This document shows positions 1 through 64,000 of a stretch of DNA of 64,000 nt, piece by piece (position 1 is the first letter of the stretch; each line of letters starts with the position of its first letter). Under the pieces are notes generated by a model. It searched no databases and was not told the DNA's origin. It saw nothing but the letters and a program-made list of their open reading frames with translations. Source of the stretch: Salipiger sp. CCB-MM3 (lineage in GTDB: Bacteria > Pseudomonadota > Alphaproteobacteria > Rhodobacterales > Rhodobacteraceae). The position numbers and the translations under genes were made by a program. Location: NCBI RefSeq assembly GCF_001687105.1, contig NZ_CP014596.1, positions 799,501-863,500 on the forward strand, written 5' to 3'.

Positions 1-839
1 AAGTTGTAGGAGGGGACGATCTCGGTCACGACCTCGTCCGAGCGAATTGAGGCCGCGGTATCGGGGTCCACCTGCATTGCAATGTCGACCTGGCCGGTCT
101 CGAGAGCCTGGGCCTGGCTGACGCTGTCAGAGATCTGCGTCACGACGATCTCTGAAAATGCAGGGGCGTCGCCATAGTATGCGTCGTTGCGGGCGAAGCG
201 CAGTTCGTTCTCGGGGGAGTAGCTGTCGAGCGTGTAGGGCCCGGAGCCAGCGGAATGGGCCAGGAACCAGGGCTCGGCCTTGTCGTCCGTGGCGGCGCTC
301 TCGTCGGCCAGCGCGCCGTTCTCCATGGCCAGGTCCGCGTTCACGATGCCGGCGTAGGGAGCCGAGACCTTGTTGACGAATTCGGCGTTCGGGGCAGCGG
401 TGGTGATCTTAACGGTCTTCGCGTCAATCGCCTCAGCGGAAGTGATGTCCGCAAACAGGAAGGAAGGCGAGCCCTTGAGGTTCTTCAGGCGTTCCAGCGT
501 CCAGACCACGTCCTTGGCCTCGACCGGCGAGCCGTCGGAAAAGACCGCATCCTTCAGGGTGAAGGTGAACTCGGTGAAGTCGTCATTGATCTCCCAGCTC
601 TCGGCCAGGTTGGGCTTCAGCGTCTCATTGTCCGCGTCGAGCGTGATCAGGGTCTCGTAGACGGCGGTCAGGTAGAACTGGCAGGTGTCACAGAAGGCAC
701 GCGCCGGATCGAGTGAGTTCACGTCCATTGCGCGGGCGATGACCAGCGTATCGCTGTCCTGCGCCAGTGCCGGGGGCGTGGTCAGCGCGGAGGCCGACAG
801 AAGGAGGGCCGTAAGGCCCGAACGGGTCAGTTTCTTCAT
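1..839 (-). CDS. Peptide-type ABC transporter substrate-binding protein (family 5), partial
   Basis: Periplasmic solute receptor of the DppA/OppA class, feeding a peptide- or opine-type ABC importer. The minus-strand frame opens with a basic start (MKKLTRSG), a hydrophobic stretch and an Ala-rich cleavage region ending ALAQDS, a standard Sec signal peptide. The mature start (DTLVIARAMDVNSLDPARAF) is the typical opening of family 5 receptors, followed by YETLITLD, an ESWEI-type segment and FSDGSPVEAKDVVWTLERL, all conserved in the family. About 280 of the usual 500-540 residues are present; the gene runs off the left edge, so permeases and ATPases probably lie outside. It starts 33 bases after the aminotransferase stop, so the two are likely co-transcribed. 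The ligand cannot be told from sequence. Confidence 0.9.
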   Translation of the reverse strand, partial: MKKLTRSGLTALLLSASALTTPPALAQDSDTLVIARAMDVNSLDPARAFCDTCQFYLTAVYETLITLDADNETLKPNLAESWEINDDFTEFTFTLKDAVFSDGSPVEAKDVVWTLERLKNLKGSPSFLFADITSAEAIDAKTVKITTAAPNAEFVNKVSAPYAGIVNADLAMENGALADESAATDDKAEPWFLAHSAGSGPYTLDSYSPENELRFARNDAYYGDAPAFSEIVVTQISDSVSQAQALETGQVDIAMQVDPDTAASIRSDEVVTEIVPSYN

Positions 840-872
840 GAGGTATTTCCCTGTTGTTGTCGCGATCCGCGA

Positions 873-2141
873 TCAGTCACCCATCAGCGCCAGAACGGCG
901 GGCGCGGGGGTGATGCTGTCTCGGTTGGTCTTGAGTGCCTCGAAACTATCGGCGGTGGCCGACAGCACTTCAGCGATGTCCGCCGGCGTCATGGCGGCAT
1001 TCATGAACATGTTGTGGAACGGACTGAGGTAGATGCCCCGCAACATGGCTTCGCGGCAGAAGGCATAGCCCAGCCGGAAGTCGGGATCCTCGTCGAACAT
1101 CAGGATCGGCATGGTAACTGGCCCGGTCAGGGTCAGTGGCATTCCGGCAGCGGCGGATTGCGCTTGCAGACCGTCGCGGAAGAGGGTGCCGACGTGCTGC
1201 ATCCGCTCAAGATAGTCGGTTTCGCGGACGATCCGCAGAGTCTCCAGGGCAGCGACCATGGGCACGGCCGAATACCAGAAAGAACCGGTAACGTAGAGCT
1301 TTGCCGAGGCCTCGCGTGCCCGGTCGTTGCCCATCAAGGCCGAGATCGGCTGGCCGTTGCCGAGCACCTTGCCCCAGGATGACAGGTCGGGCTGTACGCC
1401 AACCTCGGACCACGAGCAGTCGCGAGCGACTCGCAGACCGGCGCGGACGTCGTCCACGATCAGCAGCGCGTCGTAGTCATCTGCGAGGCGTCGTGCGGCA
1501 CGGGCGTACTCGGGATCGACGGGGGCCTGGCGTGCGAAAGTGTCGTGCCGGAAGGGTGAGGCGAAGATGCCTGCGAGGTCGCCATCGGCCTGCTTCACGG
1601 CATCCTCAAGAGCCTGCGCGTCGTTATAGTCATAGTAGATGACATGCGCGCGATCCTCGGCCAGCACGCCGGCGGGCTTCGGCGTGTTCCAGGGCATGGC
1701 CCCGTGGTAGGCATTCCTGGCGACCAGCACCTTGCGCTTTCCGCGGTAGGCGCGGGCGGTCATCAGGGCCATCATCGTGGCGTCACCGCCGTTCTTGCAG
1801 AACATCGCCCAGTCTGCATGGGAGACCATCGAGACCATCGCCTCGGCGAGTTCGACCATGGCGGGGCCGGGGCCGGTAAGCGTGTCGCCAAGGGCAAGCT
1901 GCGCAGCTACGGCGGCCTCGACCTGCGGGTCTCGATATCCCAGCAGATTCGGCCCGTAGGCGCACATGAAGTCGATGTAGATATTGCCGTCCACGTCGGT
2001 CAGGCGCGTGCCTTTGCCGCCGGCAAAGAACTGAGGGAAGCCTTCGGGCATCATGCGGGCGGAGAGGTGCCCATACATGCCTCCGGGAATGACTTTCTCG
2101 GCGCGCTCACGCAGAGCACGGTCCTCGGCTGAACTCCTCAT
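873..2141 (-). CDS. Class III PLP aminotransferase, glutamate-1-semialdehyde aminomutase-like
   Basis: Cytoplasmic pyridoxal-phosphate enzyme of 422 residues in aminotransferase class III. Seen: a substrate-entry region with GGMYGHLSARMMPEG, the NGGDATMMALMTARAYRGK helix typical of GSA aminomutases, the cofactor aspartate region IVDDVRAGLR, and the Schiff-base lysine near residue 258 in SSWGKVLGNGQPISAL. I place the start at 2141, where an AGGTGA sits just upstream; an in-frame codon 69 bases earlier adds an unconserved tail. It lies between a TetR regulator and an ABC receptor gene rather than among haem genes, and differs from HemL in its active-site loop, so an amino-acid or amino-ketone transaminase or mutase acting on the imported solute is more likely. 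The substrate is unknown. Confidence 0.85.
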   Translation of the reverse strand: MRSSAEDRALRERAEKVIPGGMYGHLSARMMPEGFPQFFAGGKGTRLTDVDGNIYIDFMCAYGPNLLGYRDPQVEAAVAAQLALGDTLTGPGPAMVELAEAMVSMVSHADWAMFCKNGGDATMMALMTARAYRGKRKVLVARNAYHGAMPWNTPKPAGVLAEDRAHVIYYDYNDAQALEDAVKQADGDLAGIFASPFRHDTFARQAPVDPEYARAARRLADDYDALLIVDDVRAGLRVARDCSWSEVGVQPDLSSWGKVLGNGQPISALMGNDRAREASAKLYVTGSFWYSAVPMVAALETLRIVRETDYLERMQHVGTLFRDGLQAQSAAAGMPLTLTGPVTMPILMFDEDPDFRLGYAFCREAMLRGIYLSPFHNMFMNAAMTPADIAEVLSATADSFEALKTNRDSITPAPAVLALMGD

Positions 2142-2394
2142 CGGGTCACCTGTCGTTAGGGAAGTGTCGTTTATCCCTGCGACGTTAGGTCGAATATTTT
2201 CGGCTCTCAACGGCTATTGATGGTCAGTAGCCTGTGGGCGTTGCCAGACTCCTCGCCCTGAAGAGTCGAAGGCTGAAAAGTTCATAAGTAGTTAATATAA
2301 TGTTGTTAAATATGGAGGTCCCGCCCTTTTGGTGAGCCGTTCCCTGCCTTAATATGCGGCACATGCGGAACTCTCTGCCAGTCTGATGTGGAAG
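2142..2394 (-). promoter_or_regulatory. Promoter region of the aminotransferase gene
   Basis: A 253-base gene-free segment between the TetR stop and the aminotransferase start, noticeably AT-rich around 2280-2315. Both flanking genes are on the minus strand, so it should hold the aminotransferase promoter and probably a TetR operator. A short inverted repeat (GGCTA and TAGCC, 2214-2234) lies within it, but I cannot assign an operator confidently. Confidence 0.4.
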
Positions 2395-3081
2395 TTAATC
2401 GAAGATCATTCCATTATGCTGATGCTGGTCGAAATTTTTCATCTTCAGGGTCTCCGGCATGAAACGCCGGAGGTAGGCGACCGCTGCATGCCAAGACTCC
2501 TCGAGGTAGTAGTCGCTGATCCGCCCGTGGTTGGCATAGGAGATTGCCCAAATTCCGTCGATCAATCCAAAGGCGATCGCGAGCCACTCAGCCAGGTCGT
2601 CGAGACCGCGGCAGTCGAAGTGGTGCCGCAGCTGTTGGGCGCGCACTTCAGCGAGCGCCGTATTGCCGTTCAGGTCAAGTGTGCGGACCTCGACGCTCAC
2701 GCCCGCACCCATGAAGAGCCGCAGCGCGGCTGGATGTTTGTTGAGATAGTCGCGCCCCTCGGCGTGGCGGGCGAGAAGGTAGTTCTGCCAAGTCGTCGGC
2801 AGCGTTGTCAGTGGCTGATGTGTCAGCTGCCCGAGCGCATCGTGGTAGTGCCGCGCCAGTTCGATGAAGACTGCGTTGCGGTTGGGGAAGAAGTGGTAGA
2901 CTGACGTCAGCGGCACCCCGGCGCGTTCGGCGATCATGGCCAAGGTGATTTCAGTCCCAAGCAAGGTTTCGAGCAGCTGCTCCGTGGCGAGCAAGATGTG
3001 TTCAAACCGTTCTCGGCCCTTTTGACGCTGCGGTTGGCGGGCAAGGGACAGGCTGGCGGGGCGTCGGGATCTTGGGCTCAT
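2395..3081 (-). CDS. TetR/AcrR family transcriptional regulator
   Basis: DNA-binding repressor-type protein of 228 residues. The N-terminal helix-turn-helix is clear at about residues 46-70 (TLAMIAERAGVPLTSVYHFF, then PNRNA), preceded by the usual amphipathic helix (RFEHILLATEQLLE). The C-terminal ligand-binding half has no family I recognise. It carries about 25 basic residues before the TetR fold, longer than usual, and the ATG at 3081 lacks a clear ribosome-binding site, so the true start may lie inside. It precedes the aminotransferase and ABC receptor genes on the same strand and probably controls them, with the solute or a product as effector; that link is inferred from position. Confidence 0.85.
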   Translation of the reverse strand: MSPRSRRPASLSLARQPQRQKGRERFEHILLATEQLLETLLGTEITLAMIAERAGVPLTSVYHFFPNRNAVFIELARHYHDALGQLTHQPLTTLPTTWQNYLLARHAEGRDYLNKHPAALRLFMGAGVSVEVRTLDLNGNTALAEVRAQQLRHHFDCRGLDDLAEWLAIAFGLIDGIWAISYANHGRISDYYLEESWHAAVAYLRRFMPETLKMKNFDQHQHNGMIFD

Positions 3082-3675
3082 GGGGACAAGGGGTGTGCAT
3101 CATCTGCCCGAGTCAAGACCATTCGGCGCCATGGCTTTTCGTATACCTATCATGGGGGCGATGGGACAATGGCCTAGAAGATTGCGAAAGATATCAGAAA
3201 ATGCGATTTTGGTCACACCGCCGTTCGACACGTCAGGCGCGGTCCCGTGCTCGAGGCACACGCCCCAAGCCCTGGTAGATCAACTGCCAGCTCGAAGGAT
3301 GGTTTGCGAACCTCGGCGTCTCGCAGCAACCAGATTGAGGCAGCGGTCAGCCCTTCAGGCAAGGCGAGTTTTCAACGGAATAGGCGGGTTCTGGACGTTC
3401 ACTGCGGCGACAATCTGATAGCCCAACAAAGCTGGAAGCCGACATTCGGAGCGGACCAGGGCCGAGCTTTGTTCTGCGCCGCTGCAAGGCCGTACCGAGC
3501 CCAGACTTGCCTTCGCGGGGCCGCGCTTTAGCTGCGAGTGCCTTCGGAAGGTGCCAGCCCGAACTTGCCCTTCGCTTGGATGTGCCTTGTCTAGCTAAAC
3601 GGACCTTCATCCCAAGAGGTGCGGCGCGAGAATTCAAGCATCGGTCTTTCTTTGGCGTGATGGTGGCGCTTGAAA
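3082..3675. other. Gene-free stretch between TetR and znuA
   Basis: About 600 bases with only short frames of atypical composition on either strand. No conserved domain or good ribosome-binding site is visible. A minus-strand frame at 3347-3691 translates to a basic, low-complexity product resembling no family I know. The TetR promoter should lie in the first 100 bases or so. The rest may be decayed sequence marking a module boundary. Confidence 0.4.
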
Positions 3676-3699
3676 GGGCGCCGCGTGGCACGGGCGCCC
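3676..3699 (-). terminator. Hairpin downstream of znuA
   Basis: GGGCGCC (3676-3682) pairs with GGCGCCC (3693-3699). On the minus strand the stem is followed by TTTC, eleven bases beyond the znuA stop. A weak-tailed intrinsic terminator is the simplest reading. Confidence 0.5.
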
Positions 3700-3709
3700 C
3701 TTGGTGGTG

Positions 3710-4795
3710 TCAGCCGAGGCAGCCGGTCAGGCTGCTTGCAAGGTTGCGCAGAAGCTGCGGGTAGAGGTCCTTGCCCGGCTCCAGATCCGCGCCCAGCGGA
3801 TCCATCACGCCGGTCTTTGCGTCGCTGCCGCGGAAGACGGTGGCGACAAGATCGCCATTGAACTGCGGTTCAGTGAAAGCACATGTGACGCCCAGCTCAG
3901 CCACCTTATCCTGGATCTCCTCGATCCGGGCCGGGCTGGGGTCCGATGCATCACCGATCGAGATCGAGCCGCTTGCCGGGAATTCGAAACGGTTCTCGAA
4001 ATAGTGGTAGGCGTCGTGGAACACGATGAAGTTCTTGCCGCGCACCGGCTCGAGCTGCGCCGAGATCTCGCCGATCAGCGTCTCGATGTCGGCCTTTCCG
4101 GCGTCGGCATTCGCGCGGTAGGTGGCGGCGTTTTCCGGATCCAGGTCCGACAGTTCCGCTGCAATCACGTCGAGCCAGACGCGCGCGTTTTCAGGGTCGA
4201 GCCATGCGTGCGGGTCGTGGCCGTGGTGGTCATGGCCATGCGCGTCATGCGCGTGCTTTTCATGATCGTGCCCGTCGTGGTCATGCGCTTCTTCGTGGTC
4301 ATGATCGTCGTCGTGACCCTCATGGTCATGGTCATGGTCATGGTCATGGTCATCGTGATCGTGAGCGCCCGCGTGCTCATCGTGCTCTTCGTGCTCGTGT
4401 TCCTCGTGCGCGCCGTGATCATGGCTGTGCGCCTCGAAGGTCGCGCCTTCGCGGAACTCCAGCTCGGTGGTGCCGTCGGTTTCCGCCAGTTCGACCACAT
4501 GGGCATCCTCGGCTAGAGCGTCGATCGAGCCTTTCAGCCAAGGTTCCAGCCCCTCGCCGATCCAGAACACCGCATCGGCCCGCTCGAGGGCTTCGGCCTC
4601 GGAGGGACGCAGCGAATAGCCATGCGGAGACGCGCCGGGCTGTACCAGAAGGTCGGGCGTGCCGACCCCATCCATCACAATCGACACGAGAGAGTGGACA
4701 GGGGGGATATCCGCGGCAACCGAGGGCACCTCTGCGGCAGCGGCGCTGGCGAGACCGAGGGCGGACACGGTGCCGAGGATCAGTTTTCTGGACAT
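3710..4795 (-). CDS. znuA: High-affinity zinc ABC transporter periplasmic binding protein ZnuA
   Basis: Periplasmic Zn(II) receptor of the ZnuABC importer, 361 residues. An Ala-rich signal peptide (about residues 1-22) precedes the cluster A-I fold. Visible metal ligands are His58 in SPHGYSL, His196 in DPHAWLD and His260 in VFHDAYHYF, with Asp332 near MDPLG as a possible fourth. Between them (about 118-196) lies a very long His/Asp/Glu loop, the flexible zinc-gathering loop of ZnuA; part is encoded by a CATGGT tandem repeat. I chose ATG 4795, which has GGAG upstream, over a codon nine residues earlier. It diverges from zur-znuC-znuB across palindromes of the kind Zur binds, so derepression under zinc limitation is expected. 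Confidence 0.95.
   Translation of the reverse strand: MSRKLILGTVSALGLASAAAAEVPSVAADIPPVHSLVSIVMDGVGTPDLLVQPGASPHGYSLRPSEAEALERADAVFWIGEGLEPWLKGSIDALAEDAHVVELAETDGTTELEFREGATFEAHSHDHGAHEEHEHEEHDEHAGAHDHDDHDHDHDHDHEGHDDDHDHEEAHDHDGHDHEKHAHDAHGHDHHGHDPHAWLDPENARVWLDVIAAELSDLDPENAATYRANADAGKADIETLIGEISAQLEPVRGKNFIVFHDAYHYFENRFEFPASGSISIGDASDPSPARIEEIQDKVAELGVTCAFTEPQFNGDLVATVFRGSDAKTGVMDPLGADLEPGKDLYPQLLRNLASSLTGCLG
4321..4353. repeat. CATGGT hexanucleotide tandem repeat inside znuA
   Basis: Five consecutive CATGGT units plus CAT. On the coding (minus) strand they read as repeated His-Asp codons in the metal-gathering loop. The repeat is in phase, so slippage would change loop length by two residues per unit without shifting the frame. 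Confidence 0.85.
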
Positions 4796-4810
4796 GAGAA
4801 ACTCCACGTT

Positions 4811-4822
4811 ATGTTGTAACAT
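4811..4822. promoter_or_regulatory. Candidate second Zur half-site, znuA proximal
   Basis: ATGTT-GT-AACAT, a short perfect palindrome 16 bases upstream of the znuA ATG. It resembles the core of the better site at 4838-4854 but is less complete, so it may be a weak or accessory Zur site. Confidence 0.4.
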
Positions 4823-4837
4823 GCGCTGGACTCGTAG

Positions 4838-4854
4838 ATGTAATGTTATTACAT
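4838..4854. promoter_or_regulatory. Zur box between znuA and zur-znuCB
   Basis: ATGTAAT-GTT-ATTACAT, a perfect 7+3+7 inverted repeat midway between the divergent znuA and zur starts. AT-rich palindromes with TGTNAT/ATNACA arms are the known form of alphaproteobacterial Zur operators. A near copy (10421-10435) lies between the COG0523 GTPase gene and aztD, supporting a shared regulator. It overlaps an upstream in-frame ATG of zur, one reason to reject that start. Confidence 0.8.
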
Positions 4855-4881
4855 TGCAAGACGCATAATTTGGAGAGCGAG

Positions 4882-5367
4882 ATGAGAGCCGTCGGGTTCA
4901 CCGAGCATGATCATGATGCCTGCGTTGCAGAGCGGGTGGCCGCCGCAGAGAGCTACTGCGCGGACAAGCGTCTTCAGTTCACGGCGGCCCGGCGTCGGGT
5001 GCTCGAAATCCTTTTGGATGAGCACAAGGCGCTCGGTGCCTATGAGATCTTGGACCGGCTAAAACGCGAGGGCCGGGGATCGCAGCCGCCGGTGGCCTAC
5101 CGGGCGCTCGATTTTCTGGTGACCCATGGCTTTGCGCATCGGGTCGAGCGGCTGAATGCCTATGTCGCCTGCGCGCATCCCTGCGAGACCCATTTTCCCG
5201 CCTTCATGATCTGCCGGGTGTGCGACTCGGTGGCCGAGGCGACCTCGGCGCCTTCCAAGGGGCTGCTCGGCGCGGCCGCGCGCGATGCCGGGTTCCGGAT
5301 CGAGCAGACGGTTGTCGAAGCCATCGGGGTCTGCCCGGCCTGCATCGAGGCTGAGGCCAGGCAATGA
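4882..5367 (+). CDS. zur: Zinc uptake regulator Zur (Fur family)
   Basis: Zinc-sensing repressor of 161 residues. The N-terminal winged helix covers about residues 25-85 (LQFTAARRRVLEILLDEHKA, YEILDRL, PPVAYRALDFLVTHG). The structural zinc site is the paired Cys111-x2-Cys114 and Cys151-x2-Cys154. The regulatory site has His82/His86, Glu89, Cys97, His99 and His104 in the FAHRVER...ACAHPCETH region, the Zur rather than Fur pattern. Start ATG 4882 follows GGAGAG; an upstream ATG at 4843 lies inside the Zur box. Its stop overlaps the znuC start (ATGA), so regulator and transporter are translationally coupled and probably autoregulated. Confidence 0.94.
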   Translation: MRAVGFTEHDHDACVAERVAAAESYCADKRLQFTAARRRVLEILLDEHKALGAYEILDRLKREGRGSQPPVAYRALDFLVTHGFAHRVERLNAYVACAHPCETHFPAFMICRVCDSVAEATSAPSKGLLGAAARDAGFRIEQTVVEAIGVCPACIEAEARQ

Positions 5368-6098
5368 GTCTCTTCGAATTTACCGGCGTCGGCCTGCGTC
5401 TGGGGGAAAGCCGGATCCTTTCCAATGTTTCGATGCAGATGACGGCGGGCGAGATCGTCACCATCGTCGGGCCGAACGGCTCGGGCAAATCGACCCTGCT
5501 GCGCCTGCTGATCGGCTCGCTTGCGCCGAGCGACGGCCGGATCACCACCGCGCCGGGGCTGCGCATTGGCTATGTGCCGCAGCGCCTCGCCCTCGACCCG
5601 ACGCTGCCGATGACCGTCGCCCGGCTGCTGGGGTTGCGCCGCAAGGTAAGCGCCGGGCAGATCGAGCAGGCGCTGGCCGAGGCCGGGGTCGCGGGGCTGT
5701 CGGGGCGGCAGATCAGTGCTCTATCGGGCGGACAGTTGCAGCGGGTGATGCTGGCCCGTGCGCTGCTGGCCGAGCCCAATCTGCTGGTGCTGGACGAGGC
5801 CACACAAGGGCTCGACCAGCCGGGCGTCGCGGCTTTCTACCGCCAGATCGAAGAGGTCCGGCAGAGCCGCGGCTGCGGCGTTCTGATGGTCAGCCACGAC
5901 CTGCACGTTGTGATGAGCGCCAGCGACCGTGTCATCTGCCTCAATGGTCATGTTTGCTGCCAGGGTGCGCCGCAGCATGTCGCCTCGGCCCCCGAATATC
6001 GCGCGCTCTTTGGCGAGGGCACGGGCGGTGCCTTGGCCCTCTACACCCATCACCACGACCACCGGCATGACCGGGTGCCACAAGAGGCGGCGGAATGA
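5364..6098 (+). CDS. znuC: Zinc ABC transporter ATP-binding protein ZnuC
   Basis: Cytoplasmic ATPase of ZnuABC, 244 residues. Walker A GPNGSGKST at 36-44, Q-loop in GYVPQRL, signature LSGGQ at about 120-124, Walker B LLVLDEAT ending at Glu145, D-loop GLDQ and switch His178 are all intact. The last 25 residues are His-rich (LYTHHHDHRHD), as often seen in ZnuC, and may bind zinc. The gene overlaps zur and znuB by four bases each (ATGA), giving a tight zur-znuC-znuB operon. Confidence 0.95.
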   Translation: MSLFEFTGVGLRLGESRILSNVSMQMTAGEIVTIVGPNGSGKSTLLRLLIGSLAPSDGRITTAPGLRIGYVPQRLALDPTLPMTVARLLGLRRKVSAGQIEQALAEAGVAGLSGRQISALSGGQLQRVMLARALLAEPNLLVLDEATQGLDQPGVAAFYRQIEEVRQSRGCGVLMVSHDLHVVMSASDRVICLNGHVCCQGAPQHVASAPEYRALFGEGTGGALALYTHHHDHRHDRVPQEAAE

Positions 6099-6907
6099 GC
6101 TTTCTGCACACCATGTTTGACGATTTCATCCTGCGCGCCGTGCTGGCGGGCCTTGGGCTTGCACTGGCCGCAGCGCCTCTTGGCTGCTTCGTGGTCTGGC
6201 GCCGCATGGCCTATTTCGGCGACGCCACCGCGCATGCGGCGATCCTCGGCGTGGCGCTGTCGCTGACCTTTTCGGTGTCGATCTTCGCGGGGGTGCTGGC
6301 GGTGGCGCTCGCCATGGCCTTCACTGTCTCATCGCTGAGCGGGCGCGGCTTTGCGATGGACACGATGCTGGGCGTGCTGGCGCATTCGGCGTTGGCCTTC
6401 GGGCTGGTGGCGGCCTCTTTCCTCAGCGGCATCAGGATTGATCTGATGGCCTATCTCTTCGGCGATATCCTCGCGGTGATGCCCGCCGACCTTGCGGTGA
6501 TCTGGGGCGGCGCGGCGCTGGTGCTGGGGCTGGTGGGCTGGCGCTGGTCGGGGCTACTGACCGCCACGCTCAATCCCGATCTCGCCCGCGCCGAAGGTAT
6601 CGATCCGCGGCGCGAGCAACTGGTGCTGACGCTGGGGCTGGCGATCACCGTGGCAGTGGCGATCAAGGTGGTGGGGGCGCTGCTGATCACCGCCATGCTG
6701 ATCATTCCGGCCGCCACCGCGCGCCCGTTCAGCCGTACCCCCGAGGTGATGGCTGGCCTTTCGGTGGTGATCGCCGGCGGTTCGGTGATCGGCGGGATCG
6801 AGGCATCCTACCACCTCGACACGCCGACCGGGCCGACCATCGTCTGCGTGGTGGCGATCCTCTTCATGCTGTCGGTCACGAGCGCCGGGCTGAAGGGCCG
6901 GCGCTGA
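6095..6907 (+). CDS. znuB: Zinc ABC transporter permease ZnuB
   Basis: Inner-membrane permease of the ABC-3 (manganese/zinc) family, 270 residues with roughly eight hydrophobic segments. Diagnostic stretches are LGCFVVWRRMAYFGDATAHA near the N-terminus and GALLITAMLIIPAATARPFS in the C-terminal half, the latter contacting the ATPase. It is the last gene of the zur-znuC-znuB operon and starts within the znuC stop. No fusion or truncation is seen. Confidence 0.95.
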   Translation: MSFLHTMFDDFILRAVLAGLGLALAAAPLGCFVVWRRMAYFGDATAHAAILGVALSLTFSVSIFAGVLAVALAMAFTVSSLSGRGFAMDTMLGVLAHSALAFGLVAASFLSGIRIDLMAYLFGDILAVMPADLAVIWGGAALVLGLVGWRWSGLLTATLNPDLARAEGIDPRREQLVLTLGLAITVAVAIKVVGALLITAMLIIPAATARPFSRTPEVMAGLSVVIAGGSVIGGIEASYHLDTPTGPTIVCVVAILFMLSVTSAGLKGRR

Positions 6908-6925
6908 GCCGGGCTCAGCCGGACG
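6899..6925. terminator. Convergent hairpin between znuB and the flavoprotein gene
   Basis: TGAGCC-G-GGCTCA (6906-6918), flanked by further CCGG complementarity, forms a GC-rich hairpin in the 50 bases between two convergent genes. There is no T-run, so its role as a terminator is tentative. Confidence 0.35.
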
Positions 6926-6957
6926 ATCACGTTGTCCTCGACCGGCGCCAGCGCCGC

Positions 6958-7875
6958 TCAGCTCTGGCTGCTGAGGTCGTGATCGAAGATCAGAGAGCGA
7001 TGCGCCGAGCCGCCGGTAAGCACCCCCGCAGCGGCGGCAAGCGTCGCATTGGGCACCGGGCTTGCAAGGTCTCCGGCGGCGAAGACCCCGGGGACCGAAG
7101 TAACCTTCATCGCGTCGACCGCGATATAGGGACCGGTCGGCCCGTCCTCAAAGGCGCAGCCGAGCTGATCGGCCAGATCGCAAGCCGGGCTCGTGCGGGG
7201 GGCGAGGAAGAGCCCCGCGAGCGGAACCTCACAGCCATCGGCGAGGCGCACGCCACTCAGCGCGGGGGCATCCCCCAGCAGCTCGGTGACCGGGGTGTCC
7301 TCGATGCTGACACCACGGGCCTGCAGCGCCGAGCGCTGCTCGGGCGTAAGCGCCAGCGTGTCCTGCGTGAACAGCGTGGTCGGTCCCCAGTCGGGCAGCA
7401 GCATCGCTTGATGCACCGCTAATTCGCTCAGAGCCAGAACCCCGACCGGCTGCTGGCCGAGCTCATAGCCATGGCAATAGGGGCAATGCAGCACGGTGGC
7501 GCCCCAGCGATCCCGCAGGCCAGGCAGGTCGGGCAGGCTGTCGCGCATGCCGTAGGCCAGCACGAGCCGGCGGCCTGTGACCCGGTTGCCGTCGTCGAGG
7601 GCAAGCGCGAATCCCGCGCCGGTACGTTCGGCGCGGCGGGCCCCTGCCTGCCGCACGCTGACCGTCGGGTAGGCGCAAAGCTCTGCCTGCAGCTGCTCCT
7701 TGATCTCGGCGGGCGTCTGCCCGTCCTGCCCGGGAAAGCCGTGCGAGGTTGCGGCGAAGCGATTGCGCGGCTGGCCGGTGTCGAGCACCAGAACGTCCTT
7801 GCGGGCGCGGGCCAGCTGCATGGCGGCGGAGAGGCCAGCGAAACTGCCGCCGACGATGATCACGTCGAAGTCCAT
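6958..7875 (-). CDS. Thioredoxin-reductase-like FAD/NAD(P) oxidoreductase with CPYC motif
   Basis: Cytoplasmic flavin-dependent pyridine nucleotide-disulphide oxidoreductase of 305 residues. FAD binding is shown by VIIVGGSFAGLSAA (about 5-18) and the C-terminal GVFAAGDLASP; a redox CPYC pair sits at 131-134 (LHCPYCHGYELG), as in thioredoxin reductase and its ferredoxin-NADP reductase-like relatives. It is shorter and more divergent than TrxB, so its partner disulphide is uncertain. It diverges from an Rrf2 regulator across 135 bases that include a CGTGA/TCACG palindrome, a pairing common in proteobacteria and suggesting thiol- or oxidant-responsive control. It sits within the zinc-uptake island; a link to zinc release or thiol protection is only inference. 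Confidence 0.85.
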   Translation of the reverse strand: MDFDVIIVGGSFAGLSAAMQLARARKDVLVLDTGQPRNRFAATSHGFPGQDGQTPAEIKEQLQAELCAYPTVSVRQAGARRAERTGAGFALALDDGNRVTGRRLVLAYGMRDSLPDLPGLRDRWGATVLHCPYCHGYELGQQPVGVLALSELAVHQAMLLPDWGPTTLFTQDTLALTPEQRSALQARGVSIEDTPVTELLGDAPALSGVRLADGCEVPLAGLFLAPRTSPACDLADQLGCAFEDGPTGPYIAVDAMKVTSVPGVFAAGDLASPVPNATLAAAAGVLTGGSAHRSLIFDHDLSSQS

Positions 7876-7921
7876 TGGGATCCGTTCCTTGTTGCACCCT
7901 GTAATGTACTTTGTTGTGTTA

Positions 7922-7934
7922 CGTGATTTTCACG
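7922..7934. promoter_or_regulatory. Candidate Rrf2 operator
   Basis: CGTGA-TTT-TCACG, a perfect 5+3+5 inverted repeat in the divergent region between the flavoprotein gene and the Rrf2 gene. The position fits autoregulation and control of the flavoprotein; nothing else in the sequence proves it. Confidence 0.4.
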
Positions 7935-8010
7935 AGGCGAGCAACACATGAAACTTTCATTGTTGCGTGATGCCTGATAGGAGGGGGCACCACCAACAGG
8001 AACCCCGCCG

Positions 8011-8484
8011 ATGCCCCGCGATCTGCGCATGTCCCGCATGCTTCACGTGCTCATTCACATGGACCGGCATGTGGGCCGCGCGACCTCTGAACAGATCGCG
8101 CGCATGCTGTCGACCAATGCAGTTGTGGTGCGCCGGATGATGGCGGGGCTGCGGGAACGCGGGCTGGTCACCTCGGAAAAGGGCCATGGCGGCGGCTGGC
8201 AACTGGCCCGCCCGCTGGCCGAGATCACCCTGCGCGATGTCTATGAGGCCGTGGGCCAGCCGCCGCTGTTCAACATCGGATCGGAGGCGGAGCCAGCGGA
8301 ATGCCTGGTGGAAAAGGCGGTGGATGCGCGGCTCGATGCCACGCTGCTCGAGGCAGAAAAGCGCCTGCTCGCCGAGTTCGCCGCGATCTGCGTCGAGGAT
8401 ATCGCGCAGGATTTCGAGCAGCGCTATGCACAGATGCGCAGAACAGCGGCAAACCTTTCGGAGACCGGCTGTGGCACCGACTGA
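8011..8484 (+). CDS. Rrf2 family transcriptional regulator
   Basis: Winged-helix regulator of 157 residues. The Rrf2 pattern is plain: residues 1-60 hold the helix-turn-helix (RATSEQIARMLSTNAVVVRR) and the wing KGHGGGWQLARP, followed by LRDVYEAVG. The three clustered cysteines that bind Fe-S in IscR/NsrR are absent; the cysteines are a lone one in ECLVEK, one in AAICVED and one at the C-terminus. It is therefore closer to the thiol-based YwnA/HypR branch than to Fe-S sensors. An AGGAA lies upstream of the start. It probably controls the divergent CPYC flavoprotein. Confidence 0.85.
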   Translation: MPRDLRMSRMLHVLIHMDRHVGRATSEQIARMLSTNAVVVRRMMAGLRERGLVTSEKGHGGGWQLARPLAEITLRDVYEAVGQPPLFNIGSEAEPAECLVEKAVDARLDATLLEAEKRLLAEFAAICVEDIAQDFEQRYAQMRRTAANLSETGCGTD

Positions 8485-8514
8485 GACGGGGCTTGCCGTC
8501 GCTGCAACGTTAGA

Positions 8515-8541
8515 CCCCGCCGCCCTGGAACGGCGGCGGGG
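8515..8541. terminator. Bidirectional hairpin between Rrf2 and DUF1826 genes
   Basis: CCCCGCCGCC (8515-8524) and GGCGGCGGGG (8532-8541) form a perfect 10-bp stem with a 7-base loop between two convergent genes. The T-tract is poor on both sides, but position and stem strength favour termination. Confidence 0.6.
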
Positions 8542-8550
8542 CCGTGGCGA

Positions 8551-9173
8551 TCAGTCGTCGGAGTCCTGCGCCGCGTCGATCACCAACAGTAGCCGGGTCT
8601 CGCCGCTGCCAGCGATGGGCGGCGAGCGGTGCAGCAGCCCGCAGGGCAGGTCGCCGGGCCAGAGCCGCCCGCGGAACAGGCCGACCCAGCCCGCCTGCAT
8701 CTGCTGCACTTGCGCCGGCTCTCCCGTCTCGCTGGCAAGCCCGTATTGCGTGCCCGCGCCGCGGTAGGTGCAGAGCAGCCGGGCGGGCACGTAGTCCACA
8801 TGGAACTTGCTACAGGCATTGCCGCGCACCACGTCGAGCCTGATCTGCAGCGCATCCTTCCCGGCGATGCGCGAGAATTCGGCGGCAAGCCGGGCGACGT
8901 CCTGCGCCAGAAGCGCTTGCCCAGCGTCCGCCCCGCTGAAGGCCGCGCGGCAGGTATCTTGCACTAGGTTCGCTACGCCGTGCAGCGGAACGCCGGAGCG
9001 CAGCCTGGGAAGGCAGCCGTCGGGTAAAGCGTCGAGCCACTGGCTGAACAGCGGCGGCAGCCGGCGCTGCCAGATCGCGGCGGCGCAGCCGGGCCGGTGC
9101 AGGTCGCGCAGGACCTCCACCGAGCCGCCCTCGATCACATCGCAGGCCGCTGCGCCTCTGGCGAGGTCCAGCA

Positions 9174-9174
<1 letters not shown>
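8551..9174 (-). CDS. DUF1826 domain protein of the zinc-limitation regulon
   Basis: Uncharacterised protein of 207 residues that I match to DUF1826, a family usually found beside COG0523 GTPases. No signal peptide or membrane segment. The C-terminal half has a striking order of residues: FHVDYV (His-x-Asp), about 47 residues later LLHRSPP (His), then a GETRLLLVID strand (Arg). That is the ligand order of cupin-type Fe(II)/2-oxoglutarate enzymes, though no such function is established here. The start ATG overlaps the GTPase stop by one base (TGATG), so the genes are co-translated and presumably co-regulated by Zur. It may be a client or partner of the GTPase. Confidence 0.8.
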
Positions 9175-10394
<1,220 letters not shown>

Positions 10395-10420
10395 CAAAGT
10401 CTCCGTTTGTTATATTGCAA

Positions 10421-10435
10421 TGTTATATCATTACA
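10421..10435. promoter_or_regulatory. Zur box between COG0523 gene and aztD
   Basis: TGTTAT-ATC-ATTACA, a 6+3+6 inverted repeat with one arm mismatch, matching the architecture of the perfect site at 4838-4854. It lies 27 bases before the GTPase start and about 105 bases before aztD, so one site could control both transcripts. Confidence 0.7.
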
Positions 10436-10540
10436 CACTAAGGAGACCGCAGGGCGCCCGCAACCCGGATTTCATGGGCAGACGCCGGAGACGGCACGGG
10501 AGCGCCCAGCAACCTGAGGACACAAGGAAGGATTTCTATC

Positions 10541-11755
10541 ATGCTGAGGACACGCATGGCACAAGGTGCCGTGGCGCTGCTGGCGCTTGCCGCAGGGCAG
10601 GGGGCCAGCGCCGACGAGGACCGCACCGCATGGCGGCTTTTCGTTGCCGATCAGGCGGATGGCAAGGTGACGGCGCTCGACCGCGACGCGCCGGAAAGCC
10701 GCTGGAGCTTCGAGTTTGCCGGGCCGTCAAAGCTTTATGCCTCGCCCTCGGGGCAGGCTGTCATCGCCGTGCAATCCGACAACGATCGGGTGGATTTCCT
10801 GCGTAGCGGCATCGCGCTCGAGGGGCATGGCGACCATGCTGACATCGAGATCAGCGACCCCAAGGCGTTCGACGCGCATCTGACCGGGCCGCGGCCTTTC
10901 CACGTGGTGACCCATGGCCACGAGTCCGCGATCAACTTCGACCGCGGCGGCTATGTCTCTTTCCTCGGCGAAGGCGCGCTGCAGGGTGGTATGCTCGAGG
11001 CTACGGAATTCACGCAGAACCGCGCGCACCATGGTTTTGCCGCGCCGCTGGGGGAGGTGATCATCAGTTCCGTCGCCTCTGACGCGCCAGTGGAAGAAGA
11101 CAGCGCGCCACCGCGTGTCGGCATTGCCGCCTATGACGACGACGGCGCGCAGATCGGCGAGGTCCAGACCTGCACCGACCTGCACGGCGAGGCGTTCTCG
11201 GGAAGCTACCTTCTGGCCGGCTGCAAGGAGGGGGTGATCGCTGTCACCGAAGCCGGGGACGCTGCGGAGTTCACCATGCTGCCCTATCCCGAGAGCTTCC
11301 CCGAGGAAAAGACCGGCACGTTGCTCGGCTCGGCGGCGATGCAGATCTTCCTCGGCGACTATGGCCGGGACTCGGTGGTGATCATCGACCCGACCACGGC
11401 GCCCTATTTTACCCGCGTCGAGCTGCCGTTCCGCCGTGTCGATTTTGTGCTTGATCCGGCCAAGCCGCAATACGCCTACCTCCTCACCGAGGATGGCACG
11501 CTGAGCCGGCTGAACATGCTCTCGGCGCAAATCGAGGGGTCGGCCGGCATCACGCAGCCTTACTCGATGGATGGGCACTGGCGCGATCCACGTCCGCGCC
11601 TGGCCGTGGCGGGAGACCGCATCGCGCTCACCGATCCGTTTGAGGGAATGGTGCGGCTGGTCGACCCCGCAAGCCTTGAAGAAACGGCGACGATCCCGGT
11701 CGAGGGGGTGCCCTACAACATCCTCGCCGTTGGTGGCAGCGGCCTGACCCACTGA
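10541..11755 (+). CDS. aztD: Periplasmic zinc metallochaperone AztD-like beta-propeller
   Basis: Secreted protein of 404 residues with a hydrophobic signal region at about 7-24. The rest is beta-rich, propeller-like (LFVADQADGKVTALD, GSYLLAGCKEGVIAV, AYLLTEDGTLSRLN), as in AztD of Paracoccus denitrificans, which hands zinc to the AztC binding protein. His-rich sites fit metal binding: HGDHAD at 96-101, FHVVTHGHES with His121/125/127, and His163-His164. AAGGAAGG lies ten bases before the ATG. Known aztD genes sit in aztABCD operons; here it stands alone, diverging from COG0523/DUF1826 over a Zur box, so it may serve ZnuA instead. Family call from memory of the motif set. Confidence 0.8.
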   Translation: MLRTRMAQGAVALLALAAGQGASADEDRTAWRLFVADQADGKVTALDRDAPESRWSFEFAGPSKLYASPSGQAVIAVQSDNDRVDFLRSGIALEGHGDHADIEISDPKAFDAHLTGPRPFHVVTHGHESAINFDRGGYVSFLGEGALQGGMLEATEFTQNRAHHGFAAPLGEVIISSVASDAPVEEDSAPPRVGIAAYDDDGAQIGEVQTCTDLHGEAFSGSYLLAGCKEGVIAVTEAGDAAEFTMLPYPESFPEEKTGTLLGSAAMQIFLGDYGRDSVVIIDPTTAPYFTRVELPFRRVDFVLDPAKPQYAYLLTEDGTLSRLNMLSAQIEGSAGITQPYSMDGHWRDPRPRLAVAGDRIALTDPFEGMVRLVDPASLEETATIPVEGVPYNILAVGGSGLTH

Positions 11756-11764
11756 TCCTGGACT

Positions 11765-11785
11765 GGGCCCGTCTCTGGCGGGCCC
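11765..11785 (+). terminator. Intrinsic terminator after aztD
   Basis: GGGCCCG (11765-11771) and CGGGCCC (11779-11785) form a perfect 7-bp stem with a 7-base loop, ten bases past the aztD stop, followed by CTTATT. Confidence 0.65.
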
Positions 11786-12236
11786 CTTATTCATGTATGC
11801 TGGTTATGAGATGTGTCGGTGGTCTTTCGCTGCGATCCGGGCGGGATCAATGGAGCGGCGACTGCAACGTGCAGGCGCACATCACGCTCAGCGATCCCGG
11901 AATAACCAGCGCCATCGGGTCAAAGAGTTATGAAAAACCGGCCGTGCGCGGTCTGATGAGAAGGCGCGACGGGTCCGAGTGATGCTGGCGATCCAGAATC
12001 GCACGACGCCTTCCGTATAGAGCTGGGCCCCTCGTCGGGTGAAGGTGCCGAGGGGTCGGCCTCCATGCTCAGCGCGTGGAGCCGCATTTTCCGTCGGGCG
12101 GCCTACTTCAGGTCGGCGAAAGGCACGTCGAAGGTCCAGCCGCGGTATAACGAGTCAGTCTATGAAGATGACCGAGCAGAGCCTCTCCAGCTGCCATTGC
12201 CGGTGGTCTTGTCAAAGGGAAGACAAGCCCATGACT
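11786..12236. other. Gene-free stretch
   Basis: About 450 bases downstream of the aztD terminator with only short overlapping frames of no recognisable family. I see no repeat, tRNA or mobile-element end. Confidence 0.4.
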
Positions 12237-12428
12237 TCATTCGGCGACTTTCAATTCCTCGTCTGAGGCGGTAGCGACAGGTTCGGCAAGGAGCTGCTTC
12301 TGCCGTCTGGCTTCTTCTCGTTCTCTGTCCTCTCGCTCTCCCTCGCGTTGCGACCTGATGCAGAGGACAAAGGTTGCACCTAGCACGGTGAACTTGAACA
12401 GACCGAGCATGATGGGGACCCAGATCAT
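12237..12428 (-). CDS. Small single-pass membrane protein, unknown
   Basis: Predicted 63-residue protein. Residues 1-23 are hydrophobic (MIWVPIMLGLFKFTVLGATF and on), followed by a strongly charged Glu/Arg-rich segment (SQREGEREDREREEARRQ) likely to form a helix or coiled coil, and an acidic tail. That membrane-anchor-plus-charged-helix layout recalls PspB-type proteins, but no specific similarity is recognised. Support for it being real: an AAGG seven bases before ATG 12428 and a sensible amphipathic layout. It stands alone in a gene-poor stretch. Confidence 0.45.
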   Translation of the reverse strand: MIWVPIMLGLFKFTVLGATFVLCIRSQREGEREDREREEARRQKQLLAEPVATASDEELKVAE

Positions 12429-12993
12429 CGTTTGCCTTCACTTCCTGTTTGGTACGGCATCCACTGAGAAACCCGCGTTCCTCATTTGCCGGGCGAGGGC
12501 GGCCAAGCATACGCGTGGTTGTGAGTAGGCCGCCTTCAAGATAGGGCCGTGATATGCGTACATTGACCTCTCCGCAAGGAAGTATTGATTTCAAAATGTA
12601 TGCATAATAATCCGTGCAATTGTTTCGGTTCGCTATCGGGGTGCCCAAAGTATATGATTATACTATATATTTTCGGCACTTTTTCGGGCAATGAGTCGGG
12701 TGCTCAACATTTCTTGAGCACGCTTCAGGCTTGGATATCCATACAATAAATCTAATGTTCGCAGTGGTGATGGGTGCTCAGCCTCGATGCGTACGTAGCA
12801 CCTGATCGGCAGCGAGGCCTTTCCTTCGATTTCTATGGAGATCAAAGCGGCGCTCGCTCGGCGCCACCCTGGGATTTTATCCCCGATTCATCAGGAGCTT
12901 CGTGGATGGCAGGGGGAGAGCCTCGCCTTTCTCAACCTAGGGTGCTTTTGTATTGGTCACTGTCACAGGAGCAGGGTCGTAGGCGTGTTGCCG
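12429..12993. other. Gene-poor stretch with one weak small frame
   Basis: Lower GC than its surroundings, especially 12590-12680 and 12700-12760. Apart from the weak 60-codon frame listed separately I see no gene. The motif ATGTATGCATAATAAT at about 12596-12611 resembles the promoter repeats of the Nit1 region but has no target gene next to it. Confidence 0.35.
12663..12845 (-). CDS. Short open frame, possibly a gene remnant
   Basis: Sixty codons with plausible amino-acid composition (the middle reads LRTLDLLYGYPSLKRAQEML) but no recognised domain and no strong ribosome-binding site. It lies just downstream of the decayed nitrilase on the same strand and may be part of a degraded gene. Low confidence that it is expressed. 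Confidence 0.2.
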   Translation of the reverse strand: MISIEIEGKASLPIRCYVRIEAEHPSPLRTLDLLYGYPSLKRAQEMLSTRLIARKSAENI

Positions 12994-13838
12994 CTAGACC
13001 GCACCTCTGCCGATGTCGGCATAGATCAGCCCGTCGAAAGTCGGGTCTGCAAGGCCGCCAATAACCTCCCCCATCACGGGTTCAAAGATGCGGCTGGGTC
13101 CAGAACCTGCGGCAACCGCGCCATCCGCGCCAGGCGGCAACTGCAGTTCGTCGATGTAAGCTTGCGAAGCAATCTGCGTCGCGGCGATGATAACGCATTT
13201 GGCTACCCGCTCGATGGCCACCGACGCGCCGGCCGCCAGCACGTAACTCACGGCGCGCCGGCCTGAGAATAGCCCGAAGTGCGGCCAAGAAGAGAATTGG
13301 ATCTGGATGTCTTGTTGGTAGAGCTCGGCTCTCATCAGCGGGCGCAGGTTCTCGTTGCTGCGTAGGGTGCCCACGTTTCCGGCCGGGGTCTGGGCAACTG
13401 TCACATCATTGCCCGGCCCAGAAGCAAAGACATCCCACTCGCGGCCGGACGGCTTGGACTTGCAGCGCACCACAAGAGTTTCGCCATTCGGGTTGATTAC
13501 CCCTATGCCCATGAAGAGATCGTCGCCGTCCCGCTCGCTGACACCCAGCGACACTCTGATACCGACTTTGCGGGCCGCTTCTTCGACGCGGCGATGTTGC
13601 GGGCTGCCAAGCGTGCTTGACGTGGCCCGACAGCATACGATGAACGCTTTCCGATAGGCCGCATCGCCAAACCACAGAGGGAAGGATAACCGGGCATCCA
13701 AGTCTTCGGGAAACCGATTACATGGGCACCATTTGCGCCGGCTTCGGCGCCTACGGCAACGGTCTTGTCGACCGTTCCATCGAGGTCGAACCAGGCAGGT
13801 TCGGACTGTATGGCAGCAACGCGAAGCGTCTCGGGCAT
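12994..13838 (-). pseudogene. Decayed nitrilase
   Basis: A carbon-nitrogen hydrolase of the nitrilase type is readable in two frames. Frame one starts at ATG 13838 (MPETLRVAAIQSEP) and runs through FPKTWMPGYP; a single-base deletion near 13681-13686 then moves homology into the frame that reads SFPLWFGDAAY, VSLGVSERDGDDLFMG, GTLRSNENLRPL and IQFSSWPHF, ending at 12994. Catalytic positions are also lost: the Glu of FPETW is Lys, and the nucleophile Cys of the usual CWEHLQPL is Ser in RSNENLRPL; only the Lys (CKSKPS) survives. Frameshift plus active-site loss mark it as non-functional. It lies 3' of the Nit1 operon, which has its own intact nitrilase of a different branch. Confidence 0.85.
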
Positions 13839-13962
13839 GGCAAAAGGGCCATCTTTCGAGGCTGGGTTAGATGCAGCGAACAATGTCACCTGGACTTCCA
13901 ATCTGAAAGTAAGGGCCATTTGCTTCGGTCCGTTCTTGTCGGACCCGGCGGTGGCATCGTTC

Positions 13963-14721
13963 CTATCTGACCTCCGCGATCTGGGCGATTATGTGGCCGT
14001 CTTCGCGCGCCACGAGAGCTTCGGTACCGCTGCGCTGAACTTTGACGGTCTCGCCTTGATCGAGATTGCCCAGGTAGACGATTTCCCGGGCCCGGACGCC
14101 GTCAACGGTCTGCGCAGTGCTTTCGACAAGGCGGGTGAAGCTGACGAAGTAGAGCAGCCCGACAGCGTTGAAATCCAAGCTCGGATTCGGCGTGATCCCG
14201 ACTCCCTCCTCGACCCGCTGCCCCCGCAGCGTGCGCGAGACGCTCCTGGCTCGCGCATCCAACTCCTTCAGCGCGATCCCGGCCTCGGGCAGCACGCAAT
14301 CGCGCTCCGGCATCGCGCGCACGATCCGGCGATTGGAGGCGGTCTCGTCATGTGCGACGAAAGTCGACAGCATCAGCAGCGAGCCTATCACCTGTCTGCC
14401 CTGCCGGAACTCGTGGCGCGAGCCAATGCGCGTGCCACCCAAGCTGGCAAGGCGCGATCGGATGGTCAGATCGGCACCCAATAGACCCTGCGAGGGGGTC
14501 AGATCGATCCGCGTCGCGCAGAAGGCGGCGTAGATCGGAAGGCCATCGGCCGCGCGAAACCCGAAACTCTCCTGTCCCGACGCCCCCGAAAGCATCTGCC
14601 AATGGATGTCGCCGCAGAAGCCGAGCGCCCATGTTTCGGATAGCCCGTGCGGTGAAAGCTGCTGCATCCCGAGCCGCTGACGAGTCAGCACACCCACTCC
14701 TGTGGTTTCTGAGTCCAGCAT
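13963..14721 (-). CDS. LnmK/Pnap_2097-like (double hot-dog type) biosynthetic protein
   Basis: Protein of 252 residues, no signal or membrane segment. The N-terminal segment GMQQLSPHGLSETWALGFCG followed by DIHW resembles the start of LnmK-like proteins (hot-dog acyltransferase/decarboxylase relatives in polyketide and Pnap_2097-type biosynthetic clusters). The rest has hot-dog-like strands (RIGSRHEFRQGRQVIGSLLM, LDFNAVGLLYFVSFTRLVE). The assignment is from memory of motif style and moderate. Its ATG overlaps the flavin monooxygenase stop by one base (TGATG), so it belongs to the Nit1 operon as last gene. It suggests an acyl or malonyl-type step added to the Nit1 pathway. Confidence 0.55.
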   Translation of the reverse strand: MLDSETTGVGVLTRQRLGMQQLSPHGLSETWALGFCGDIHWQMLSGASGQESFGFRAADGLPIYAAFCATRIDLTPSQGLLGADLTIRSRLASLGGTRIGSRHEFRQGRQVIGSLLMLSTFVAHDETASNRRIVRAMPERDCVLPEAGIALKELDARARSVSRTLRGQRVEEGVGITPNPSLDFNAVGLLYFVSFTRLVESTAQTVDGVRAREIVYLGNLDQGETVKVQRSGTEALVAREDGHIIAQIAEVR

Positions 14722-16001
14722 CAGCCCGCCACCCGCTGCGCCACGCCAGCCAATTGTGCGGCGATCTGCTCGGCGAGGTGGTGGCTGTCTTCTTCGATGC
14801 CAAGGAAGCGTCCCGAGCCCCAAGTGTTCAGCCAGCCGAGGCCGATGAAATGCAGACCCGGGTGATCGGTCACGCCGCGGTCAAAGACGGGCTTGCCGCG
14901 GGCGTCGAAGACATCCGCCTCGATCCACGCATAATCGGGGCGAAAGCCGATGGCCCAGAGCACCGAGGTGATGCCCGCCTCGGCGAGGTCGATCTCGGTG
15001 CGTTCCGCTTCCGGCTCCCATAGCTTCTCGAAGGGCGGCTCCTCCGGCGCGTCGATGCCTTCACGGGCGATGTAAGCGTCGATCTGGGTGCGGATGCCGA
15101 CGTAGGAGCGATCGGCGTCGTCCAGGTTCTTCGTCAGATCGGGCAGGAACTTGACGGTTGTCCCGTCCATATCCGCCAGAGAGCCATAAAGCTCGACGCC
15201 TTGCTCGACGTGGAAACGGCGCAGGTCGATCTCTTTGCCGCCGTCGCGGCCCGACATGTAGTGGTTGGTCTGGGTCAGCGCCTTCACCGGGTCGGGGTGC
15301 TCGGCGATGGTGATCGCATAGTGCCCGGCGTCATAAAGCCAGTCGGTGGCATCACGGCCGCGATACTTGCGCGGGCTGCGCGGCGCGGGGCCGACGGCGA
15401 GGTGGACGTCGCGTCCGGCGCGGCAGAAATCCTCCATCAGTTGCACGCCCGACTGGCCGGTGCCGACGATGAGCACGCCGCCTTCGGGGAACTGATCGAC
15501 GTTGCGGTAGTCGACCGAGTGCATCTGGAATATCTCGGGCGAGAGGTTCTTGGCGTAGGGCGGCTCGATCGGCGTGTCGTAGCCGCCGGTGGCGATCACC
15601 ACCTGATCGCAAGTCCATGTGCCGATGGAGGTCTCGACAGTGAAGCCGCCCTGCGCGATCGGAGCCACGCGGGTCACTTCGACGTTCTCGCGCAGGTCGG
15701 GCTGCGCCATCGCGGCAAAGGCGTCGACGTAGTCGGTGATCTCGTCCCTGAGCATAAAGCCGCCCGGATCGGTGCCGCCATACTCGCGGTCATAGTGGAA
15801 ATCGGGCAGGCGGCACTGCCAGTTCGGGGTGACGAGGCAGAAGCTGTCCCAGCGGCTGTTGCGCCACGAATGAAACTTCTCGTGCCGCTCGAAGACGATG
15901 TTCTCGATCCCCTTCTTCTTGAGGCAGTAGGCGGTCGACAGGCCTGCCTGCCCGCCGCCGACGATCACCACGGGGATATGCGGGGTCTGAGTGTCTTTCA
16001 T
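14721..16001 (-). CDS. Nit1-cluster flavin-dependent oxidoreductase (MSMEG_0569 family)
   Basis: FAD/NADPH monooxygenase-like protein of about 426 residues. The FAD Rossmann motif VVIVGGGQAGLSTAYCLKKK is near the N-terminus; YHDREYGGTD-like text and a second dinucleotide fold GGVLIVGTGQSGVQL follow, with C-terminal GLGWLNTWGSGRFLG, as in the MSMEG_0569 family. It is the flavoprotein member of the Nit1 cluster, thought to act with nitrilase and radical SAM enzymes in an unresolved biosynthesis. Start is uncertain: ATG 16001 has GGAGA upstream, while ATG 16016 overlaps the preceding stop as ATGA. Confidence 0.88.
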   Translation of the reverse strand: MKDTQTPHIPVVIVGGGQAGLSTAYCLKKKGIENIVFERHEKFHSWRNSRWDSFCLVTPNWQCRLPDFHYDREYGGTDPGGFMLRDEITDYVDAFAAMAQPDLRENVEVTRVAPIAQGGFTVETSIGTWTCDQVVIATGGYDTPIEPPYAKNLSPEIFQMHSVDYRNVDQFPEGGVLIVGTGQSGVQLMEDFCRAGRDVHLAVGPAPRSPRKYRGRDATDWLYDAGHYAITIAEHPDPVKALTQTNHYMSGRDGGKEIDLRRFHVEQGVELYGSLADMDGTTVKFLPDLTKNLDDADRSYVGIRTQIDAYIAREGIDAPEEPPFEKLWEPEAERTEIDLAEAGITSVLWAIGFRPDYAWIEADVFDARGKPVFDRGVTDHPGLHFIGLGWLNTWGSGRFLGIEEDSHHLAEQIAAQLAGVAQRVAG

Positions 16002-16012
16002 CGTCTCCATCC

Positions 16013-16300
16013 TCATTGAGAGATGTGCAGGCAGGCGATTTCTGCGCCCTCCTGATCCTTGAATGTCGCGAGCTTGGCCTCGATCCGGTCGAGCTGATCC
16101 ATGGCCGAACTGCAGGCAAACCCATATTTGCGCTGCACCCGGTTCGAGGCGCGCTCCATGGCAATGCGGGCGCGTTGCAGGAAGTCGTCCGCCGGGTAGC
16201 TCTGGCCGGGCTCGAAGACCTCTGCGACGACGCTGGAGGGGGAGTAGAGCTTTTCCTCGGCGCCGTCGGGCCAACGGACGGTCCAGAATGTTTCAGGCAT
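16013..16300 (-). CDS. Small Nit1-cluster protein (MSMEG_0570 family)
   Basis: Protein of 95 residues matching the MSMEG_0570 nitrogen-starvation-response family: FWTVRWPDGAEEKLYSPSSV, a segment FEPGQSYPADDFLQRARIAM, and ASNRVQRKYGFACSSAMDQL near the C-terminus. No catalytic motif is evident; members occur only with Nit1 genes and may be a subunit or carrier. It starts within the last eight bases of the AIR-synthase-like gene, and its stop overlaps possible starts of the flavoprotein, so it is embedded in the operon. Confidence 0.85.
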   Translation of the reverse strand: MPETFWTVRWPDGAEEKLYSPSSVVAEVFEPGQSYPADDFLQRARIAMERASNRVQRKYGFACSSAMDQLDRIEAKLATFKDQEGAEIACLHISQ

Positions 16301-17261
16301 GGCAGGCTCCAAGATCGAGATAGGGGGTTTGGGCGTGGTCCCAGAAGAGCGCGCTTCCGGTTCCATCGCCGAGGGTCACGGCGGACCCGTCCGTGACGCG
16401 CCCGATGGCGCAGGCGTCGATGCCGCGCGCGCAAAAGCGGGCGCAGACGGCGTTGGCGTTTTCCGGCGCGACCGACAGCAGGAAGCCGAAGCTGGGGAAG
16501 CTGCGCAGCCAGCGCTCGGCGGCGATGCCGGGCGGCGGGACTAGGGCGGTGAGGTCGATGTCGATCCCGACGCTTGAGCATTCCGCCAGCATCAGCGCGG
16601 TGCCGATGATGCCGCCTTGGCTGATGTCCTTTCCGGCGCGGGTCAACTCGTCCTCGGCCAGCGTCGGCAGCAGGTCCAGATCGCGGCGCAGCCGGTCGGG
16701 CGGCGCGTCGAGCGCGGCGCAGAAATTGTCGAAGTTGCGGTAGCTGCCGCGATGGTCCACGGCGGCGATGAGCAGATCGCCGGGCGCGGCGTGAAAGCTG
16801 GTGATCAGCCGCTGCGCCTTGCCAAATACCGAGGCCGCGAGGCCTAGCGCCGGGGCGGAAAGGTTGGTGTGCCCGCCCACCAGCGGCACCCCATAGGCGG
16901 CGGAGGCGTCGCGCAGGCCCTGCAGCAGCGGGGCGGCGGCCTCGGCGCTTGGCGCCCAGACCTGATCGACCACGGCGGCGCTGCGTCCGCCCATGGCCGC
17001 GATGTCCGACAGGTTCACCATCACCGCGCACCAGCCCGCGAACCACGGATCGTCCTCGATGAAGGCGGGGATGAAGCCCTCGCCCGCCAGCAGGTCAAAG
17101 CCGCCGTCGCGGGGCAGGGCGGCGGCATCGTCGCCGGGGCGGCCGGCGCTGGCGGCACTGAGGCCGAGCGCCCGCGTCGCCCGCGCGATGCCCAGCTTCG
17201 AGCGGATCGAGGGGTGGTCGCGCAGCCGTCCGGCCAGCGCGTCTAGATCGCTCTCGGTCAT
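16293..17261 (-). CDS. AIR synthase-related protein of the Nit1 cluster (sll0787 family)
   Basis: PurM-like ATP-binding protein of 322 residues. The N-terminal ATP-grasp-like PurM fold is shown by GDDAAALP, VNLSDIAAMGGRSAAVVDQV, GVPLVGGHTNLSAP and KDISQGGIIGTALML, all typical of AIR-synthase and selenophosphate-synthetase relatives. It probably activates an amide or acyl group with ATP, as PurM does, but the Nit1 substrate is unknown. The start at 17261 overlaps the acetyltransferase stop as ATGA. An upstream in-frame extension of about 98 residues is an artefact of the neighbouring gene. Confidence 0.88.
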   Translation of the reverse strand: MTESDLDALAGRLRDHPSIRSKLGIARATRALGLSAASAGRPGDDAAALPRDGGFDLLAGEGFIPAFIEDDPWFAGWCAVMVNLSDIAAMGGRSAAVVDQVWAPSAEAAAPLLQGLRDASAAYGVPLVGGHTNLSAPALGLAASVFGKAQRLITSFHAAPGDLLIAAVDHRGSYRNFDNFCAALDAPPDRLRRDLDLLPTLAEDELTRAGKDISQGGIIGTALMLAECSSVGIDIDLTALVPPPGIAAERWLRSFPSFGFLLSVAPENANAVCARFCARGIDACAIGRVTDGSAVTLGDGTGSALFWDHAQTPYLDLGACHA

Positions 17262-17809
17262 CTGCGTGGCTCGCGGGTGCGGGGGCGGTGGTACCAGCCG
17301 GTGACCGGATCGGCACAGGGCGGGTAGTGGCTCAGGTCTGCCTCCATCTTCATGTGCGGGGTGCCGTGGATCGTCACCTCTTCCAGCGGGCGCCAGCGCA
17401 GCCGGCGGAAGAGCGTGACGTTCTGCATCTGCACATGCGCAAGAAAGCGGTCGCAGCCGCGCGCGTTGGCGGTGCAGACGGCAAGGCGGATCAGTTCGGC
17501 CCCGAGCCGCCCAACGGCGCGGAAATCGCTGTCCACCGCCAGCCGCGAGCCCCACCAGAGGCGCGGGGCCTCTTCGTGGATGCGCACCGTGCCGACCACC
17601 TGATCGGCCTCATGGGCGTAGGTCGAGAGCGCCACCAGATGCGTGGCGATAAGGTCGATGTCGTCGCGGTCGTGGGCGGGGAAAATGCCCTGCTCCTCGA
17701 CAAACACCCGGTGGCGCAGGCCCGCCGCGCCCTCGGCCTCGAAGCGTTTCGAGGCGGCGCGGATGTAATAGCCCGGGCTGCTGAACAGGCGCGGTTCAAG
17801 CTCGATCAT
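17258..17809 (-). CDS. GNAT N-acetyltransferase of the Nit1 cluster (MSMEG_0567/sll0786 family)
   Basis: GNAT-fold acetyltransferase of 183 residues. AAGLRHRVFVEEQGIFPAHD is the GNAT entry segment seen in this family; VGTVRIHEEAP and the acetyl-CoA region LGAELIRLAVCTANARGCDR follow. The C-terminal FRRLRWRPLEEVTIHGTPHM, with a conserved HMKMEADL tail, is characteristic of the Nit1 member. It overlaps both neighbours by four bases (ATGA), fixing it between the radical SAM and AIR-synthase-like genes. In mycobacteria the acetyltransferase and the PurM-like part are fused; here they are separate. Confidence 0.88.
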   Translation of the reverse strand: MIELEPRLFSSPGYYIRAASKRFEAEGAAGLRHRVFVEEQGIFPAHDRDDIDLIATHLVALSTYAHEADQVVGTVRIHEEAPRLWWGSRLAVDSDFRAVGRLGAELIRLAVCTANARGCDRFLAHVQMQNVTLFRRLRWRPLEEVTIHGTPHMKMEADLSHYPPCADPVTGWYHRPRTREPRR

Positions 17810-18927
17810 GCCGAAGCTCCCTCTGTGGGGACTTTCAGTTTCTCATAGCTCGACAGGGCCGAGCAGGCGCCACATTTGCCGCAGCCCGCCTTCATGTCCG
17901 CCGAGCGGATCCCGGCGTGGGCGATCATCTGGCCGAGCGGCTGCAGGATCGAGGCCATGAACTCGGACGACGGCGCCGGGTGGCTTTCCAGCGGCGTGCC
18001 CGAGATCGGCACGAAGGGCACGACGAAAGGATAGACCCCCATGGCGCAGAGCTTTTCGCCCATTTCAAGGATCGCCTCACGCGTGTCGCCAAGGCCGGCA
18101 AGGATGTAGGTCGAGACCTGCCCGCGCCCGAAGACCCTCACCGCCGCCTCGAAGCTGGCGAAGTATTTCTCCAGCGGCACCGAGGCTTTGCCGGGCATGA
18201 TGCGCGCGCGCACCTCGGGCGTGACCGCTTCGAGATGCATTCCCAGCGTGTCGATCCCGGCGTCATACATGCGCTGGTGCCACGCATCGTTCTCGGGCGG
18301 CTCGCATTGGCCTTGTAGCGGCAGATCGACGGCGGCCTTGATCGCCTCGGCGCTCTCGCAGAGCACCTTGGCGCCGCGGTCCTTGCCTGCCGGGGTGCCG
18401 GTCGTCAGCACCATATGGGTGACGCCGTCGAGGTCCACCGCCGCCTTGGCAACCTCGGCAAGCTGCGCGGGCGTCTTATGGGCGATGGTGCGGCCCGCCG
18501 CGAGGCTCTGACCGATCGAGCAGAACTGGCAGGTCTTCTTGCGGCTCTCGTAGCGGATGCAGGTCTGCAGCACCGTGGTCGCCAGCACGTCTTTGGAATG
18601 CAGCGCGGCGATGTGGCTGTAGGGAATGCCGTCCGCGGTCTTGAGTTGGTAGAACTTTGCGCGGGTCGGGAAGCGGACGGTCGCCACCTCGGCGCCGTCG
18701 CGGGTGACATGGGCCTCGCCGGTGTCGTCGGGGGCCGACACGAGATAGGGGCTGTCGAAGCTGGGCGCGGTGTGGACCGGGATCATCACCGTGCGCGCGC
18801 CGATGGTGATCGCCTTGTGGTCCGAGGGGCCCGCGCCGCCACGGCGGCTTTCCTGCCCGGCGCGGGGATCGACGAGGCGCATGCCGTGGGTCTGAAGCTC
18901 GTTGATGAGCTGGGCGTGATCAAGCAT
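17806..18927 (-). CDS. Nit1-cluster radical SAM protein (MSMEG_0568/sll0785 family)
   Basis: Radical SAM enzyme of 373 residues. The Fe-S ligands are not the classic CxxxCxxC but the family's longer spacing: Cys123 in TCIRYESR, then Cys133 and Cys136 in [21 protein letters not shown] and QCEPPEND follow in the barrel, as in biotin-synthase-like members. A further cluster-like [12 protein letters not shown] occurs near the C-terminus and may bind a second Fe-S centre. It starts eight bases before the nitrilase stop and ends in an ATGA with the acetyltransferase gene. The likely role is a carbon-skeleton or sulphur step on the nitrilase product; unproven for the family. Confidence 0.9.
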
Positions 18928-19918
18928 CGGGGCGGCCCTCCTCGGGCAGGGGTTCCGGCTCGGCCATAGAAGTGCTCATAGGCGCGGCCTCACAGGTGTG
19001 GCGGGTGACGGCGGGGCGGGTGTCATGCACCAGCGACAAAAGCTCGGGCCGTGCGTAATGGCCGACGCTGTCCATCATGCGCTTGCGCTTGGCCACGAGC
19101 TTCATGTCGAGATCGGCGATCAGGATGCCTTCGCCTTCGGTCAGCGGCTCGGCGAGGTGACGGCCCTCGGGCGAGATGATGCAGGTCATGCAGCCGCTGC
19201 GCATCGCTTTCTGCAGCTTCGGGTCGGGGTGGATCTGGGCGATCTGTTCTTCGGTCAGCCAGCCGGTGGAATTCACCACGAAGCAGCCCGACTCCAGCGC
19301 GTGGTGGCGCATGGTGACCTCGATCTGGTCGCGAAAGATGTCGCCCACGAGGCTGCCGGGGTAGTGGCCCGCGTGAATCTCTTCGTGCTGGGTCATCAGC
19401 GCGTAGCGGGCGAGCGGGTTGTAATGCTCCCAGCAGGCCAGCGCGCCGACGCGGCCCACCTTTGTGTCGACCACCTTGAGCCCGGCGCCATCGCCCTGAC
19501 CCCAGACCATGCGCTCATGGTAGGTGGGGGTGATCTTGCGCCGTTTCAGCGCCAGCGTGCCATCGGCGTCAAAGATGAGCTGGGTGTTGTAGAGCGAGCC
19601 ATGGTCGCGCTCGTTCACCCCCAGCACCACCACGACGCCACGCTTGCGGGCGGCATCGGCCACGGCCTGCGTCTCGGGCGAGGGGACAACCACGGCCTCC
19701 TGCATCAGTTCCAGATGCGGCGCGCCCTGCTGAACGGGCGGCAGCACGAAGCTGAAATAGGGGTAATAGGGCACGAAGGTCTCGGGGAAGACGATGAACT
19801 GCGCGCCTTTGCCCGCAGCCTCGGCAATCGCGTTGAGCACGCGTTCGATCGTGCCCGCGCGCCCGGAAAGGTCCGGGGCGATCTGGACGGCGGCGGCGCG
19901 GATGGTGTCGGTTCGCAT
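18920..19918 (-). CDS. Nit1-cluster nitrilase (Nit6803/sll0784 family)
   Basis: Intact nitrilase of 332 residues that hydrolyses a nitrile to the acid and ammonia. The catalytic triad is complete: Glu46 in [11 protein letters not shown], Lys128 in [19 protein letters not shown], and Cys162 in [15 protein letters not shown]. The [14 protein letters not shown] and CWEHYNPL variants are typical of the Nit6803-type enzymes of Nit1 clusters rather than plant- or rhodococcal-type nitrilases. The C-terminal 40 residues are Pro/Glu-rich and probably disordered. It is the second gene of the operon, after two hairpins, and overlaps the radical SAM start by eight bases. Confidence 0.95.
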
Positions 19919-19940
19919 GGGCTAGCCTTTGCAGACGTCG

Positions 19941-20003
19941 GAAAAAGGGGCCGGGCCGGGGAGCGGGCGGCCCGGCGTCCGGGGGCGGATGCATGCCCCC
20001 GGA
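19941..20003 (-). terminator. Double hairpin between first Nit1 gene and nitrilase (attenuator-like)
   Basis: Two perfect stems lie in the 94-base gap. TCCGGGGGC (19978-19986) pairs with GCCCCCGGA (19995-20003). CCGGGCC (19951-19957) pairs with GGCCCGG (19969-19975) and on the minus strand is followed by CCCCTTTTT. This looks like an intrinsic terminator inside the operon, allowing the first gene to be made in excess over the enzymes. Confidence 0.65.
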
Positions 20004-20012
20004 CAGGAGGGA

Positions 20013-20495
20013 TCACACGGTCCAGGTGTCGAGGATCACCGCATTGGCCTTCTTGTGCAGCAGGATGCAGTCGAGCACGTCCTGCGGTGCGATGGGGGTG
20101 ATGCCGGGCAGCAGCGAGGGCTCGCCGTGGCCGTAGAGCGCCTGCAGCGCGAAGCGGCAGGCGTAGACCTTGCCGCCTTCGCCCATAAACTTGTTGAGGT
20201 TCACCGCGAAGTTCTGGTGGCCGGGGAAGGCCTCGTCGCCGAGCGTCGGGAAACCGCGCTGGATGCCGAGGGTCACGCCGGGGCCGTAGAGCAGGATCGA
20301 CGTCTCATAGCCTTTGCGATTGAGGCGGATTGCATTGAGAATGTTGACGAGGCCGATCGAGCCTTCGAAGGCGACGGTATGGAAGGTCACAAGCGCCTTC
20401 TCGCCTTCGTCGGCCTTCACATCTTCGAAGACCTTTTCTTCATAGTTGACGAAAAAGTCTCCGTCCTTGTGTGCTTCTTTGGTAACCTGAGGCAT
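20013..20495 (-). CDS. Nit1-cluster DsrE-like protein (MSMEG_0572/sll0783 family)
   Basis: Protein of 160 residues with a DsrE/DsrF-like fold: [40 protein letters not shown], and a cysteine in [15 protein letters not shown], where sulphur-relay relatives carry the active Cys. Members are called nitrogen-starvation-response proteins and are the first gene of most Nit1 clusters. ATG 20495 follows AAGGAGGGC at ideal spacing; an upstream codon at 20549 adds 18 unconserved residues. It is the promoter-proximal gene and is separated from the nitrilase by terminator-like hairpins. Confidence 0.88.
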
Positions 20496-20763
20496 CTTGC
20501 CCTCCTTGTCGCTGCGTGGAGACAGGATGCTGGGCAGCAAATGATTCACTCAATGAGCAGTTCAATGTGCATACAATAATAATGACAATAAACATGCATT
20601 CCGCGTAATCTTTAGACGAAGTTTTGAGCTTTCGCTGGTTCGGCAGGCAATGTCTGTCTGAAACCGTGGCGCGCAGGGCTCAGGTTTTGCGTAGATGCAT
20701 ACAATTGCCCTTCAATTCCGAGAATCGATCCGCTAAGGCTGGGTCGAACAGGAGTTGAAGCAG
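20496..20763. promoter_or_regulatory. Divergent Nit1/MocR promoter region with TGCATACAAT direct repeats
   Basis: The 268 bases between the first Nit1 gene and the MocR gene are AT-rich around 20560-20600. TGCATACAAT occurs twice in the same orientation, at 20568-20577 and 20696-20705. MocR regulators are known to bind direct repeats near divergent promoters, so these are good operator candidates. Confidence 0.55.
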
Positions 20764-22131
20764 ATGATTGACTGGTCTCCCCAGCTGACCGACAGCGGCA
20801 AGCCGCGCTACCTTGCCATCGCCGATGCGATCGCCCGCGATATCGAGCAGGGGCTCTTGGGCAGTGGTGACCGGTTGCCACCGCAGCGGCGGCTCGCCGC
20901 CAGTCTCGGCATCGACTTCACCACCGTCTCGCGCGCCTATGCCGAGGCGCAGGCGCGCGGTCTGGTCGACAGCCATGTGGGCCGCGGCACCTTCGTGGCC
21001 GAGCGTGCCGCCGCGCCCGCCGCTGACCCCGAGCGCAAGCGCGCCGAGGATTTGTCGATGAACATGCCGCCTGAGCCCACAGATCCGGAGCTCGTGGGGC
21101 GTATGAAGGGCGGGCTCGACTATGTCTCGGCCAATCTCATCGACCTTCTGCGCTACCAATCGCCCATTGGATCCGAGCGTGACCGTACCGCCGCCTCGAG
21201 CTGGCTGAGCATGCGCGGCATGGTGCCCTCGTTGGAGCGCATCGCGGTGACGCCGGGCGCTCATGCAACCATGGCGGCGATCCTGTCGATCATCACCAAG
21301 CCCGGCGACACGGTGCTTTGCGAGCGTGTCACCTATCCCGGCATCCGCAATATCGCGGCGCGCTTCGGCGTGACGCTGGTCGGGCTGGATATGGACGCGC
21401 AGGGCGTGACGCCCGAGGCGTTGAGCGCCGCCATCGCCGAGCATCGGCCCAAGGCGCTTTACCTCAATCCGACGCTGCAGAACCCCACTACGCTGACCAT
21501 CCCGGTCGAGCGGCGGCTGGCGCTGGCCGAGGTGCTGCGGTCCGAGGGGCTGACGCTGATCGAGGATGACGCCTATGGCTTCATCCCCGCCAAGTCCCCA
21601 GCGCCCATCGCGCTCTCGGCACCCGACCTGACGTGGCACATTGGCGGGCTGGCGAAATGCATCGGCGCGGGGCTGCGGCTGGCGTTCACCATCGCACCGT
21701 CGCCGCGCTGCGCCTTCCGGCTGGCGCAGGCGATCCGGGCGCTGTCGGTGATGCCCTCGCCGCTGTCGATGGCGCTGACCACGCAGTGGATCGAGGATGG
21801 CACCGCCGACGGCATCCGCCGCTTTATCCGCGCCGAAAGCGCCGCGCGGCAGGCCATCGCGCGCGAGGCGCTGGAGGGGACGGAGTTCACCGCCGCAGAG
21901 AATGCCTTCAACATCTGGCTGACCCTGCCCAAGGGCGCGGGCCGCGCCGATATCGTCGCGCGCATGGCCGGGCGGCAGCTTGGGGTCATGCCCTCTGACG
22001 CTTTCACCGTCGCGGGCGCACCGGGCGAGAAGCTGCGGGTCTGTCTGGGCGGTTCTGTCACCCGCGAGGCGCTGCGCGAGAACCTCTACTTCCTCGGCAA
22101 CACGCTGGCGCCCAACGCCTTCATGGGGTGA
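20764..22131 (+). CDS. MocR family regulator (GntR winged helix fused to aminotransferase domain)
   Basis: Regulator of 455 residues. Residues 1-80 are a GntR winged helix (DAIARDIEQGLLGSGDRLPP, TTVSRAYAEAQARGLV, HVGRGTFVAE). The rest is an aminotransferase class I domain with PLP-binding hallmarks: NPTLQNPTT, EDDAYGFIP at about 267-275 and the Schiff-base lysine Lys298 in GGLAKCIGAG. The ATG at 20764 has AGGAG nine bases upstream. It diverges from the Nit1 operon and is its likely regulator, sensing an amino compound or PLP itself. Nit1 loci usually lack a linked MocR in my recollection, so the pairing is of interest. Confidence 0.92.
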   Translation: MIDWSPQLTDSGKPRYLAIADAIARDIEQGLLGSGDRLPPQRRLAASLGIDFTTVSRAYAEAQARGLVDSHVGRGTFVAERAAAPAADPERKRAEDLSMNMPPEPTDPELVGRMKGGLDYVSANLIDLLRYQSPIGSERDRTAASSWLSMRGMVPSLERIAVTPGAHATMAAILSIITKPGDTVLCERVTYPGIRNIAARFGVTLVGLDMDAQGVTPEALSAAIAEHRPKALYLNPTLQNPTTLTIPVERRLALAEVLRSEGLTLIEDDAYGFIPAKSPAPIALSAPDLTWHIGGLAKCIGAGLRLAFTIAPSPRCAFRLAQAIRALSVMPSPLSMALTTQWIEDGTADGIRRFIRAESAARQAIAREALEGTEFTAAENAFNIWLTLPKGAGRADIVARMAGRQLGVMPSDAFTVAGAPGEKLRVCLGGSVTREALRENLYFLGNTLAPNAFMG

Positions 22132-22433
22132 TTTAGGCTTCCTAGAAGCCATGGAGAGCTTTCGGCCACTGGAGGCGATAAATGCGTTTTTGACCTGAGG
22201 TGATCTGTTTCGGGCGCAACTGCAGGCAGGAAAATGTAGTGGAGCTTGGTGCCGCGCGAAAGCACCGGACCAACGAAGGTCGGCTTAAAGTCCGACAATC
22301 AAATCAGCGACAATACAGCGCGAATTGAAAAGCAGGCGGAAGCCCTGTCATCTGGGGGCGTATTGCATTGCCGAACTATGGAATAGGGAGTTCGGGTCTG
22401 GCCTGCTGGCATCGCCGAAGGGTTAATCTCTTC
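22132..22433. other. Gene-free gap between convergent genes
   Basis: About 300 bases between the MocR stop and the 2-hydroxyacid dehydrogenase stop. No gene, repeat or strong hairpin is visible. Confidence 0.4.
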
Positions 22434-23396
22434 TCAGGGCACACGATTTTTCAAGGATTGACCTCTTGCCAGGCGATCGACGTTGCGCGCCATTGCCTGC
22501 TGCCTCCGGGTGATCGTCCCGTTGGTCCAGCCTGACATGTGCGGCGTCAGTGTCACGTTGTCGAGGTCGTGAAACGGTTTGTGCCCCGGCATTGGGTTCG
22601 GCTGATCGGGTGTCGGATAGACGTACCACGTGTCGATGATCGCGCCACCGATCCTTCTGGTCGAGAGCACCTCGAAGAGCGCGTCCTCGTCGATGACCGG
22701 ACCGCGGCCGACGTTCATCACGATGGCCTCTGCTCCCAATGCGTTTAGGACGTCTGCGCCGATGATCCCTGCGGTCCCGTCGCTCAGCGGCAGCGTGTTG
22801 ATCAGAACATCGATGTGCGATGCCATTTCCGTCAGGTCCGCAAGGCCATAAGTGGCCGCATAGTCCGGGGTGGAGACCGGTGAGCGGTTCGCCACATGTA
22901 CCGTCATGCCGAAGGCAAGAGCTCGCGCCGCAAGCGTGCGGCCGATGTGTCCGTGCCCGACGATGCCGATGCTCTGCGCGCCAAGTTCGGTTCGCAGGCC
23001 CGAGGGGCCGCCGGCCCAGTAGTGCCAGTCGCCCTGTCGGAGTTGCCGGTCGGCCTCGGCCAGCGGGACGTGCCGCGCGAGCAGCGCCGCCATGACGTAT
23101 TCGGCGATGGCATTCTCATGACCGAAGCAGTTGCAGACCGCGCAGCCCTCAGGGAGAGAAGGGAAATGCACGCCGTCATAGCCCGCCGCCGGAAGCTGGA
23201 AGAGCTTGGCCGAGGTCGGCGGGTACTCGGCGCGGCTGTGGGTGCCGACAATGATTTCGGCGGTCTGGTAGTGCTCGAGGTCTCCTGCTCCATCGAACGT
23301 GTCCGACACTGTGACGAGCTCATGCGGGGTCTCCAGGAGCGTTTCGAAGCCTTCGAAAAAGGTGAGTGCATTGGCGCCGTGGAAAACGATCTTCAT
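22434..23396 (-). CDS. D-2-hydroxyacid dehydrogenase (NAD-dependent)
   Basis: Oxidoreductase of 320 residues in the D-isomer 2-hydroxyacid dehydrogenase family. The Rossmann motif GIVGHGHIGRT is at about 144-154; catalytic Arg231 lies in MNVGRGPVIDE, and His286 in TPHMSGWTNG. The HMSGWT variant and N-terminal FHGANALTFFEGFETL differ from phosphoglycerate dehydrogenase and are nearer to the formate dehydrogenase/phosphonate dehydrogenase branch. It is the last gene of the aldonate-type operon, 36 bases after dctM, and could reduce a keto-acid product. The substrate is not determinable. Confidence 0.85.
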   Translation of the reverse strand: MKIVFHGANALTFFEGFETLLETPHELVTVSDTFDGAGDLEHYQTAEIIVGTHSRAEYPPTSAKLFQLPAAGYDGVHFPSLPEGCAVCNCFGHENAIAEYVMAALLARHVPLAEADRQLRQGDWHYWAGGPSGLRTELGAQSIGIVGHGHIGRTLAARALAFGMTVHVANRSPVSTPDYAATYGLADLTEMASHIDVLINTLPLSDGTAGIIGADVLNALGAEAIVMNVGRGPVIDEDALFEVLSTRRIGGAIIDTWYVYPTPDQPNPMPGHKPFHDLDNVTLTPHMSGWTNGTITRRQQAMARNVDRLARGQSLKNRVP

Positions 23397-23432
23397 GTGA
23401 TCCGTACCTGTTTCAGTGTCGGTCGAAGCCCA

Positions 23433-24749
23433 TCAGTAGACGGCGATCTGCGGAAAGCAGAGCATCATAGCGAGCGCGAAAGCCTGAAGCCCGATAAAGG
23501 GGAGCAGGGCGCGGAAGATGTCCCCGAGCGAGATCTCGGGCGGCGCGACAGACTTCAGGTAGAAGGCGGCAGGCCCGAAGGGCGGAGACAGGAAGCTCAT
23601 CTGCATGTTCATGCAGAACAGCACGCCGAACCAGATCGGGTCGAGCCCGAGGCTCGTGACGATGGGCACGAAGATCGGCATGGTCAGCAGCGCGATCCCG
23701 ACCCAGTCTAGGAAGGCCCCGAGGGCAAAGAGGATCGCCATCATCAGCAGAACGATCACGATCGGGTTGTCCGAGACACCGGTGATCAGCCCAGCGACGA
23801 AATTAATGCCGCCCATGAGGTTGTATACGCCGACGAGGGCCGTGGCACCGATCCCGATCCAGACGATCATGCCGCAGGTGGAGAGGGTCTGCATTGCGCT
23901 TTCACGCAGGAACTTCCAGGTGAACTCGCCGCGGATCACGGCAGAGAGCGCGACCCCTGCCACGCCGACCGCCGAGGCTTCGGTCACAGAGGCAATACCG
24001 GCGTAGATCGAGCCCAAAACGAAAGTCACCACGAGCAGCGGAAGGATCAGCCCCTTGAGCAGGCGCAGTTTTTCTGCAGATGGGATCTTCTCGTTGGTGG
24101 GGGGCGGCGCCACGCCTTCCGAGAAGTAGGATCGCAGCAGCACGTAGCCCACGTAGAGCGAGGCCAGCATCAGGCCGGGCACGAAGGACGCGGTGAACAG
24201 ATCGCCGATCGAGACGTTGGCGGTCAAACCGTACATGATCAGCACGATCGAGGGCGGGATCATGGCACCCAGCGAGCCGCCGGCGCAGACGACACCGATC
24301 GCAAGATTTCGATCATAGCCAAGCCGCAGCATCTGGGGCAGGGCGATCAGGCCGAGCAACACGATCTCGCCGCCGATGATGCCCGACATGGCTGCGAGGA
24401 TCACCGACACGAAGATGGTCTGCACGGCGACCCCGCCGCGGATCCGGCCACCGATCAGCTTCATCGCGTCGAACAGGTCGCGGGCGACGCCGGATCGGTC
24501 GAGCATCGCTGCCATCAGCACGAACATAGGCACCGAGACGAAGATGAAACTGTTGACGAAGGTGTAAATCCGGCTCGTGATCACGGTGATCGACAGCGGG
24601 CCGAAGAAGCCGAGCGCAAAGACTAGCGAGACGAGCAGCGTGACGAAGGCCAGCGGCATGCCGGTCAGCAGCAGCACCACCATGAGACCGAACATGAGGA
24701 GGGTTGCGGGCCCGATGCCGAGCGCCGCCAGATCGAACATGGCTTGCAT
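23433..24749 (-). CDS. dctM: TRAP transporter large permease (DctM)
   Basis: Inner-membrane large subunit of a tripartite ATP-independent periplasmic importer, 438 residues with about twelve hydrophobic segments. Family hallmarks are GLMVVLLLTGMPLAFVTLL, SVPMFVLMAAMLDRSGVARD, GGSLGAMIPPSIVLIMYG, and the C-terminal SFLSPPFGPAAFYLK. ATG 24749 follows AGGA and lies at the dctQ stop; a longer upstream frame is not supported. It works with DctQ and DctP encoded just upstream. Confidence 0.93.
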   Translation of the reverse strand: MQAMFDLAALGIGPATLLMFGLMVVLLLTGMPLAFVTLLVSLVFALGFFGPLSITVITSRIYTFVNSFIFVSVPMFVLMAAMLDRSGVARDLFDAMKLIGGRIRGGVAVQTIFVSVILAAMSGIIGGEIVLLGLIALPQMLRLGYDRNLAIGVVCAGGSLGAMIPPSIVLIMYGLTANVSIGDLFTASFVPGLMLASLYVGYVLLRSYFSEGVAPPPTNEKIPSAEKLRLLKGLILPLLVVTFVLGSIYAGIASVTEASAVGVAGVALSAVIRGEFTWKFLRESAMQTLSTCGMIVWIGIGATALVGVYNLMGGINFVAGLITGVSDNPIVIVLLMMAILFALGAFLDWVGIALLTMPIFVPIVTSLGLDPIWFGVLFCMNMQMSFLSPPFGPAAFYLKSVAPPEISLGDIFRALLPFIGLQAFALAMMLCFPQIAVY

Positions 24750-24750
24750 G

Positions 24751-25341
24751 TCAGATGTCCTTTGCAGGCTTTTTGAGCTGCTTGACGACAATCACCGCGA
24801 ACTGGGCGCACATGACAAGCATTAGAACAAAAAGGAATATCTTGAGGTAAGCGGGCAGCGGCGGGTTCCAGGCGCTGCCGGAGCGTTCGAGGCGCAGATC
24901 GCCCATCGGCGACCATACCGCCTTGCTGAGCATCAGCCACGCCGCATAGGCAAAGAACCCGCTGGCAATCATCGAGGCCAGTGATGTGAAGATGTCGAGC
25001 GCCTTTCGGGCCCGCGCTGGGAGGGCGTCGTAGATCAGGACCACCCGGATGTGCCGGTCGCGCGACACGCAGAACAGCCCGCCGTAGAGAAACGCCAGAC
25101 CGCAGAGGAAGGTCGCGGTCTCATGCGCCCAGATCGTCGGGGCGTTCAGCGCATACCGCAGGAAGACCTCCATCAGCAGGAAGACCGCCGCCGCCACGAT
25201 CCCGACCGCGAATATAAAGCCCAATCGGTCGATGGCACGGCCGAGCAGCCCCGCCTCGGGGATCGGCTCTTCTCGTGTCTCATGGGTCGGTAACTCGGAG
25301 GTGTGCTCGTGTTCCGAGGGGGCGCTATCAGGTCTGCTCAT
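24751..25341 (-). CDS. dctQ: TRAP transporter small permease (DctQ)
   Basis: Small membrane subunit of the TRAP importer, 196 residues with four hydrophobic segments. After a polar N-terminal tail of about 35 residues come AVGIVAAAVFLLMEVFLRYA, the conserved WAHETATFLCGLAFLYGGLF, and RDRHIRVVLI. ATG 25341 has GGAGG eight bases upstream; a codon six bases earlier is too close to it. The gene ends one base before dctM. Confidence 0.9.
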   Translation of the reverse strand: MSRPDSAPSEHEHTSELPTHETREEPIPEAGLLGRAIDRLGFIFAVGIVAAAVFLLMEVFLRYALNAPTIWAHETATFLCGLAFLYGGLFCVSRDRHIRVVLIYDALPARARKALDIFTSLASMIASGFFAYAAWLMLSKAVWSPMGDLRLERSGSAWNPPLPAYLKIFLFVLMLVMCAQFAVIVVKQLKKPAKDI

Positions 25342-25374
25342 CAACATGTCCTCCGTCAGATTGGTATGCAGGAA

Positions 25375-25398
25375 GGCCGGCGACCCGTGCCGCCGGCC
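25375..25398 (-). terminator. Intra-operon hairpin after dctP
   Basis: GGCCGGCG (25375-25382) pairs perfectly with CGCCGGCC (25391-25398), in the gap between the dctP stop and dctQ start. No T-run follows, so it more likely stabilises the dctP message or partly attenuates than fully terminates. Confidence 0.45.
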
Positions 25399-25407
25399 TC
25401 CACGGGC

Positions 25408-26421
25408 TTACTGGAGGAGGCCCTTGTCGGTGAGATAGGCGGTCAGCGTGTCGAAGACCTTCTTCGCCATCGGCGAGCCCTCGGCGACGGTCGCCCATTC
25501 GTTCTGCGCGATGGCGCGGAACTTGGCGCGTTCCTCGTCGGACCAGTTGTGGATGGTGATGCCCTCGGCCTCAGCGGTTTCAACCGCCTCGAGATCACGC
25601 TCTTTCAGCGTGTTCACCTGGGTCTGCTGGAATTCCTTCACCGAGGCCTTGAGCTGCTCCTGGATTTCCGGCGGCAGCGCGTCCCACTTGGCCTTGTTCA
25701 TCGAAACCTCGACCAGCGGCAGCGAGTGGAAGCCGGGATAGACCGGATGCGGCGCGATCTCGTTCATGCCGGTCTCTTGGTTCACCGAAAAGACCGAGTA
25801 GTCGGCGGCGTCGATGACGCTCTTGTCGAGCGAGGTGTAGACCTCGGAGGCGGGCAGGTTCACCGGGTTTGCGCCGGCGGCGGCGAAGACGTTGGCAATC
25901 AGCCCCTCGGGCGAGCGAACCTTGACGCCCTGCAGGTCGGCGACGCTGTCGAGCGGCACCTTCGAGACAAAGGCTTCGAGGCCCGGGGTGGAGACGCCGA
26001 TGAACTCGAGCCCATAAGGATTGATCAGCTCGTTCATCAGCTCCTTGCCGCCACCGTTTTCGACGAAGTCGATCATCTGCTCGGGATCGGACCATGCGCC
26101 GACAGGGTTGGCGATGAGGCCGAAGGCCGGGTCACGACCGGCGAAATAGGAGGTGTCGGTGATATGGCCATCGATGATCCCGGCGGCGATCGCGTCAGGC
26201 GTTTCCTTGTAGTCGACGATCGAACCCACCGGCAGCAGCTCGATGCTAACCTTGCCGTCGGTCATCTCTTTGACCGTTTCCGTCCAGCCCTGCTGGAAGA
26301 TGAAGTTCGGGTTGCCGGCCGGGTCCGAGGACTGGAAGCGGAAACTGTATTCCTGTGCCGAGGCGGCGCCGGAGAGGCAGAGGCCGGCAAGCAGGGCTGC
26401 GGTGGTTGTCTTCAGGATCAT
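25408..26421 (-). CDS. dctP: TRAP transporter solute-binding protein (DctP)
   Basis: Periplasmic receptor of 337 residues with a signal peptide of about 21 residues (MILKTTTAALLAGLCLSGAA, then SAQEYS). YSFRFQSSDPAGNPNFIFQQ and the later LQGVKVRSPEG, VYTSLDKSVIDAADYS and VNQETGMNEIAPH segments follow the DctP pattern, including the invariant Arg (KVRSPEG) that grips a carboxylate. The ligand is thus an organic acid; gene context (sugar-acid enzymes) points to an aldonate. ATG 26421 has GGAGGAG seven bases upstream. Confidence 0.92.
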   Translation of the reverse strand: MILKTTTAALLAGLCLSGAASAQEYSFRFQSSDPAGNPNFIFQQGWTETVKEMTDGKVSIELLPVGSIVDYKETPDAIAAGIIDGHITDTSYFAGRDPAFGLIANPVGAWSDPEQMIDFVENGGGKELMNELINPYGLEFIGVSTPGLEAFVSKVPLDSVADLQGVKVRSPEGLIANVFAAAGANPVNLPASEVYTSLDKSVIDAADYSVFSVNQETGMNEIAPHPVYPGFHSLPLVEVSMNKAKWDALPPEIQEQLKASVKEFQQTQVNTLKERDLEAVETAEAEGITIHNWSDEERAKFRAIAQNEWATVAEGSPMAKKVFDTLTAYLTDKGLLQ

Positions 26422-26474
26422 CGTGGGCTCCTCCCTTGGGGTTCCTGTTTCAACTGCAATGGGTTGTGTGCGGG

Positions 26475-27518
26475 TCAAGGCGCTGGGAAGCTGATTTGCA
26501 CCTTCATTGCACGGGTTTTGTCAGTGGCTAAATCGAAGGCGCTAACCGCCTCTTCAGCAGGCAGCACCTTGGTGAGCAGCGGTCGCAGATCGAAGCGACC
26601 GGCGTCGATCATCCGGGCCGCTGTCGCGAACTCCGGCGCGAAGCGGAAGCTGCCGACGATCTGCAATTCGCGGGTCACGATCGCACTCATTGGCAAGTTG
26701 GTTTCGGGGCCGAGGCCAACGGTGACCAGCATTCCGCGGGGGCGCAGGAAGGTGCAGGCAGCGACCACGGCGGGCGGAGCGCCGGAACATTCGAAGGCGA
26801 CATCGACCTGACCCTTGGCGGTGCCCAGGGACGCAAGTGCATCCGAGCCCTGCGATAGGTCAATTGTGTGGTCTGCGCCCATCTGCTTGGCGGCGCTCAG
26901 AGCAGTGGCCGAAATGTCGGTGGCGATGATCTCTTCGGCGCCCGCGTGGCGGGCCGCAGCGATGGTCAGGCATCCGATCGGGCCGCAGCCGGAGACAACC
27001 ACCCGCTTGCCGATCAGGCTGCCGGCGAGACGTACTGCGTGCAGACACACAGCCAAAGGCTCGGACATGGCGGCCAGCGCCAGATCCGCGTTCGGCGACA
27101 GCTGTACCAACTGCGCTGCCGGCACGGTGACCTGCGCTCGGAAGAGGCCCTGCTCGTGCGGAAACCGCATGGCCGAGCCGTTGAAGCGCATGTCGAGGCA
27201 ATGGTTGGCCAGCCCGCGCAGGCAGTATTCGCAAGCGCCGCAGGGCCGCGAGGGGTTCACCGCCACGCGGTCGCCCTCGGCCAACCCAGTCACGCCACTG
27301 CCAATCTCGGTGACGATGCCCGACACCTCGTGCCCCAACGCCATCGGCTCGCGCACCCGCACGGAGCCGAAACCACCGTGATGGTAATAGTGCAGATCCG
27401 AGCCGCAGATCCCGCCGTGGCTGATTGCGACGCGCACTTCGCCCGCTGCGGGGGCAGGGGCCGAGGCAATCTCGTCGACACGGAGGTCTTTTGGGGCATG
27501 AATGACGATGGCACGCAT
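26475..27518 (-). CDS. Zinc alcohol dehydrogenase, L-idonate 5-dehydrogenase-like
   Basis: Medium-chain dehydrogenase of 347 residues. Catalytic zinc ligands Cys38 (GGICGSDLHYY) and His63 (ALGHEVSG) and the structural-zinc cysteines 93, 96, 99 and 107 (RPCGACEYCLRGLANHCLDM) are all present. GCGPIGCLTIAAARHAGAEE gives the NAD(P) fold. SDLHYYHHGGFG is typical of L-idonate 5-dehydrogenase. ATG 27518 overlaps the SDR stop by one base. With the dehydratase and SDR it would interconvert hexonates and keto-hexonates. Confidence 0.88.
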   Translation of the reverse strand: MRAIVIHAPKDLRVDEIASAPAPAAGEVRVAISHGGICGSDLHYYHHGGFGSVRVREPMALGHEVSGIVTEIGSGVTGLAEGDRVAVNPSRPCGACEYCLRGLANHCLDMRFNGSAMRFPHEQGLFRAQVTVPAAQLVQLSPNADLALAAMSEPLAVCLHAVRLAGSLIGKRVVVSGCGPIGCLTIAAARHAGAEEIIATDISATALSAAKQMGADHTIDLSQGSDALASLGTAKGQVDVAFECSGAPPAVVAACTFLRPRGMLVTVGLGPETNLPMSAIVTRELQIVGSFRFAPEFATAARMIDAGRFDLRPLLTKVLPAEEAVSAFDLATDKTRAMKVQISFPAP

Positions 27519-28285
27519 CACAGCACCGAGCTCATGCCGCCATCAGCGAAGATCAGCTGCCCCGAGACGTAGTTCGAGGCATCCGAGGCGAGGAAGATGG
27601 CGAGCCCAGCGAGCTCTTCGGGCTTGCCCCAGCGGCGCATCGGCGTGCGCCCCTTGACCCAGGCGTCGAAATCAGGGTTCGACACCAGCGCCTCGTTCAT
27701 GTCGGTAAGCATGTAGCCGGGCGCGATGGCGTTCGATTGAATGCCCAACTCGCCCCATTCAGCGGCCATCGCCTTGGTCAGCATCTTGATGCCGCCCTTG
27801 GCCACCGTGTAGGGCGCGACGGTCGCGCGGGCGAGGTCAGAGGTCAGCGAGCCGATATTGATCACCTTTCCGGAGCCGCGCTGCGCCATGCGTTTTGCCG
27901 CCTCGCGGCCGATGACGAAGGCCGAGGTCAGGTTGACGTCGATGACCCGCTGCCAGTCGGCGGTGTCGAGCTCGAGCATCGGCTTGCGGAACTGGATCCC
28001 GGCGTTGTTCACCAGGATGTCGATCTCGAGCCCTTCAGCATCGAAGCGGTCGAAAGCGGTGCAGATGGCCGTCTCGTCGGTCACGTCGAAGCAAGCACCC
28101 TCGGCGGTGAAGCCAGCGGCGCGCATCTCGTCCACGGCCTGCGCAAGGCGGGCCTCGTTCGAACCGTTCAGCACCACCTTGGCACCACAAGCGGCCAGCC
28201 CCTCGGCCATGGCGCGGCCGAGGCCCCGCGACGAGCCGGTGATCAGCGCCGTGCGCCCGGTGAGGTCGAAAAGTTTCAGGCTCAT
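27518..28285 (-). CDS. SDR oxidoreductase, gluconate 5-dehydrogenase-like
   Basis: Classical short-chain dehydrogenase of 255 residues. NAD(P) motif TGSSRGLG at about 16-23, NNAG at 93-96, catalytic Ser146 (NIGSLTSDLAR), Tyr159 and Lys163 (APYTVAKGGI) are intact. PFDLTGRTALITGSSRGLG-type starts and NIGSL are common in gluconate 5-dehydrogenases. It overlaps the upstream dehydratase by four bases (ATGA) and the downstream dehydrogenase by one, so all three are coupled. Confidence 0.9.
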   Translation of the reverse strand: MSLKLFDLTGRTALITGSSRGLGRAMAEGLAACGAKVVLNGSNEARLAQAVDEMRAAGFTAEGACFDVTDETAICTAFDRFDAEGLEIDILVNNAGIQFRKPMLELDTADWQRVIDVNLTSAFVIGREAAKRMAQRGSGKVINIGSLTSDLARATVAPYTVAKGGIKMLTKAMAAEWGELGIQSNAIAPGYMLTDMNEALVSNPDFDAWVKGRTPMRRWGKPEELAGLAIFLASDASNYVSGQLIFADGGMSSVL

Positions 28286-29487
28286 GGGCTCACCTCCGAA
28301 ACACGGGTGCTGAGATCGCCGCGCTCGAAGAAGGCCGGTACCAATTCGGTGCCGAGACCCGGCCCTTCCATCGGATAGACATAGCCGCCTTCGATGCGCG
28401 GAACCTCCGTGACGAGCTCGCGGTACCAGCCGTTGTAGAAGGCCCGGACCGACTCTTGGATCAGCGTGTTGGGCTGGCTGAACGACATGTGGATCGCGGC
28501 GACAAAACCCACCGGCCCGATGCAGTCATGCGGGGCGAAGGGCCGGTGGTAGGTGTCGGCCATGGCGGCGATCTTGCGGCCCTCGGTCAGCCCGCCGGTC
28601 CAGCACAGGTCTGCCATCACCACATGCGCGGCGTCGCGGTCCATGTATTCCTTATAGGCAAAACGGGAGCCCAGCGTCTCCGAGGCGCAGGTCCAGACCG
28701 GCGTCGAGCGGGCGAATTCGGCCAGCGCCTGCGCGTTGTTCATTCGGATCGGATCCTCAAACCAGCGCGGCGCATAGGGCTCGACCGCCCGCGCGATCTC
28801 TTTCGCCGTGGGCAGGTTCCACAGCGAATGCATCTCGAGCATGATCTCCATCTTGTCGCCGACCGCCTTGCGGATCAGTTCGAAGGGCTTGATCGCGGCC
28901 TTCATCTGCTCGGCTGTGATGTACATGCCCTTGTTCTCGATCCCGGCCGGATCGAAGGGCCAGATCTTCATCGCCGAGATGCCGTTTGACAGAAGATCCT
29001 CGGCGAGTTCATCAGCGCGGTTCATGAAGGCGTCGAGATCCTCGTAGGGCGAGGGCTCGGCGTCGAGGTTCCAAGTGTCGACCGGTTTGATCTTATTGGT
29101 ACGCACATAGCGAGTGCCGGCGCAGGTGTTGTAGACCCGGACCTTTTCCCAGCTCTGGCCGCCGAGGACCTTGTGGACGGGAAGGTCCGCGACCTTGCCA
29201 AAGATGTCCCAGAGCGCGATGTCCACGGCCGAAGCGGCGCGATATTCGACGCCGGTCGAAGCCTGCGCGTTGGGCAGGCTGACCATTTCCTTGTGCAGCA
29301 GTTCGATGTTCAGCGGGTCTTGACCCAACAGCCGCACTGCAAGCGTGTTGTGTATATGGGCCTCGCAGGCCTCGGCTCCGTAGAAGGTCTCGCCAAGCCC
29401 GGTGACGCCAGCGTCGGTCTCGATGTGGACCCAGAGCACGTTCGCAAATTCTTCCGCACGGAAGGTGCGGATCGCGGTGATTTTCAT
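28282..29487 (-). CDS. Enolase-superfamily sugar-acid dehydratase (mandelate racemase/GalD type)
   Basis: Enzyme of 401 residues with an N-terminal MR_MLE capping domain (MKITAIRTF...ETDAGVTGLGET) and a beta-barrel. Likely catalytic and metal residues: Lys174 (AMKIWPFDP), Glu218 with His220 (IMLEMHSLW), Glu244 (RWFEDPIR), Glu270 (CASETLG) and His320 (APHDCIGPVG). The E-x-H second-strand pattern resembles galactonate/mannonate-type acid-sugar dehydratases. First gene of the operon, with GGAGGAA before its start; it diverges from a FadR-type regulator. It probably dehydrates the imported aldonate to a 2-keto-3-deoxy acid. Confidence 0.88.
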   Translation of the reverse strand: MKITAIRTFRAEEFANVLWVHIETDAGVTGLGETFYGAEACEAHIHNTLAVRLLGQDPLNIELLHKEMVSLPNAQASTGVEYRAASAVDIALWDIFGKVADLPVHKVLGGQSWEKVRVYNTCAGTRYVRTNKIKPVDTWNLDAEPSPYEDLDAFMNRADELAEDLLSNGISAMKIWPFDPAGIENKGMYITAEQMKAAIKPFELIRKAVGDKMEIMLEMHSLWNLPTAKEIARAVEPYAPRWFEDPIRMNNAQALAEFARSTPVWTCASETLGSRFAYKEYMDRDAAHVVMADLCWTGGLTEGRKIAAMADTYHRPFAPHDCIGPVGFVAAIHMSFSQPNTLIQESVRAFYNGWYRELVTEVPRIEGGYVYPMEGPGLGTELVPAFFERGDLSTRVSEVSP

Positions 29488-29664
29488 GATTTCCTCCAGA
29501 CCCGGCGGGCCGAGCTGTCTCTCCGTGTCCCGCGCAGAGCGCATCGGCGTGATGCTTCCGTCGGGTTTCCCGGGACAAGGTGTAGACAGGCTGTTAGGGT
29601 ATTATCAAGCTAAAATCCGTTTTTGGTGTTATCAAAATTGTGAACCTGTATGAAAGGTTGGGAA
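29488..29664. promoter_or_regulatory. Divergent promoter region with two GGTRTTATCAA repeats
   Basis: GGTATTATCAA (29598-29608) and GGTGTTATCAA (29625-29635) are direct repeats spaced 27 bases apart, in the AT-rich part of the region between the dehydratase and regulator genes. They are candidate binding sites for the adjacent FCD-type regulator. Confidence 0.5.
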
Positions 29665-30366
29665 ATGAGCGCACAGGAGAAGGGTCTCGTAGATCGCGTC
29701 GTCGCAGACCTTCGGGCCTATATTCGCAAGGAAAACATGAAGGTTGGAGATGCTCTGCCGAGCGAGCAGGCACTGGCGACGCAGCTAGGCGTGTCGCGTA
29801 CGGTGGCGCGCGAGGCGATGCGCGCACTGGCGGCGCTTGGAGTGCTGCAGCTCGGCAATGGGCGCCGCGCCCGCGTCGCCGCGATGAATGCCGACGCGAT
29901 GTCGATTCTCCTCGATCACACGGTCTATACCGGGCAGCTCTCCATCCAGCAGGTGCTCGACGTGCGCCGCACGCTCGAACTTCGCACGGTCGGGCTCGCC
30001 GCGCTGCGCCGCACGGACGAACAGGCCAAGGAGCTTCTCGAGATCGTAGACCGGATGTTCACCGCCCTGCGGACGGAGCCGACGCAGATCATGGAACTCG
30101 ACATTCGGTTTCACACGCTGATCGCCCGCGCTTCTGGCAACGCGCTCTACGAGCTTCTGGTAGACAGCTACGGGGTGATCACGAGGCAGACATGGTCGAT
30201 CGGATGGCATGCACGCGCCACCGAGGCCAACCGCGAAGAGAACATTCGCTGCCACGAACGCATCGCCACCGCGATCATGATGCAGGACAGCACCAAGGCC
30301 GAAGCTGCCATGACCGAGCACTTCGAGACCGCGATTTCAGTGCTGATACGCGCAGGCGTAACCTGA
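29665..30366 (+). CDS. GntR/FadR (FCD) family transcriptional regulator
   Basis: Regulator of 233 residues. Winged helix at about 8-72 (LPSEQALATQLGVSRTVARE, then AMRALAALGVLQLGNGRRAR). The C-terminal helical FCD domain contains RRTLELRTVGLAALR, the MELDIRFHTLIARASGN metal-binding motif, and two further His-bearing helices (CHERIATAI, MTEHFETA). FCD regulators sense organic acids, fitting control of the divergent aldonate operon. ATG 29665 has AAGG seven bases upstream; an earlier ATG at 29650 is possible. Confidence 0.9.
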   Translation: MSAQEKGLVDRVVADLRAYIRKENMKVGDALPSEQALATQLGVSRTVAREAMRALAALGVLQLGNGRRARVAAMNADAMSILLDHTVYTGQLSIQQVLDVRRTLELRTVGLAALRRTDEQAKELLEIVDRMFTALRTEPTQIMELDIRFHTLIARASGNALYELLVDSYGVITRQTWSIGWHARATEANREENIRCHERIATAIMMQDSTKAEAAMTEHFETAISVLIRAGVT

Positions 30367-30479
30367 AGCGCGACGTGAGCCCGGTCTTCCGGTCACTCGG
30401 TATCGAGGAGCCTGCCAACTCTTGGCGACCGCCCTTGTCTGACGTCAGGGCTTTCGCTTTCCTGGCTTAGGAACGGAGT

Positions 30480-30505
30480 GATGCCCGGATTGCGGTCCGG
30501 GCATC
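30480..30505. terminator. Strong bidirectional terminator
   Basis: GATGCCCGGA (30480-30489), loop TTGCGG, TCCGGGCATC (30496-30505): a perfect 10-bp stem followed by CTTTCTC. It lies between the convergent regulator and permease genes. Confidence 0.8.
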
Positions 30506-30528
30506 CTTTCTCATTGGGCGTCAGCGCT

Positions 30529-31941
30529 TCAGGCGTGGCCGAAGGTGTTGAGCGCAGCCTCACGGACCTTTTGCATCTCGGTGGCAAGATCGACCCTGCG
30601 GGCAAGGATGGCGTAGACAATCGAGGAGACCAGCAGCCCGACGATGAACGACACATCGACCCCGTGCATGCTTGCCGCGAGCGGCCCGGTGTAGATGGCC
30701 GAGCTGAAGAACGGGATCATTGCGACGAAGCCGATGGCGTAGCTCGCAATGCCGATGCCGCCCCACGCGCCGTACATTCCGCCGTCCGGGCGCATGATGT
30801 CCGTGATCGAGTAGCGCCCGCGCCGCACGAGGTAATAGTCGGTCAGGTTCACCGCAGTCCACGGGATCAGGACGTAGCCGAGAATGGCGAGGTAGGCACC
30901 GAAGGTGTTCAGCGTGTCCTGCGACATGGCTAGCGAGCAGGCGAGCGCGAGGATCATGCCGATGGAGATCGACACGGTACGCAGCCGGAGAGTGGGGCGG
31001 AGCGGGCGGAAGGCCTCGAGGCCCGAGATCAGCGCAAGGGTTCCGCTATAGGCGGTGATCGAGATGGTGATCAGGCAGCTCAATGCCGCGACAACCATGG
31101 TGAAGGCCCCGAGCCCATAGCCGAAGCTATCCCCAAGCTGGCGCACCGCGGCGATGGTGTCGAGGTCCGGGAAAGCGGCAGTTACGAAGGCGCCGATGCC
31201 CTCCAACCAGACCGCCGAAAGCGTGGTGCCGAAGAAGACCGAAGCCGAGACCTTGGCGCCGCTGGTCTTTGCCGGAAGGTAGCGGGTGTAGTCCGACACC
31301 AGCGGCGCGATGGCGAGCTGGTAGATCGCGGACACGCCGAACTGCAGGAAGAACGCATGGGTGCTGAAGCCGCCCTGCTGGAACAGCGTGTCGATCGGCA
31401 GCACGGTGACGACGGCGATGCTCAGCAGCGCGAAGTTGAGCAGGGTGAGCCAGGACGCGAATTTCTGGACCTTCATCACCAGCCGGAACCCGACAATTGC
31501 GATGAGTCCCGCCACTGCGGCGATGATGACTTGGAGCAGCGTGAAGGAGCCGATCCCGGTCACGTCGCTCACCGCGTAGGACGCGGTCTGGATCAGGAAG
31601 ACCGCGAAGCCGAAGGGAGAGAGGGTGGCGGCAAGGATCGGCAGCAGCACCCCGCGGGAGCCGAATTGCACGCGCGACTGGATCATCTGGGGCAGGCCCA
31701 TGACCGGGCCCTGCGCGCCGTGGAAGGCTTGGAACAATGTGCCCACCAGAGAGCCGGTGAGGATCGCGACCAGCGCCCAGCCGAGCGACAGACCGGTCGC
31801 GACGCCGACGGCGCCCGTGTAGATCGTGAGGATCTGGGCGTTGATCATGAACCAGAGTTGTACTTGAGAGCGGACGTTGCCGTGCCGTTCCTCTTCCGGA
31901 ACATAGTCGAAGGATCGTGTTTCAAGCAGTGGTTCGGACAT
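30529..31941 (-). CDS. NCS1 family nucleobase/cation symporter (CodB/purine permease type)
   Basis: Inner-membrane permease of 470 residues with about twelve membrane segments. VRSQVQLWFMINAQILTIYT at the N-terminus, GALVGTLFQAFHGAQGPVMG-like text with the QSRVQFGSRGVLLP motif, and the later PWTAVNLTDYYLVRRGRYSI are typical NCS1 features of cytosine, purine, allantoin and hydantoin transporters. It stands behind a terminator that follows the EthD gene, so it may have its own promoter. The substrate is uncertain; a ureide or nucleobase would fit the nitrogen-rich neighbourhood. Confidence 0.9.
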   Translation of the reverse strand: MSEPLLETRSFDYVPEEERHGNVRSQVQLWFMINAQILTIYTGAVGVATGLSLGWALVAILTGSLVGTLFQAFHGAQGPVMGLPQMIQSRVQFGSRGVLLPILAATLSPFGFAVFLIQTASYAVSDVTGIGSFTLLQVIIAAVAGLIAIVGFRLVMKVQKFASWLTLLNFALLSIAVVTVLPIDTLFQQGGFSTHAFFLQFGVSAIYQLAIAPLVSDYTRYLPAKTSGAKVSASVFFGTTLSAVWLEGIGAFVTAAFPDLDTIAAVRQLGDSFGYGLGAFTMVVAALSCLITISITAYSGTLALISGLEAFRPLRPTLRLRTVSISIGMILALACSLAMSQDTLNTFGAYLAILGYVLIPWTAVNLTDYYLVRRGRYSITDIMRPDGGMYGAWGGIGIASYAIGFVAMIPFFSSAIYTGPLAASMHGVDVSFIVGLLVSSIVYAILARRVDLATEMQKVREAALNTFGHA

Positions 31942-32096
31942 TCCTGTCTCCCTGACGAGGCCTTGTGGCGCGCTTCTTGGTGTCGGGCCGCAGCGGCCCG
32001 GATGACGCCAGAATGCTCGGAGAGCCGCAGGGAAACTTGGACTCCGCGGCCAGAGAGTCGCTCAGGTCGGCCAAGAAAAGGCAGGGGAATGCGAAA

Positions 32097-32123
32097 CGCG
32101 CCCGGCCTTGGAAGGCGGGCGCG
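32097..32123 (-). terminator. Terminator after the EthD gene
   Basis: CGCGCCC (32097-32103) pairs with GGGCGCG (32117-32123), with inner pairing CCTT/AAGG. On the minus strand it is followed by TTTCGCATT. It separates EthD from the permease gene. Confidence 0.65.
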
Positions 32124-32150
32124 TCACGAAGGTTGGGGCGGCTGGCGGGA

Positions 32151-32495
32151 TCAGCCGAACATGAACACCGTGCGGCGATTGGTCGGCAGCGCGACCATCG
32201 TGTCGAAGTCGATGAAGGCGGCACTGTCCTCGATCACTTCCGGCATTTCCCAGCACTCTTCGGCCTGGGCTTCGGTCTCGAAGCTGTAGACGGAGACGGC
32301 GTCATAGGCGGGGCCATCCTCGGCCAGATAGCGTCCCTCTTTCTGGGCCGCGACCGGGAAGTGTTCATAGGCCAGCAGCCCCTTGTCCTTGATCAGCTCG
32401 ACCATGCGCGGGCCGTGGCGGTCGCGGTAATAGGCAAGGAAGTCTTCCAGCGACATGCCGGGCTTGCGCTTCATGATGAAAGCGACGGTGTACAT
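32151..32495 (-). CDS. EthD family protein
   Basis: Small dimeric alpha/beta-barrel type protein of 114 residues. YTVAFIMKRKPGMSLEDFLA, YYRDRHGPRMVELI and YDAVSVYSFETEAQAEECWE are the EthD pattern, with the conserved His of RHGP. EthD proteins often act beside oxidative or dehydration steps in catabolic operons, but few have defined reactions. A GGAG precedes the ATG. It lies between an AraC gene and an NCS1 permease gene on the same strand. Confidence 0.88.
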   Translation of the reverse strand: MYTVAFIMKRKPGMSLEDFLAYYRDRHGPRMVELIKDKGLLAYEHFPVAAQKEGRYLAEDGPAYDAVSVYSFETEAQAEECWEMPEVIEDSAAFIDFDTMVALPTNRRTVFMFG

Positions 32496-32595
32496 GGCGA
32501 TCTCCGTATCTGTTGGTCCCGCGAAGATGCCATGTCAGGGTAGAGCAGGCTCGTCCGTGACGGCCAGATAGTTGACCGAGACGGACGCCTGCCGG

Positions 32596-33522
32596 TCAGT
32601 GCCGTACGACGCAGACCTGACGTGGTGTCTTCCCGTAGGCCTTCTTGAATGCGCGGCCGAAGTACGACAGGTCGCGGAATCCGCAGTCATAGGCGGCCTC
32701 GGTCACCGAGCGCGCGCGCCCCTCCGAGAGCATCGCATGCGCCTCGGTCAGGCGGCGATCGCGCAGCCAGTTCATCGGCGTGGTGCCCTCGGCGGCGAAG
32801 GCACGGCCCAGCGAGCGGGCGGAGATGTTCTGCGCTTGCGCAATGTCGGCGACGCCGAGATCCTCGTTCCCCATGTTCTCGATCATGAAGCGTTTGATCC
32901 GGTTCAACGTATCGTTCCGGCCCGCAATCTCGGTGCGCGGGGTCTCTTGTCCGAAGGCTCCGGCAATGAGATCCAGCGTCGGTGCGATGAACTGCTCCGG
33001 CAGGTCACCGTCGCGCGCGGTGTCGAGCAGGTTAACGATGAGGCTCTGGATCAATGCAGCCTGAGGACGGCCCGCGGACATCAGCGTACCGCCAAGGTCG
33101 CGCACGCCGAGCATCCGGGCTTCCATCATCTGTCGTGGCACGCGCAACAGGGCCGTGCGATAGGCCCCGGGATATTCGTATTCGTAGGGTCGCGCGGAAT
33201 CGTAGATCAGCACGGTTCCGGGGGCATGATGCACGGCGCGGTCGTTCTGGCGGAAATAGCCGCCGCCCTCGAGCATCACCGAGACAAAGAAGGCATCCGT
33301 GTCGCTCCGGCGCAGGTGACGCTCGCTGCGCAGGTAGCGCACGGCGTCCGAGGTGAGGGATGTCAGCTCGCTGTCGCCGCAACGCGCGATCTCGATCTCG
33401 GCGCGAAAGCTGCGGCGGTTCGGCGCGATCCCGTCGCAATGGGCAAAGGAGGATTCGACGATATTGTGCCAGAAGTCGTACTGCATTCCGGGCGCGTGTT
33501 CGGCGGTGCTGAGGCGCTGCAT
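32596..33522 (-). CDS. AraC family regulator with cupin-like sensor domain
   Basis: Regulator of 308 residues. The N-terminal sensor (FWHNIVESSFAHCDGIAPN, GGGYFRQNDRAVHHAPGTVL, IYDSARPYEY) is the AraC_binding_2 type. The C-terminal double helix-turn-helix includes LGVADIAQAQNISARSLGRA and SVTEAAYDCGFRDLSYFGRA. ATG 33522 follows GGGGAGAT; a longer frame upstream is rejected. It diverges from the ureohydrolase-ABC operon over a region with a CTCGTC/GACGAG palindrome, and precedes EthD on its own strand, so it could control either or both. Confidence 0.9.
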   Translation of the reverse strand: MQRLSTAEHAPGMQYDFWHNIVESSFAHCDGIAPNRRSFRAEIEIARCGDSELTSLTSDAVRYLRSERHLRRSDTDAFFVSVMLEGGGYFRQNDRAVHHAPGTVLIYDSARPYEYEYPGAYRTALLRVPRQMMEARMLGVRDLGGTLMSAGRPQAALIQSLIVNLLDTARDGDLPEQFIAPTLDLIAGAFGQETPRTEIAGRNDTLNRIKRFMIENMGNEDLGVADIAQAQNISARSLGRAFAAEGTTPMNWLRDRRLTEAHAMLSEGRARSVTEAAYDCGFRDLSYFGRAFKKAYGKTPRQVCVVRH

Positions 33523-33568
33523 TCTGATCTCCCCGGTGATGGCGGAAGGATCGGAGGGTTCTGACGCA

Positions 33569-33587
33569 CTCGTCTGAGTTTGACGAG
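33569..33587. promoter_or_regulatory. Inverted repeat upstream of AraC gene
   Basis: CTCGTC (33569-33574), spacer TGAGTTT, GACGAG (33582-33587). Perfect 6-bp arms in the 298-base divergent region between the AraC and ureohydrolase genes; an operator or hairpin candidate. Confidence 0.4.
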
Positions 33588-33820
33588 AGCGAACACGGTG
33601 GGAGGCGGAAGTCGGCACCAAGAACGCACAACAATTAGTCATGCAGCGTTCATTTTGCACGAGGCATGAGCGTGTGGCGCGCTGCAGGTGCGCAGACTCG
33701 GACCGTAGCGCCAATCCGGATTGGCCGGTGAGTCCGAGAATCTGACCGTGCGCGCCGAGCCGCGGGGCATCGAAATCGGCAGGGTTGTCGCCAATGACAC
33801 ACCCAGACGACGGAGGTCCC

Positions 33821-34705
33821 ATGACCCGCACTCCCGCAAACACCCTGCGCCTCGTAATGCCGCAATGGCAGGGTGGTGACGAACCGGCCTACCGCGTTGG
33901 CGCCAAGGTTCTCGGGGCGCTGCTCCCGGATGCGACCGGTCCGGTCGAGACTATCGAGGTGCCGACCGCCGAGGGCGCGGACCGCGCTCCGGTGGACGGG
34001 ATCAAGTCCCGGGCAGCGCTGAAAGCGCAGCTCGACGCCGCGGTGGAGGCCATCGCCTCTCACGCCCCGGAGGCGGTACTGACGGTGGGCGGCGACTGCC
34101 TCGTGGACCTCGCGCCCATCGCCTACCTTTCTGAGAAATACGGCGATGATCTCGCGGTGATCTGGGTCGATGCGCATCCGGACGTGATGAACAAAAGCCA
34201 GTTCAGCCACGCCCACGCTCACGTTCTCGCCATGCTTCTCGGTGACGGCGACGCGGACTTCACCGCCTGCGTGACACGCCCGGTCGATCCTTCCCGCGTG
34301 CTCTATGTCGGCGTCAACGACATGATGGAAGGCGAGCAGGCCTATCTTGCCGAGCGCGGTATGCGCAACATCGACCCGAGCGAATTCCGCGCCGACCCGC
34401 AGGCCGTGCTCGAATGGCTGAAGGCCAGCGGGGCGACGAAGGTGGCGGTCCATTTCGATCTCGACGTGCTCTCACCTGAGGGTCGCGACTACCTCCTTTT
34501 TAACAACCCGCACGCGCCCGCTGGCGCATTCGACGGCATCGCCACGGGCAAGCTCGAACTGCCCGAGATTGTCGACATGTTGCGCGGCGTCGCGGCGCAG
34601 ACCGACATGGTCGGCCTTGCCATCACCGAGTTCCTTCCCTGGGCCATGATCGACCTGTCCAAGGCGCTCGCCGAGCTGCCGCTGGTCGGGAAGGAGGCGA
34701 CATGA
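33821..34705 (+). CDS. Arginase/agmatinase superfamily ureohydrolase
   Basis: Metallohydrolase of 294 residues. Manganese-site motifs are TVGGDCLVDLAP (90-93), WVDAHPDV (Asp117, His119, Asp121) and VHFDLDVLSP (Asp213, Asp215). The first motif reads GGDC where arginases have GGDH, so one canonical His ligand is Cys93. GGAGG precedes ATG 33821. The stop overlaps the ABC ATPase start (ATGA), tying hydrolysis to import. It probably cleaves a guanidino or formimino compound to urea or formamide; the substrate is unknown, and the sugar-type importer argues against plain arginine. Confidence 0.88.
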   Translation: MTRTPANTLRLVMPQWQGGDEPAYRVGAKVLGALLPDATGPVETIEVPTAEGADRAPVDGIKSRAALKAQLDAAVEAIASHAPEAVLTVGGDCLVDLAPIAYLSEKYGDDLAVIWVDAHPDVMNKSQFSHAHAHVLAMLLGDGDADFTACVTRPVDPSRVLYVGVNDMMEGEQAYLAERGMRNIDPSEFRADPQAVLEWLKASGATKVAVHFDLDVLSPEGRDYLLFNNPHAPAGAFDGIATGKLELPEIVDMLRGVAAQTDMVGLAITEFLPWAMIDLSKALAELPLVGKEAT

Positions 34706-36219
34706 GCGCACCCATCCTGAGTGCCCGCGGGCTGAAGAAAAGCTACGGCGGTGTGCGTGCTCTGCGGGGCATGGACATCGACCTCGCCGAAGGCGAGATC
34801 CACGGTCTTTGCGGCGAGAATGGCGCAGGCAAGAGCACTCTTGTGAAGATCCTCGGCGGGCTGGTCGAGCCCGACGAGGGAGAGCTCGGCATCGGCGGGA
34901 TGCAGGTCGAACTCGGCACGCCGGTCGATCCGGCGCTGCTGTCCATCGTTCATCAGGAACTGTCGATCATCCCCCACCTGTCGGTGCTCGACAACGTGAT
35001 GCTGGGCGCTCGCGATGTAGGCCGGATCTACCGCCGAGGCCCGTTCCGCGCCCATGTCCGGCAGGTGCTGGATTCAGTCGGGCTGGAGCATGTCTCGCTC
35101 GATGTGCAGGCCGAGACGCTGCCGCTGGCCGAGCGCCAGCTGATCGAGATCGCGCGAGGCATTGCCCGTGGCGCCCGCGTGCTTCTCCTCGACGAGCCTA
35201 CCGCCACGCTGTCGGATGGCGAGATCGAGAAGGTCTTTGCCGTGATGCGTCGGCTCAAGGCCGAGCAGGGCACGACTATTGTCATCATCTCGCACCGTCT
35301 CAACGAGATCTTCGCGCTGACCGACCGTGTCACCGTGCTGCGTTCCGGCCAGCACGTGATGACTGCGAACACTGCCGAGCTGACCAACGCCCGGCTCGTT
35401 GAGGCGATGATCGGACACGAGCTGCAGACCGGAGAGATCGCGCCGAGCCATGCCCGCGAGGGTGTTGCGCCGCGCCTGTCGCTCACCGGCTGGAGTCTTC
35501 CTGGACGCTTCGCATCTCTCGAGCTCAACGTGCAGCCGGGGCAGATCGTCTCGCTGGTCGGCCAGCTCGGCTCGGGGGCGGACACGCTGCTCGAAAGCCT
35601 TGCCGGACTGCATCCTGCGCGGGGCGCGCTGTCGCTCGACGGCAAAGCCGCGACGCCGCGCGGGATCGCCGAAGCCTATGCCGCAGGGATCGCCTATGTC
35701 TCTGAGGACCGCGCCAAGCGCGGGGTCTTCCTCGAGGCGGCCATCGGGACCAACCTCGTGAGCCAGATCCTCGACCGGGTGTCGCGCAATGGTTGGATGG
35801 TGAGCTCTGCTGTCCGCGAGCGCGCGACGCAACTGGCGCAGAACTTTGCCATCGACCCGGCGCGCCTGCCGCATGACGTCTCCATCCTGTCGGGCGGAAA
35901 CCAGCAGAAGGTCTCGCTGGGCAAAGCCGCGGCGCTCGGTCCACGGCTTCTGCTGCTGAACGAGCCGACCCGCGGCGTCGACATCGGTGCGCGTGCCGAG
36001 ATCTACGCGCAGCTGCGGCGGCTGGCCGAGGCCGAGGGGCTCACCATCCTCTTCTACTCCACTGATCTTGAGGAGGTGCTCGATGCCTCGGACCGCATTG
36101 TGACCTTCTATCGCGGTGCCATGGTTCGCGACGCGCTGCGCCCACAGATGGATGCCGACGCGATCCTGCACGACATCCTGCATGGTCCCGACACCCCAAA
36201 TACGGAGGCAGCGGCATGA
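34702..36219 (+). CDS. Sugar-type ABC transporter ATP-binding protein (RbsA/MglA class)
   Basis: Duplicated ATPase of 505 residues. Domain 1 has Walker A GENGAGKST at about 38-46, signature LPLAERQLIEIARG and Walker B VLLLDEPTATLS. Domain 2 has the degenerate Walker A (VGQLGSGADTLLESLAG) usual in this class, YVSEDRAKRG, and the signature LSGGNQQKVSLGK. Overlaps of ATGA with the genes on each side. It energises the two permeases that follow. Confidence 0.93.
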   Translation: MSAPILSARGLKKSYGGVRALRGMDIDLAEGEIHGLCGENGAGKSTLVKILGGLVEPDEGELGIGGMQVELGTPVDPALLSIVHQELSIIPHLSVLDNVMLGARDVGRIYRRGPFRAHVRQVLDSVGLEHVSLDVQAETLPLAERQLIEIARGIARGARVLLLDEPTATLSDGEIEKVFAVMRRLKAEQGTTIVIISHRLNEIFALTDRVTVLRSGQHVMTANTAELTNARLVEAMIGHELQTGEIAPSHAREGVAPRLSLTGWSLPGRFASLELNVQPGQIVSLVGQLGSGADTLLESLAGLHPARGALSLDGKAATPRGIAEAYAAGIAYVSEDRAKRGVFLEAAIGTNLVSQILDRVSRNGWMVSSAVRERATQLAQNFAIDPARLPHDVSILSGGNQQKVSLGKAAALGPRLLLLNEPTRGVDIGARAEIYAQLRRLAEAEGLTILFYSTDLEEVLDASDRIVTFYRGAMVRDALRPQMDADAILHDILHGPDTPNTEAAA

Positions 36220-37190
36220 GCGCAGCAACCCTTTCCCGGACCTCTGGCTTTGGAGGCCTTTTCGCCCCCGCGCGCGTGCAGGCCACGGTGATCCAGATCG
36301 CCACTGTGGTGATGTTTCTGGCGGCCTGTGCCTCCATCGAGAACTTCGCCAGCGCCTCGAACATCTCTTCGATCCTCTATGCGGCCTCGACCGTGGGGAT
36401 TGCGGCGGTCGGACTGGCCAGCGTCACGATCAGCGGCAACCTCTTTGCGTTGTCGCTTGGCAGCACGGCGGCCTTCGCCTCGATCGTCTATATCGCGGCC
36501 TCCGGCTGGGGCGTGCTGCCCGCGCTGGCGGCGAGCCTTGCGCTGGGTCTCGTCTTCGGGCTGCTGCAGGGCCTTGTCGTGGGCTGGCTGCGCTGCAACG
36601 CGATCATCTCGACAATCGCCGCAGGCTCGCTGATCGCGGGTCTGGCGACCTGGGTCTCCGACGGGCGCACCGTGCTGGCGGAGGGTGGGCCAAGCTGGCT
36701 GGGCAGCGGCACCCTCATTCCGGGCGTGCCGTGGCAGGCGGTGCTTTTTCTGCTCATCGTGATCGTGGGCGAGGTGCTGATGCAGCGCACCCGCGCCGGA
36801 TGGGAGCTGCGTCTGCGTGGCACCAATCCCGACGCCGCGGAACTGGCCGGTCTGCGGGTCACCCGCATGGTCGTGCTGTCTTACGTTCTGGCCGGTGCCG
36901 GCGCGGCCATTGCCGGAGCACTGATCGCGGCGCAGTCCGGGACGGGCAACTTGCGGGTCGGCGCGGACCTCGACTTCAGCGCCATCGCGGCAATGCTGGT
37001 CGGCGGTGTCGCCATCGGCGGCGGTCGCGGTCGGATCATCGACGTGGCCTCGGGCACTCTGTTCCTCGCCGTGCTCACCAACATCCTGCTCGTCAACAAT
37101 TTCGCCTACGAGGTGCAGCTCATGGTCAAAGGGCTCGCCGTTCTGGTGGCGGTCACAGCCGGCGCCCTGCTGGCCCGCAAGAAACGCTGA
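36216..37190 (+). CDS. ABC transporter permease (RbsC class), first
   Basis: Inner-membrane permease of 324 residues with about nine to ten hydrophobic segments. GLASVTISGNLFALSLGSTA, GLLQGLVVGWLRCNAIISTI and GTNPDAAELAGLRVTRMVVL are typical of the BPD_transp_2 sugar permeases. Its start overlaps the ATPase stop (ATGA). It pairs with the next permease as a heterodimer. Confidence 0.92.
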   Translation: MSAATLSRTSGFGGLFAPARVQATVIQIATVVMFLAACASIENFASASNISSILYAASTVGIAAVGLASVTISGNLFALSLGSTAAFASIVYIAASGWGVLPALAASLALGLVFGLLQGLVVGWLRCNAIISTIAAGSLIAGLATWVSDGRTVLAEGGPSWLGSGTLIPGVPWQAVLFLLIVIVGEVLMQRTRAGWELRLRGTNPDAAELAGLRVTRMVVLSYVLAGAGAAIAGALIAAQSGTGNLRVGADLDFSAIAAMLVGGVAIGGGRGRIIDVASGTLFLAVLTNILLVNNFAYEVQLMVKGLAVLVAVTAGALLARKKR

Positions 37191-37204
37191 GAAGGGAGAG
37201 CTTC

Positions 37205-38152
37205 ATGAAAACGCTTGCAGAAAACCCGCTTCTCGCCCTGCGCTGGCTGCTACTGCTTGGCATGGCAGTGATCTTCACCGCCGCCAACAGCTACTTCCTC
37301 GCGGCGGGCAATATCTTTGCGCTCGGTGAGAGCTTCGCGCTGCTGGGTCTCGTCGCGCTCGGGCTGGCCCTGACGATGCTGGCGGGGGAGTTCGACCTCT
37401 CGGGCGGCGCGATGGTCGCGGTTTCGGGCCTCATCATGCTGAAATGCGGAGCCGACAATGCCGTTCTGGGGCTGCTTGCCGCGCTCGCTTTCGGCGGGTT
37501 GGTCGGGCTCTTCAATGGCATCGTGACGCTGAAGCTTGGTGTTTCGTCGCTGGTCACCACGCTGGGCGTGATGATCCTGCTCTCGGGCTTCGCCGTCTGG
37601 CTTGAGGGCGGTCAGGCCGTCAACTTCGAGAACTACGACCTCACCGACGCCTTCAACATGGACTGGTTCGGCGTCCTCTCACCACGCTCGGTCATCACCA
37701 TCGTGCTCTTCGTGGTCACGGGGCTGATGTTGGCCTTCACGCGAATGGGGCGGGACATCATTGCCGCCGGCAGCCACCGCAAGGCCGCGGGCATGGCCGG
37801 GGCGGACGTGCGCGGCGCGGTGGTAACGACCTTCGTGCTGAGCGGGCTCTTCGCCGCACTGGCGGGCGCTCTGCTGGCGATCACGCTGGGCCGCGCCTCG
37901 TCGACCTTTGGCGCGAACCTGCTGCTGCAGGGTGCTTCGGCGGCGATCCTCGGAGGCGTGGCGCTCTCCGGGGGTGTCGGGCGCCCCTTCGGCGTCGCCA
38001 TCGGGGTGCTGGTGCTGGCCGTTCTGAACAACGGGTTGGGGCTGATTGGTGCCAGCTCCCCCGCGATCCTGCTGCTGAATGGTGGCGTGCTGCTGATCGC
38101 GGTCCTTGCCGGGGGCGCACCCGCCACCTGGCTCCGGGCCAGACTGGCCTGA
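37205..38152 (+). CDS. ABC transporter permease (RbsC class), second
   Basis: Inner-membrane permease of 315 residues, with GLALTMLAGEFDLSGGAMVA, GLFNGIVTLKLGVSSLVTTL and GSHRKAAGMAGADVRGAVVT. The GEFDLSGGAMVA segment is the standard RbsC motif. ATG 37205 follows GGGAGAG; a much longer frame reading back into the ATPase gene is an artefact. Confidence 0.92.
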   Translation: MKTLAENPLLALRWLLLLGMAVIFTAANSYFLAAGNIFALGESFALLGLVALGLALTMLAGEFDLSGGAMVAVSGLIMLKCGADNAVLGLLAALAFGGLVGLFNGIVTLKLGVSSLVTTLGVMILLSGFAVWLEGGQAVNFENYDLTDAFNMDWFGVLSPRSVITIVLFVVTGLMLAFTRMGRDIIAAGSHRKAAGMAGADVRGAVVTTFVLSGLFAALAGALLAITLGRASSTFGANLLLQGASAAILGGVALSGGVGRPFGVAIGVLVLAVLNNGLGLIGASSPAILLLNGGVLLIAVLAGGAPATWLRARLA

Positions 38153-38189
38153 AATTTCCAACAGAATAACCAACAGGAAGGACTACCCA

Positions 38190-39167
38190 ATGAACATCAT
38201 CCGATCGACTTTCGGCGCACTGCTCGCCGGCTCGCTCCTCGCCTCCGCAAGTGTCGCCGCAGAGGGCGCGCAGGCTGGCAAGAAGGTCATCTTCCTCGGC
38301 GCAGACGATATCTGCGAGTATTGCGCCGTCTACAACGACCAGATCCGCAAGCTGGCCGCCGAGAAGGGCATCGACCTTGAAGTCGTGACCAACAAGTTCG
38401 ACCCGGCACAACAGGCGACGCAGGTCGATCAGGCGATCGCCAAGCGCCCCGATGCCATCCTGCTGTGGACCATCGACGGCACCGCGCTCTTCCCGGCGAT
38501 GCGCAAGGTTCAGCGCGCCGACATCCCGCTGCTGCTGACCGACGTGCAGCCCGACAAGGCGCGCGAGGACCTCTGGGTGCAATACACCGGGGGCAACTAC
38601 GAGGAACAAGGCTCGAAGTCGGCACAGCTTCTGATCAACGCGCTGGAGGCGAAGGGCAAACCGCTGGAAGGTGGCGTGATCATGATCACCGGCATCGTGG
38701 GTCAGGCGCAGACCATTTCTATGACCAAAGGCTTCACCGAAACGTTGGCAGATCTGGCGCCCAATCTCGAGATCCTCGGTGCGCAGCCGGGAAATTGGGA
38801 CACTGGAACTTCGACACAGGCCGCGGCTGGCCTTTTCACCAAGTACGGTGATGAGATTGTCGGCGTCTATGCCGCAGAAGACATTATGATGCAGGGTGTT
38901 CTGATCGCCGCGGAGCGTGCCGGGCTCGACCCCACCGAGATGGCGATGGTTGGCGGCGGCTGCGAGCCGGTCGGCATCAAGAACATCAAAGCGGGCCTTC
39001 AGTACGGCACCGTCCTGCAATCGCCGGTCGACGAGGCGACCTATGCGGTGCAGAGCATCGTCGATCTTTTCAACGGTGCCGAGATGTCCAAATCCGTCTA
39101 CGTGCCGCACCCGATGGTCACGGCCGAAAACGTTGACGAGGTCTGCCAGCCCTGGCCGACCAACTAA
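38190..39167 (+). CDS. Sugar-type ABC transporter substrate-binding protein
   Basis: Periplasmic binding protein of 325 residues with a signal peptide of about 22 residues (ending SVAAEG). Peripla_BP_4 fold: KKVIFLGADDICEYCAVYND, TQVDQAIAKRPDAILLWTID, VQPDKAREDLWVQYTGGNYE and VYAAEDIMMQGVLIAAERAG. The ligand-facing cysteines in DICEYC are unusual and could help select the substrate. AGGAAGGA precedes the start. It closes the ureohydrolase-transport operon and is followed by a strong terminator. Confidence 0.9.
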   Translation: MNIIRSTFGALLAGSLLASASVAAEGAQAGKKVIFLGADDICEYCAVYNDQIRKLAAEKGIDLEVVTNKFDPAQQATQVDQAIAKRPDAILLWTIDGTALFPAMRKVQRADIPLLLTDVQPDKAREDLWVQYTGGNYEEQGSKSAQLLINALEAKGKPLEGGVIMITGIVGQAQTISMTKGFTETLADLAPNLEILGAQPGNWDTGTSTQAAAGLFTKYGDEIVGVYAAEDIMMQGVLIAAERAGLDPTEMAMVGGGCEPVGIKNIKAGLQYGTVLQSPVDEATYAVQSIVDLFNGAEMSKSVYVPHPMVTAENVDEVCQPWPTN

Positions 39168-39194
39168 GGCGGCTGCTCCCTCATGCCGGCCGGA

Positions 39195-39226
39195 GGGCAG
39201 CACCTTGTGTGCTGCCCTTTTGCTTT
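39195..39226 (+). terminator. Intrinsic terminator after the sugar-type ABC operon
   Basis: GGGCAGCAC (39195-39203), loop CTTGT, GTGCTGCCC (39209-39217), then TTTTGCTTTT. A clear rho-independent terminator. Confidence 0.88.
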
Positions 39227-39326
39227 TCTCGCGGCGACAGGGGCAATTTCATCCTCTGCTACGCTGCCGACAAACCTCGATCAAACTCGCGAACGAGACC
39301 TATCTGAGGGCCTGATCCGGAAGCCG

Positions 39327-40235
39327 CTATTGGCCTGACCGCGTCCCCATCCTGTCGGCCAGGAAATCAACCAAGGCCCGCACCCGGGCGGGGATCGGGT
39401 CCCCGCCGACGAATAAGGCGTGAACTTCATGGCCTTCGTCGATGGTGTCGCCCGGGAGCACTTCACGCAGGCGGCCAGCTGCCAGGTCGTCTTCCACGGC
39501 AAAGCGTGCCACGCGTGCAATTCCGAGGCCGGAAACCGCCAGCATTCCGAGCGCTTCGCCGCTATTGGCGGTGAACCTGCCGCTGACGTGAACCTCGGTT
39601 CGCCTGCCTTGGCTGCAAAAGGGCCAACGGGATCGGGATGGATCGAAGTTGAACAGCAGGCAGTCGTGGCTCCGCAGGTCCTCGGGCTTTGCCGGCGTCC
39701 CCCTTGCGTCCAGATACGAGGGGGCGGCGACCACGACCATCGGCTCTTCTCCCAGTTTGCGGGCGGTCAGCCCGCTGTCCGGAAGGCGTCCGAACCGGAT
39801 TGCGACATCCGTGGCGCCCCGAGCGGGGTCTTCCGTCAGGTCGGTCAGCGTCAGGTCGATGTCGACCGCCGGGTAGAGCCGGGCAAATTCCTCCAGTTGA
39901 GGCACGATCCGCAGCCGGCCATGCGAGACGGCCGCCGACACCCTAAGCAGGCCCGAAGGCGCCAGTCCCGCGGTGATCTCATCCTCCGCCCGATCAAGCT
40001 CGGCGAGGATCTTGCGCGCGAGGACGGCGTAGCGCTGCCCCTCCTGTGTGAGCTTGAGAGATCGCGTGGAGCGCGTGAGCAGGCGCACCCCCAGCCTGGC
40101 CTCACACCTGTCTAGCGTGCGGCTTATGCCTGAGGGGGTCATACCGAGGCGCCGCGCGGCGCCGGAAAAGCTGCCTTCCTCGAGGCTTGCGAGAAAGGCT
40201 TCCATTTCCCCGAAGCGGTCAGATTGCGAGGTCAT
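39327..40235 (-). CDS. LysR family transcriptional regulator
   Basis: Regulator of 302 residues. Helix-turn-helix at about 10-65 (FLASLEEGSFSGAARRLGMT, PSGISRTLDRCEARLGVRLL). The effector domain follows (GLLRVSAAVSHGRLRIVPQL, VDIDLTLTDLTEDPARGATD). It belongs to the large group of short-effector LysR proteins often beside drug-type exporters. It diverges from an MFS gene and probably regulates it. ATG 40235 is preferred over one 12 codons upstream. Confidence 0.9.
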   Translation of the reverse strand: MTSQSDRFGEMEAFLASLEEGSFSGAARRLGMTPSGISRTLDRCEARLGVRLLTRSTRSLKLTQEGQRYAVLARKILAELDRAEDEITAGLAPSGLLRVSAAVSHGRLRIVPQLEEFARLYPAVDIDLTLTDLTEDPARGATDVAIRFGRLPDSGLTARKLGEEPMVVVAAPSYLDARGTPAKPEDLRSHDCLLFNFDPSRSRWPFCSQGRRTEVHVSGRFTANSGEALGMLAVSGLGIARVARFAVEDDLAAGRLREVLPGDTIDEGHEVHALFVGGDPIPARVRALVDFLADRMGTRSGQ

Positions 40236-40364
40236 CTTTGCCCATGCCTCAAAAATGAAGTGCTGCGACAAGCTCTAATCCCGGGGCCCGAGTTCGTCCA
40301 GTTTGCCGTGAACGCAGACATCGGGTGTCAGGTCGGCACCCAGAGACATACGAAAGACGACAGA

Positions 40365-41525
40365 ATGAAGCTAAATCCTGCCCTTGCGGCACTCTCCCTC
40401 GGCTCATTCGCGATCGGATTGACGGAATTCTCTCCTATGGGCCTTCTGCCCGTGATCGCGAACGACCTTGCAATCTCCATCCCCACCGCGGGTCTGATCG
40501 TGACGGCCTATGCCTTCGGCGTGATGGTCTTTGCGCCGATTGTCACGCTCGCGGCGGGCCGAATGGCGCGCAACCGGTTGTTGATCCTGCTGGCCGTGAT
40601 CCTCGCCGCGGGTAACGTCATGGCCGCGATTGCGCCGAGCTATGAGGTTCTGCTCGCGGCGCGGGTCATTACGGCTCTCTGCCAGGGCACGTTCTTCGGT
40701 GTCGGCTCCATTGTTGCCGCTGGCCTCGTCGCGCCGGGCCGCCAGGCGGGCGCCGTGGCGGCGGTCTTCATGGGCCTTACCGTGGCGAACGTCGCCGGGG
40801 TTCCCGCCTTGACCTACCTTGGCGATTTGACCGGCTGGCGCGTGCCTTTCATGTTCATCGCCGCCCTGGGGCTCGTCACGGCCTTCGCCTTGATGAAGGC
40901 GCTGCCGCATCTGCCGGCCTCTGGGGACACCAACGCCAAGGCCGAGATCCGGGTCATGTTGCGCCGGCCCGTGCTCGCTGCCCTGGGCATGACGGTGCTG
41001 ACCTCGACCGGTCAGTTCACCGTCTTCACCTATGTCGCTCCGATGCTACAGGACGGCGTCGGCGCCTCTGCCGCCTTGGTGACCATCGCGCTGATCGTCG
41101 TTGGCCTCGGCATGACGGTGGGCAATCACTTCGGCGGGATCGCTGCGGACAAGTCGCTGCGCGGCACCTTGATCGGCACGCTTGTGGCCCTGATCGTGCT
41201 TCTCGGCACAATGTCGGTGCTCCACACCTATCTGATCGCCATGCTGGTGCTGCTGTTTGTCTGGGGCGGGCTTTGCTTTGCCCTGGTGCCGACGATGCAG
41301 ATGCGGGTGATGGGCGCGGCGCAAGACGCCCCGAGCCTCGCTTCTTCCGTCAACATCGGCGCTTTCAATCTCGGCAATGGTCTTGGTGCCGTGGTCGGCG
41401 GTGCGGTGATCCGGGCGGGGTATGACTACGCCGCGGTGCCGCTGGCTAGCGCGGTCGTCTTCGCTATTCCCCTTGTCCTCGTGCTCCTTCAGGGGCGCCG
41501 CGGGATGGAGGCCGTGCGCGCCTGA
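40365..41525 (+). CDS. MFS transporter (AraJ/sugar-efflux type)
   Basis: Membrane exporter of 386 residues with twelve hydrophobic segments. SFAIGLTEFSPMGLLPVIAN and GVMVFAPIVTLAAGRMARNR are the standard opening of AraJ/YdhP-type drug and sugar efflux proteins. The start at 40365 is in frame with a longer upstream frame but begins at the first membrane segment. Probably under the divergent LysR regulator. Substrate unknown. Confidence 0.9.
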   Translation: MKLNPALAALSLGSFAIGLTEFSPMGLLPVIANDLAISIPTAGLIVTAYAFGVMVFAPIVTLAAGRMARNRLLILLAVILAAGNVMAAIAPSYEVLLAARVITALCQGTFFGVGSIVAAGLVAPGRQAGAVAAVFMGLTVANVAGVPALTYLGDLTGWRVPFMFIAALGLVTAFALMKALPHLPASGDTNAKAEIRVMLRRPVLAALGMTVLTSTGQFTVFTYVAPMLQDGVGASAALVTIALIVVGLGMTVGNHFGGIAADKSLRGTLIGTLVALIVLLGTMSVLHTYLIAMLVLLFVWGGLCFALVPTMQMRVMGAAQDAPSLASSVNIGAFNLGNGLGAVVGGAVIRAGYDYAAVPLASAVVFAIPLVLVLLQGRRGMEAVRA

Positions 41526-41616
41526 CCAAGGCGTCCGCGAGACGAGACGGTCGAGGCTCCGCTGTGGAGAGGAGGGCTTCAAGTTCCCAGTCGAGAGCGC
41601 GCCTAAAGACTGGAAA

Positions 41617-42906
41617 TCAGGCCTCCGCCGATGTGGCGGCGGCCTGTTGTTCAGTGAAGCCACGTCCGACAGCGCGCCAGGCGAGGCCCGAAAGCGCGAC
41701 CGCTATGATGCCCGCGATCACGAAAGGCAGTTGGAGGGCAAGCGGACGTCCCAGCGATGGCTCCGCGAGTTTGACAATCCATCCGGAAAGCGCCAGCCCT
41801 ACCGGCATCATGCCCCAAGACGTCAGCCGGTAGAGCGATGTCACCCGTCCAAGAATTTCGTCGGGCACCATCCGCTGCCGGAACGCGGCCGAAACGGAAT
41901 CCCAGGTCACGCCGAAGAGGCCGAAGCCCGCGAGCAGAAGTGCGAGCGACACAGGCCCCGGCATCAGAGGGACGAACAGGAAGCTGGCCGAGCCTAGCAG
42001 GAGCGCCCATTGGGCGGTGCGTCCCCGACCGAAACGCATTGCGAGCCGTCCACCCGCCAGGCCCCCCGCGATCCCGCCGACCGCGGCGGCGGCAAGCACG
42101 GCCCCATAGGCGCGCGCGCCGGTGCCCAGATTTTCCTGCATGTGCAGCACCAGAGCGATCATCATCATCTGGTGGCACATGTTCCAAAGGCCGGTAAGCA
42201 ACGCCAACATGCGCAGCATCGGGGCCCGCAGGAGGAAGCCAAGGCCCTCACGGAACTCGCGCTTCCAGTTCCGGTTGGCGTATTGCGCTCCACGCGAAGC
42301 GAGCGGGATGCGCGACAAGAGCATGACGGCACAGGCGTAGGCCAGCATGTTGAAGACGAAGGGCACTGCCAAGGCCTCTGCGATCAGGAAGGCGCCAAGC
42401 GCGGGTCCGGCCAGAGAATTTGCGGTAAGCTCCGCGCTCCACAGCCTGCCATTGGCCATCTCGAGATCTGCGGCGGGCACGATGGATGGCACGACAGTCT
42501 GGGCAGCATTGTCGCGAAAGACCTCTGCCGCGCCGATCATCAGGGCGCAGCCGGCGAGGATGGCAAAGAGCAGCGCATCGGCGACGCCTGTCTCCGGCGG
42601 CGGGGCCAGCGGCGCGGCGCGGGAGATCGCCAGGGCCGCGACCGCGAACGCTGCGGCGCGCAGCACGTCGGCCCCGAGGATCAGCGATCTGCGGCTGACC
42701 CTGTCGGTGATGATCCCGGCGGGAATGGCGAAGATCGCCCAGGGCAAGCGCAGCGCCACGGGGATCATTGCGACAAGCAATGGGTCACGGGTCAGCAGTG
42801 TGCCAATCCAGGCCCAGACCACCACCGCTACCCCATCCCCAAGGTTGCTGAGGCCGCTTGCGGCGATGAAACGGTTCAGGGTGGATCGGTTCGCAGCGCT
42901 GGTCAT
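41617..42906 (-). CDS. MFS transporter (EntS-like, MFS_3)
   Basis: Membrane protein of 429 residues with about twelve hydrophobic segments. LNRFIAASGLSNLGDGVAVV, PWAIFAIPAGIITDRVSRRS and VFRDNAAQTVVPSIVPAADL are typical of MFS_3 exporters related to the enterobactin exporter. The start at 42906 begins the homology; a frame reading on to 43581 overlaps the divergent LysR gene and is rejected. It diverges from that LysR gene and is convergent with the previous MFS gene. Confidence 0.9.
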   Translation of the reverse strand: MTSAANRSTLNRFIAASGLSNLGDGVAVVVWAWIGTLLTRDPLLVAMIPVALRLPWAIFAIPAGIITDRVSRRSLILGADVLRAAAFAVAALAISRAAPLAPPPETGVADALLFAILAGCALMIGAAEVFRDNAAQTVVPSIVPAADLEMANGRLWSAELTANSLAGPALGAFLIAEALAVPFVFNMLAYACAVMLLSRIPLASRGAQYANRNWKREFREGLGFLLRAPMLRMLALLTGLWNMCHQMMMIALVLHMQENLGTGARAYGAVLAAAAVGGIAGGLAGGRLAMRFGRGRTAQWALLLGSASFLFVPLMPGPVSLALLLAGFGLFGVTWDSVSAAFRQRMVPDEILGRVTSLYRLTSWGMMPVGLALSGWIVKLAEPSLGRPLALQLPFVIAGIIAVALSGLAWRAVGRGFTEQQAAATSAEA

Positions 42907-42988
42907 GATCTTTTGTCCCAACAAGGAGCAGGCGCGCGTCATCTGGGAAGCTACGCAATGAGTTGTATGCGGTTTCTCTATCCAGTGG

Positions 42989-43009
42989 CCCGAGGATGCG
43001 CTACTCGGG
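42989..43009. promoter_or_regulatory. Candidate LysR operator
   Basis: CCCGAG (42989-42994), nine-base spacer, CTCGGG (43004-43009): a perfect 6-bp inverted repeat about 30 bases upstream of the LysR start, in the divergent LysR/MFS region. Confidence 0.45.
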
Positions 43010-43038
43010 AATAATAATCGGACGATAGGTGAACTATC

Positions 43039-43926
43039 ATGCAATCCCCTGGCCGAGTAGCGCAGCCCTCGCTCACCGCGCTGCGCGCTTTCGATCAGAC
43101 CGCGCGCCATGGCAGCTTTGCCGAAGCGGCGCGGGCGCTGAATGTCACGCAGGCGGCGGTGGCGCAGCAGGTCCGCGCGCTCGAGGCCGATCTTGGCGTG
43201 CCCCTTGCCCGGCGAGCGGGCCGCCGGGTCGAGTTGACCGAGACTGGCCGCCGTTTCGCGACTGCCCTGGCCGAGGGATTCGACGCGATCAGGTGGGCTG
43301 TTGCGGATATGCGCGCGGAACAGGCGGCGCTGCCGGTCCGTCTGGGAACGACAATCTATCTGTCGCAGACCGTCATCCTCCCGCGGTTGCATGAGTTCTG
43401 GCACCAGCATCCCGGCGTAAGTGTCTCGGTGCAGCCTTCGCCGGACGTGGCGGCGCTGCAGAGCGAGCAGCTCGACCTTGCGATCTGCGCGGGCCGCACG
43501 AAGCCTGACTGGCCGGGGTATGACATGGAGCTCCTGCTGGAATGCCCTCTGCTGCCGGTCGCCGCGCCGCGGCTTCTGCAAGATGGTCGCGCGCCGGGCG
43601 ATCTGCCTTGGGTCTGGACGGCGGGTGACGCGGGCGAGGAGACGCTGCTTCGGGAGATGGGGCTCGACCCGGCCGCGCTGCGAAACGTCGATTTGGGGTC
43701 ACCCTTCCTTCAGCTTTCTGCGGTGCAACAGGGGCTGGGTGCGGCTTTCGTGCCGGAAATCATCATCGGCAGCGAGCTTGCGGAGGGGCGTCTTAGAGTG
43801 CTTCCGCGGCCCCAGGGTCTGGAGGGATGGGGCACTCGCTATTATCTCGCGATCCCGTCGGGACCGCTCCGGAGCAATGTCCGGTTGTTCGTTGACTGGC
43901 TGCGCAAGACGCTTCCCAGCAGGTGA
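43039..43926 (+). CDS. LysR family transcriptional regulator (GcvA-like)
   Basis: Regulator of 295 residues. PSLTALRAFDQTARHGSFAE and AARALNVTQAAVAQQVRALE form the helix-turn-helix; LPRPQGLEGWGTRYYLAIPS in the C-terminal domain is the typical GcvA-type ending. AGGTGA lies before ATG 43039. It diverges from the MFS_3 gene, its likely target. Confidence 0.9.
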   Translation: MQSPGRVAQPSLTALRAFDQTARHGSFAEAARALNVTQAAVAQQVRALEADLGVPLARRAGRRVELTETGRRFATALAEGFDAIRWAVADMRAEQAALPVRLGTTIYLSQTVILPRLHEFWHQHPGVSVSVQPSPDVAALQSEQLDLAICAGRTKPDWPGYDMELLLECPLLPVAAPRLLQDGRAPGDLPWVWTAGDAGEETLLREMGLDPAALRNVDLGSPFLQLSAVQQGLGAAFVPEIIIGSELAEGRLRVLPRPQGLEGWGTRYYLAIPSGPLRSNVRLFVDWLRKTLPSR

Positions 43927-43986
43927 GGAGGCCGTTTGAAGCGCCCCCGTGTTTATCAGACGGAGCGGACCGCGCGCGGATTGGGA

Positions 43987-44017
43987 GGAGCGGCCTCTCG
44001 GCCGCTCCGATTTCGTT
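43987..44017 (+). terminator. Terminator between LysR and M20 hydrolase genes
   Basis: GGAGCGGCC (43987-43995), loop TCTC, GGCCGCTCC (44000-44008), then GATTTCGTTT. A perfect 9-bp stem between convergent genes; the T-rich side favours the plus strand. Confidence 0.75.
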
Positions 44018-45292
44018 TCAGGCGTCCCGGTTGCAGTAGTCGATCGCCGTCTTCACCAGAATACGGCTGTGCGCTTCCATATCGTCTATGCTCATGAACT
44101 CGTCGGCAAAGGCGCTGCGGATGCCGTTCGGATGGCCCGGTCCGAAGAGAACGCAGGGGATACCGAACTTCCACAGATGCGATGTGTCGTCGCCCGAGTA
44201 GGAGCCCGGGTTATGCACGCCCACCAGTTCCGGGGCCTCGCCCATGATCTGTGTGCGGTTTTCGACTACCAGCTGGACGATCTCCTCGTCGGCGTCGATC
44301 TCGTAGGGCTCGTGGCCCTTGGTAAGGCCGGTCCCGAAAAAGGCGGGAGCAGGGATGTCGATCTTGTATTCAAGTTCGGGGTCGTCCGACGCGACCTTGT
44401 CGATGGCACGCTTGAGATCTGCGGTGACGGACTCGATTGTCTGGCCCGGCAGGAAGCGCACGTCGCACAGGATGGTGGCATAGTCCGAAACGTAGTTCGG
44501 CCCCTTGAGATTGTAGTCCGTGCCGCGCCCGGCAATCACCGCGCCAACGTGGATGCAGGGGATATCGGGCAGGTCCGCGCGCGGCTCATAGGTGAACTCG
44601 ATGGCGTCGATCGCCGGGATCACCTTGAGCATCTTCTGGATCGCGTCCACTGCGTTGTGCTTGTACATGATGTGCTCGGTCTTGCCTGTGATCGACACGC
44701 CGAAGATCGCGGTGCCGACGTTCATGGTCAGCACATTCCATGTTCCGAAGGGTTCGCAGCAGATCGCGGCATCGGTGCGGTAGCCGGTTTTCAGCAGCTC
44801 TTCCATGCCGTATCCGCCCTGAAGCTCGCCGCAGACCAGCGCCACTACGAGATCACCCTTGAGCTTGACGCCAGACTTGCGGATTGCCTCGGCCGCTTCG
44901 ATCAGAGCCGCATCGGGGCCCTTCATGTTGATGATACCCGCACCGTAGAGCTTATCTCCGTCTATATGCGGTTCGAAGGGATCCCGGCTCCAGCCGAATG
45001 TGGTGACAGGGTCGGTGTCGAGGTGGCCGTTGAGCATCAGACTGCGCCCGCCGCCGGTGCCCTTGAGCGTGGCGACAACCTGCGCAAGGCCATGATCCAG
45101 CTCGTGCAACCAAACCTCGTATCCGCGTGCGCGGAACCATTCGGCCATTTTGTGTGCGAGCGCCGCCTCGGCGCCCTTCACGCTGTTGCTGCGCACCATG
45201 TCGCAGGCGATATCGACCATCTCTGCACGGTCGACATGCTCGAGCGCTTTGGTCGTATCCGCATCGAAAGTCTTGGTGATGGGGGAGTTCAT
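44018..45292 (-). CDS. M20 family peptidase/deacylase with atypical metal site
   Basis: Zinc amidohydrolase-like protein of 424 residues (ArgE/DapE/ACY1 family). LMLNGHLDTDPVTTFGW gives His90 and Asp92, and Glu180 (AICCEPF) is present. But the bridging Asp of the usual DMKG motif is Asn122 (GIINMKGPD), the second Glu of the EE pair is Leu157 (CGELQGG), and the C-terminal His of the AH-DE motif is Phe (SAFADEF). So a di-zinc centre like DapE's is unlikely. It follows the dipeptide-type ABC genes and should act on the imported compound. AGGA precedes the start. Confidence 0.85.
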   Translation of the reverse strand: MNSPITKTFDADTTKALEHVDRAEMVDIACDMVRSNSVKGAEAALAHKMAEWFRARGYEVWLHELDHGLAQVVATLKGTGGGRSLMLNGHLDTDPVTTFGWSRDPFEPHIDGDKLYGAGIINMKGPDAALIEAAEAIRKSGVKLKGDLVVALVCGELQGGYGMEELLKTGYRTDAAICCEPFGTWNVLTMNVGTAIFGVSITGKTEHIMYKHNAVDAIQKMLKVIPAIDAIEFTYEPRADLPDIPCIHVGAVIAGRGTDYNLKGPNYVSDYATILCDVRFLPGQTIESVTADLKRAIDKVASDDPELEYKIDIPAPAFFGTGLTKGHEPYEIDADEEIVQLVVENRTQIMGEAPELVGVHNPGSYSGDDTSHLWKFGIPCVLFGPGHPNGIRSAFADEFMSIDDMEAHSRILVKTAIDYCNRDA

Positions 45293-45372
45293 CTTCGTTT
45301 CCTCATCTGGTTGTGGTTGAAAGTCATGCCGCCGCCGTGCCGCAAACAGGGAACACGGCCCGGCAGCGGCAC

Positions 45373-46971
45373 TTACTGCACCCTTAGGGTGCTCGACGCC
45401 GAAATCAGGTCGCGCACGTAGCCGTGGGCAGGACGCAGGAAGATCTCCTCCGTCGGGCCTGTTTCGACGATCCGACCTTGCAGCATCACCGCCACGCGGT
45501 CGGCGATGTATCGAACGACACCAAGGTCATGGGTGACGAAGAGGATCGTCATCCGGTGCCGCTCGCGCAAATCGAGCATGAGTTCGAGGATCGCCTTCTG
45601 CACCGAGACGTCGAGAGCAGAGGTCGGCTCGTCGAGGATCATGATCGACGGATCCTGTGCCAGCGCGCGGGCGATGCTGACGCGCTGGCGCTCGCCACCC
45701 GAAAGTTGGCCAGGGCGACGGGAGAGGTAGGTTTCTGGCAGCTGCACGTCGCGCAGGAGGGCGCGGGCCCGGCCATCGCGCTCGGTACGTGGAACCCCAC
45801 GGAGCTTCAGCGTGCGCTTCAGCATCCAGCCGATGCTGCGCGCCGGGTTGAGGGTGCTGGTCGGATCCTGGAAGACCATTGCAATGCTTGCGCTGCGCGG
45901 GCGGGCAGGGCGGATATCGATGGAATCGGGCCGGTCTGGCGCGTGCAATCCGGTGAGCACCCGGCTGAGTGTGGTCTTGCCCGAGCCACTTTCCCCGACA
46001 AGGGCGAGGATTTCTCCCTCGCGCAGCTCGAAAGACACCTTATCGAGCCCTTTCACCTGCCGCCCGTGGGAGCCACGGAAGGTGACGTCTAGGTCACTGA
46101 CCTGCAGAACTTGCCGAGGCGTGGGCGCCTCTCCGACAGGCGCGCGAGTGCGTCCCCCGTGTGCTAGGTCTCCCTTGGGGATCGCGTCAATCAGCTTCCG
46201 GGTATAGGCGTGGCGTGGCGCTCCGAAGACTGCGCGGCTCGGGCCTTCCTCCACCAACTCACCCCTGAGCATCACCATCACTCGGTCGGCGTGGCGCGAG
46301 ACCAGCCCGAGGTTGTGGCTGATCAGAATGATCGCTGTGCCGGTTTCGGCGCGCAGCCGATCTATCAGTTCGAGGATTGCGCGCTCAGTGCGCACGTCGA
46401 GACCGGTGGTCGGCTCGTCCATGATGATCACGTCGGGCTCGTTGGCCAAAGCCATGGCGATTACCACCCGCTGCAGTTGTCCGCCCGACAGCTGGTGCGG
46501 GTATCGCGTGCCAATGCGCTCGGGTTCCGGCAGGCGGACTTGGCGGAAGATTGCGATGGCGCGCTTGGCGGCCGCGTCCCGATCTCTCGAACTGCCGCGA
46601 ATTGCCTCGCGTAGCTGTGCGCCGACGGTCATCAGAGGGTTCAGCGCAGTCATCGGGCTCTGATAAACCATCGAGATCCGCTGGCCCCACCATTTCCGTC
46701 GCTCAGTCGCACTGGCCTGACTGGTCTCACGACCGGCGATCGACAGGCGCTCGTAGATCAGGCGCGCCGTGGCGGGCAGGTAGCCGATGAGCGCAAGGCC
46801 CAGTGTCGACTTGCCCGAACCGGATTCACCGACAATGGCAAGGCATTCGCCCTTGCCCAGCCGCAGGGACACGTTCTTGACGGCCATCGGCCCGGAGGTG
46901 CCGTAGCGAACCGTTAAGTCGTTCACTTGGACCACTCGGGTCGCGTCGAGGGTTTGGGACAACACGTTCAT
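45373..46971 (-). CDS. Dipeptide/nickel-type ABC transporter dual ATPase (DppD-DppF fusion)
   Basis: Fused ATPase of 532 residues. Both halves are complete: Walker A VGESGSGKST and signature HQLSGGQLQRV in the first, VGESGSGKTT and LSGGERQRVSIARAL in the second, with Walker B IIMDEPTTGLD and MILDEPTSALD. Each half has the SMVYQSPM/AMVFQDPTSTLNPA Q-loop of oligopeptide ATPases. The start overlaps the permease stop (ATGA). The fused form is common in alphaproteobacteria. Confidence 0.94.
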   Translation of the reverse strand: MNVLSQTLDATRVVQVNDLTVRYGTSGPMAVKNVSLRLGKGECLAIVGESGSGKSTLGLALIGYLPATARLIYERLSIAGRETSQASATERRKWWGQRISMVYQSPMTALNPLMTVGAQLREAIRGSSRDRDAAAKRAIAIFRQVRLPEPERIGTRYPHQLSGGQLQRVVIAMALANEPDVIIMDEPTTGLDVRTERAILELIDRLRAETGTAIILISHNLGLVSRHADRVMVMLRGELVEEGPSRAVFGAPRHAYTRKLIDAIPKGDLAHGGRTRAPVGEAPTPRQVLQVSDLDVTFRGSHGRQVKGLDKVSFELREGEILALVGESGSGKTTLSRVLTGLHAPDRPDSIDIRPARPRSASIAMVFQDPTSTLNPARSIGWMLKRTLKLRGVPRTERDGRARALLRDVQLPETYLSRRPGQLSGGERQRVSIARALAQDPSIMILDEPTSALDVSVQKAILELMLDLRERHRMTILFVTHDLGVVRYIADRVAVMLQGRIVETGPTEEIFLRPAHGYVRDLISASSTLRVQ

Positions 46972-47810
46972 GTGGTGAGCTCGTCGATCAGGATGTTGAC
47001 GCAAAGTACGAGGAGGACGATCGCAGCGGTCGGGCCGATCGCTAGCCAAGGCGCAGTGGTGAGAAAGCCATTGGCCTCGCTTATCATCAGGCCCCAATCC
47101 GGGGTCGGCGGCTGCACTCCAAGCCCGAGAAAGCCGAGAGCCGCGAGGTTGAGCAGTGTGTAACTGACCCGGATTCCAGCCTCGACGCCGAGCACCGGCA
47201 TCATGTTCGGCAGCATCTCGTAGAACATGATGCCCAAGGCGCGCTCGTTGCGAAGACGGGCAGCGTCGACGAAGGGCAGATGGGCGACCTGCATGGCGGC
47301 GGTGCGGGCAACGCGCGACACTGGCGGGACGAACATCACCGTGATCGCCAGGACCAGAACGTCGAGGCCGCTGCCGAAGACCGCAAGAACGAGAAGTGCG
47401 ATTAACAACGAGGGCAGTGCCAGCAGAACGTCCATGACGCGCATCAGGACGAGGTCGACCGTTCCGCCGCAATAACCGCAGACCAGTCCGATCAGCGTTC
47501 CGAGGGTCATTGCGCTGAGCGTACAGATCGCGGTCAGCGTCAGTGTCGTGCGGCCACCGGTCAACACGCGGGTCAGGATATCCCGTCCAAAGAGATCGGT
47601 GCCCAGCCAATGCGCGACAGACGGGCCCTTCAGGGCTTCGGCAGGAGCGATGTTGAAGGCATCGTAGGGGGAAACCGAAGGCCCGATCGCAATCATTGCG
47701 ACGAGGACCAGCAGCAGGCCGAGGGCGATCTGGGCGGCGGGGCTTAGGCGCCGGAAGGCCGGGAAGACCGGGAGCGGGAGCCGTGGCTTTCGAAGGGTCT
47801 CAGCGACCAT
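46968..47810 (-). CDS. Dipeptide-type ABC transporter permease (DppC)
   Basis: Inner-membrane permease of 280 residues, with HWLGTDLFGRDILTRVLTGG and LLNLAALGFLGLGVQPPTPD, the classical DppC motifs; about six membrane segments. ATG 47810 has GAGGAGT upstream and overlaps the dppB-type stop by eleven bases. Confidence 0.93.
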   Translation of the reverse strand: MVAETLRKPRLPLPVFPAFRRLSPAAQIALGLLLVLVAMIAIGPSVSPYDAFNIAPAEALKGPSVAHWLGTDLFGRDILTRVLTGGRTTLTLTAICTLSAMTLGTLIGLVCGYCGGTVDLVLMRVMDVLLALPSLLIALLVLAVFGSGLDVLVLAITVMFVPPVSRVARTAAMQVAHLPFVDAARLRNERALGIMFYEMLPNMMPVLGVEAGIRVSYTLLNLAALGFLGLGVQPPTPDWGLMISEANGFLTTAPWLAIGPTAAIVLLVLCVNILIDELTT

Positions 47811-48750
47811 GCGGTACACTCCTCAGTCGGGGGTCGAGGCTGATGATGACGAGATCGGCGACGAGGTTGCCGAGGCAGACGACCACGGCCACCGCAAGCA
47901 CCGCCGCTTGCAGCAATGCGATGTCGCGGTTCTGCACGGCGAAGACGATCAGGCTGCCCAAGCCCTGGAAGGAAAACAGCGTCTCGACCACAGCGAGGCT
48001 GCCGAACATCCAGCCGAAGTTGAGCCCGACGGCGCTGATCGCCGGCGGCACAGCGTTGGGAAAGACATGACGCAGCACGACGCGTCGCTCGGCAATACCC
48101 TTGAGCCGGGCGGTGCGCACGAAGTCGCGGCGCAACGTCGTCACCGTGCCCGACCGCATGAGCCTTCCAACCTGCGCCAGCATGAGCAAGGTCAGGGTGA
48201 GCACTGGCAGCACTAGAACCACCGGCTCTGCCAAGGGGGAGGCGTCGGTTATGCTGGCGGCGGGTACGAGGTGTAGAATGTCGGCCAGAACCGTGATCAG
48301 CAGCACGCCCACCACGAACTCGGGAACCGAGATGCCAAGCAACCCGACGACGGTCATAAGGTGATCAGGCAAACGGTTGCGGAACAGCCCCGACAATGTG
48401 CCCATCAGCAGCGCGCAAGGTACGCTCAGCAGCATCGCGGCAATGGTCAGGATCGCGCTCTGTTGCAGCCGCTGGAGCACGATCGGACCGATCGGGCCGT
48501 TAAAGCTCGTCGAGACGCCGAAATCCCCCTGCACGGCTCCGACGAGCCAGCGCAGATAGCGCAGGGCGAGCGGCTGATCGAGGCCCAGCTGCGCGCGCAG
48601 CGCAGCCAGGTTCTCGTCGTTGGCGTAGAGGTTTAACCGCATCTGCGCGGCGTCATTTGGCAGGAACGATCCCATCACGAAGATGAGGAGCGAGATTGCC
48701 AGGAGTGTGCCGAAAAGAAAGGCCAACCGTGACAGGAGGAACCGCGACAT
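47800..48750 (-). CDS. Dipeptide-type ABC transporter permease (DppB)
   Basis: Inner-membrane permease of 316 residues. NDENLAALRAQLGLDQPLAL, RYLRWLVGAVQGDFGVS and RTARLKGIAERRVVLRHVFP are typical DppB segments. GGAGG precedes the start. It forms the channel with the next gene product. Confidence 0.93.
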   Translation of the reverse strand: MSRFLLSRLAFLFGTLLAISLLIFVMGSFLPNDAAQMRLNLYANDENLAALRAQLGLDQPLALRYLRWLVGAVQGDFGVSTSFNGPIGPIVLQRLQQSAILTIAAMLLSVPCALLMGTLSGLFRNRLPDHLMTVVGLLGISVPEFVVGVLLITVLADILHLVPAASITDASPLAEPVVLVLPVLTLTLLMLAQVGRLMRSGTVTTLRRDFVRTARLKGIAERRVVLRHVFPNAVPPAISAVGLNFGWMFGSLAVVETLFSFQGLGSLIVFAVQNRDIALLQAAVLAVAVVVCLGNLVADLVIISLDPRLRSVPHGR

Positions 48751-48765
48751 AAGAACGCCTCCGGT

Positions 48766-50307
48766 TCAAACCAGGGTGACGTATTTGAAGTCATGGAAGC
48801 CGCGGGGGAAGGGATGGAAGCCCCGCACCTTGTCCGACAGAGCCACGACGAGCGGCGTCTCATAGGGCACCAGGATGTAGCCGCGCCGCGCGGTGAGTTC
48901 TTGCAACTTGGTATAGATTTCCGCGCGCTTCTCGGGATCGAGTTCGGTTTTGCCTGCAAGGATAAGCGCGTCGATCTCCGGGTCCGAGAAATAGGGCGGT
49001 TCGCTGGCGCCGCCATTGAACGAGCCGTTCGACTCGTAGAAGGGGGCGATCGAGGCGTCGGCTCCCAGCTGCAGTCCCCAGAAGAAGGTCACGAGCTCCT
49101 TTTTGCGGTATCCCTGCGTGCCCAGATCGCCATTGGACCAGGTCACGATGCTCAGCCGGATGCCGATCTGCTCGAGCATGGCGGCGTAGGCCACGGTCAT
49201 CGGCTGCAAGCCGTGCCGGTCATTGGTGGTGTAGATGTTGGCCTCGAAACCGTCGGGGTAGCCGGCCTCGGCCATCAGCGCCTTCGCCTTGTCGACGTCG
49301 ATCGCAGGAATTGGGAGATCGGCGTCATAGTAGGGGTTTGATGAGAGGATCACGTTGTCGGGCTTGGCCATGGCGAGGCCCGAGTAGGCGATTTGCGCCA
49401 AGGCCTCGCGGTCCATCACCAGCCGCATCGCATCGCGCACCCGGGCGTCGGAGAAGCGCGCGTCCGAGGTGTTGATGTAGATGCTGTGAAAACCGGCACC
49501 GTTGGAGCGGACGACATCGACACCGGGAGAGTTTTCCAGCACGGGAACGAATTGGGGCGCGACCGAGGGGATCATGTCGACCTGGCCGCCGCGCAGCAGC
49601 GACACCTGCGAATTGCCCTGCGCGACGGTCTCCTGGCGGATCACGTCGAGACCGACAGCCTCGGGATTCCGGTAGCTTTTGTTCGCGCGATAGACGATGA
49701 CACTGCCCGGGATCATTTGCTCAAGGAGGAATGGGCCGGTCCCGTCGGGGGCAGAGGCGAGGCTCTCGGCTGTTGCCCCTTCCGGCACGATCGAGCCGTA
49801 GTTGATGGCCAGCGCAGTCAAGAAGTCGGCGTAGGGGTATTTGAGTGTGAATTCGACCTGATGCGCGTCGAGCGCCTTCACGCCTGCCACCGCATCGAAG
49901 AAGCTGGTGCCGTTGAGCGCCTCTTCTGGGTTGGTCAACCGCTCGAAGGTGTAGACTACGTCGCTCGCGCCGAAGGGTTTTCCAGAGTGAAAAGTTGCGC
50001 CGTCCACGAGGTCGAAGGTCCAGACCAAACCGTCCTCCGAGGTCGACCAGCTACGCGCCAGAAGCGGCTTTGGCACGAGGTTTTCGTCGAATTCTGTCAG
50101 TGTCTCGTAGACGAGACGGGTGAACTGGAATTCATCGAGCAAGTTTTGGGCTGCGGGGTCGAGGATTTGGGAGGCCCCAGTCCAGGCCATACGGAGTGTC
50201 TTCTCTCCGGGCCCGGCGATGGCCGGACCGGAGGCGAGCCCAAGTCCTGTGACGGTGGAGGTGGCGCCTGCAAGGCGCAAGAAATCACGGCGGAAAAGAC
50301 CCTTCAT
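48766..50307 (-). CDS. Peptide-type ABC transporter substrate-binding protein with Tat signal
   Basis: Family 5 solute receptor of 513 residues. The N-terminus carries a twin-arginine motif (FRRDFLRLAGA) and hydrophobic region, so export in folded form is likely, as seen for many of these receptors. TLRMAWTGASQILDPAAQNL, VYETLTEFDENLVPKPLLAR and FDLVDGATFHSGKPFGASDV follow the family pattern. It is the first gene of the operon receptor-DppB-DppC-DppDF-M20 hydrolase. The ligand is presumably what the M20 enzyme cleaves. Confidence 0.93.
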   Translation of the reverse strand: MKGLFRRDFLRLAGATSTVTGLGLASGPAIAGPGEKTLRMAWTGASQILDPAAQNLLDEFQFTRLVYETLTEFDENLVPKPLLARSWSTSEDGLVWTFDLVDGATFHSGKPFGASDVVYTFERLTNPEEALNGTSFFDAVAGVKALDAHQVEFTLKYPYADFLTALAINYGSIVPEGATAESLASAPDGTGPFLLEQMIPGSVIVYRANKSYRNPEAVGLDVIRQETVAQGNSQVSLLRGGQVDMIPSVAPQFVPVLENSPGVDVVRSNGAGFHSIYINTSDARFSDARVRDAMRLVMDREALAQIAYSGLAMAKPDNVILSSNPYYDADLPIPAIDVDKAKALMAEAGYPDGFEANIYTTNDRHGLQPMTVAYAAMLEQIGIRLSIVTWSNGDLGTQGYRKKELVTFFWGLQLGADASIAPFYESNGSFNGGASEPPYFSDPEIDALILAGKTELDPEKRAEIYTKLQELTARRGYILVPYETPLVVALSDKVRGFHPFPRGFHDFKYVTLV

Positions 50308-50711
50308 CTGGGGAACTCCCTTGGCGGATTGCTGTTGGAATACGTGGCGTTGTTCTTGTCCCCCGAGAGTTCCCCAGCGCCGCGATTTTCGGAATTGTCC
50401 CCCGTGCCACTTCTTTTGCCTCAGAGTGCCAGCCGGTTCGGAGGTGCCGTTTGTGACTGTTCGGGCGCTGAAATGGCGTTGACGGGGCGGTTGGAGCGGC
50501 TTGTCTGGTTTCGTGTTTGATTATTTTTTTGTCATAGGGCCGATTCCGTGGGCATTGCGCGCGTGCCGATGCCGCGGGATCAGGGAAACGCGGCGGTGCC
50601 ACATTTTGTGACATGACAGCTGGGTCATAGGGTCGGCTGTTTCCTTGGCATTCCTTGCGCGGAGATGGCCTGCCCGTCCTGCCGCGCCGCTCTTGCCGAA
50701 GGAGAGCCGCG
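50308..50711. promoter_or_regulatory. Divergent promoter region with GTCATAGGG repeats
   Basis: A 404-base gene-free region between the receptor gene and the AraC gene. GTCATAGGGCCG (50532-50543) and GTCATAGGGTCG (50624-50635) are direct repeats 92 bases apart with one mismatch, on the AraC-proximal side. AraC proteins bind such direct repeats; autoregulation and control of the peptide-type operon are both possible. Confidence 0.5.
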
Positions 50712-51665
50712 ATGAGCATCGCCCTGAACACCAGCACCTGCAGCCCGAACGAGCGCTTGGTGTGCTGGCACGAGCTGATTAACCAGCACCACATATCGGT
50801 CGAGAGCGGTCCTCTAAGCCCGGTCGCCGCGACGAACGCCCCAGATTTCGTGGGTGTCGGTCAGATCGACGAATGGGCGTCGATGCAAGTCCTGAAGAGC
50901 CGGACCAGCGCAGTGACCTACACGCATGGCGTCGGACAGCTGCGCAGCGCGTCGCACGACGATTTCATCTGCATGCTTGTGATCGCTGGAGCTGGGGTCT
51001 TCGAGATCAACGGCAGCAAGCGTGACTTTGGGCAGGGGGATCTGCTCTTCTACGACAGCTTGCAGCTTTACACGCTGTATTTTCCGCAAGGCACCACGAC
51101 GATCACGCTGCGTATTCCCCGGCCGATGATCCTGAGCCGCGTACCGCAGGCCGATGGGCAGATGGCGCTGCGGATGGAAGCCGAACGGCCCATGGTCCGG
51201 GTCATGTCGGGACTGCTGAAGGGAATCGCTGAACTGGACGGCTATCCTGACCCGGCGCATTGCCGTGAGGCGGAGGCGCCGATCCTTGATGTGCTGTGCC
51301 TTGCGGTACGGGAGAGCTATGGAGAAACCCGCCGGGCCTCGCCGGGGCAGGGGCGGCTGTTGTCGCGGATCAAGTCGGACCTCATACACCATCTCGGAGA
51401 AAGCGAGCTGAGCATTCGCCATATTGCCGAAATGTATGATGTCTCGCCGCGCACGCTGAACAGGCTCTTCTCGGCCGAGGGTACCACAGTGATGCGCTGG
51501 GTATGGGAGCAGCGGCTGCTGGCAAGCTATCGTGCGCTGTCGGACGGATCCGTCCGACAGGTCACCGAGGCGGCCTACGTTTTCGGCTTCAAAGATGTGT
51601 CCCACTTCACCCGAGCCTTCAAACGTGAGTTTCAGCTTGCGCCTAGCTCGCTGCTGACCTCCTGA
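50712..51665 (+). CDS. AraC family regulator, paralogue of the one at 63262
   Basis: Regulator of 317 residues. Sensor domain: CWHELINQHHISVESGPLSP, TYTHGVGQLRSASHDDFICM and LRIPRPMILSRV. The C-terminal DNA-binding half has LSIRHIAEMYDVSPRTLNRL and VTEAAYVFGFKDVSHFTRAF. The same sensor blocks recur in the partial gene at 63262 (ISQHHVSV, SHGVEEIRQSERDDFLCVL, LRIPRPLIISRL), so the two are paralogues. ATG 50712 follows GGAGAG. It lies between the divergent peptide-type operon and the branched-chain-type operon downstream. Confidence 0.92.
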   Translation: MSIALNTSTCSPNERLVCWHELINQHHISVESGPLSPVAATNAPDFVGVGQIDEWASMQVLKSRTSAVTYTHGVGQLRSASHDDFICMLVIAGAGVFEINGSKRDFGQGDLLFYDSLQLYTLYFPQGTTTITLRIPRPMILSRVPQADGQMALRMEAERPMVRVMSGLLKGIAELDGYPDPAHCREAEAPILDVLCLAVRESYGETRRASPGQGRLLSRIKSDLIHHLGESELSIRHIAEMYDVSPRTLNRLFSAEGTTVMRWVWEQRLLASYRALSDGSVRQVTEAAYVFGFKDVSHFTRAFKREFQLAPSSLLTS

Positions 51666-51992
51666 AACTGCCTGAACGCAGGCACCCGTCGTTGGCGTCG
51701 CCGGTGGCCCGGGGGCGGCGCGGAGCTGCGCGCTGCGGACAGGGCGACATTCGGCGCGCCTGATGCGTGGATCCCGCGCACGACCTTACCAGGAGCGTGG
51801 CCCGCTCAGTCAGGTGAATTGGCGCGTGGGTGCAGGCTCTGATTTCCGAGTGGATCTACGCTTGACCCTAGGGCCAGCGCTGCCGCGGCTCCGATGCGGG
51901 AAGCGCCCCGAGAGCTCGGGATTAGAAACGCCCGAACGTTTCAAGAAGAAAAAATGACATCCTCCTCCGATGTCGTCCAACAGGAGTTCACC
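51666..51992. promoter_or_regulatory. Leader of the branched-chain-type ABC operon
   Basis: A 327-base gap with no convincing gene. The last 50 bases are A-rich, ending with AGGAG before the receptor start. It should contain the promoter of the downstream operon; no operator is clear. Confidence 0.35.
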
Positions 51993-53189
51993 ATGAAAAG
52001 ACCAATTACATCAGGCCTCTTGGCCGCATCTCTATCTGTCGCGGGAGCCCAAGGGGCCCTGGCGCAGGATGATCCGATCAAGCTCGGCTTCGCGATCGCC
52101 CTTTCGGGCCGTCAATCAGTGACCGACACCGATGGCTATCGCTTCGCGCAGCTCTGGATCAAAGCGCGCAACGAGAATGGCGGGCTTCTGGGGCGTCAGA
52201 TCGAGTTTGTTACCGCCGACAATAAGACCGACCTCGGCGAGTCGGTGAAGGCGGGTCAGAAGGTGCTGGCCGAGGATCCCGACCTAGTCGTCGTGAGTTG
52301 CGACTACGACTTCGGCGCTCCGGCAGCCGTGCAGGTTCAGAAAGCCGGCAAGATCTCGGTCTTCATGTGTGCGGTCGACCCCAAGGCGGGCGTTCTTGGC
52401 GTTGGTCCGGCCTCTTTCTCGGGCGGCACCGCCTCCCAACTTGACGGCGCGATCATTGCCGACTGGGCGCTTGAGAAGAAAGAGCTGAAAAAGACCTTCG
52501 TGCTGGAGGATGTTGCTGGCGAGGCTCAGAAATCTTCCTGCGCCGGCTTCGAGTGGATGTACGAGCAACTTGGTGGCGAGATCACTGGCTGGGAGCAATT
52601 CCGCTTCGATGACGCCTCGATCTCGGCGCAGGTCAGCGAACTGTCGAAATCAATCGCCGATGACGGCACCGAGGCGGTGATGCTCTGCTCGCACCTCGGC
52701 GCGGGCGGTGCAGTGCGCCAGATCCGTTCGGCAGGTATCGACGTGCCGCTCCTGGGTCCGTCGATGTTCGACGGCGTCGCCTGGACTTCCGCCGTGCCCG
52801 GCCTCACCGACTTCTACATCCCAACGCAGGTGCTGATCGATGGCGACGCCCGTCCCGAGGTCACGGCACTAACCGAGAGCTTTGTGGACGCCTACGGTGA
52901 CAAGCCGTCGAGCATGTTCGCCTACCCGATCTACGCCTGGCTCGAACTCTGGGCCAAGGCAGTAGAAACCGCGGGAACGACCGAGACACAGGCGGTGGTA
53001 GAGGTGATGAACGGCTTCACCAACGAGGCGACCACACTAGGACCGCGCACCTTCACGCCACAGCTGCACATCCAGACCTCGATGCCGATGCAGATCTCCG
53101 AGTTCACCGACGGCAAACAGGTCTACGTCGAGGAATGGGGCATCAACGAGGAGATCCCCAACAACATCCTCTACCGCGTCGGGAACTGA
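51993..53189 (+). CDS. Branched-chain-type ABC transporter substrate-binding protein
   Basis: Periplasmic receptor of 398 residues with a signal peptide of about 24 residues (ending GALAQDD). Peripla_BP_6 fold: IKLGFAIALSGRQSVTDTDG, NGGLLGRQIEFVTADNKTDL and an unusual Cys-rich CDYDFGAPAAVQVQKAGKIS region. The LivJ family also serves amides, ureides and aromatic acids. AGGAG lies six bases before the ATG. First gene of an operon that leads into an oxygenase-like gene and hydantoinase genes, so a cyclic amide or ureide is a reasonable guess for the ligand. Confidence 0.92.
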   Translation: MKRPITSGLLAASLSVAGAQGALAQDDPIKLGFAIALSGRQSVTDTDGYRFAQLWIKARNENGGLLGRQIEFVTADNKTDLGESVKAGQKVLAEDPDLVVVSCDYDFGAPAAVQVQKAGKISVFMCAVDPKAGVLGVGPASFSGGTASQLDGAIIADWALEKKELKKTFVLEDVAGEAQKSSCAGFEWMYEQLGGEITGWEQFRFDDASISAQVSELSKSIADDGTEAVMLCSHLGAGGAVRQIRSAGIDVPLLGPSMFDGVAWTSAVPGLTDFYIPTQVLIDGDARPEVTALTESFVDAYGDKPSSMFAYPIYAWLELWAKAVETAGTTETQAVVEVMNGFTNEATTLGPRTFTPQLHIQTSMPMQISEFTDGKQVYVEEWGINEEIPNNILYRVGN

Positions 53190-53204
53190 CAGAGAACCTC
53201 TACA

Positions 53205-53231
53205 GGCGTCAGGCTCATCGCGCCTGACGCC
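53205..53231 (+). terminator. Hairpin after the receptor gene (attenuator-like)
   Basis: GGCGTCAGG (53205-53213) and CCTGACGCC (53223-53231) form a perfect 9-bp stem with a 9-base loop, then CTTTCC. It lies between receptor and ATPase genes and may raise receptor expression over the rest. Confidence 0.6.
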
Positions 53232-53258
53232 CTTTCCATTCAGACAGGGAACAACGCT

Positions 53259-54029
53259 TTGAATTCAATGGCGGAACCACTCGCAGAAACGGCGACCAGG
53301 GCGAGGGAGGCGCTCGAGATCAAGCACGTCTCGGTGCTGTTCGATGGTCTCGCCGCGATCAGCGACGTCAGCCTGCGGCTCGCTCCGCGGGAAATCGTCG
53401 GCCTCGTGGGGCCGAACGGTGCCGGCAAGACCACGCTGGTCAACGTGCTCACGGGCTTTCAGAAGCCCACCAAGGGCACGCTGCATCTCGATGGCGCAGA
53501 TGCGCGTGGCTGGTCGCCGGCACGGGTACGCGGCGCGGGCGTGGCACGGACCTTCCAGGCCGGGCGGCTGTTCAAGAAGCTCGACGTGCTCGAGAACGCG
53601 CAGGTCGCCGGGATCGCAAGTGGGCTGTCGAAAGCTGCGGCACGGCGCCGGGCGCAGGACGTGCTCGAACAGGTGGGGCTGGCGGATGCGCACGACAAAA
53701 TCGCCGGCAGCCTGCCTTACACCGATCAGCGACGCCTGGACATCGCGCGGGCGCTGTGCTCGGCGCCGAAATACATCCTGCTCGACGAGCCCGCTGCCGG
53801 CATGTCGGACTCCGAATGCGAGGAATTGATGGGCATCATCCGATCCTTGCCGGCGGTCCATGGCTGTGCGGTGCTGCTGATCGAACACAACATGCATGTG
53901 GTGATGTCGCTGAGTGACCGCCTGCATGTCCTCGACGGCGGGCGGACCATCATCGAAGGACTGCCCGAGGAGGTCCAGAAACACGAGGCCTTCCTGAGCG
54001 CCTATCTCGGAGCGGAGGTGGCCGAATGA
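53259..54029 (+). CDS. Branched-chain-type ABC transporter ATP-binding protein (LivG)
   Basis: Cytoplasmic ATPase of about 256 residues. Walker A GPNGAGKTT at about 51-59, AGVARTFQAGRLFKKLDVLE as Q-loop region, and Walker B ILLDEPAAGMS. The signature reads LPYTDQRRLDIARAL, with Thr where most ABC proteins have the central Gly. A TTG at 53259 has AGGGA eight bases upstream; the ATG at 53268 is spaced poorly, so the TTG start is preferred. Overlaps LivF by ATGA. Confidence 0.9.
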   Translation: MNSMAEPLAETATRAREALEIKHVSVLFDGLAAISDVSLRLAPREIVGLVGPNGAGKTTLVNVLTGFQKPTKGTLHLDGADARGWSPARVRGAGVARTFQAGRLFKKLDVLENAQVAGIASGLSKAAARRRAQDVLEQVGLADAHDKIAGSLPYTDQRRLDIARALCSAPKYILLDEPAAGMSDSECEELMGIIRSLPAVHGCAVLLIEHNMHVVMSLSDRLHVLDGGRTIIEGLPEEVQKHEAFLSAYLGAEVAE

Positions 54030-54760
54030 CCGAACCCTATCTCAAAGTCCGCGACCTCTTCGTCAGCTATGGCCAGATCGCCGCCCTGCGCGGCGTGTCT
54101 CTCCATGTCGACCCTGGCGAGACGGTCTGCGTCGTCGGCCCGAACGGCGCTGGAAAATCGACCCTCATGGCCGCCATTGCTGGCGGCGCCCGTGCTCAAC
54201 GCGGTGGAGTCTACCTCGCGGGGCAGGACATCAGTTCCGGCAAGCCGGAAGACATTGCGCGTCGTGGCTTGTCGCTCGTGCCGGAAGGGCGCCAGATCTT
54301 CTCGACGCTGACGGTGGCAGAGAACCTCAAGCTCGGCGGCTTCATGCAGGGCAATGCCGGCAATGCGCGCTGGATGATGAATGATCTGATGGATCTCTTC
54401 CCCATCCTGCGCCAACGCGCCAACTATCCTGCGGGTCGGCTCTCGGGGGGCGAGCAGCAGATGCTAGCCATCGCCCGCGCCATCATGACCGACCCTCAGC
54501 TCATCATGATCGATGAGCCTTCGCTGGGTCTTGCGCCAAAAATCGTTGATCAGGTCTACGAGATCCTCGCCGAGATTAAGGCGCGGCGGGGAGTGACGCT
54601 TCTGATCAATGAACAGAGCTCGGCACGCGTCCTGAAATATGCCGACCGCATTTATGTACTGCGCGGCGGGCAGGTGCAGCTTTGCGACCGTGCCGAGAAC
54701 CTCACCGATGGCGAAGCGATCAAGCGCGCCTATTTCGGCTTCGACAAGGAAGGTGTCTGA
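54026..54760 (+). CDS. Branched-chain-type ABC transporter ATP-binding protein (LivF)
   Basis: Second ATPase of the importer, 244 residues. Walker A GPNGAGKST, Q-loop/RGLSLVPEGRQIFSTLTVAE, signature RLSGGEQQMLAIARA and Walker B IMIDEPSLGLAP are standard LivF. The start overlaps the livG-type stop by four bases. Confidence 0.94.
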   Translation: MTEPYLKVRDLFVSYGQIAALRGVSLHVDPGETVCVVGPNGAGKSTLMAAIAGGARAQRGGVYLAGQDISSGKPEDIARRGLSLVPEGRQIFSTLTVAENLKLGGFMQGNAGNARWMMNDLMDLFPILRQRANYPAGRLSGGEQQMLAIARAIMTDPQLIMIDEPSLGLAPKIVDQVYEILAEIKARRGVTLLINEQSSARVLKYADRIYVLRGGQVQLCDRAENLTDGEAIKRAYFGFDKEGV

Positions 54761-54761
54761 C

Positions 54762-55682
54762 ATGATTGCGTTCTTCCAGACTATTCTCGACGCACTCAGC
54801 CTCGGATCGATCTTCGCGCTGGCAGCTTTGGGCGTTGGCCTTTTGTTCGGCATCCTGAGGCTTGCCAACATCGCCCATGGCGATTTCATCACGGCCGGGG
54901 CCTACTCGCTGATCGTGCCCTTCACCTCGGTGGCAGCCGCTTCGGAGCTGTTCATCGGCAGCTGGCACTGGACCCTCGTCATCCCCACAGTCGGGATGAT
55001 CGTAGTGATCATTGCGCTGCTGACCGAACGCTTCGTGTTCCGACCCCTGCGCAATGCCTCGGCGCCGACGCTGATGATGGCGTCCTTCACCGTGAGTTAC
55101 ATCCTTCAACACATCATGCTGCTGGTCTACGGCAGCCAAGCGCGCGGGGTAAACCTCTGGTACGGGCTGACCGAACCGATCTTCATCGCCGGCCTGCGCA
55201 TCCCGATGATCCAGCTTATCACCATCGGGGTGACCGCCGCGCTGATGATTGCGCTGAGCCTCTTCCTCAAGTTCTCGCGGTTCGGCATCGAAGTGCGGGC
55301 TGCGGCCGAGGATTTCCGCATGGCGCAATATCTCGGCGTGCGGGCCAACCGGGTGATCGGTGTCGCCTTTGCGATCAGCGGCATCCTGGCGGCGGTCGTG
55401 GCACTGCTCTACCTGCCGCAGAGTGGCACTGTGAGCTACGCTTGGGGCTCTCCGTTGGCGCTCTACGCCTTCGTGGCGGTGGTCGTCGGAGGCATGGGCT
55501 CGCTCGTCGGCGCAGTGGTGGGAGGCTTTCTCATCGGTGCGGCGATCACTTTCCTTCAGGTCTACCTGCCGTCCGACCTCAAGCCCTTCCGCGATGCCTT
55601 TGCCTTCGGCTTCGTGATCCTTGCTCTGGTGGTCCGTCCCGATGGGCTCTTCCCCAACAAATCCGTCCACAAAAGGGTCTGA
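54762..55682 (+). CDS. Branched-chain-type ABC transporter permease (LivH)
   Basis: Inner-membrane permease of 306 residues, about eight hydrophobic segments. LGVGLLFGILRLANIAHGDF is the LivH hallmark; VRAAAEDFRMAQYLGVRANR and AFVAVVVGGMGSLVGAVVGG follow. AAGGAAGG precedes ATG 54762. Confidence 0.93.
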   Translation: MIAFFQTILDALSLGSIFALAALGVGLLFGILRLANIAHGDFITAGAYSLIVPFTSVAAASELFIGSWHWTLVIPTVGMIVVIIALLTERFVFRPLRNASAPTLMMASFTVSYILQHIMLLVYGSQARGVNLWYGLTEPIFIAGLRIPMIQLITIGVTAALMIALSLFLKFSRFGIEVRAAAEDFRMAQYLGVRANRVIGVAFAISGILAAVVALLYLPQSGTVSYAWGSPLALYAFVAVVVGGMGSLVGAVVGGFLIGAAITFLQVYLPSDLKPFRDAFAFGFVILALVVRPDGLFPNKSVHKRV

Positions 55683-55685
55683 TCC

Positions 55686-56759
55686 ATGCAGAATGACAAG
55701 CTGAAATCCCTGCTGGAAACGGTCTGGACCCCGTTCGGGCTGATTGCCGGACTGGCCGTCGTGTCGCTGTTTGTGCAGCTGATGGGCACGGGGACGGTGC
55801 AGAGTTTCTGGACCGAAATCCTGATCCGCATCATCTTGGTCACAGGCTTCTACATCTTCATCGGCAATTCGGGCGTCTTCGCCTTCGGTCACGCAGCTTT
55901 TGCCTGCGTCGGGGGCTATGTGGCGGCGTGGCTGTCGATGGACGCGATGTTCAAACAGATCATGCTAACGGGTTTGCCGGGCTGGGTGCAGAGCGCACAT
56001 GTCGCGCCATGGCTGGCGGTCTTCGCGGCTATGGCGGCTGCAGCCGTTGCAGCGCTTGTCGTGGGAGCAGTCATAGTGCGGCTTTCCGACATCGCCGCCT
56101 CAATCGCGACATTTGCTTTCCTGCTCGTCGTGAACCGGATCTATTCGAACTGGGACTCGGTCACCGGCGGTGCGGCACCGCTGACCAACATACCCTCGCT
56201 GGGCGGCATCTGGGCGAGCTTCGTCTTCATGGCCGGCGCCCTGGTCATCGCTTGGCTGTTCCAGCAATCGCGGTTCGGCCTGATGTTGCGGGCGAGCCGG
56301 GATGACGAGGTCGCAGCCATGGCGACAGGCATTTCGGTCTACCGCATGCGCCTCGTGGCTTTTGTGCTCTCCGGCGCGGTCATGGGCTGCGGCGGCGCGG
56401 TCTACAGCTTCTTCCTTGGCATCCTTACCGCCGACGTCTTCTACATGAGCCTGACCTTCTTGCTTCTGGTCATGCTGGTGGTCGGCGGTGCGGAAAGCCT
56501 CACGGGCGTCGTCGTTGGCGTCGTGGCAGTGAGCTGCGTTTCCGAGGTGCTGCGGCTTGGCGAGGAGGGCGTCGCGCTGCCCAATGGGGACATGCTGGCC
56601 CTGCCGCTCGGCATGCAGCAGATTTTGCTCGGAATCTTCATGGTCTTCGTGCTGATCAACCGGGCGGACGGGATCACTCGCGGTTCCGAGCTGCCCTTGC
56701 CGAAAGCCTTCCGCAAGCCGCAATCGATCGTTTCGGGCGAGCGCAAGACCGCTTCCTGA
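55686..56759 (+). CDS. Branched-chain-type ABC transporter permease (LivM)
   Basis: Inner-membrane permease of 357 residues with about nine to ten segments. NSGVFAFGHAAFACVGGYVA and MLRASRDDEVAAMATGISVY are typical LivM motifs. Last transporter gene of the unit; followed by a terminator-like hairpin. Confidence 0.93.
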   Translation: MQNDKLKSLLETVWTPFGLIAGLAVVSLFVQLMGTGTVQSFWTEILIRIILVTGFYIFIGNSGVFAFGHAAFACVGGYVAAWLSMDAMFKQIMLTGLPGWVQSAHVAPWLAVFAAMAAAAVAALVVGAVIVRLSDIAASIATFAFLLVVNRIYSNWDSVTGGAAPLTNIPSLGGIWASFVFMAGALVIAWLFQQSRFGLMLRASRDDEVAAMATGISVYRMRLVAFVLSGAVMGCGGAVYSFFLGILTADVFYMSLTFLLLVMLVVGGAESLTGVVVGVVAVSCVSEVLRLGEEGVALPNGDMLALPLGMQQILLGIFMVFVLINRADGITRGSELPLPKAFRKPQSIVSGERKTAS

Positions 56760-56779
56760 CGCCTCTGAGATTTCCAAGT

Positions 56780-56807
56780 AAGGCCCCGCCGGTGACGGTG
56801 GGGCCTT
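56780..56807 (+). terminator. Terminator after the branched-chain-type ABC genes
   Basis: AAGGCCCC (56780-56787) pairs with GGGGCCTT (56800-56807), with inner CC/GG pairing, followed by TGCGGTTT. A probable intrinsic terminator about 20 bases past the LivM stop. Confidence 0.7.
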
Positions 56808-56911
56808 TGCGGTTTCTGGCGCGCGGAGGCAACGCTTGTGGCGCGGTGGAGCGGGGCGCAGTGCTTCTGATTGGCTAGTCTGCATGGCAGATCGGCAAGA
56901 TGGAGGCTTCC

Positions 56912-58021
56912 ATGTCGCAGCGACAACTTCAGGCACAGCGCATTCTTGGGGCGGCGGATCACGCGTTGGGACAACGCCGCTTTGCCGAGGCTTTGGCCCA
57001 GTACAAGGCCGTCTTCCAGATGGGATTCGAGTCCTGGGCTATCCACGTCAACGCCGCGCAGTGCTGCAAGCGTATGGGCGATATCGAAGGAGCGTTCCGC
57101 CACTTCGAGCGGGGGTTCCGGATCAAGCGACGGCCCGACCTCTGGGCCGGAGGTGCCGCGGAGGCACGGGTGGCTGGCGATGAAGCCCGCCTGTCCCCCA
57201 CCTATTGCCGCAACCTTTCGGATCAGCTTGCGTGGCTGCGCGCACGGGGTGAGATAGATTGGTTCGATGCTGACCTTGAGGACGACCTGCGCAAGGGTGT
57301 CCTCACCGGCAAGACCCGCGCGTTGCGTGACGGTTGCAGCCATTATCCCGAGATTTCTCCGCCTTGCGAGATCCTGTCGCCAGATATGTTGATCGAGCGA
57401 GTCGAACTGTCGGGCAAGCCGGGCGACTGCTTCTACATTCTCGATAACGTGCTGACGGGAGAGGGCCGGCAGGCTCTGCTCGACCAACTGCTCAAGGCGG
57501 CCATCTGGTTCGACGTGCGCGACGAGCGCGGGTATCTCGGGGCACATCTGCACGAGGGATTCGCAACGCCTTTTGTGCTGGGGCTTGCGCACGAGATGCA
57601 GGCAACGATCAGCCGGCTCGCCGAGCCGGTGGAGGTCGCGCAGCTCTGGGCCTTCCGTTATCTGCAGGAGTCCCAAGGCATCGACATCCACGCCGATCAG
57701 GGCGACTGGAACCTCAACATCTGGCCGGTTGACGAGACCCACCTGCAGGAGGGTGACGGAGTCGGGGGCATGACGCTCTACGACCTGCGGATCGGTGAAG
57801 ACATCGCCTTCGAGGATTACAACGCGCGCCCGGAGCTGAACCGGGACCGCATTGCGGTGGCTGGGGCGGCGGAACACGTTGTGCCCTATCGTGGCAATCG
57901 CGCCGTGCTCTTCCCGTCGAAATACCTGCACAAGACCAACGCCGCGCGCTTTTCCGACAGCCACGAGGGACGGCGGATCAATGTCACGATGATGGCCGAC
58001 CGCGCCGCCGCAGCGGCGTGA
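56912..58021 (+). CDS. TPR protein with 2-oxoglutarate/Fe(II) oxygenase-like domain
   Basis: Cytoplasmic-looking protein of 369 residues in two parts. Residues 10-90 form TPR-like helices (ADHALGQRRFAEALAQYKAV, HVNAAQCCKRMGDIEGAFRH). Residues 170-365 carry the double-stranded beta-helix signature: His260-x-Asp262 (GIDIHADQGDWNLNIWPV), distal His340 (FPSKYLHKTNAA) and Arg354/355 (HEGRRINVTMM), the Fe(II)-2OG ligand order. The substrate could be a protein (hydroxylation) or the small imported molecule. GGAGG precedes ATG 56912. It lies between the ABC genes and the hydantoinase genes on the same strand, though behind a terminator. Confidence 0.78.
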   Translation: MSQRQLQAQRILGAADHALGQRRFAEALAQYKAVFQMGFESWAIHVNAAQCCKRMGDIEGAFRHFERGFRIKRRPDLWAGGAAEARVAGDEARLSPTYCRNLSDQLAWLRARGEIDWFDADLEDDLRKGVLTGKTRALRDGCSHYPEISPPCEILSPDMLIERVELSGKPGDCFYILDNVLTGEGRQALLDQLLKAAIWFDVRDERGYLGAHLHEGFATPFVLGLAHEMQATISRLAEPVEVAQLWAFRYLQESQGIDIHADQGDWNLNIWPVDETHLQEGDGVGGMTLYDLRIGEDIAFEDYNARPELNRDRIAVAGAAEHVVPYRGNRAVLFPSKYLHKTNAARFSDSHEGRRINVTMMADRAAAAA

Positions 58022-58152
58022 CCTTTCCAGACCTATGCCCTGTCGCGCCGGGACGCGCGGCGGCGGGGTGGGTCAGGTAGTTAGAATACACAAAGTTTCA
58101 AAAGAACCGGCCGGGGGGATTTGTCCTCGGCCAGCAAGGACTTGGAGGTCTC

Positions 58153-60234
58153 ATGTACCGAATTTCCGTCGACACCGGGGGCACGTTCACCGATGTCGTT
58201 GTCACCGATGATCAGGGCCGCCTGACTGTCGGCAAGGCGCTCACCACGCCCGAACGCAGCTTCACCGGCCTGTCGAACTCGATCACCAATGCTGCCGATC
58301 AACTGGGCATCTCGCTTTCGCAGCTGCTCGCCGAAACGCGGGTGATGGTCTACGGCACGACCCGGGCGACGAATGCCATCGTCGAGCGCAAGACCGCCAA
58401 GACCGCACTTCTGGTCACCGAAGGTTTCCCCGACGTTCTGGTGTTTCGCAAGGGCGGCAAACTCAACGCGCTCGAGATCAACGCCAAGGTCGAGCCGCCT
58501 TACATCCCGCGCAGCCTGACCTTCGAGATCCCCGAGAGGATGAACGCCGAAGGCGGCGTCGAGACAGCACTAGACGAGGCGAACGCGCGCGCAACGCTGG
58601 AGAAGCTGGGGCGCGTGGGCGTCGAGGCGGTGGCCGTGGCGCTGCTGTGGTCGATCGCCAACCCCGCGCACGAGCGGCGTCTGGGTGAGCTGATCGAGGA
58701 AATTCTTCCCGGCGTACCCTACACGCTGTCGTCCTCGCTGAACCCGACCATCCGAGAATATCCGCGCAGCTCGGCGACGGCGATCGACGCCTCGCTCAAG
58801 CCGTTAATGCAGAAGCATCTGCGCGACCTCAAAATTGACCTCTCCGAGGCGGGCTTCGGTGGAGAGCTGCTGATTTCCGCCTCCTCGGGCGGCGTGATGC
58901 ACATCGACGACGTGGTGCAGAAGCCGGTCTACATGGCCAAGTCCGGCCCTGCCATGGCGCCGCTCGCGGGCATCGCCTACACACGCGCCGAAGACCTCGA
59001 CGATGATGTCATCATCGTCGACACCGGTGGGACCACGTTCGACGTCAGCCTGATCCGCGATGGTGCCATCAAGTACACCCGAGAGACCTGGCTCGGCACG
59101 CCCATGGCCTCGACGATGCTCGGCATGGCGACGGTCGATATCCGCTCGGTGGGCGCGGGCGGCGGCTCGATCGCATGGGTCGATGCCGGCGGCATGTTGC
59201 GCGTCGGTCCGCATTCGGCGGGTTCGGAGCCCGGCCCGGCCTGCTATGGTCGAGGCGGTGACAAACCGACCGTGACCGACGCGGCCGTGGTGCTGGGCTA
59301 CATCGATCCCGATCGCTTCCTCGGCGGGCGTATGAAGCTCGACAAGCCCGCGGCCGAGGCCGCCATGCGCACCGTCGCCGACCGGCTGGGCAAGTCGATC
59401 TGGGAGACCGCGGGAGCGATCCTGCAGATCTCGTCGGAGATCATGATCAAGGCGATCGAAGACATCACAACCAATGACGGCGTGAACCCCGGCGACAGCA
59501 CGATCGTCGCGGGCGGCGGCGCCGCCGGCCTGAACCTGCTATCGATTGCGCGCTCGATGAAGGTCAAGAACGTGATCATTCCCAAGACGGCGGGCGCGAT
59601 CTCGGCGGCGGGCGGCCAATTCTCGGACATCGCAACGGATTTCTCCACCTCTTGCTATGCCGCGTCGAATGCCTTCGACAGCGGACAGGTGCGCGAGACG
59701 CTGAACGGGTTGCTGGCCCAGAGCGGTGAGTTCGAGAGCGGGCTGCGTGCCAAGGGCGTCGAGACTTTCCGCTATCAGCTCTTCGTCGAAGCCCGCTACG
59801 CACGGCAGCAGTGGGAACTCGAGGTCGAACTGCCCGTCGAATGGGCTCAGAGCTGTGACGACGTCGCGCTTCTCGAGAAGCTTTTCGCCGAGCAGTACAA
59901 GCGGCTCTATGCGGTCGACCGTCTTGGTACGGTGGTCGAGGCGATCAACTGGCGTCTGCGCGTCGCGGCGGTGCTGTCCTCGCCGCAGGTGTCCTGGCAG
60001 GGACCGGGCTCTGATATCGACCTAAACAGCCGCGACAACGACGCTTACTTTCTCGAGACCGGCCACACCAAGACACGGGTGATCAACGGCACGACCATCC
60101 CGCTTGGCTTCGAGATCAAGGGCCCGCTGATCATCGAAGAGCCGACCACAACCATCGTGGTCGAGCCGGGAATGACCGGGCGTCTCTCGCCTCAGGGCAA
60201 CTACATTTTCGAATTCGGAGGCACCCATGCCTAA
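58153..60234 (+). CDS. hyuA: Hydantoinase/oxoprolinase subunit A (HyuA)
   Basis: Large subunit of an ATP-dependent N-methylhydantoinase/5-oxoprolinase/acetone-carboxylase type enzyme, 693 residues. The N-terminal phosphate loop DTGGTFTDVVVTD (7-19), then GTTRATNAIVERKTAKTALL, and the second nucleotide motif VDTGGTTFDVSLI are intact. SVGAGGGSIAWVDAGGMLRV and GPACYGRGGDKPTVTDAAVV are diagnostic of HyuA. GGAGG precedes the ATG. It overlaps HyuB by eight bases. Confidence 0.92.
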   Translation: MYRISVDTGGTFTDVVVTDDQGRLTVGKALTTPERSFTGLSNSITNAADQLGISLSQLLAETRVMVYGTTRATNAIVERKTAKTALLVTEGFPDVLVFRKGGKLNALEINAKVEPPYIPRSLTFEIPERMNAEGGVETALDEANARATLEKLGRVGVEAVAVALLWSIANPAHERRLGELIEEILPGVPYTLSSSLNPTIREYPRSSATAIDASLKPLMQKHLRDLKIDLSEAGFGGELLISASSGGVMHIDDVVQKPVYMAKSGPAMAPLAGIAYTRAEDLDDDVIIVDTGGTTFDVSLIRDGAIKYTRETWLGTPMASTMLGMATVDIRSVGAGGGSIAWVDAGGMLRVGPHSAGSEPGPACYGRGGDKPTVTDAAVVLGYIDPDRFLGGRMKLDKPAAEAAMRTVADRLGKSIWETAGAILQISSEIMIKAIEDITTNDGVNPGDSTIVAGGGAAGLNLLSIARSMKVKNVIIPKTAGAISAAGGQFSDIATDFSTSCYAASNAFDSGQVRETLNGLLAQSGEFESGLRAKGVETFRYQLFVEARYARQQWELEVELPVEWAQSCDDVALLEKLFAEQYKRLYAVDRLGTVVEAINWRLRVAAVLSSPQVSWQGPGSDIDLNSRDNDAYFLETGHTKTRVINGTTIPLGFEIKGPLIIEEPTTTIVVEPGMTGRLSPQGNYIFEFGGTHA

Positions 60235-62005
60235 GGACTTCCCGGACACCGGCTTCGATCCGGTCGAACTCGCGATCATGGGCAACCGTCTCGACGCAAT
60301 CGTGCGCGAGATGACCTCGACCGTGATCCTTACCGCAAACTCCTCGGTGATCGGCATGGCGCGGGACTTCTCCTGTTCCATCCTCTCGTCCAATCACGAC
60401 ATCATCGGCGTCGCCGAGGCCCTGCCAGTGCATGCTTTTGGCTCGAACCTGCAGGGGCAGGCGATGGAGAACTTTCATCCCGGCTTCAAGGAAGGCGACG
60501 CCTTCCTCAACAACGACCCCTACAATGGCAACACCCACGCCGCGGACCATACGATCCTCGTGCCGGTGTTTTTCGAGGGCGAGCACCTGTTCACCTCGGT
60601 GGTCAAGTGCCATCAGGCGGACTGCGGTAACTCGGTGCCGACCACCTATTTCGCCGCGGCGACCGACGTCTATAATGAAGGGGCGCTGGTCTTCCCGATG
60701 GTGCAGATCCAGAAGGATTTCACCGATAACGAAGACATCATTCGGATGTGCAAGGCGCGCATCCGGGTGCCGGACCAGTGGTATGGCGATCTGCAGTCGG
60801 CACTGGCCGCGGCCCGCACCGGTGAGCGCTCGCTGAAAAAGTTCGCCGAAAAGTTCGGCGCGGAGCGGGTCAAGGCCTTCGTGAAGGCCTGGCTCGACTA
60901 TTCCGAACGCCGCGCAGCAGCGGCGATCGCCAAGCTGCCGCCCGCGACACTCGAGCGCCGCGGCAAGCTGGACGAACTGGGAGAGTTTCTGCCCGACGGT
61001 GTGGAAATTTTTGTCAAGATCACCATCGACCCAGCCGAGCAGCGCGCCATCGTCGATCTGCGCGACAACTTGGATTGCGTGAACGCCGGGGTAAATCTCT
61101 GTCAGGCCACGGCCACAGGCATGGCGATCACCGGCATCGTCAACTGCCTCGAGCATGATTTGCCGCTGAATTCCGGAACGTTCCGCCGTATCGAGGTGCT
61201 GCTGCGCGAGAACTGCGTGGTTGGCATCCCGAAGTTTCCGCACTCGGCATCTACCTCGACGACGCTCCTGGCTGACGTGATCTGCAATACGGCGCAAAGC
61301 TCGATCTCCGAGCTGGGCGATGGATACGGCCTGTCGGAATCGAACATGTTTCTGGGCGTCTCGACCGGGGTGATCTCGGGCAAGGATGAGCGCGTGGGCG
61401 ACGAGGATTACGTCAACCAGCTGTTCCTCATGGGCGGCGGCGGTCCGGCCTCGGCAACGGCGGATGGAATCGATACCTTCACCGTGATTGCCGGGGCTGG
61501 CCTGTGCTATCGCGACAGCGTCGAGATCTCGGAGCAGCGGCTGCCGCTCATCGTGAAGTCGATGAAGCTGGTGCCCGGCACCGCCGGTGCAGGCCGCCAG
61601 CGCGGCGGCGTCGCGACCCGGACCGAATTCGGCCCGCGCGGCAACGAGATGGTGGTGATGCAGGTGACCAACGGTGTTTCGACCGGACCGCGCGGCGTCC
61701 AGAAAGGGCATGACGCCTACCCGGGTGCCAACATCAAGGTCCACGCCGACGGTACCGAAGAAGTGCTGCCGGGCTATCTTCACACTGTGCTCCAGCCGGG
61801 CGAAACCATCGTCGGCTTCGACAGCGGCGGTGGCGGCTACGGCGATCCTGCGAGCCGTGATCCGCAGGCAGTGCTCTACGATGTGGCCGAGGGCTACGAG
61901 ACCGTCGAGCGGGCGCGCGACATCTACCGCGTGGCTGTGCTCCTAGATGCGGAGGGCTTCGCCAGTGGCATCGACGAAGCGGAAACCGCGCGCCTGCGCA
62001 GCTGA
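60227..62005 (+). CDS. hyuB: Hydantoinase/oxoprolinase subunit B (HyuB)
   Basis: Partner subunit of 592 residues. DPVELAIMGNRLDAIVREMT, the FHPGFKEGDAFLNNDPYNGN region with THAADHTI, and GGVATRTEFGPRGNEMVVMQ with GGGGYGDPASRDP near the C-terminus are the HyuB pattern. With HyuA it opens a cyclic amide ring at the cost of ATP. The upstream importer suggests an exogenous hydantoin, oxoproline or similar lactam as substrate. Confidence 0.92.
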   Translation: MPKDFPDTGFDPVELAIMGNRLDAIVREMTSTVILTANSSVIGMARDFSCSILSSNHDIIGVAEALPVHAFGSNLQGQAMENFHPGFKEGDAFLNNDPYNGNTHAADHTILVPVFFEGEHLFTSVVKCHQADCGNSVPTTYFAAATDVYNEGALVFPMVQIQKDFTDNEDIIRMCKARIRVPDQWYGDLQSALAAARTGERSLKKFAEKFGAERVKAFVKAWLDYSERRAAAAIAKLPPATLERRGKLDELGEFLPDGVEIFVKITIDPAEQRAIVDLRDNLDCVNAGVNLCQATATGMAITGIVNCLEHDLPLNSGTFRRIEVLLRENCVVGIPKFPHSASTSTTLLADVICNTAQSSISELGDGYGLSESNMFLGVSTGVISGKDERVGDEDYVNQLFLMGGGGPASATADGIDTFTVIAGAGLCYRDSVEISEQRLPLIVKSMKLVPGTAGAGRQRGGVATRTEFGPRGNEMVVMQVTNGVSTGPRGVQKGHDAYPGANIKVHADGTEEVLPGYLHTVLQPGETIVGFDSGGGGYGDPASRDPQAVLYDVAEGYETVERARDIYRVAVLLDAEGFASGIDEAETARLRS

Positions 62006-62026
62006 GCCTTCCTTTCCTTGCTCCCT

Positions 62027-62057
62027 GGGGTCGCGGCCGCGCCGTGGCCCCTTTTTT
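62027..62057 (+). terminator. Intrinsic terminator after hyuB
   Basis: GGGGTCGCGG (62027-62036), loop CCGCG, CCGTGGCCCC (62042-62051) with two G-T wobbles, then six Ts (62052-62057). Thirteen bases later the next gene starts, so termination here would act as a gate for it. Confidence 0.85.
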
Positions 62058-62069
62058 GATGAGGCCCAA

Positions 62070-63002
62070 ATGAAACTTGCGATAATCGACGACTACCAGT
62101 CGGTCGCGCTGGAGATGGCCGATTGGTCCACAGTGAAGGAACGCTGCGAGATCACAGTCTTTAGCGACCACCTCTCTGAGCCGGAGGCGCTCGCCCAGCG
62201 GCTGCAGGACTTCGATATCATCTGCGTCATGCGTGAGCGAACCCAATTCGACCGCGCGCTGCTGAGCCAGCTACCCAAGCTCAAAATGATCGCTTCGAAC
62301 TCGGCGGCGAATGCCGCTATCGACATCTCCGCCTGCGAGGAAATGGGCATCCATGTCAGCCACACCGAGTTCCTGCTCTACGGCACGACCGAGCTGACCT
62401 GGGGGCTGATCCTCTCGGCGATCCGGCGCCTGCCGCAGGAAATTAACAATTTCCGGGCGGGCCGCTGGCAACAGCACGTTGGGCAGGACATCCATGGGCG
62501 GACGCTCGGAATCGTCGGTCTCGGCAATTTCGGACGCGCGGTTGCCAAGGTTGGACAGGCCTTTGGCATGGACGTCGTGGCCTGGAGCCAGAATCTCGAT
62601 CCGGCTTTTGCGGCGAAACTTGGTGTGCGCGCAGTCAGCAAAGAAGAGCTTTTCTCGGGCTCCGATGTGATCAGCATCCACATGAAGCTCAGCGCACGCT
62701 CGCACCACATGGTCGGCGCGGCGGAACTGGCACTCATGAAACCATCAGCCTGGCTAGTTAACGCCTCACGCGGGCCCTTGGTGGATGAGGCAGCCCTAAT
62801 CGCGGCGCTCAAAGCAGAGCAGATCGCCGGCGCGGCGCTCGACACTTACGACCAGGAACCGCTGCCCGTCGATCACCCATTCCGGGTTCTTGAGAGCGTT
62901 ATCGCGACGCCGCATATCGGCTTCGTGACTGAGGACACATACAGACTATTCTATGGCCAGATGGTCACACGCATTGGCGAGTGGCTGGAACGCTCACAAT
63001 AA
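62070..63002 (+). CDS. D-2-hydroxyacid dehydrogenase (NAD-dependent)
   Basis: Dehydrogenase of 310 residues. GIVGLGNFGRAVAKVGQAFG is the NAD fold; catalytic Arg (NASRGPLVDEAAL), Glu (YDQEPLP) and His (TPHIGFVTEDTY) are present, as in phosphoglycerate dehydrogenase-like enzymes. It follows hyuB behind a strong terminator and has only GAGG before its ATG. It may reduce an oxo-acid from hydantoin or oxoproline breakdown, or be separately controlled. Confidence 0.9.
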   Translation: MKLAIIDDYQSVALEMADWSTVKERCEITVFSDHLSEPEALAQRLQDFDIICVMRERTQFDRALLSQLPKLKMIASNSAANAAIDISACEEMGIHVSHTEFLLYGTTELTWGLILSAIRRLPQEINNFRAGRWQQHVGQDIHGRTLGIVGLGNFGRAVAKVGQAFGMDVVAWSQNLDPAFAAKLGVRAVSKEELFSGSDVISIHMKLSARSHHMVGAAELALMKPSAWLVNASRGPLVDEAALIAALKAEQIAGAALDTYDQEPLPVDHPFRVLESVIATPHIGFVTEDTYRLFYGQMVTRIGEWLERSQ

Positions 63003-63007
63003 TCGAC

Positions 63008-63032
63008 ACGGCGCCCGGACGGGCGCCGTTTT
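63008..63032 (+). terminator. Intrinsic terminator after the hydroxyacid dehydrogenase
   Basis: ACGGCGCCC (63008-63016), loop GGAC, GGGCGCCGT (63021-63029), then TTT. A strong stem six bases past the stop. Confidence 0.85.
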
Positions 63033-63261
63033 CGCTTCGAGGGTCCGGGAAAATGCGCCCCGAGAGTGAAAGATTCATTTCGCTTTGATGTTGGGCGTTT
63101 TCACCCGAATTCGCTTGTTTTGCAGCATCTGCGGGTTTGGTGTGCGCTTTGCGCCGCGCGCTTCCGGCATCGACTGCCATAGAGACTTTGCCTGCGGTAA
63201 TCTTGGTTCCAGAGCGCCTCAATAGGTGTGATTTGGACGAACGGCCGCAAGGGAAGCTGCC

Positions 63262-64000
63262 ATGACACTCATCTTCCAGACCGACGATTTCGAGGGGGCC
63301 GACCGGCTCGCATACTGGCAAAACATGATAAGCCAGCACCATGTTTCCGTGGTCTCGCCCGGCGGTGCCGCGCAAGATTTCAGCGGGCGCATGAAGATCG
63401 ACGACTGGGGTGGGTTACAGTTCTCGGATACCACGTTCAGCCCGATTTCCTACAGCCACGGGGTCGAGGAAATACGTCAGTCCGAGCGCGACGACTTTCT
63501 CTGCGTGCTGAGCCTCGAGGGGGGCGGGCGGTTCTGCAACAACGACAGTTCATTCGCCTTCAGCGCCGGCGACATGGTTGTCTACGACACCGACCAAATC
63601 TATGCGATCGAATTCCCCGAGAAGGCGCGGACGATTTCGCTTCGCATCCCACGCCCCCTGATCATCAGTCGCCTATCCGGTGCCGACCGCCAGTTCGCCC
63701 TGCATATCGACGGCGCGCAACCTATGGCGCAGCTAGCTGCCGGTCTCATGAAAAACGTCTGCGCGCTCGACGAGCTGCCCGGCAGCCAGCGCTGCCGCGA
63801 TGCCGAGGCACCCATTCTCGACCTGCTGTGCCTTGCCGCCAGGGACCTGCGCGGCGAAGAGCAGCGCCCCACTCCCGGCCAGCATATGCTGCTTAAGCGG
63901 ATCAAGGCCGAGCTGATGGAGCGTCTTGAAGACAGCACGATTTCGGTGACCTCGATCGCCCAGGAGAACCGGATCTCGCCGCGCACGCTCAATCGTCTCT
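63262..64000 (+). CDS. AraC family regulator, partial, paralogue of the one at 50712
   Basis: About 246 codons of an AraC regulator cut by the window end. The sensor domain matches the gene at 50712 block by block: RLAYWQNMISQHHVSVVSPG, SHGVEEIRQSERDDFLCVL, TISLRIPRPLIISRLSGADR, QRCRDAEAPILDLLCLAARD. The helix-turn-helix has begun (STISVTSIAQENRISPRTLN). AAGGGAAG precedes the ATG. It faces away from the hydantoinase operon and likely controls either it or a system beyond the window. Confidence 0.88.
   Translation, partial: MTLIFQTDDFEGADRLAYWQNMISQHHVSVVSPGGAAQDFSGRMKIDDWGGLQFSDTTFSPISYSHGVEEIRQSERDDFLCVLSLEGGGRFCNNDSSFAFSAGDMVVYDTDQIYAIEFPEKARTISLRIPRPLIISRLSGADRQFALHIDGAQPMAQLAAGLMKNVCALDELPGSQRCRDAEAPILDLLCLAARDLRGEEQRPTPGQHMLLKRIKAELMERLEDSTISVTSIAQENRISPRTLNRL

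Follow-up and report, generated by a model that had tools for sequence, protein, structure and literature searches.

Two near-identical Nit1 (Nit1C) gene clusters with different LnmK-type eighth genes and a divergent MocR-type regulator in Salipiger sp. CCB-MM3

The seven-gene Nit1 cluster (Nit1C) is already known and widespread in bacteria. In the available portion of the paper that defined it, Podar et al. (2005, PMC1199592) described Nit1 as seven genes with no conservation outside them and stated that, as of 2005, there was no experimental evidence for any Nit1 gene in a known transformation. According to the accessible parts of two later papers (PMC11049912 and PMC8567248, citing Estepa 2012 and Jones 2018), Nit1C has been reported to be essential for growth on cyanide in Pseudomonas. 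The clusters described in those parts consist of nitA and nitBCDEFGH, without an eighth LnmK-type gene; NitA is a sigma-54 regulator, and a MocR protein acts on a separate cio/nit4 cluster. The excerpted text of PMC9716671 treats the cyanobacterial Nit1C as a cyanide/nitrile assimilation cluster by inference. The NCBI names for MSMEG_0572, MSMEG_0570 and the GNAT tie these proteins to nitrogen starvation. The chemistry of Nit1 beyond the nitrilase has been open since 2005 (PMC1199592), and later work ties the cluster to cyanide use; an earlier note on this DNA, which called the products of Nit1 undefined, omitted the cyanide-growth requirement in Pseudomonas and needs correction on that point. 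No paper covering both LnmK and Nit1C was found in the open-licence literature.

The stretch analyzed here (the window, 64,000 nt) corresponds to positions 799,501-863,500 (forward strand) of NZ_CP014596.1 in the 5.52-Mb genome of Salipiger sp. CCB-MM3 (GCF_001687105.1). As the earlier note had proposed, it contains eight open reading frames on the minus strand that include a complete Nit1 set. The features of the locus, in window coordinates, are as follows.

20755..22131, plus strand: divergent MocR-type regulator with GntR and aminotransferase-like domains (Pfam GntR 57 bits, Aminotran_1_2 56 bits)
20696..20705, plus strand: putative operator half TGCATACAAT, second unit of the direct repeat
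20568..20577, plus strand: putative operator half TGCATACAAT, direct repeat with 128-bp spacing
20013..20495, minus strand: MSMEG_0572/Sll0783 family protein (TIGR04044 284 bits, cut-off 110)
18920..19918, minus strand: Nit6803-type nitrilase (TIGR04048 557 bits, cut-off 503)
17806..18927, minus strand: radical SAM protein, MSMEG_0568 family (TIGR04043 596 bits, cut-off 304)
17258..17809, minus strand: GNAT, MSMEG_0567 family (TIGR04045 219 bits, cut-off 68)
16293..17261, minus strand: AIR-synthase-like protein (TIGR04049 423 bits, cut-off 321)
16013..16300, minus strand: MSMEG_0570 family small protein (TIGR04042 121 bits, cut-off 80)
14721..16010, minus strand: MSMEG_0569 family flavoprotein (TIGR04046 581 bits, cut-off 498)
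14723-14719, minus strand: TGATG stop-start overlap of the flavoprotein gene and the eighth gene, also the sharp edge of a 97%-identical duplicated stretch (14719-22131)
13963..14721, minus strand: eighth gene, of the 'A type', encoding a Pnap_2097/LnmK-family double-hot-dog protein of 252 aa (TIGR04099 and TIGR04098)

All seven Nit1C families occur together, each above the curated cut-off of its NCBIfam model, in the conserved order of the known cluster (six genes on one strand, little spacing). Overlaps of 8, 4, 4, 8 and 1 base were found at five of the seven junctions, in agreement with the earlier note's account of overlaps at most junctions and of TGATG coupling of the eighth gene. The remaining two junctions leave 94 bases between 0572 and the nitrilase gene and 2 bases between 0570 and the flavoprotein gene (with the ATG at 16010; an alternative start at 16001 is possible). 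The GNAT also matched a FeeM-like Pfam family (PF21926 FeeM, 35.7 bits; cut-off 27), and the regulator starts 259 bases from the first cluster gene, 0572. The locus represents a Nit1 variant with eight genes and a MocR-type regulator of its own, and the conserved unit is larger than the eight genes, since it includes this regulator.

Among named genomes, Alloyangia pacifica KcN7-14 has the nearest tail (as we call the eighth gene), at 99%, on a contig that is syntenic with the window (96.9-98.6% over three aligned parts). Just downstream of the eighth gene, at 12994-13919, lies a nitrilase-type remnant in two overlapping frames, one piece of which matched CN_hydrolase (26.7 bits); the same two frames are found in A. 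pacifica (L054 10803-11695). On the other side of the cluster, 2-hydroxyacid dehydrogenase and putative TRAP-type transporter genes (22178-28510) break synteny with the A. pacifica contig.

The eighth protein is LnmK/Pnap_2097-like, as the earlier note had suggested, and scored above the cut-offs of both TIGR04099 (200 bits; cut-off 125) and TIGR04098 (181 bits; cut-off 100). The corresponding protein of a second cluster in the same genome (copy 2, described below) scored 171 bits against TIGR04099, and both proteins are therefore divergent family members. The predicted structure (model pLDDT 93) has a double-hot-dog fold, and its closest PDB fold match is LnmK (4hzn). LnmK was also the top sequence match in a profile search (E 3.6e-13); the Pfam model LnmK_N_HDF gave 22.5 bits, under its gathering score of 26.5. 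In alignments to 4hzo/6x7l, Tyr64 of the eighth protein falls on the tyrosine at LnmK position 62, and this tyrosine is invariant in 60 of 60 sequences. No PKS, carrier protein or beta-alkylation genes were recognized by eye beside either cluster copy, no shared downstream gene of these kinds was present in the loci compared, and no carrier-domain match was obtained in 56 downstream stretches, for which the carrier domain of L144 was the sole query. L144:688-2115 (genome G478) is one open frame that joins a hexapeptide transferase, a phosphopantetheine-binding domain and an LnmK-like part. A hexapeptide-transferase/LnmK-like fusion was seen in G144 (L044:8105-10492), near RPA and ParA-type plasmid genes and a sulfotransferase gene, and a divergent LnmK-like protein of A. 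pacifica (L139, C2:397813-398565; 110 bits, below the cut-off) has Met in place of the conserved tyrosine.

The earlier note had suggested surveying Nit1 clusters for this appendage. Within an own-family sample of 248 genomes, the Nit1 flavoprotein exceeded its cut-off in nine and TIGR04099 in eight; the two genes were adjacent in six genomes (twice in the window genome, G000), and in G226 the tail gene is cut by the contig end. Three of the nine Nit1 genomes (G212, G239 and G144) have no eighth gene at that place; G144 carries a divergent TIGR04099 member away from Nit1, and G175 has a TIGR04099 member without a flavoprotein above the cut-off. G031 was rejected as a tenth Nit1 genome, its flavoprotein scoring 494.5 against a cut-off of 498.35, with no other core gene in the surrounding 19.9 kb. 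Six Nit1-linked tails, used as query against titled genome records, recovered 64 loci. The full seven core genes and the tail stood in the same order in 56 of them, across several families, and the regulator accompanied 55 of these 56; because the query favored Nit1-linked tails, such fractions describe that clade. The remaining eight were four matches at contig edges (L072, L104, L113 and L114), a short contig with three core genes upstream (L090), a decayed cluster (L112), a fragment (L115) and a solitary gene (L061). In the decayed cluster, from Pararhodobacter marinus, the regulator is followed by a 0572 remnant that runs into the tail, and other core genes were not found.

Across a phylum sample of 397 genomes, MSMEG_0572 exceeded its cut-off in 19 and TIGR04099 in six. 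Both genes were present in five genomes, on one contig and within about 9 kb, and five of the six genomes with a TIGR04099 gene have it adjoining Nit1; 14 of the 19 Nit1 genomes have no eighth gene at the cluster (the regions of the other 18 genomes were examined). Besides the window, the tail stands at the cluster end in G356, G372, G406 and G615, all of the same class as the window genome; the flavoprotein gene has moved inward in G615. In the clusters of these four, a gap of roughly 1.2 kb precedes MSMEG_0570, at a place where, according to the available text of Podar et al. (2005, PMC1199592), some species have a glycosyltransferase. The eighth gene next to Nit1 is a lineage variant and is not local to the window genome. 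Chance association was rejected on the strength of the 56 ordered loci and the adjacency in the phylum sample; the last gene is LnmK-like and conserved with Nit1 in relatives, the two points on which the earlier note had staked its reading. A conserved ninth gene was considered and rejected: the most frequent neighbor group (ORFs of at least 100 aa) was present at 17 of 55 loci and looks like a generic ABC ATPase, and within 4 kb downstream (ORFs of at least 50 aa, 56 loci) the largest group covered only nine loci.

The second Nit1 cluster (L003, copy 2) lies approximately 184 kb from the window cluster. Alignment of window 14719-22131 with L003 10688-18124 gave 97.1% identity over 7437 bp, and the aligned stretch ends at the tail ATG on one side and at the regulator stop on the other. 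The regulator and seven core genes of the two copies are 97% identical, whereas their eighth proteins share about 40% of residues. A. pacifica has a single tail above the family cut-off, of the A type. In a three-way alignment, core identity was 97.4% between the window and copy 2, 97.0% between the window and A. pacifica, and 97.2% between copy 2 and A. pacifica; the corresponding values for tail bases were 58%, 99% and 58%. In the same order, the pairings received 114, 85 and 97 informative sites in the core and 1, 295 and 1 in the tail. Like sites in the core were clustered (153 runs, where shuffling gave a mean of 197 and none of 5000 shuffles was as low), a mosaic that recombination between the copies or with relatives would leave; uneven mutation can also give clustering. 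A simple recent duplication of the whole eight-gene cluster is ruled out by the tails (58% of bases, against 97% for the core) and by conflicting trees. Of all parts the tail changes fastest: across 58 clusters its mean pairwise identity was 42.8%, against 57-87% for the others.

The copy-2 tail ends 11 bases from a putative cbbR (read from its translation), beside a putative Calvin-cycle operon. The genes of L003:1-9884, next to the second cluster, read as a cbb operon with a LysR regulator; A. pacifica has the same cbb operon up to about the regulator's end, with no Nit1 match there. Related putative transporter genes were seen beside the copy-2 regulator (L003:18233-19528), adjoining the tail in Pseudooceanicola nanhaiensis (L227:10431-11668) and, unlinked, at window 41779-42873; possibly they are exporters of a Nit1 product.

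Phylogenetic analysis assigned the window tail to the A-type tails and the copy-2 tail to the B-type tails, with 100/99 in both cases. In the regulator tree, the window, copy 2 and A. pacifica all fell in the B-type set (97/97), apart from the other A-type clusters. The AU test rejected a single A-set clade for the regulator (p 2.9e-5) and a clade of window, A. pacifica and copy 2 for the tail (p 8.3e-5); the 24 tail and 26 regulator rows were chosen from the loci and the A set was named post hoc, after the concatenated core tree had been viewed, which weakens these p values. Core-gene trees were discarded for telling the tail types apart, because the concatenated core tree fails to separate A and B types cleanly; the claim of conflict therefore rests on the regulator and tail trees. 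This conflict indicates that the window cluster combines a tail of the A type with a regulator of the B type; the join probably predates the split of the window strain and A. pacifica.

For 17 of the other 18 Nit1 genomes in the phylum sample, tblastn found a homologue of the regulator next to 0572 and in divergent orientation. Two copies of TGCATACAAT, 128 bp apart, stand between the regulator and the first gene, and the same arrangement occurs in copy 2. The 5.52-Mb genome contains four copies in total, all before the two Nit1 clusters, and none of the reversed-pattern control; both clusters are therefore probably co-regulated. From their position, the paired TGCATACAAT sites may be bound by the regulator. 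The related word CATACAAT, which was picked after viewing the window and 21 of the regions, is present in all 62 unique intergenic regions between regulator and 0572 (those of the window, copy 2, the family loci and the titled-genome-record loci) and at least twice in 50, against 1.1 and 0.02 regions, respectively, expected from first-order random resamplings. ATACAA was found in just 6 of 17 intergenic regions of the phylum sample, and the putative operator is thus lineage-specific. Each of 17 other genomes contains 3 to 12 copies of the shorter word GCATACAAT, so that a small regulon holds for the window genome and the ten-base word only. In Poseidonocella sp. HB161398 (L082), the seven core genes and tail have no regulator match despite 4 kb before the first gene.

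We tentatively favor, as possible and not quite probable, LnmK-like acyl transfer by the eighth enzyme to a product of Nit1, or a compound that Nit1 handles, in two co-regulated clusters. This proposal starts from observed gene content, order, conservation, predicted fold, conserved tyrosine, recombination signal and repeats. The regulator, bound at its paired sites, would switch both clusters together, perhaps on an amine-type signal. As in LnmK, Tyr64 of the eighth enzyme would accept a short acyl group from a CoA thioester, which may or may not be decarboxylated in the process, and would hand it to an acceptor, and the FeeM-like GNAT might then place it on an amine made or handled by the core. 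Because the strong difference between the copies is confined to the eighth gene, a single cell may produce one Nit1 compound in two acyl forms. The absence of a carrier protein among the genes found is the main weakness of this proposal. A wider formulation, which we consider doubtful, makes Nit1 a biosynthetic core whose product is diversified by exchangeable acyl-transferring tails, recombination keeping core and regulator uniform, with two acyl variants of an undescribed nitrogen compound from two co-regulated clusters.

A somewhat unlikely alternative is that the cluster serves nitrogen use from cyanide or nitriles and that the eighth gene contributes an accessory reaction, such as synthesis or recycling of the carbon acceptor for cyanide, instead of tailoring a secretable product. 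The reported cyanide requirement in Pseudomonas and the NCBI names pointing to nitrogen starvation speak for it; however, the Pseudomonas clusters, as described in the accessible parts of PMC11049912 and PMC8567248, do not include such a gene, and two copies with strongly different tails fit one fixed auxiliary step poorly. We consider it unlikely that the eighth protein is a thioesterase that hydrolyzes an acyl-ACP or acyl-CoA which the cluster uses or forms: LnmK is its top match by both sequence and fold, no thioesterase was listed in the profile search up to E 10, and the LnmK-aligned tyrosine is invariant. Plant acyl-ACP thioesterases have their catalytic His two residues past the Asn of the D-x-N motif, a position taken by V or A in the eighth proteins and by V in LnmK. 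That the eighth gene has stayed next to Nit1 by chance, as a hitchhiker, is very improbable, since its absence from 14 of 19 phylum-sample and 3 of 9 own-family Nit1 genomes is outweighed by the single order of the full cluster in several families, the lack of widely common genes further out and 26 invariant columns among 49 eighth-protein sequences.

LnmK-like acyl transfer, if correct, would make an extra enzyme of a characterized mechanistic class a handle on Nit1 chemistry. Among strains with tail A, tail B or none, the product should differ by an acyl group, if any difference exists; the natural two-copy strain offers an internal comparison, and the four-copy putative operator gives a concrete starting point for finding what turns the cluster on. 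New here are the second near-identical cluster, whose eighth gene is different, the join of an 'A' tail to a 'B' regulator and the putative operator; the earlier note had missed the second cluster, the regulator and the putative operator.

In comparison with known systems, the locus shares all seven genes and their order with the Nit1C of Podar et al. (2005) and nitBCDEFGH of Pseudomonas; it differs in its eighth Pnap_2097/LnmK-type gene, in the two copies per genome and in its divergent MocR-type regulator, where Pseudomonas has the sigma-54 regulator NitA. The eighth protein shares with LnmK, the leinamycin acyltransferase/decarboxylase (PDB 4hzn, 6x7l), the double-hot-dog fold (in the model), the aligned tyrosine and the D-x-N...GLLYF motif; however, identity is 22%, and neither a carrier protein nor any widely conserved neighbor was found beside its gene. 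With acyl-ACP thioesterases of the FatA/FatB type it has approximately 7-14% identity and a match in fold only, none being listed in the profile search up to E 10. Its score places it in the TIGR04099 Pnap_2097 family, four other class-level members of which (283-308 bits) also adjoin Nit1.
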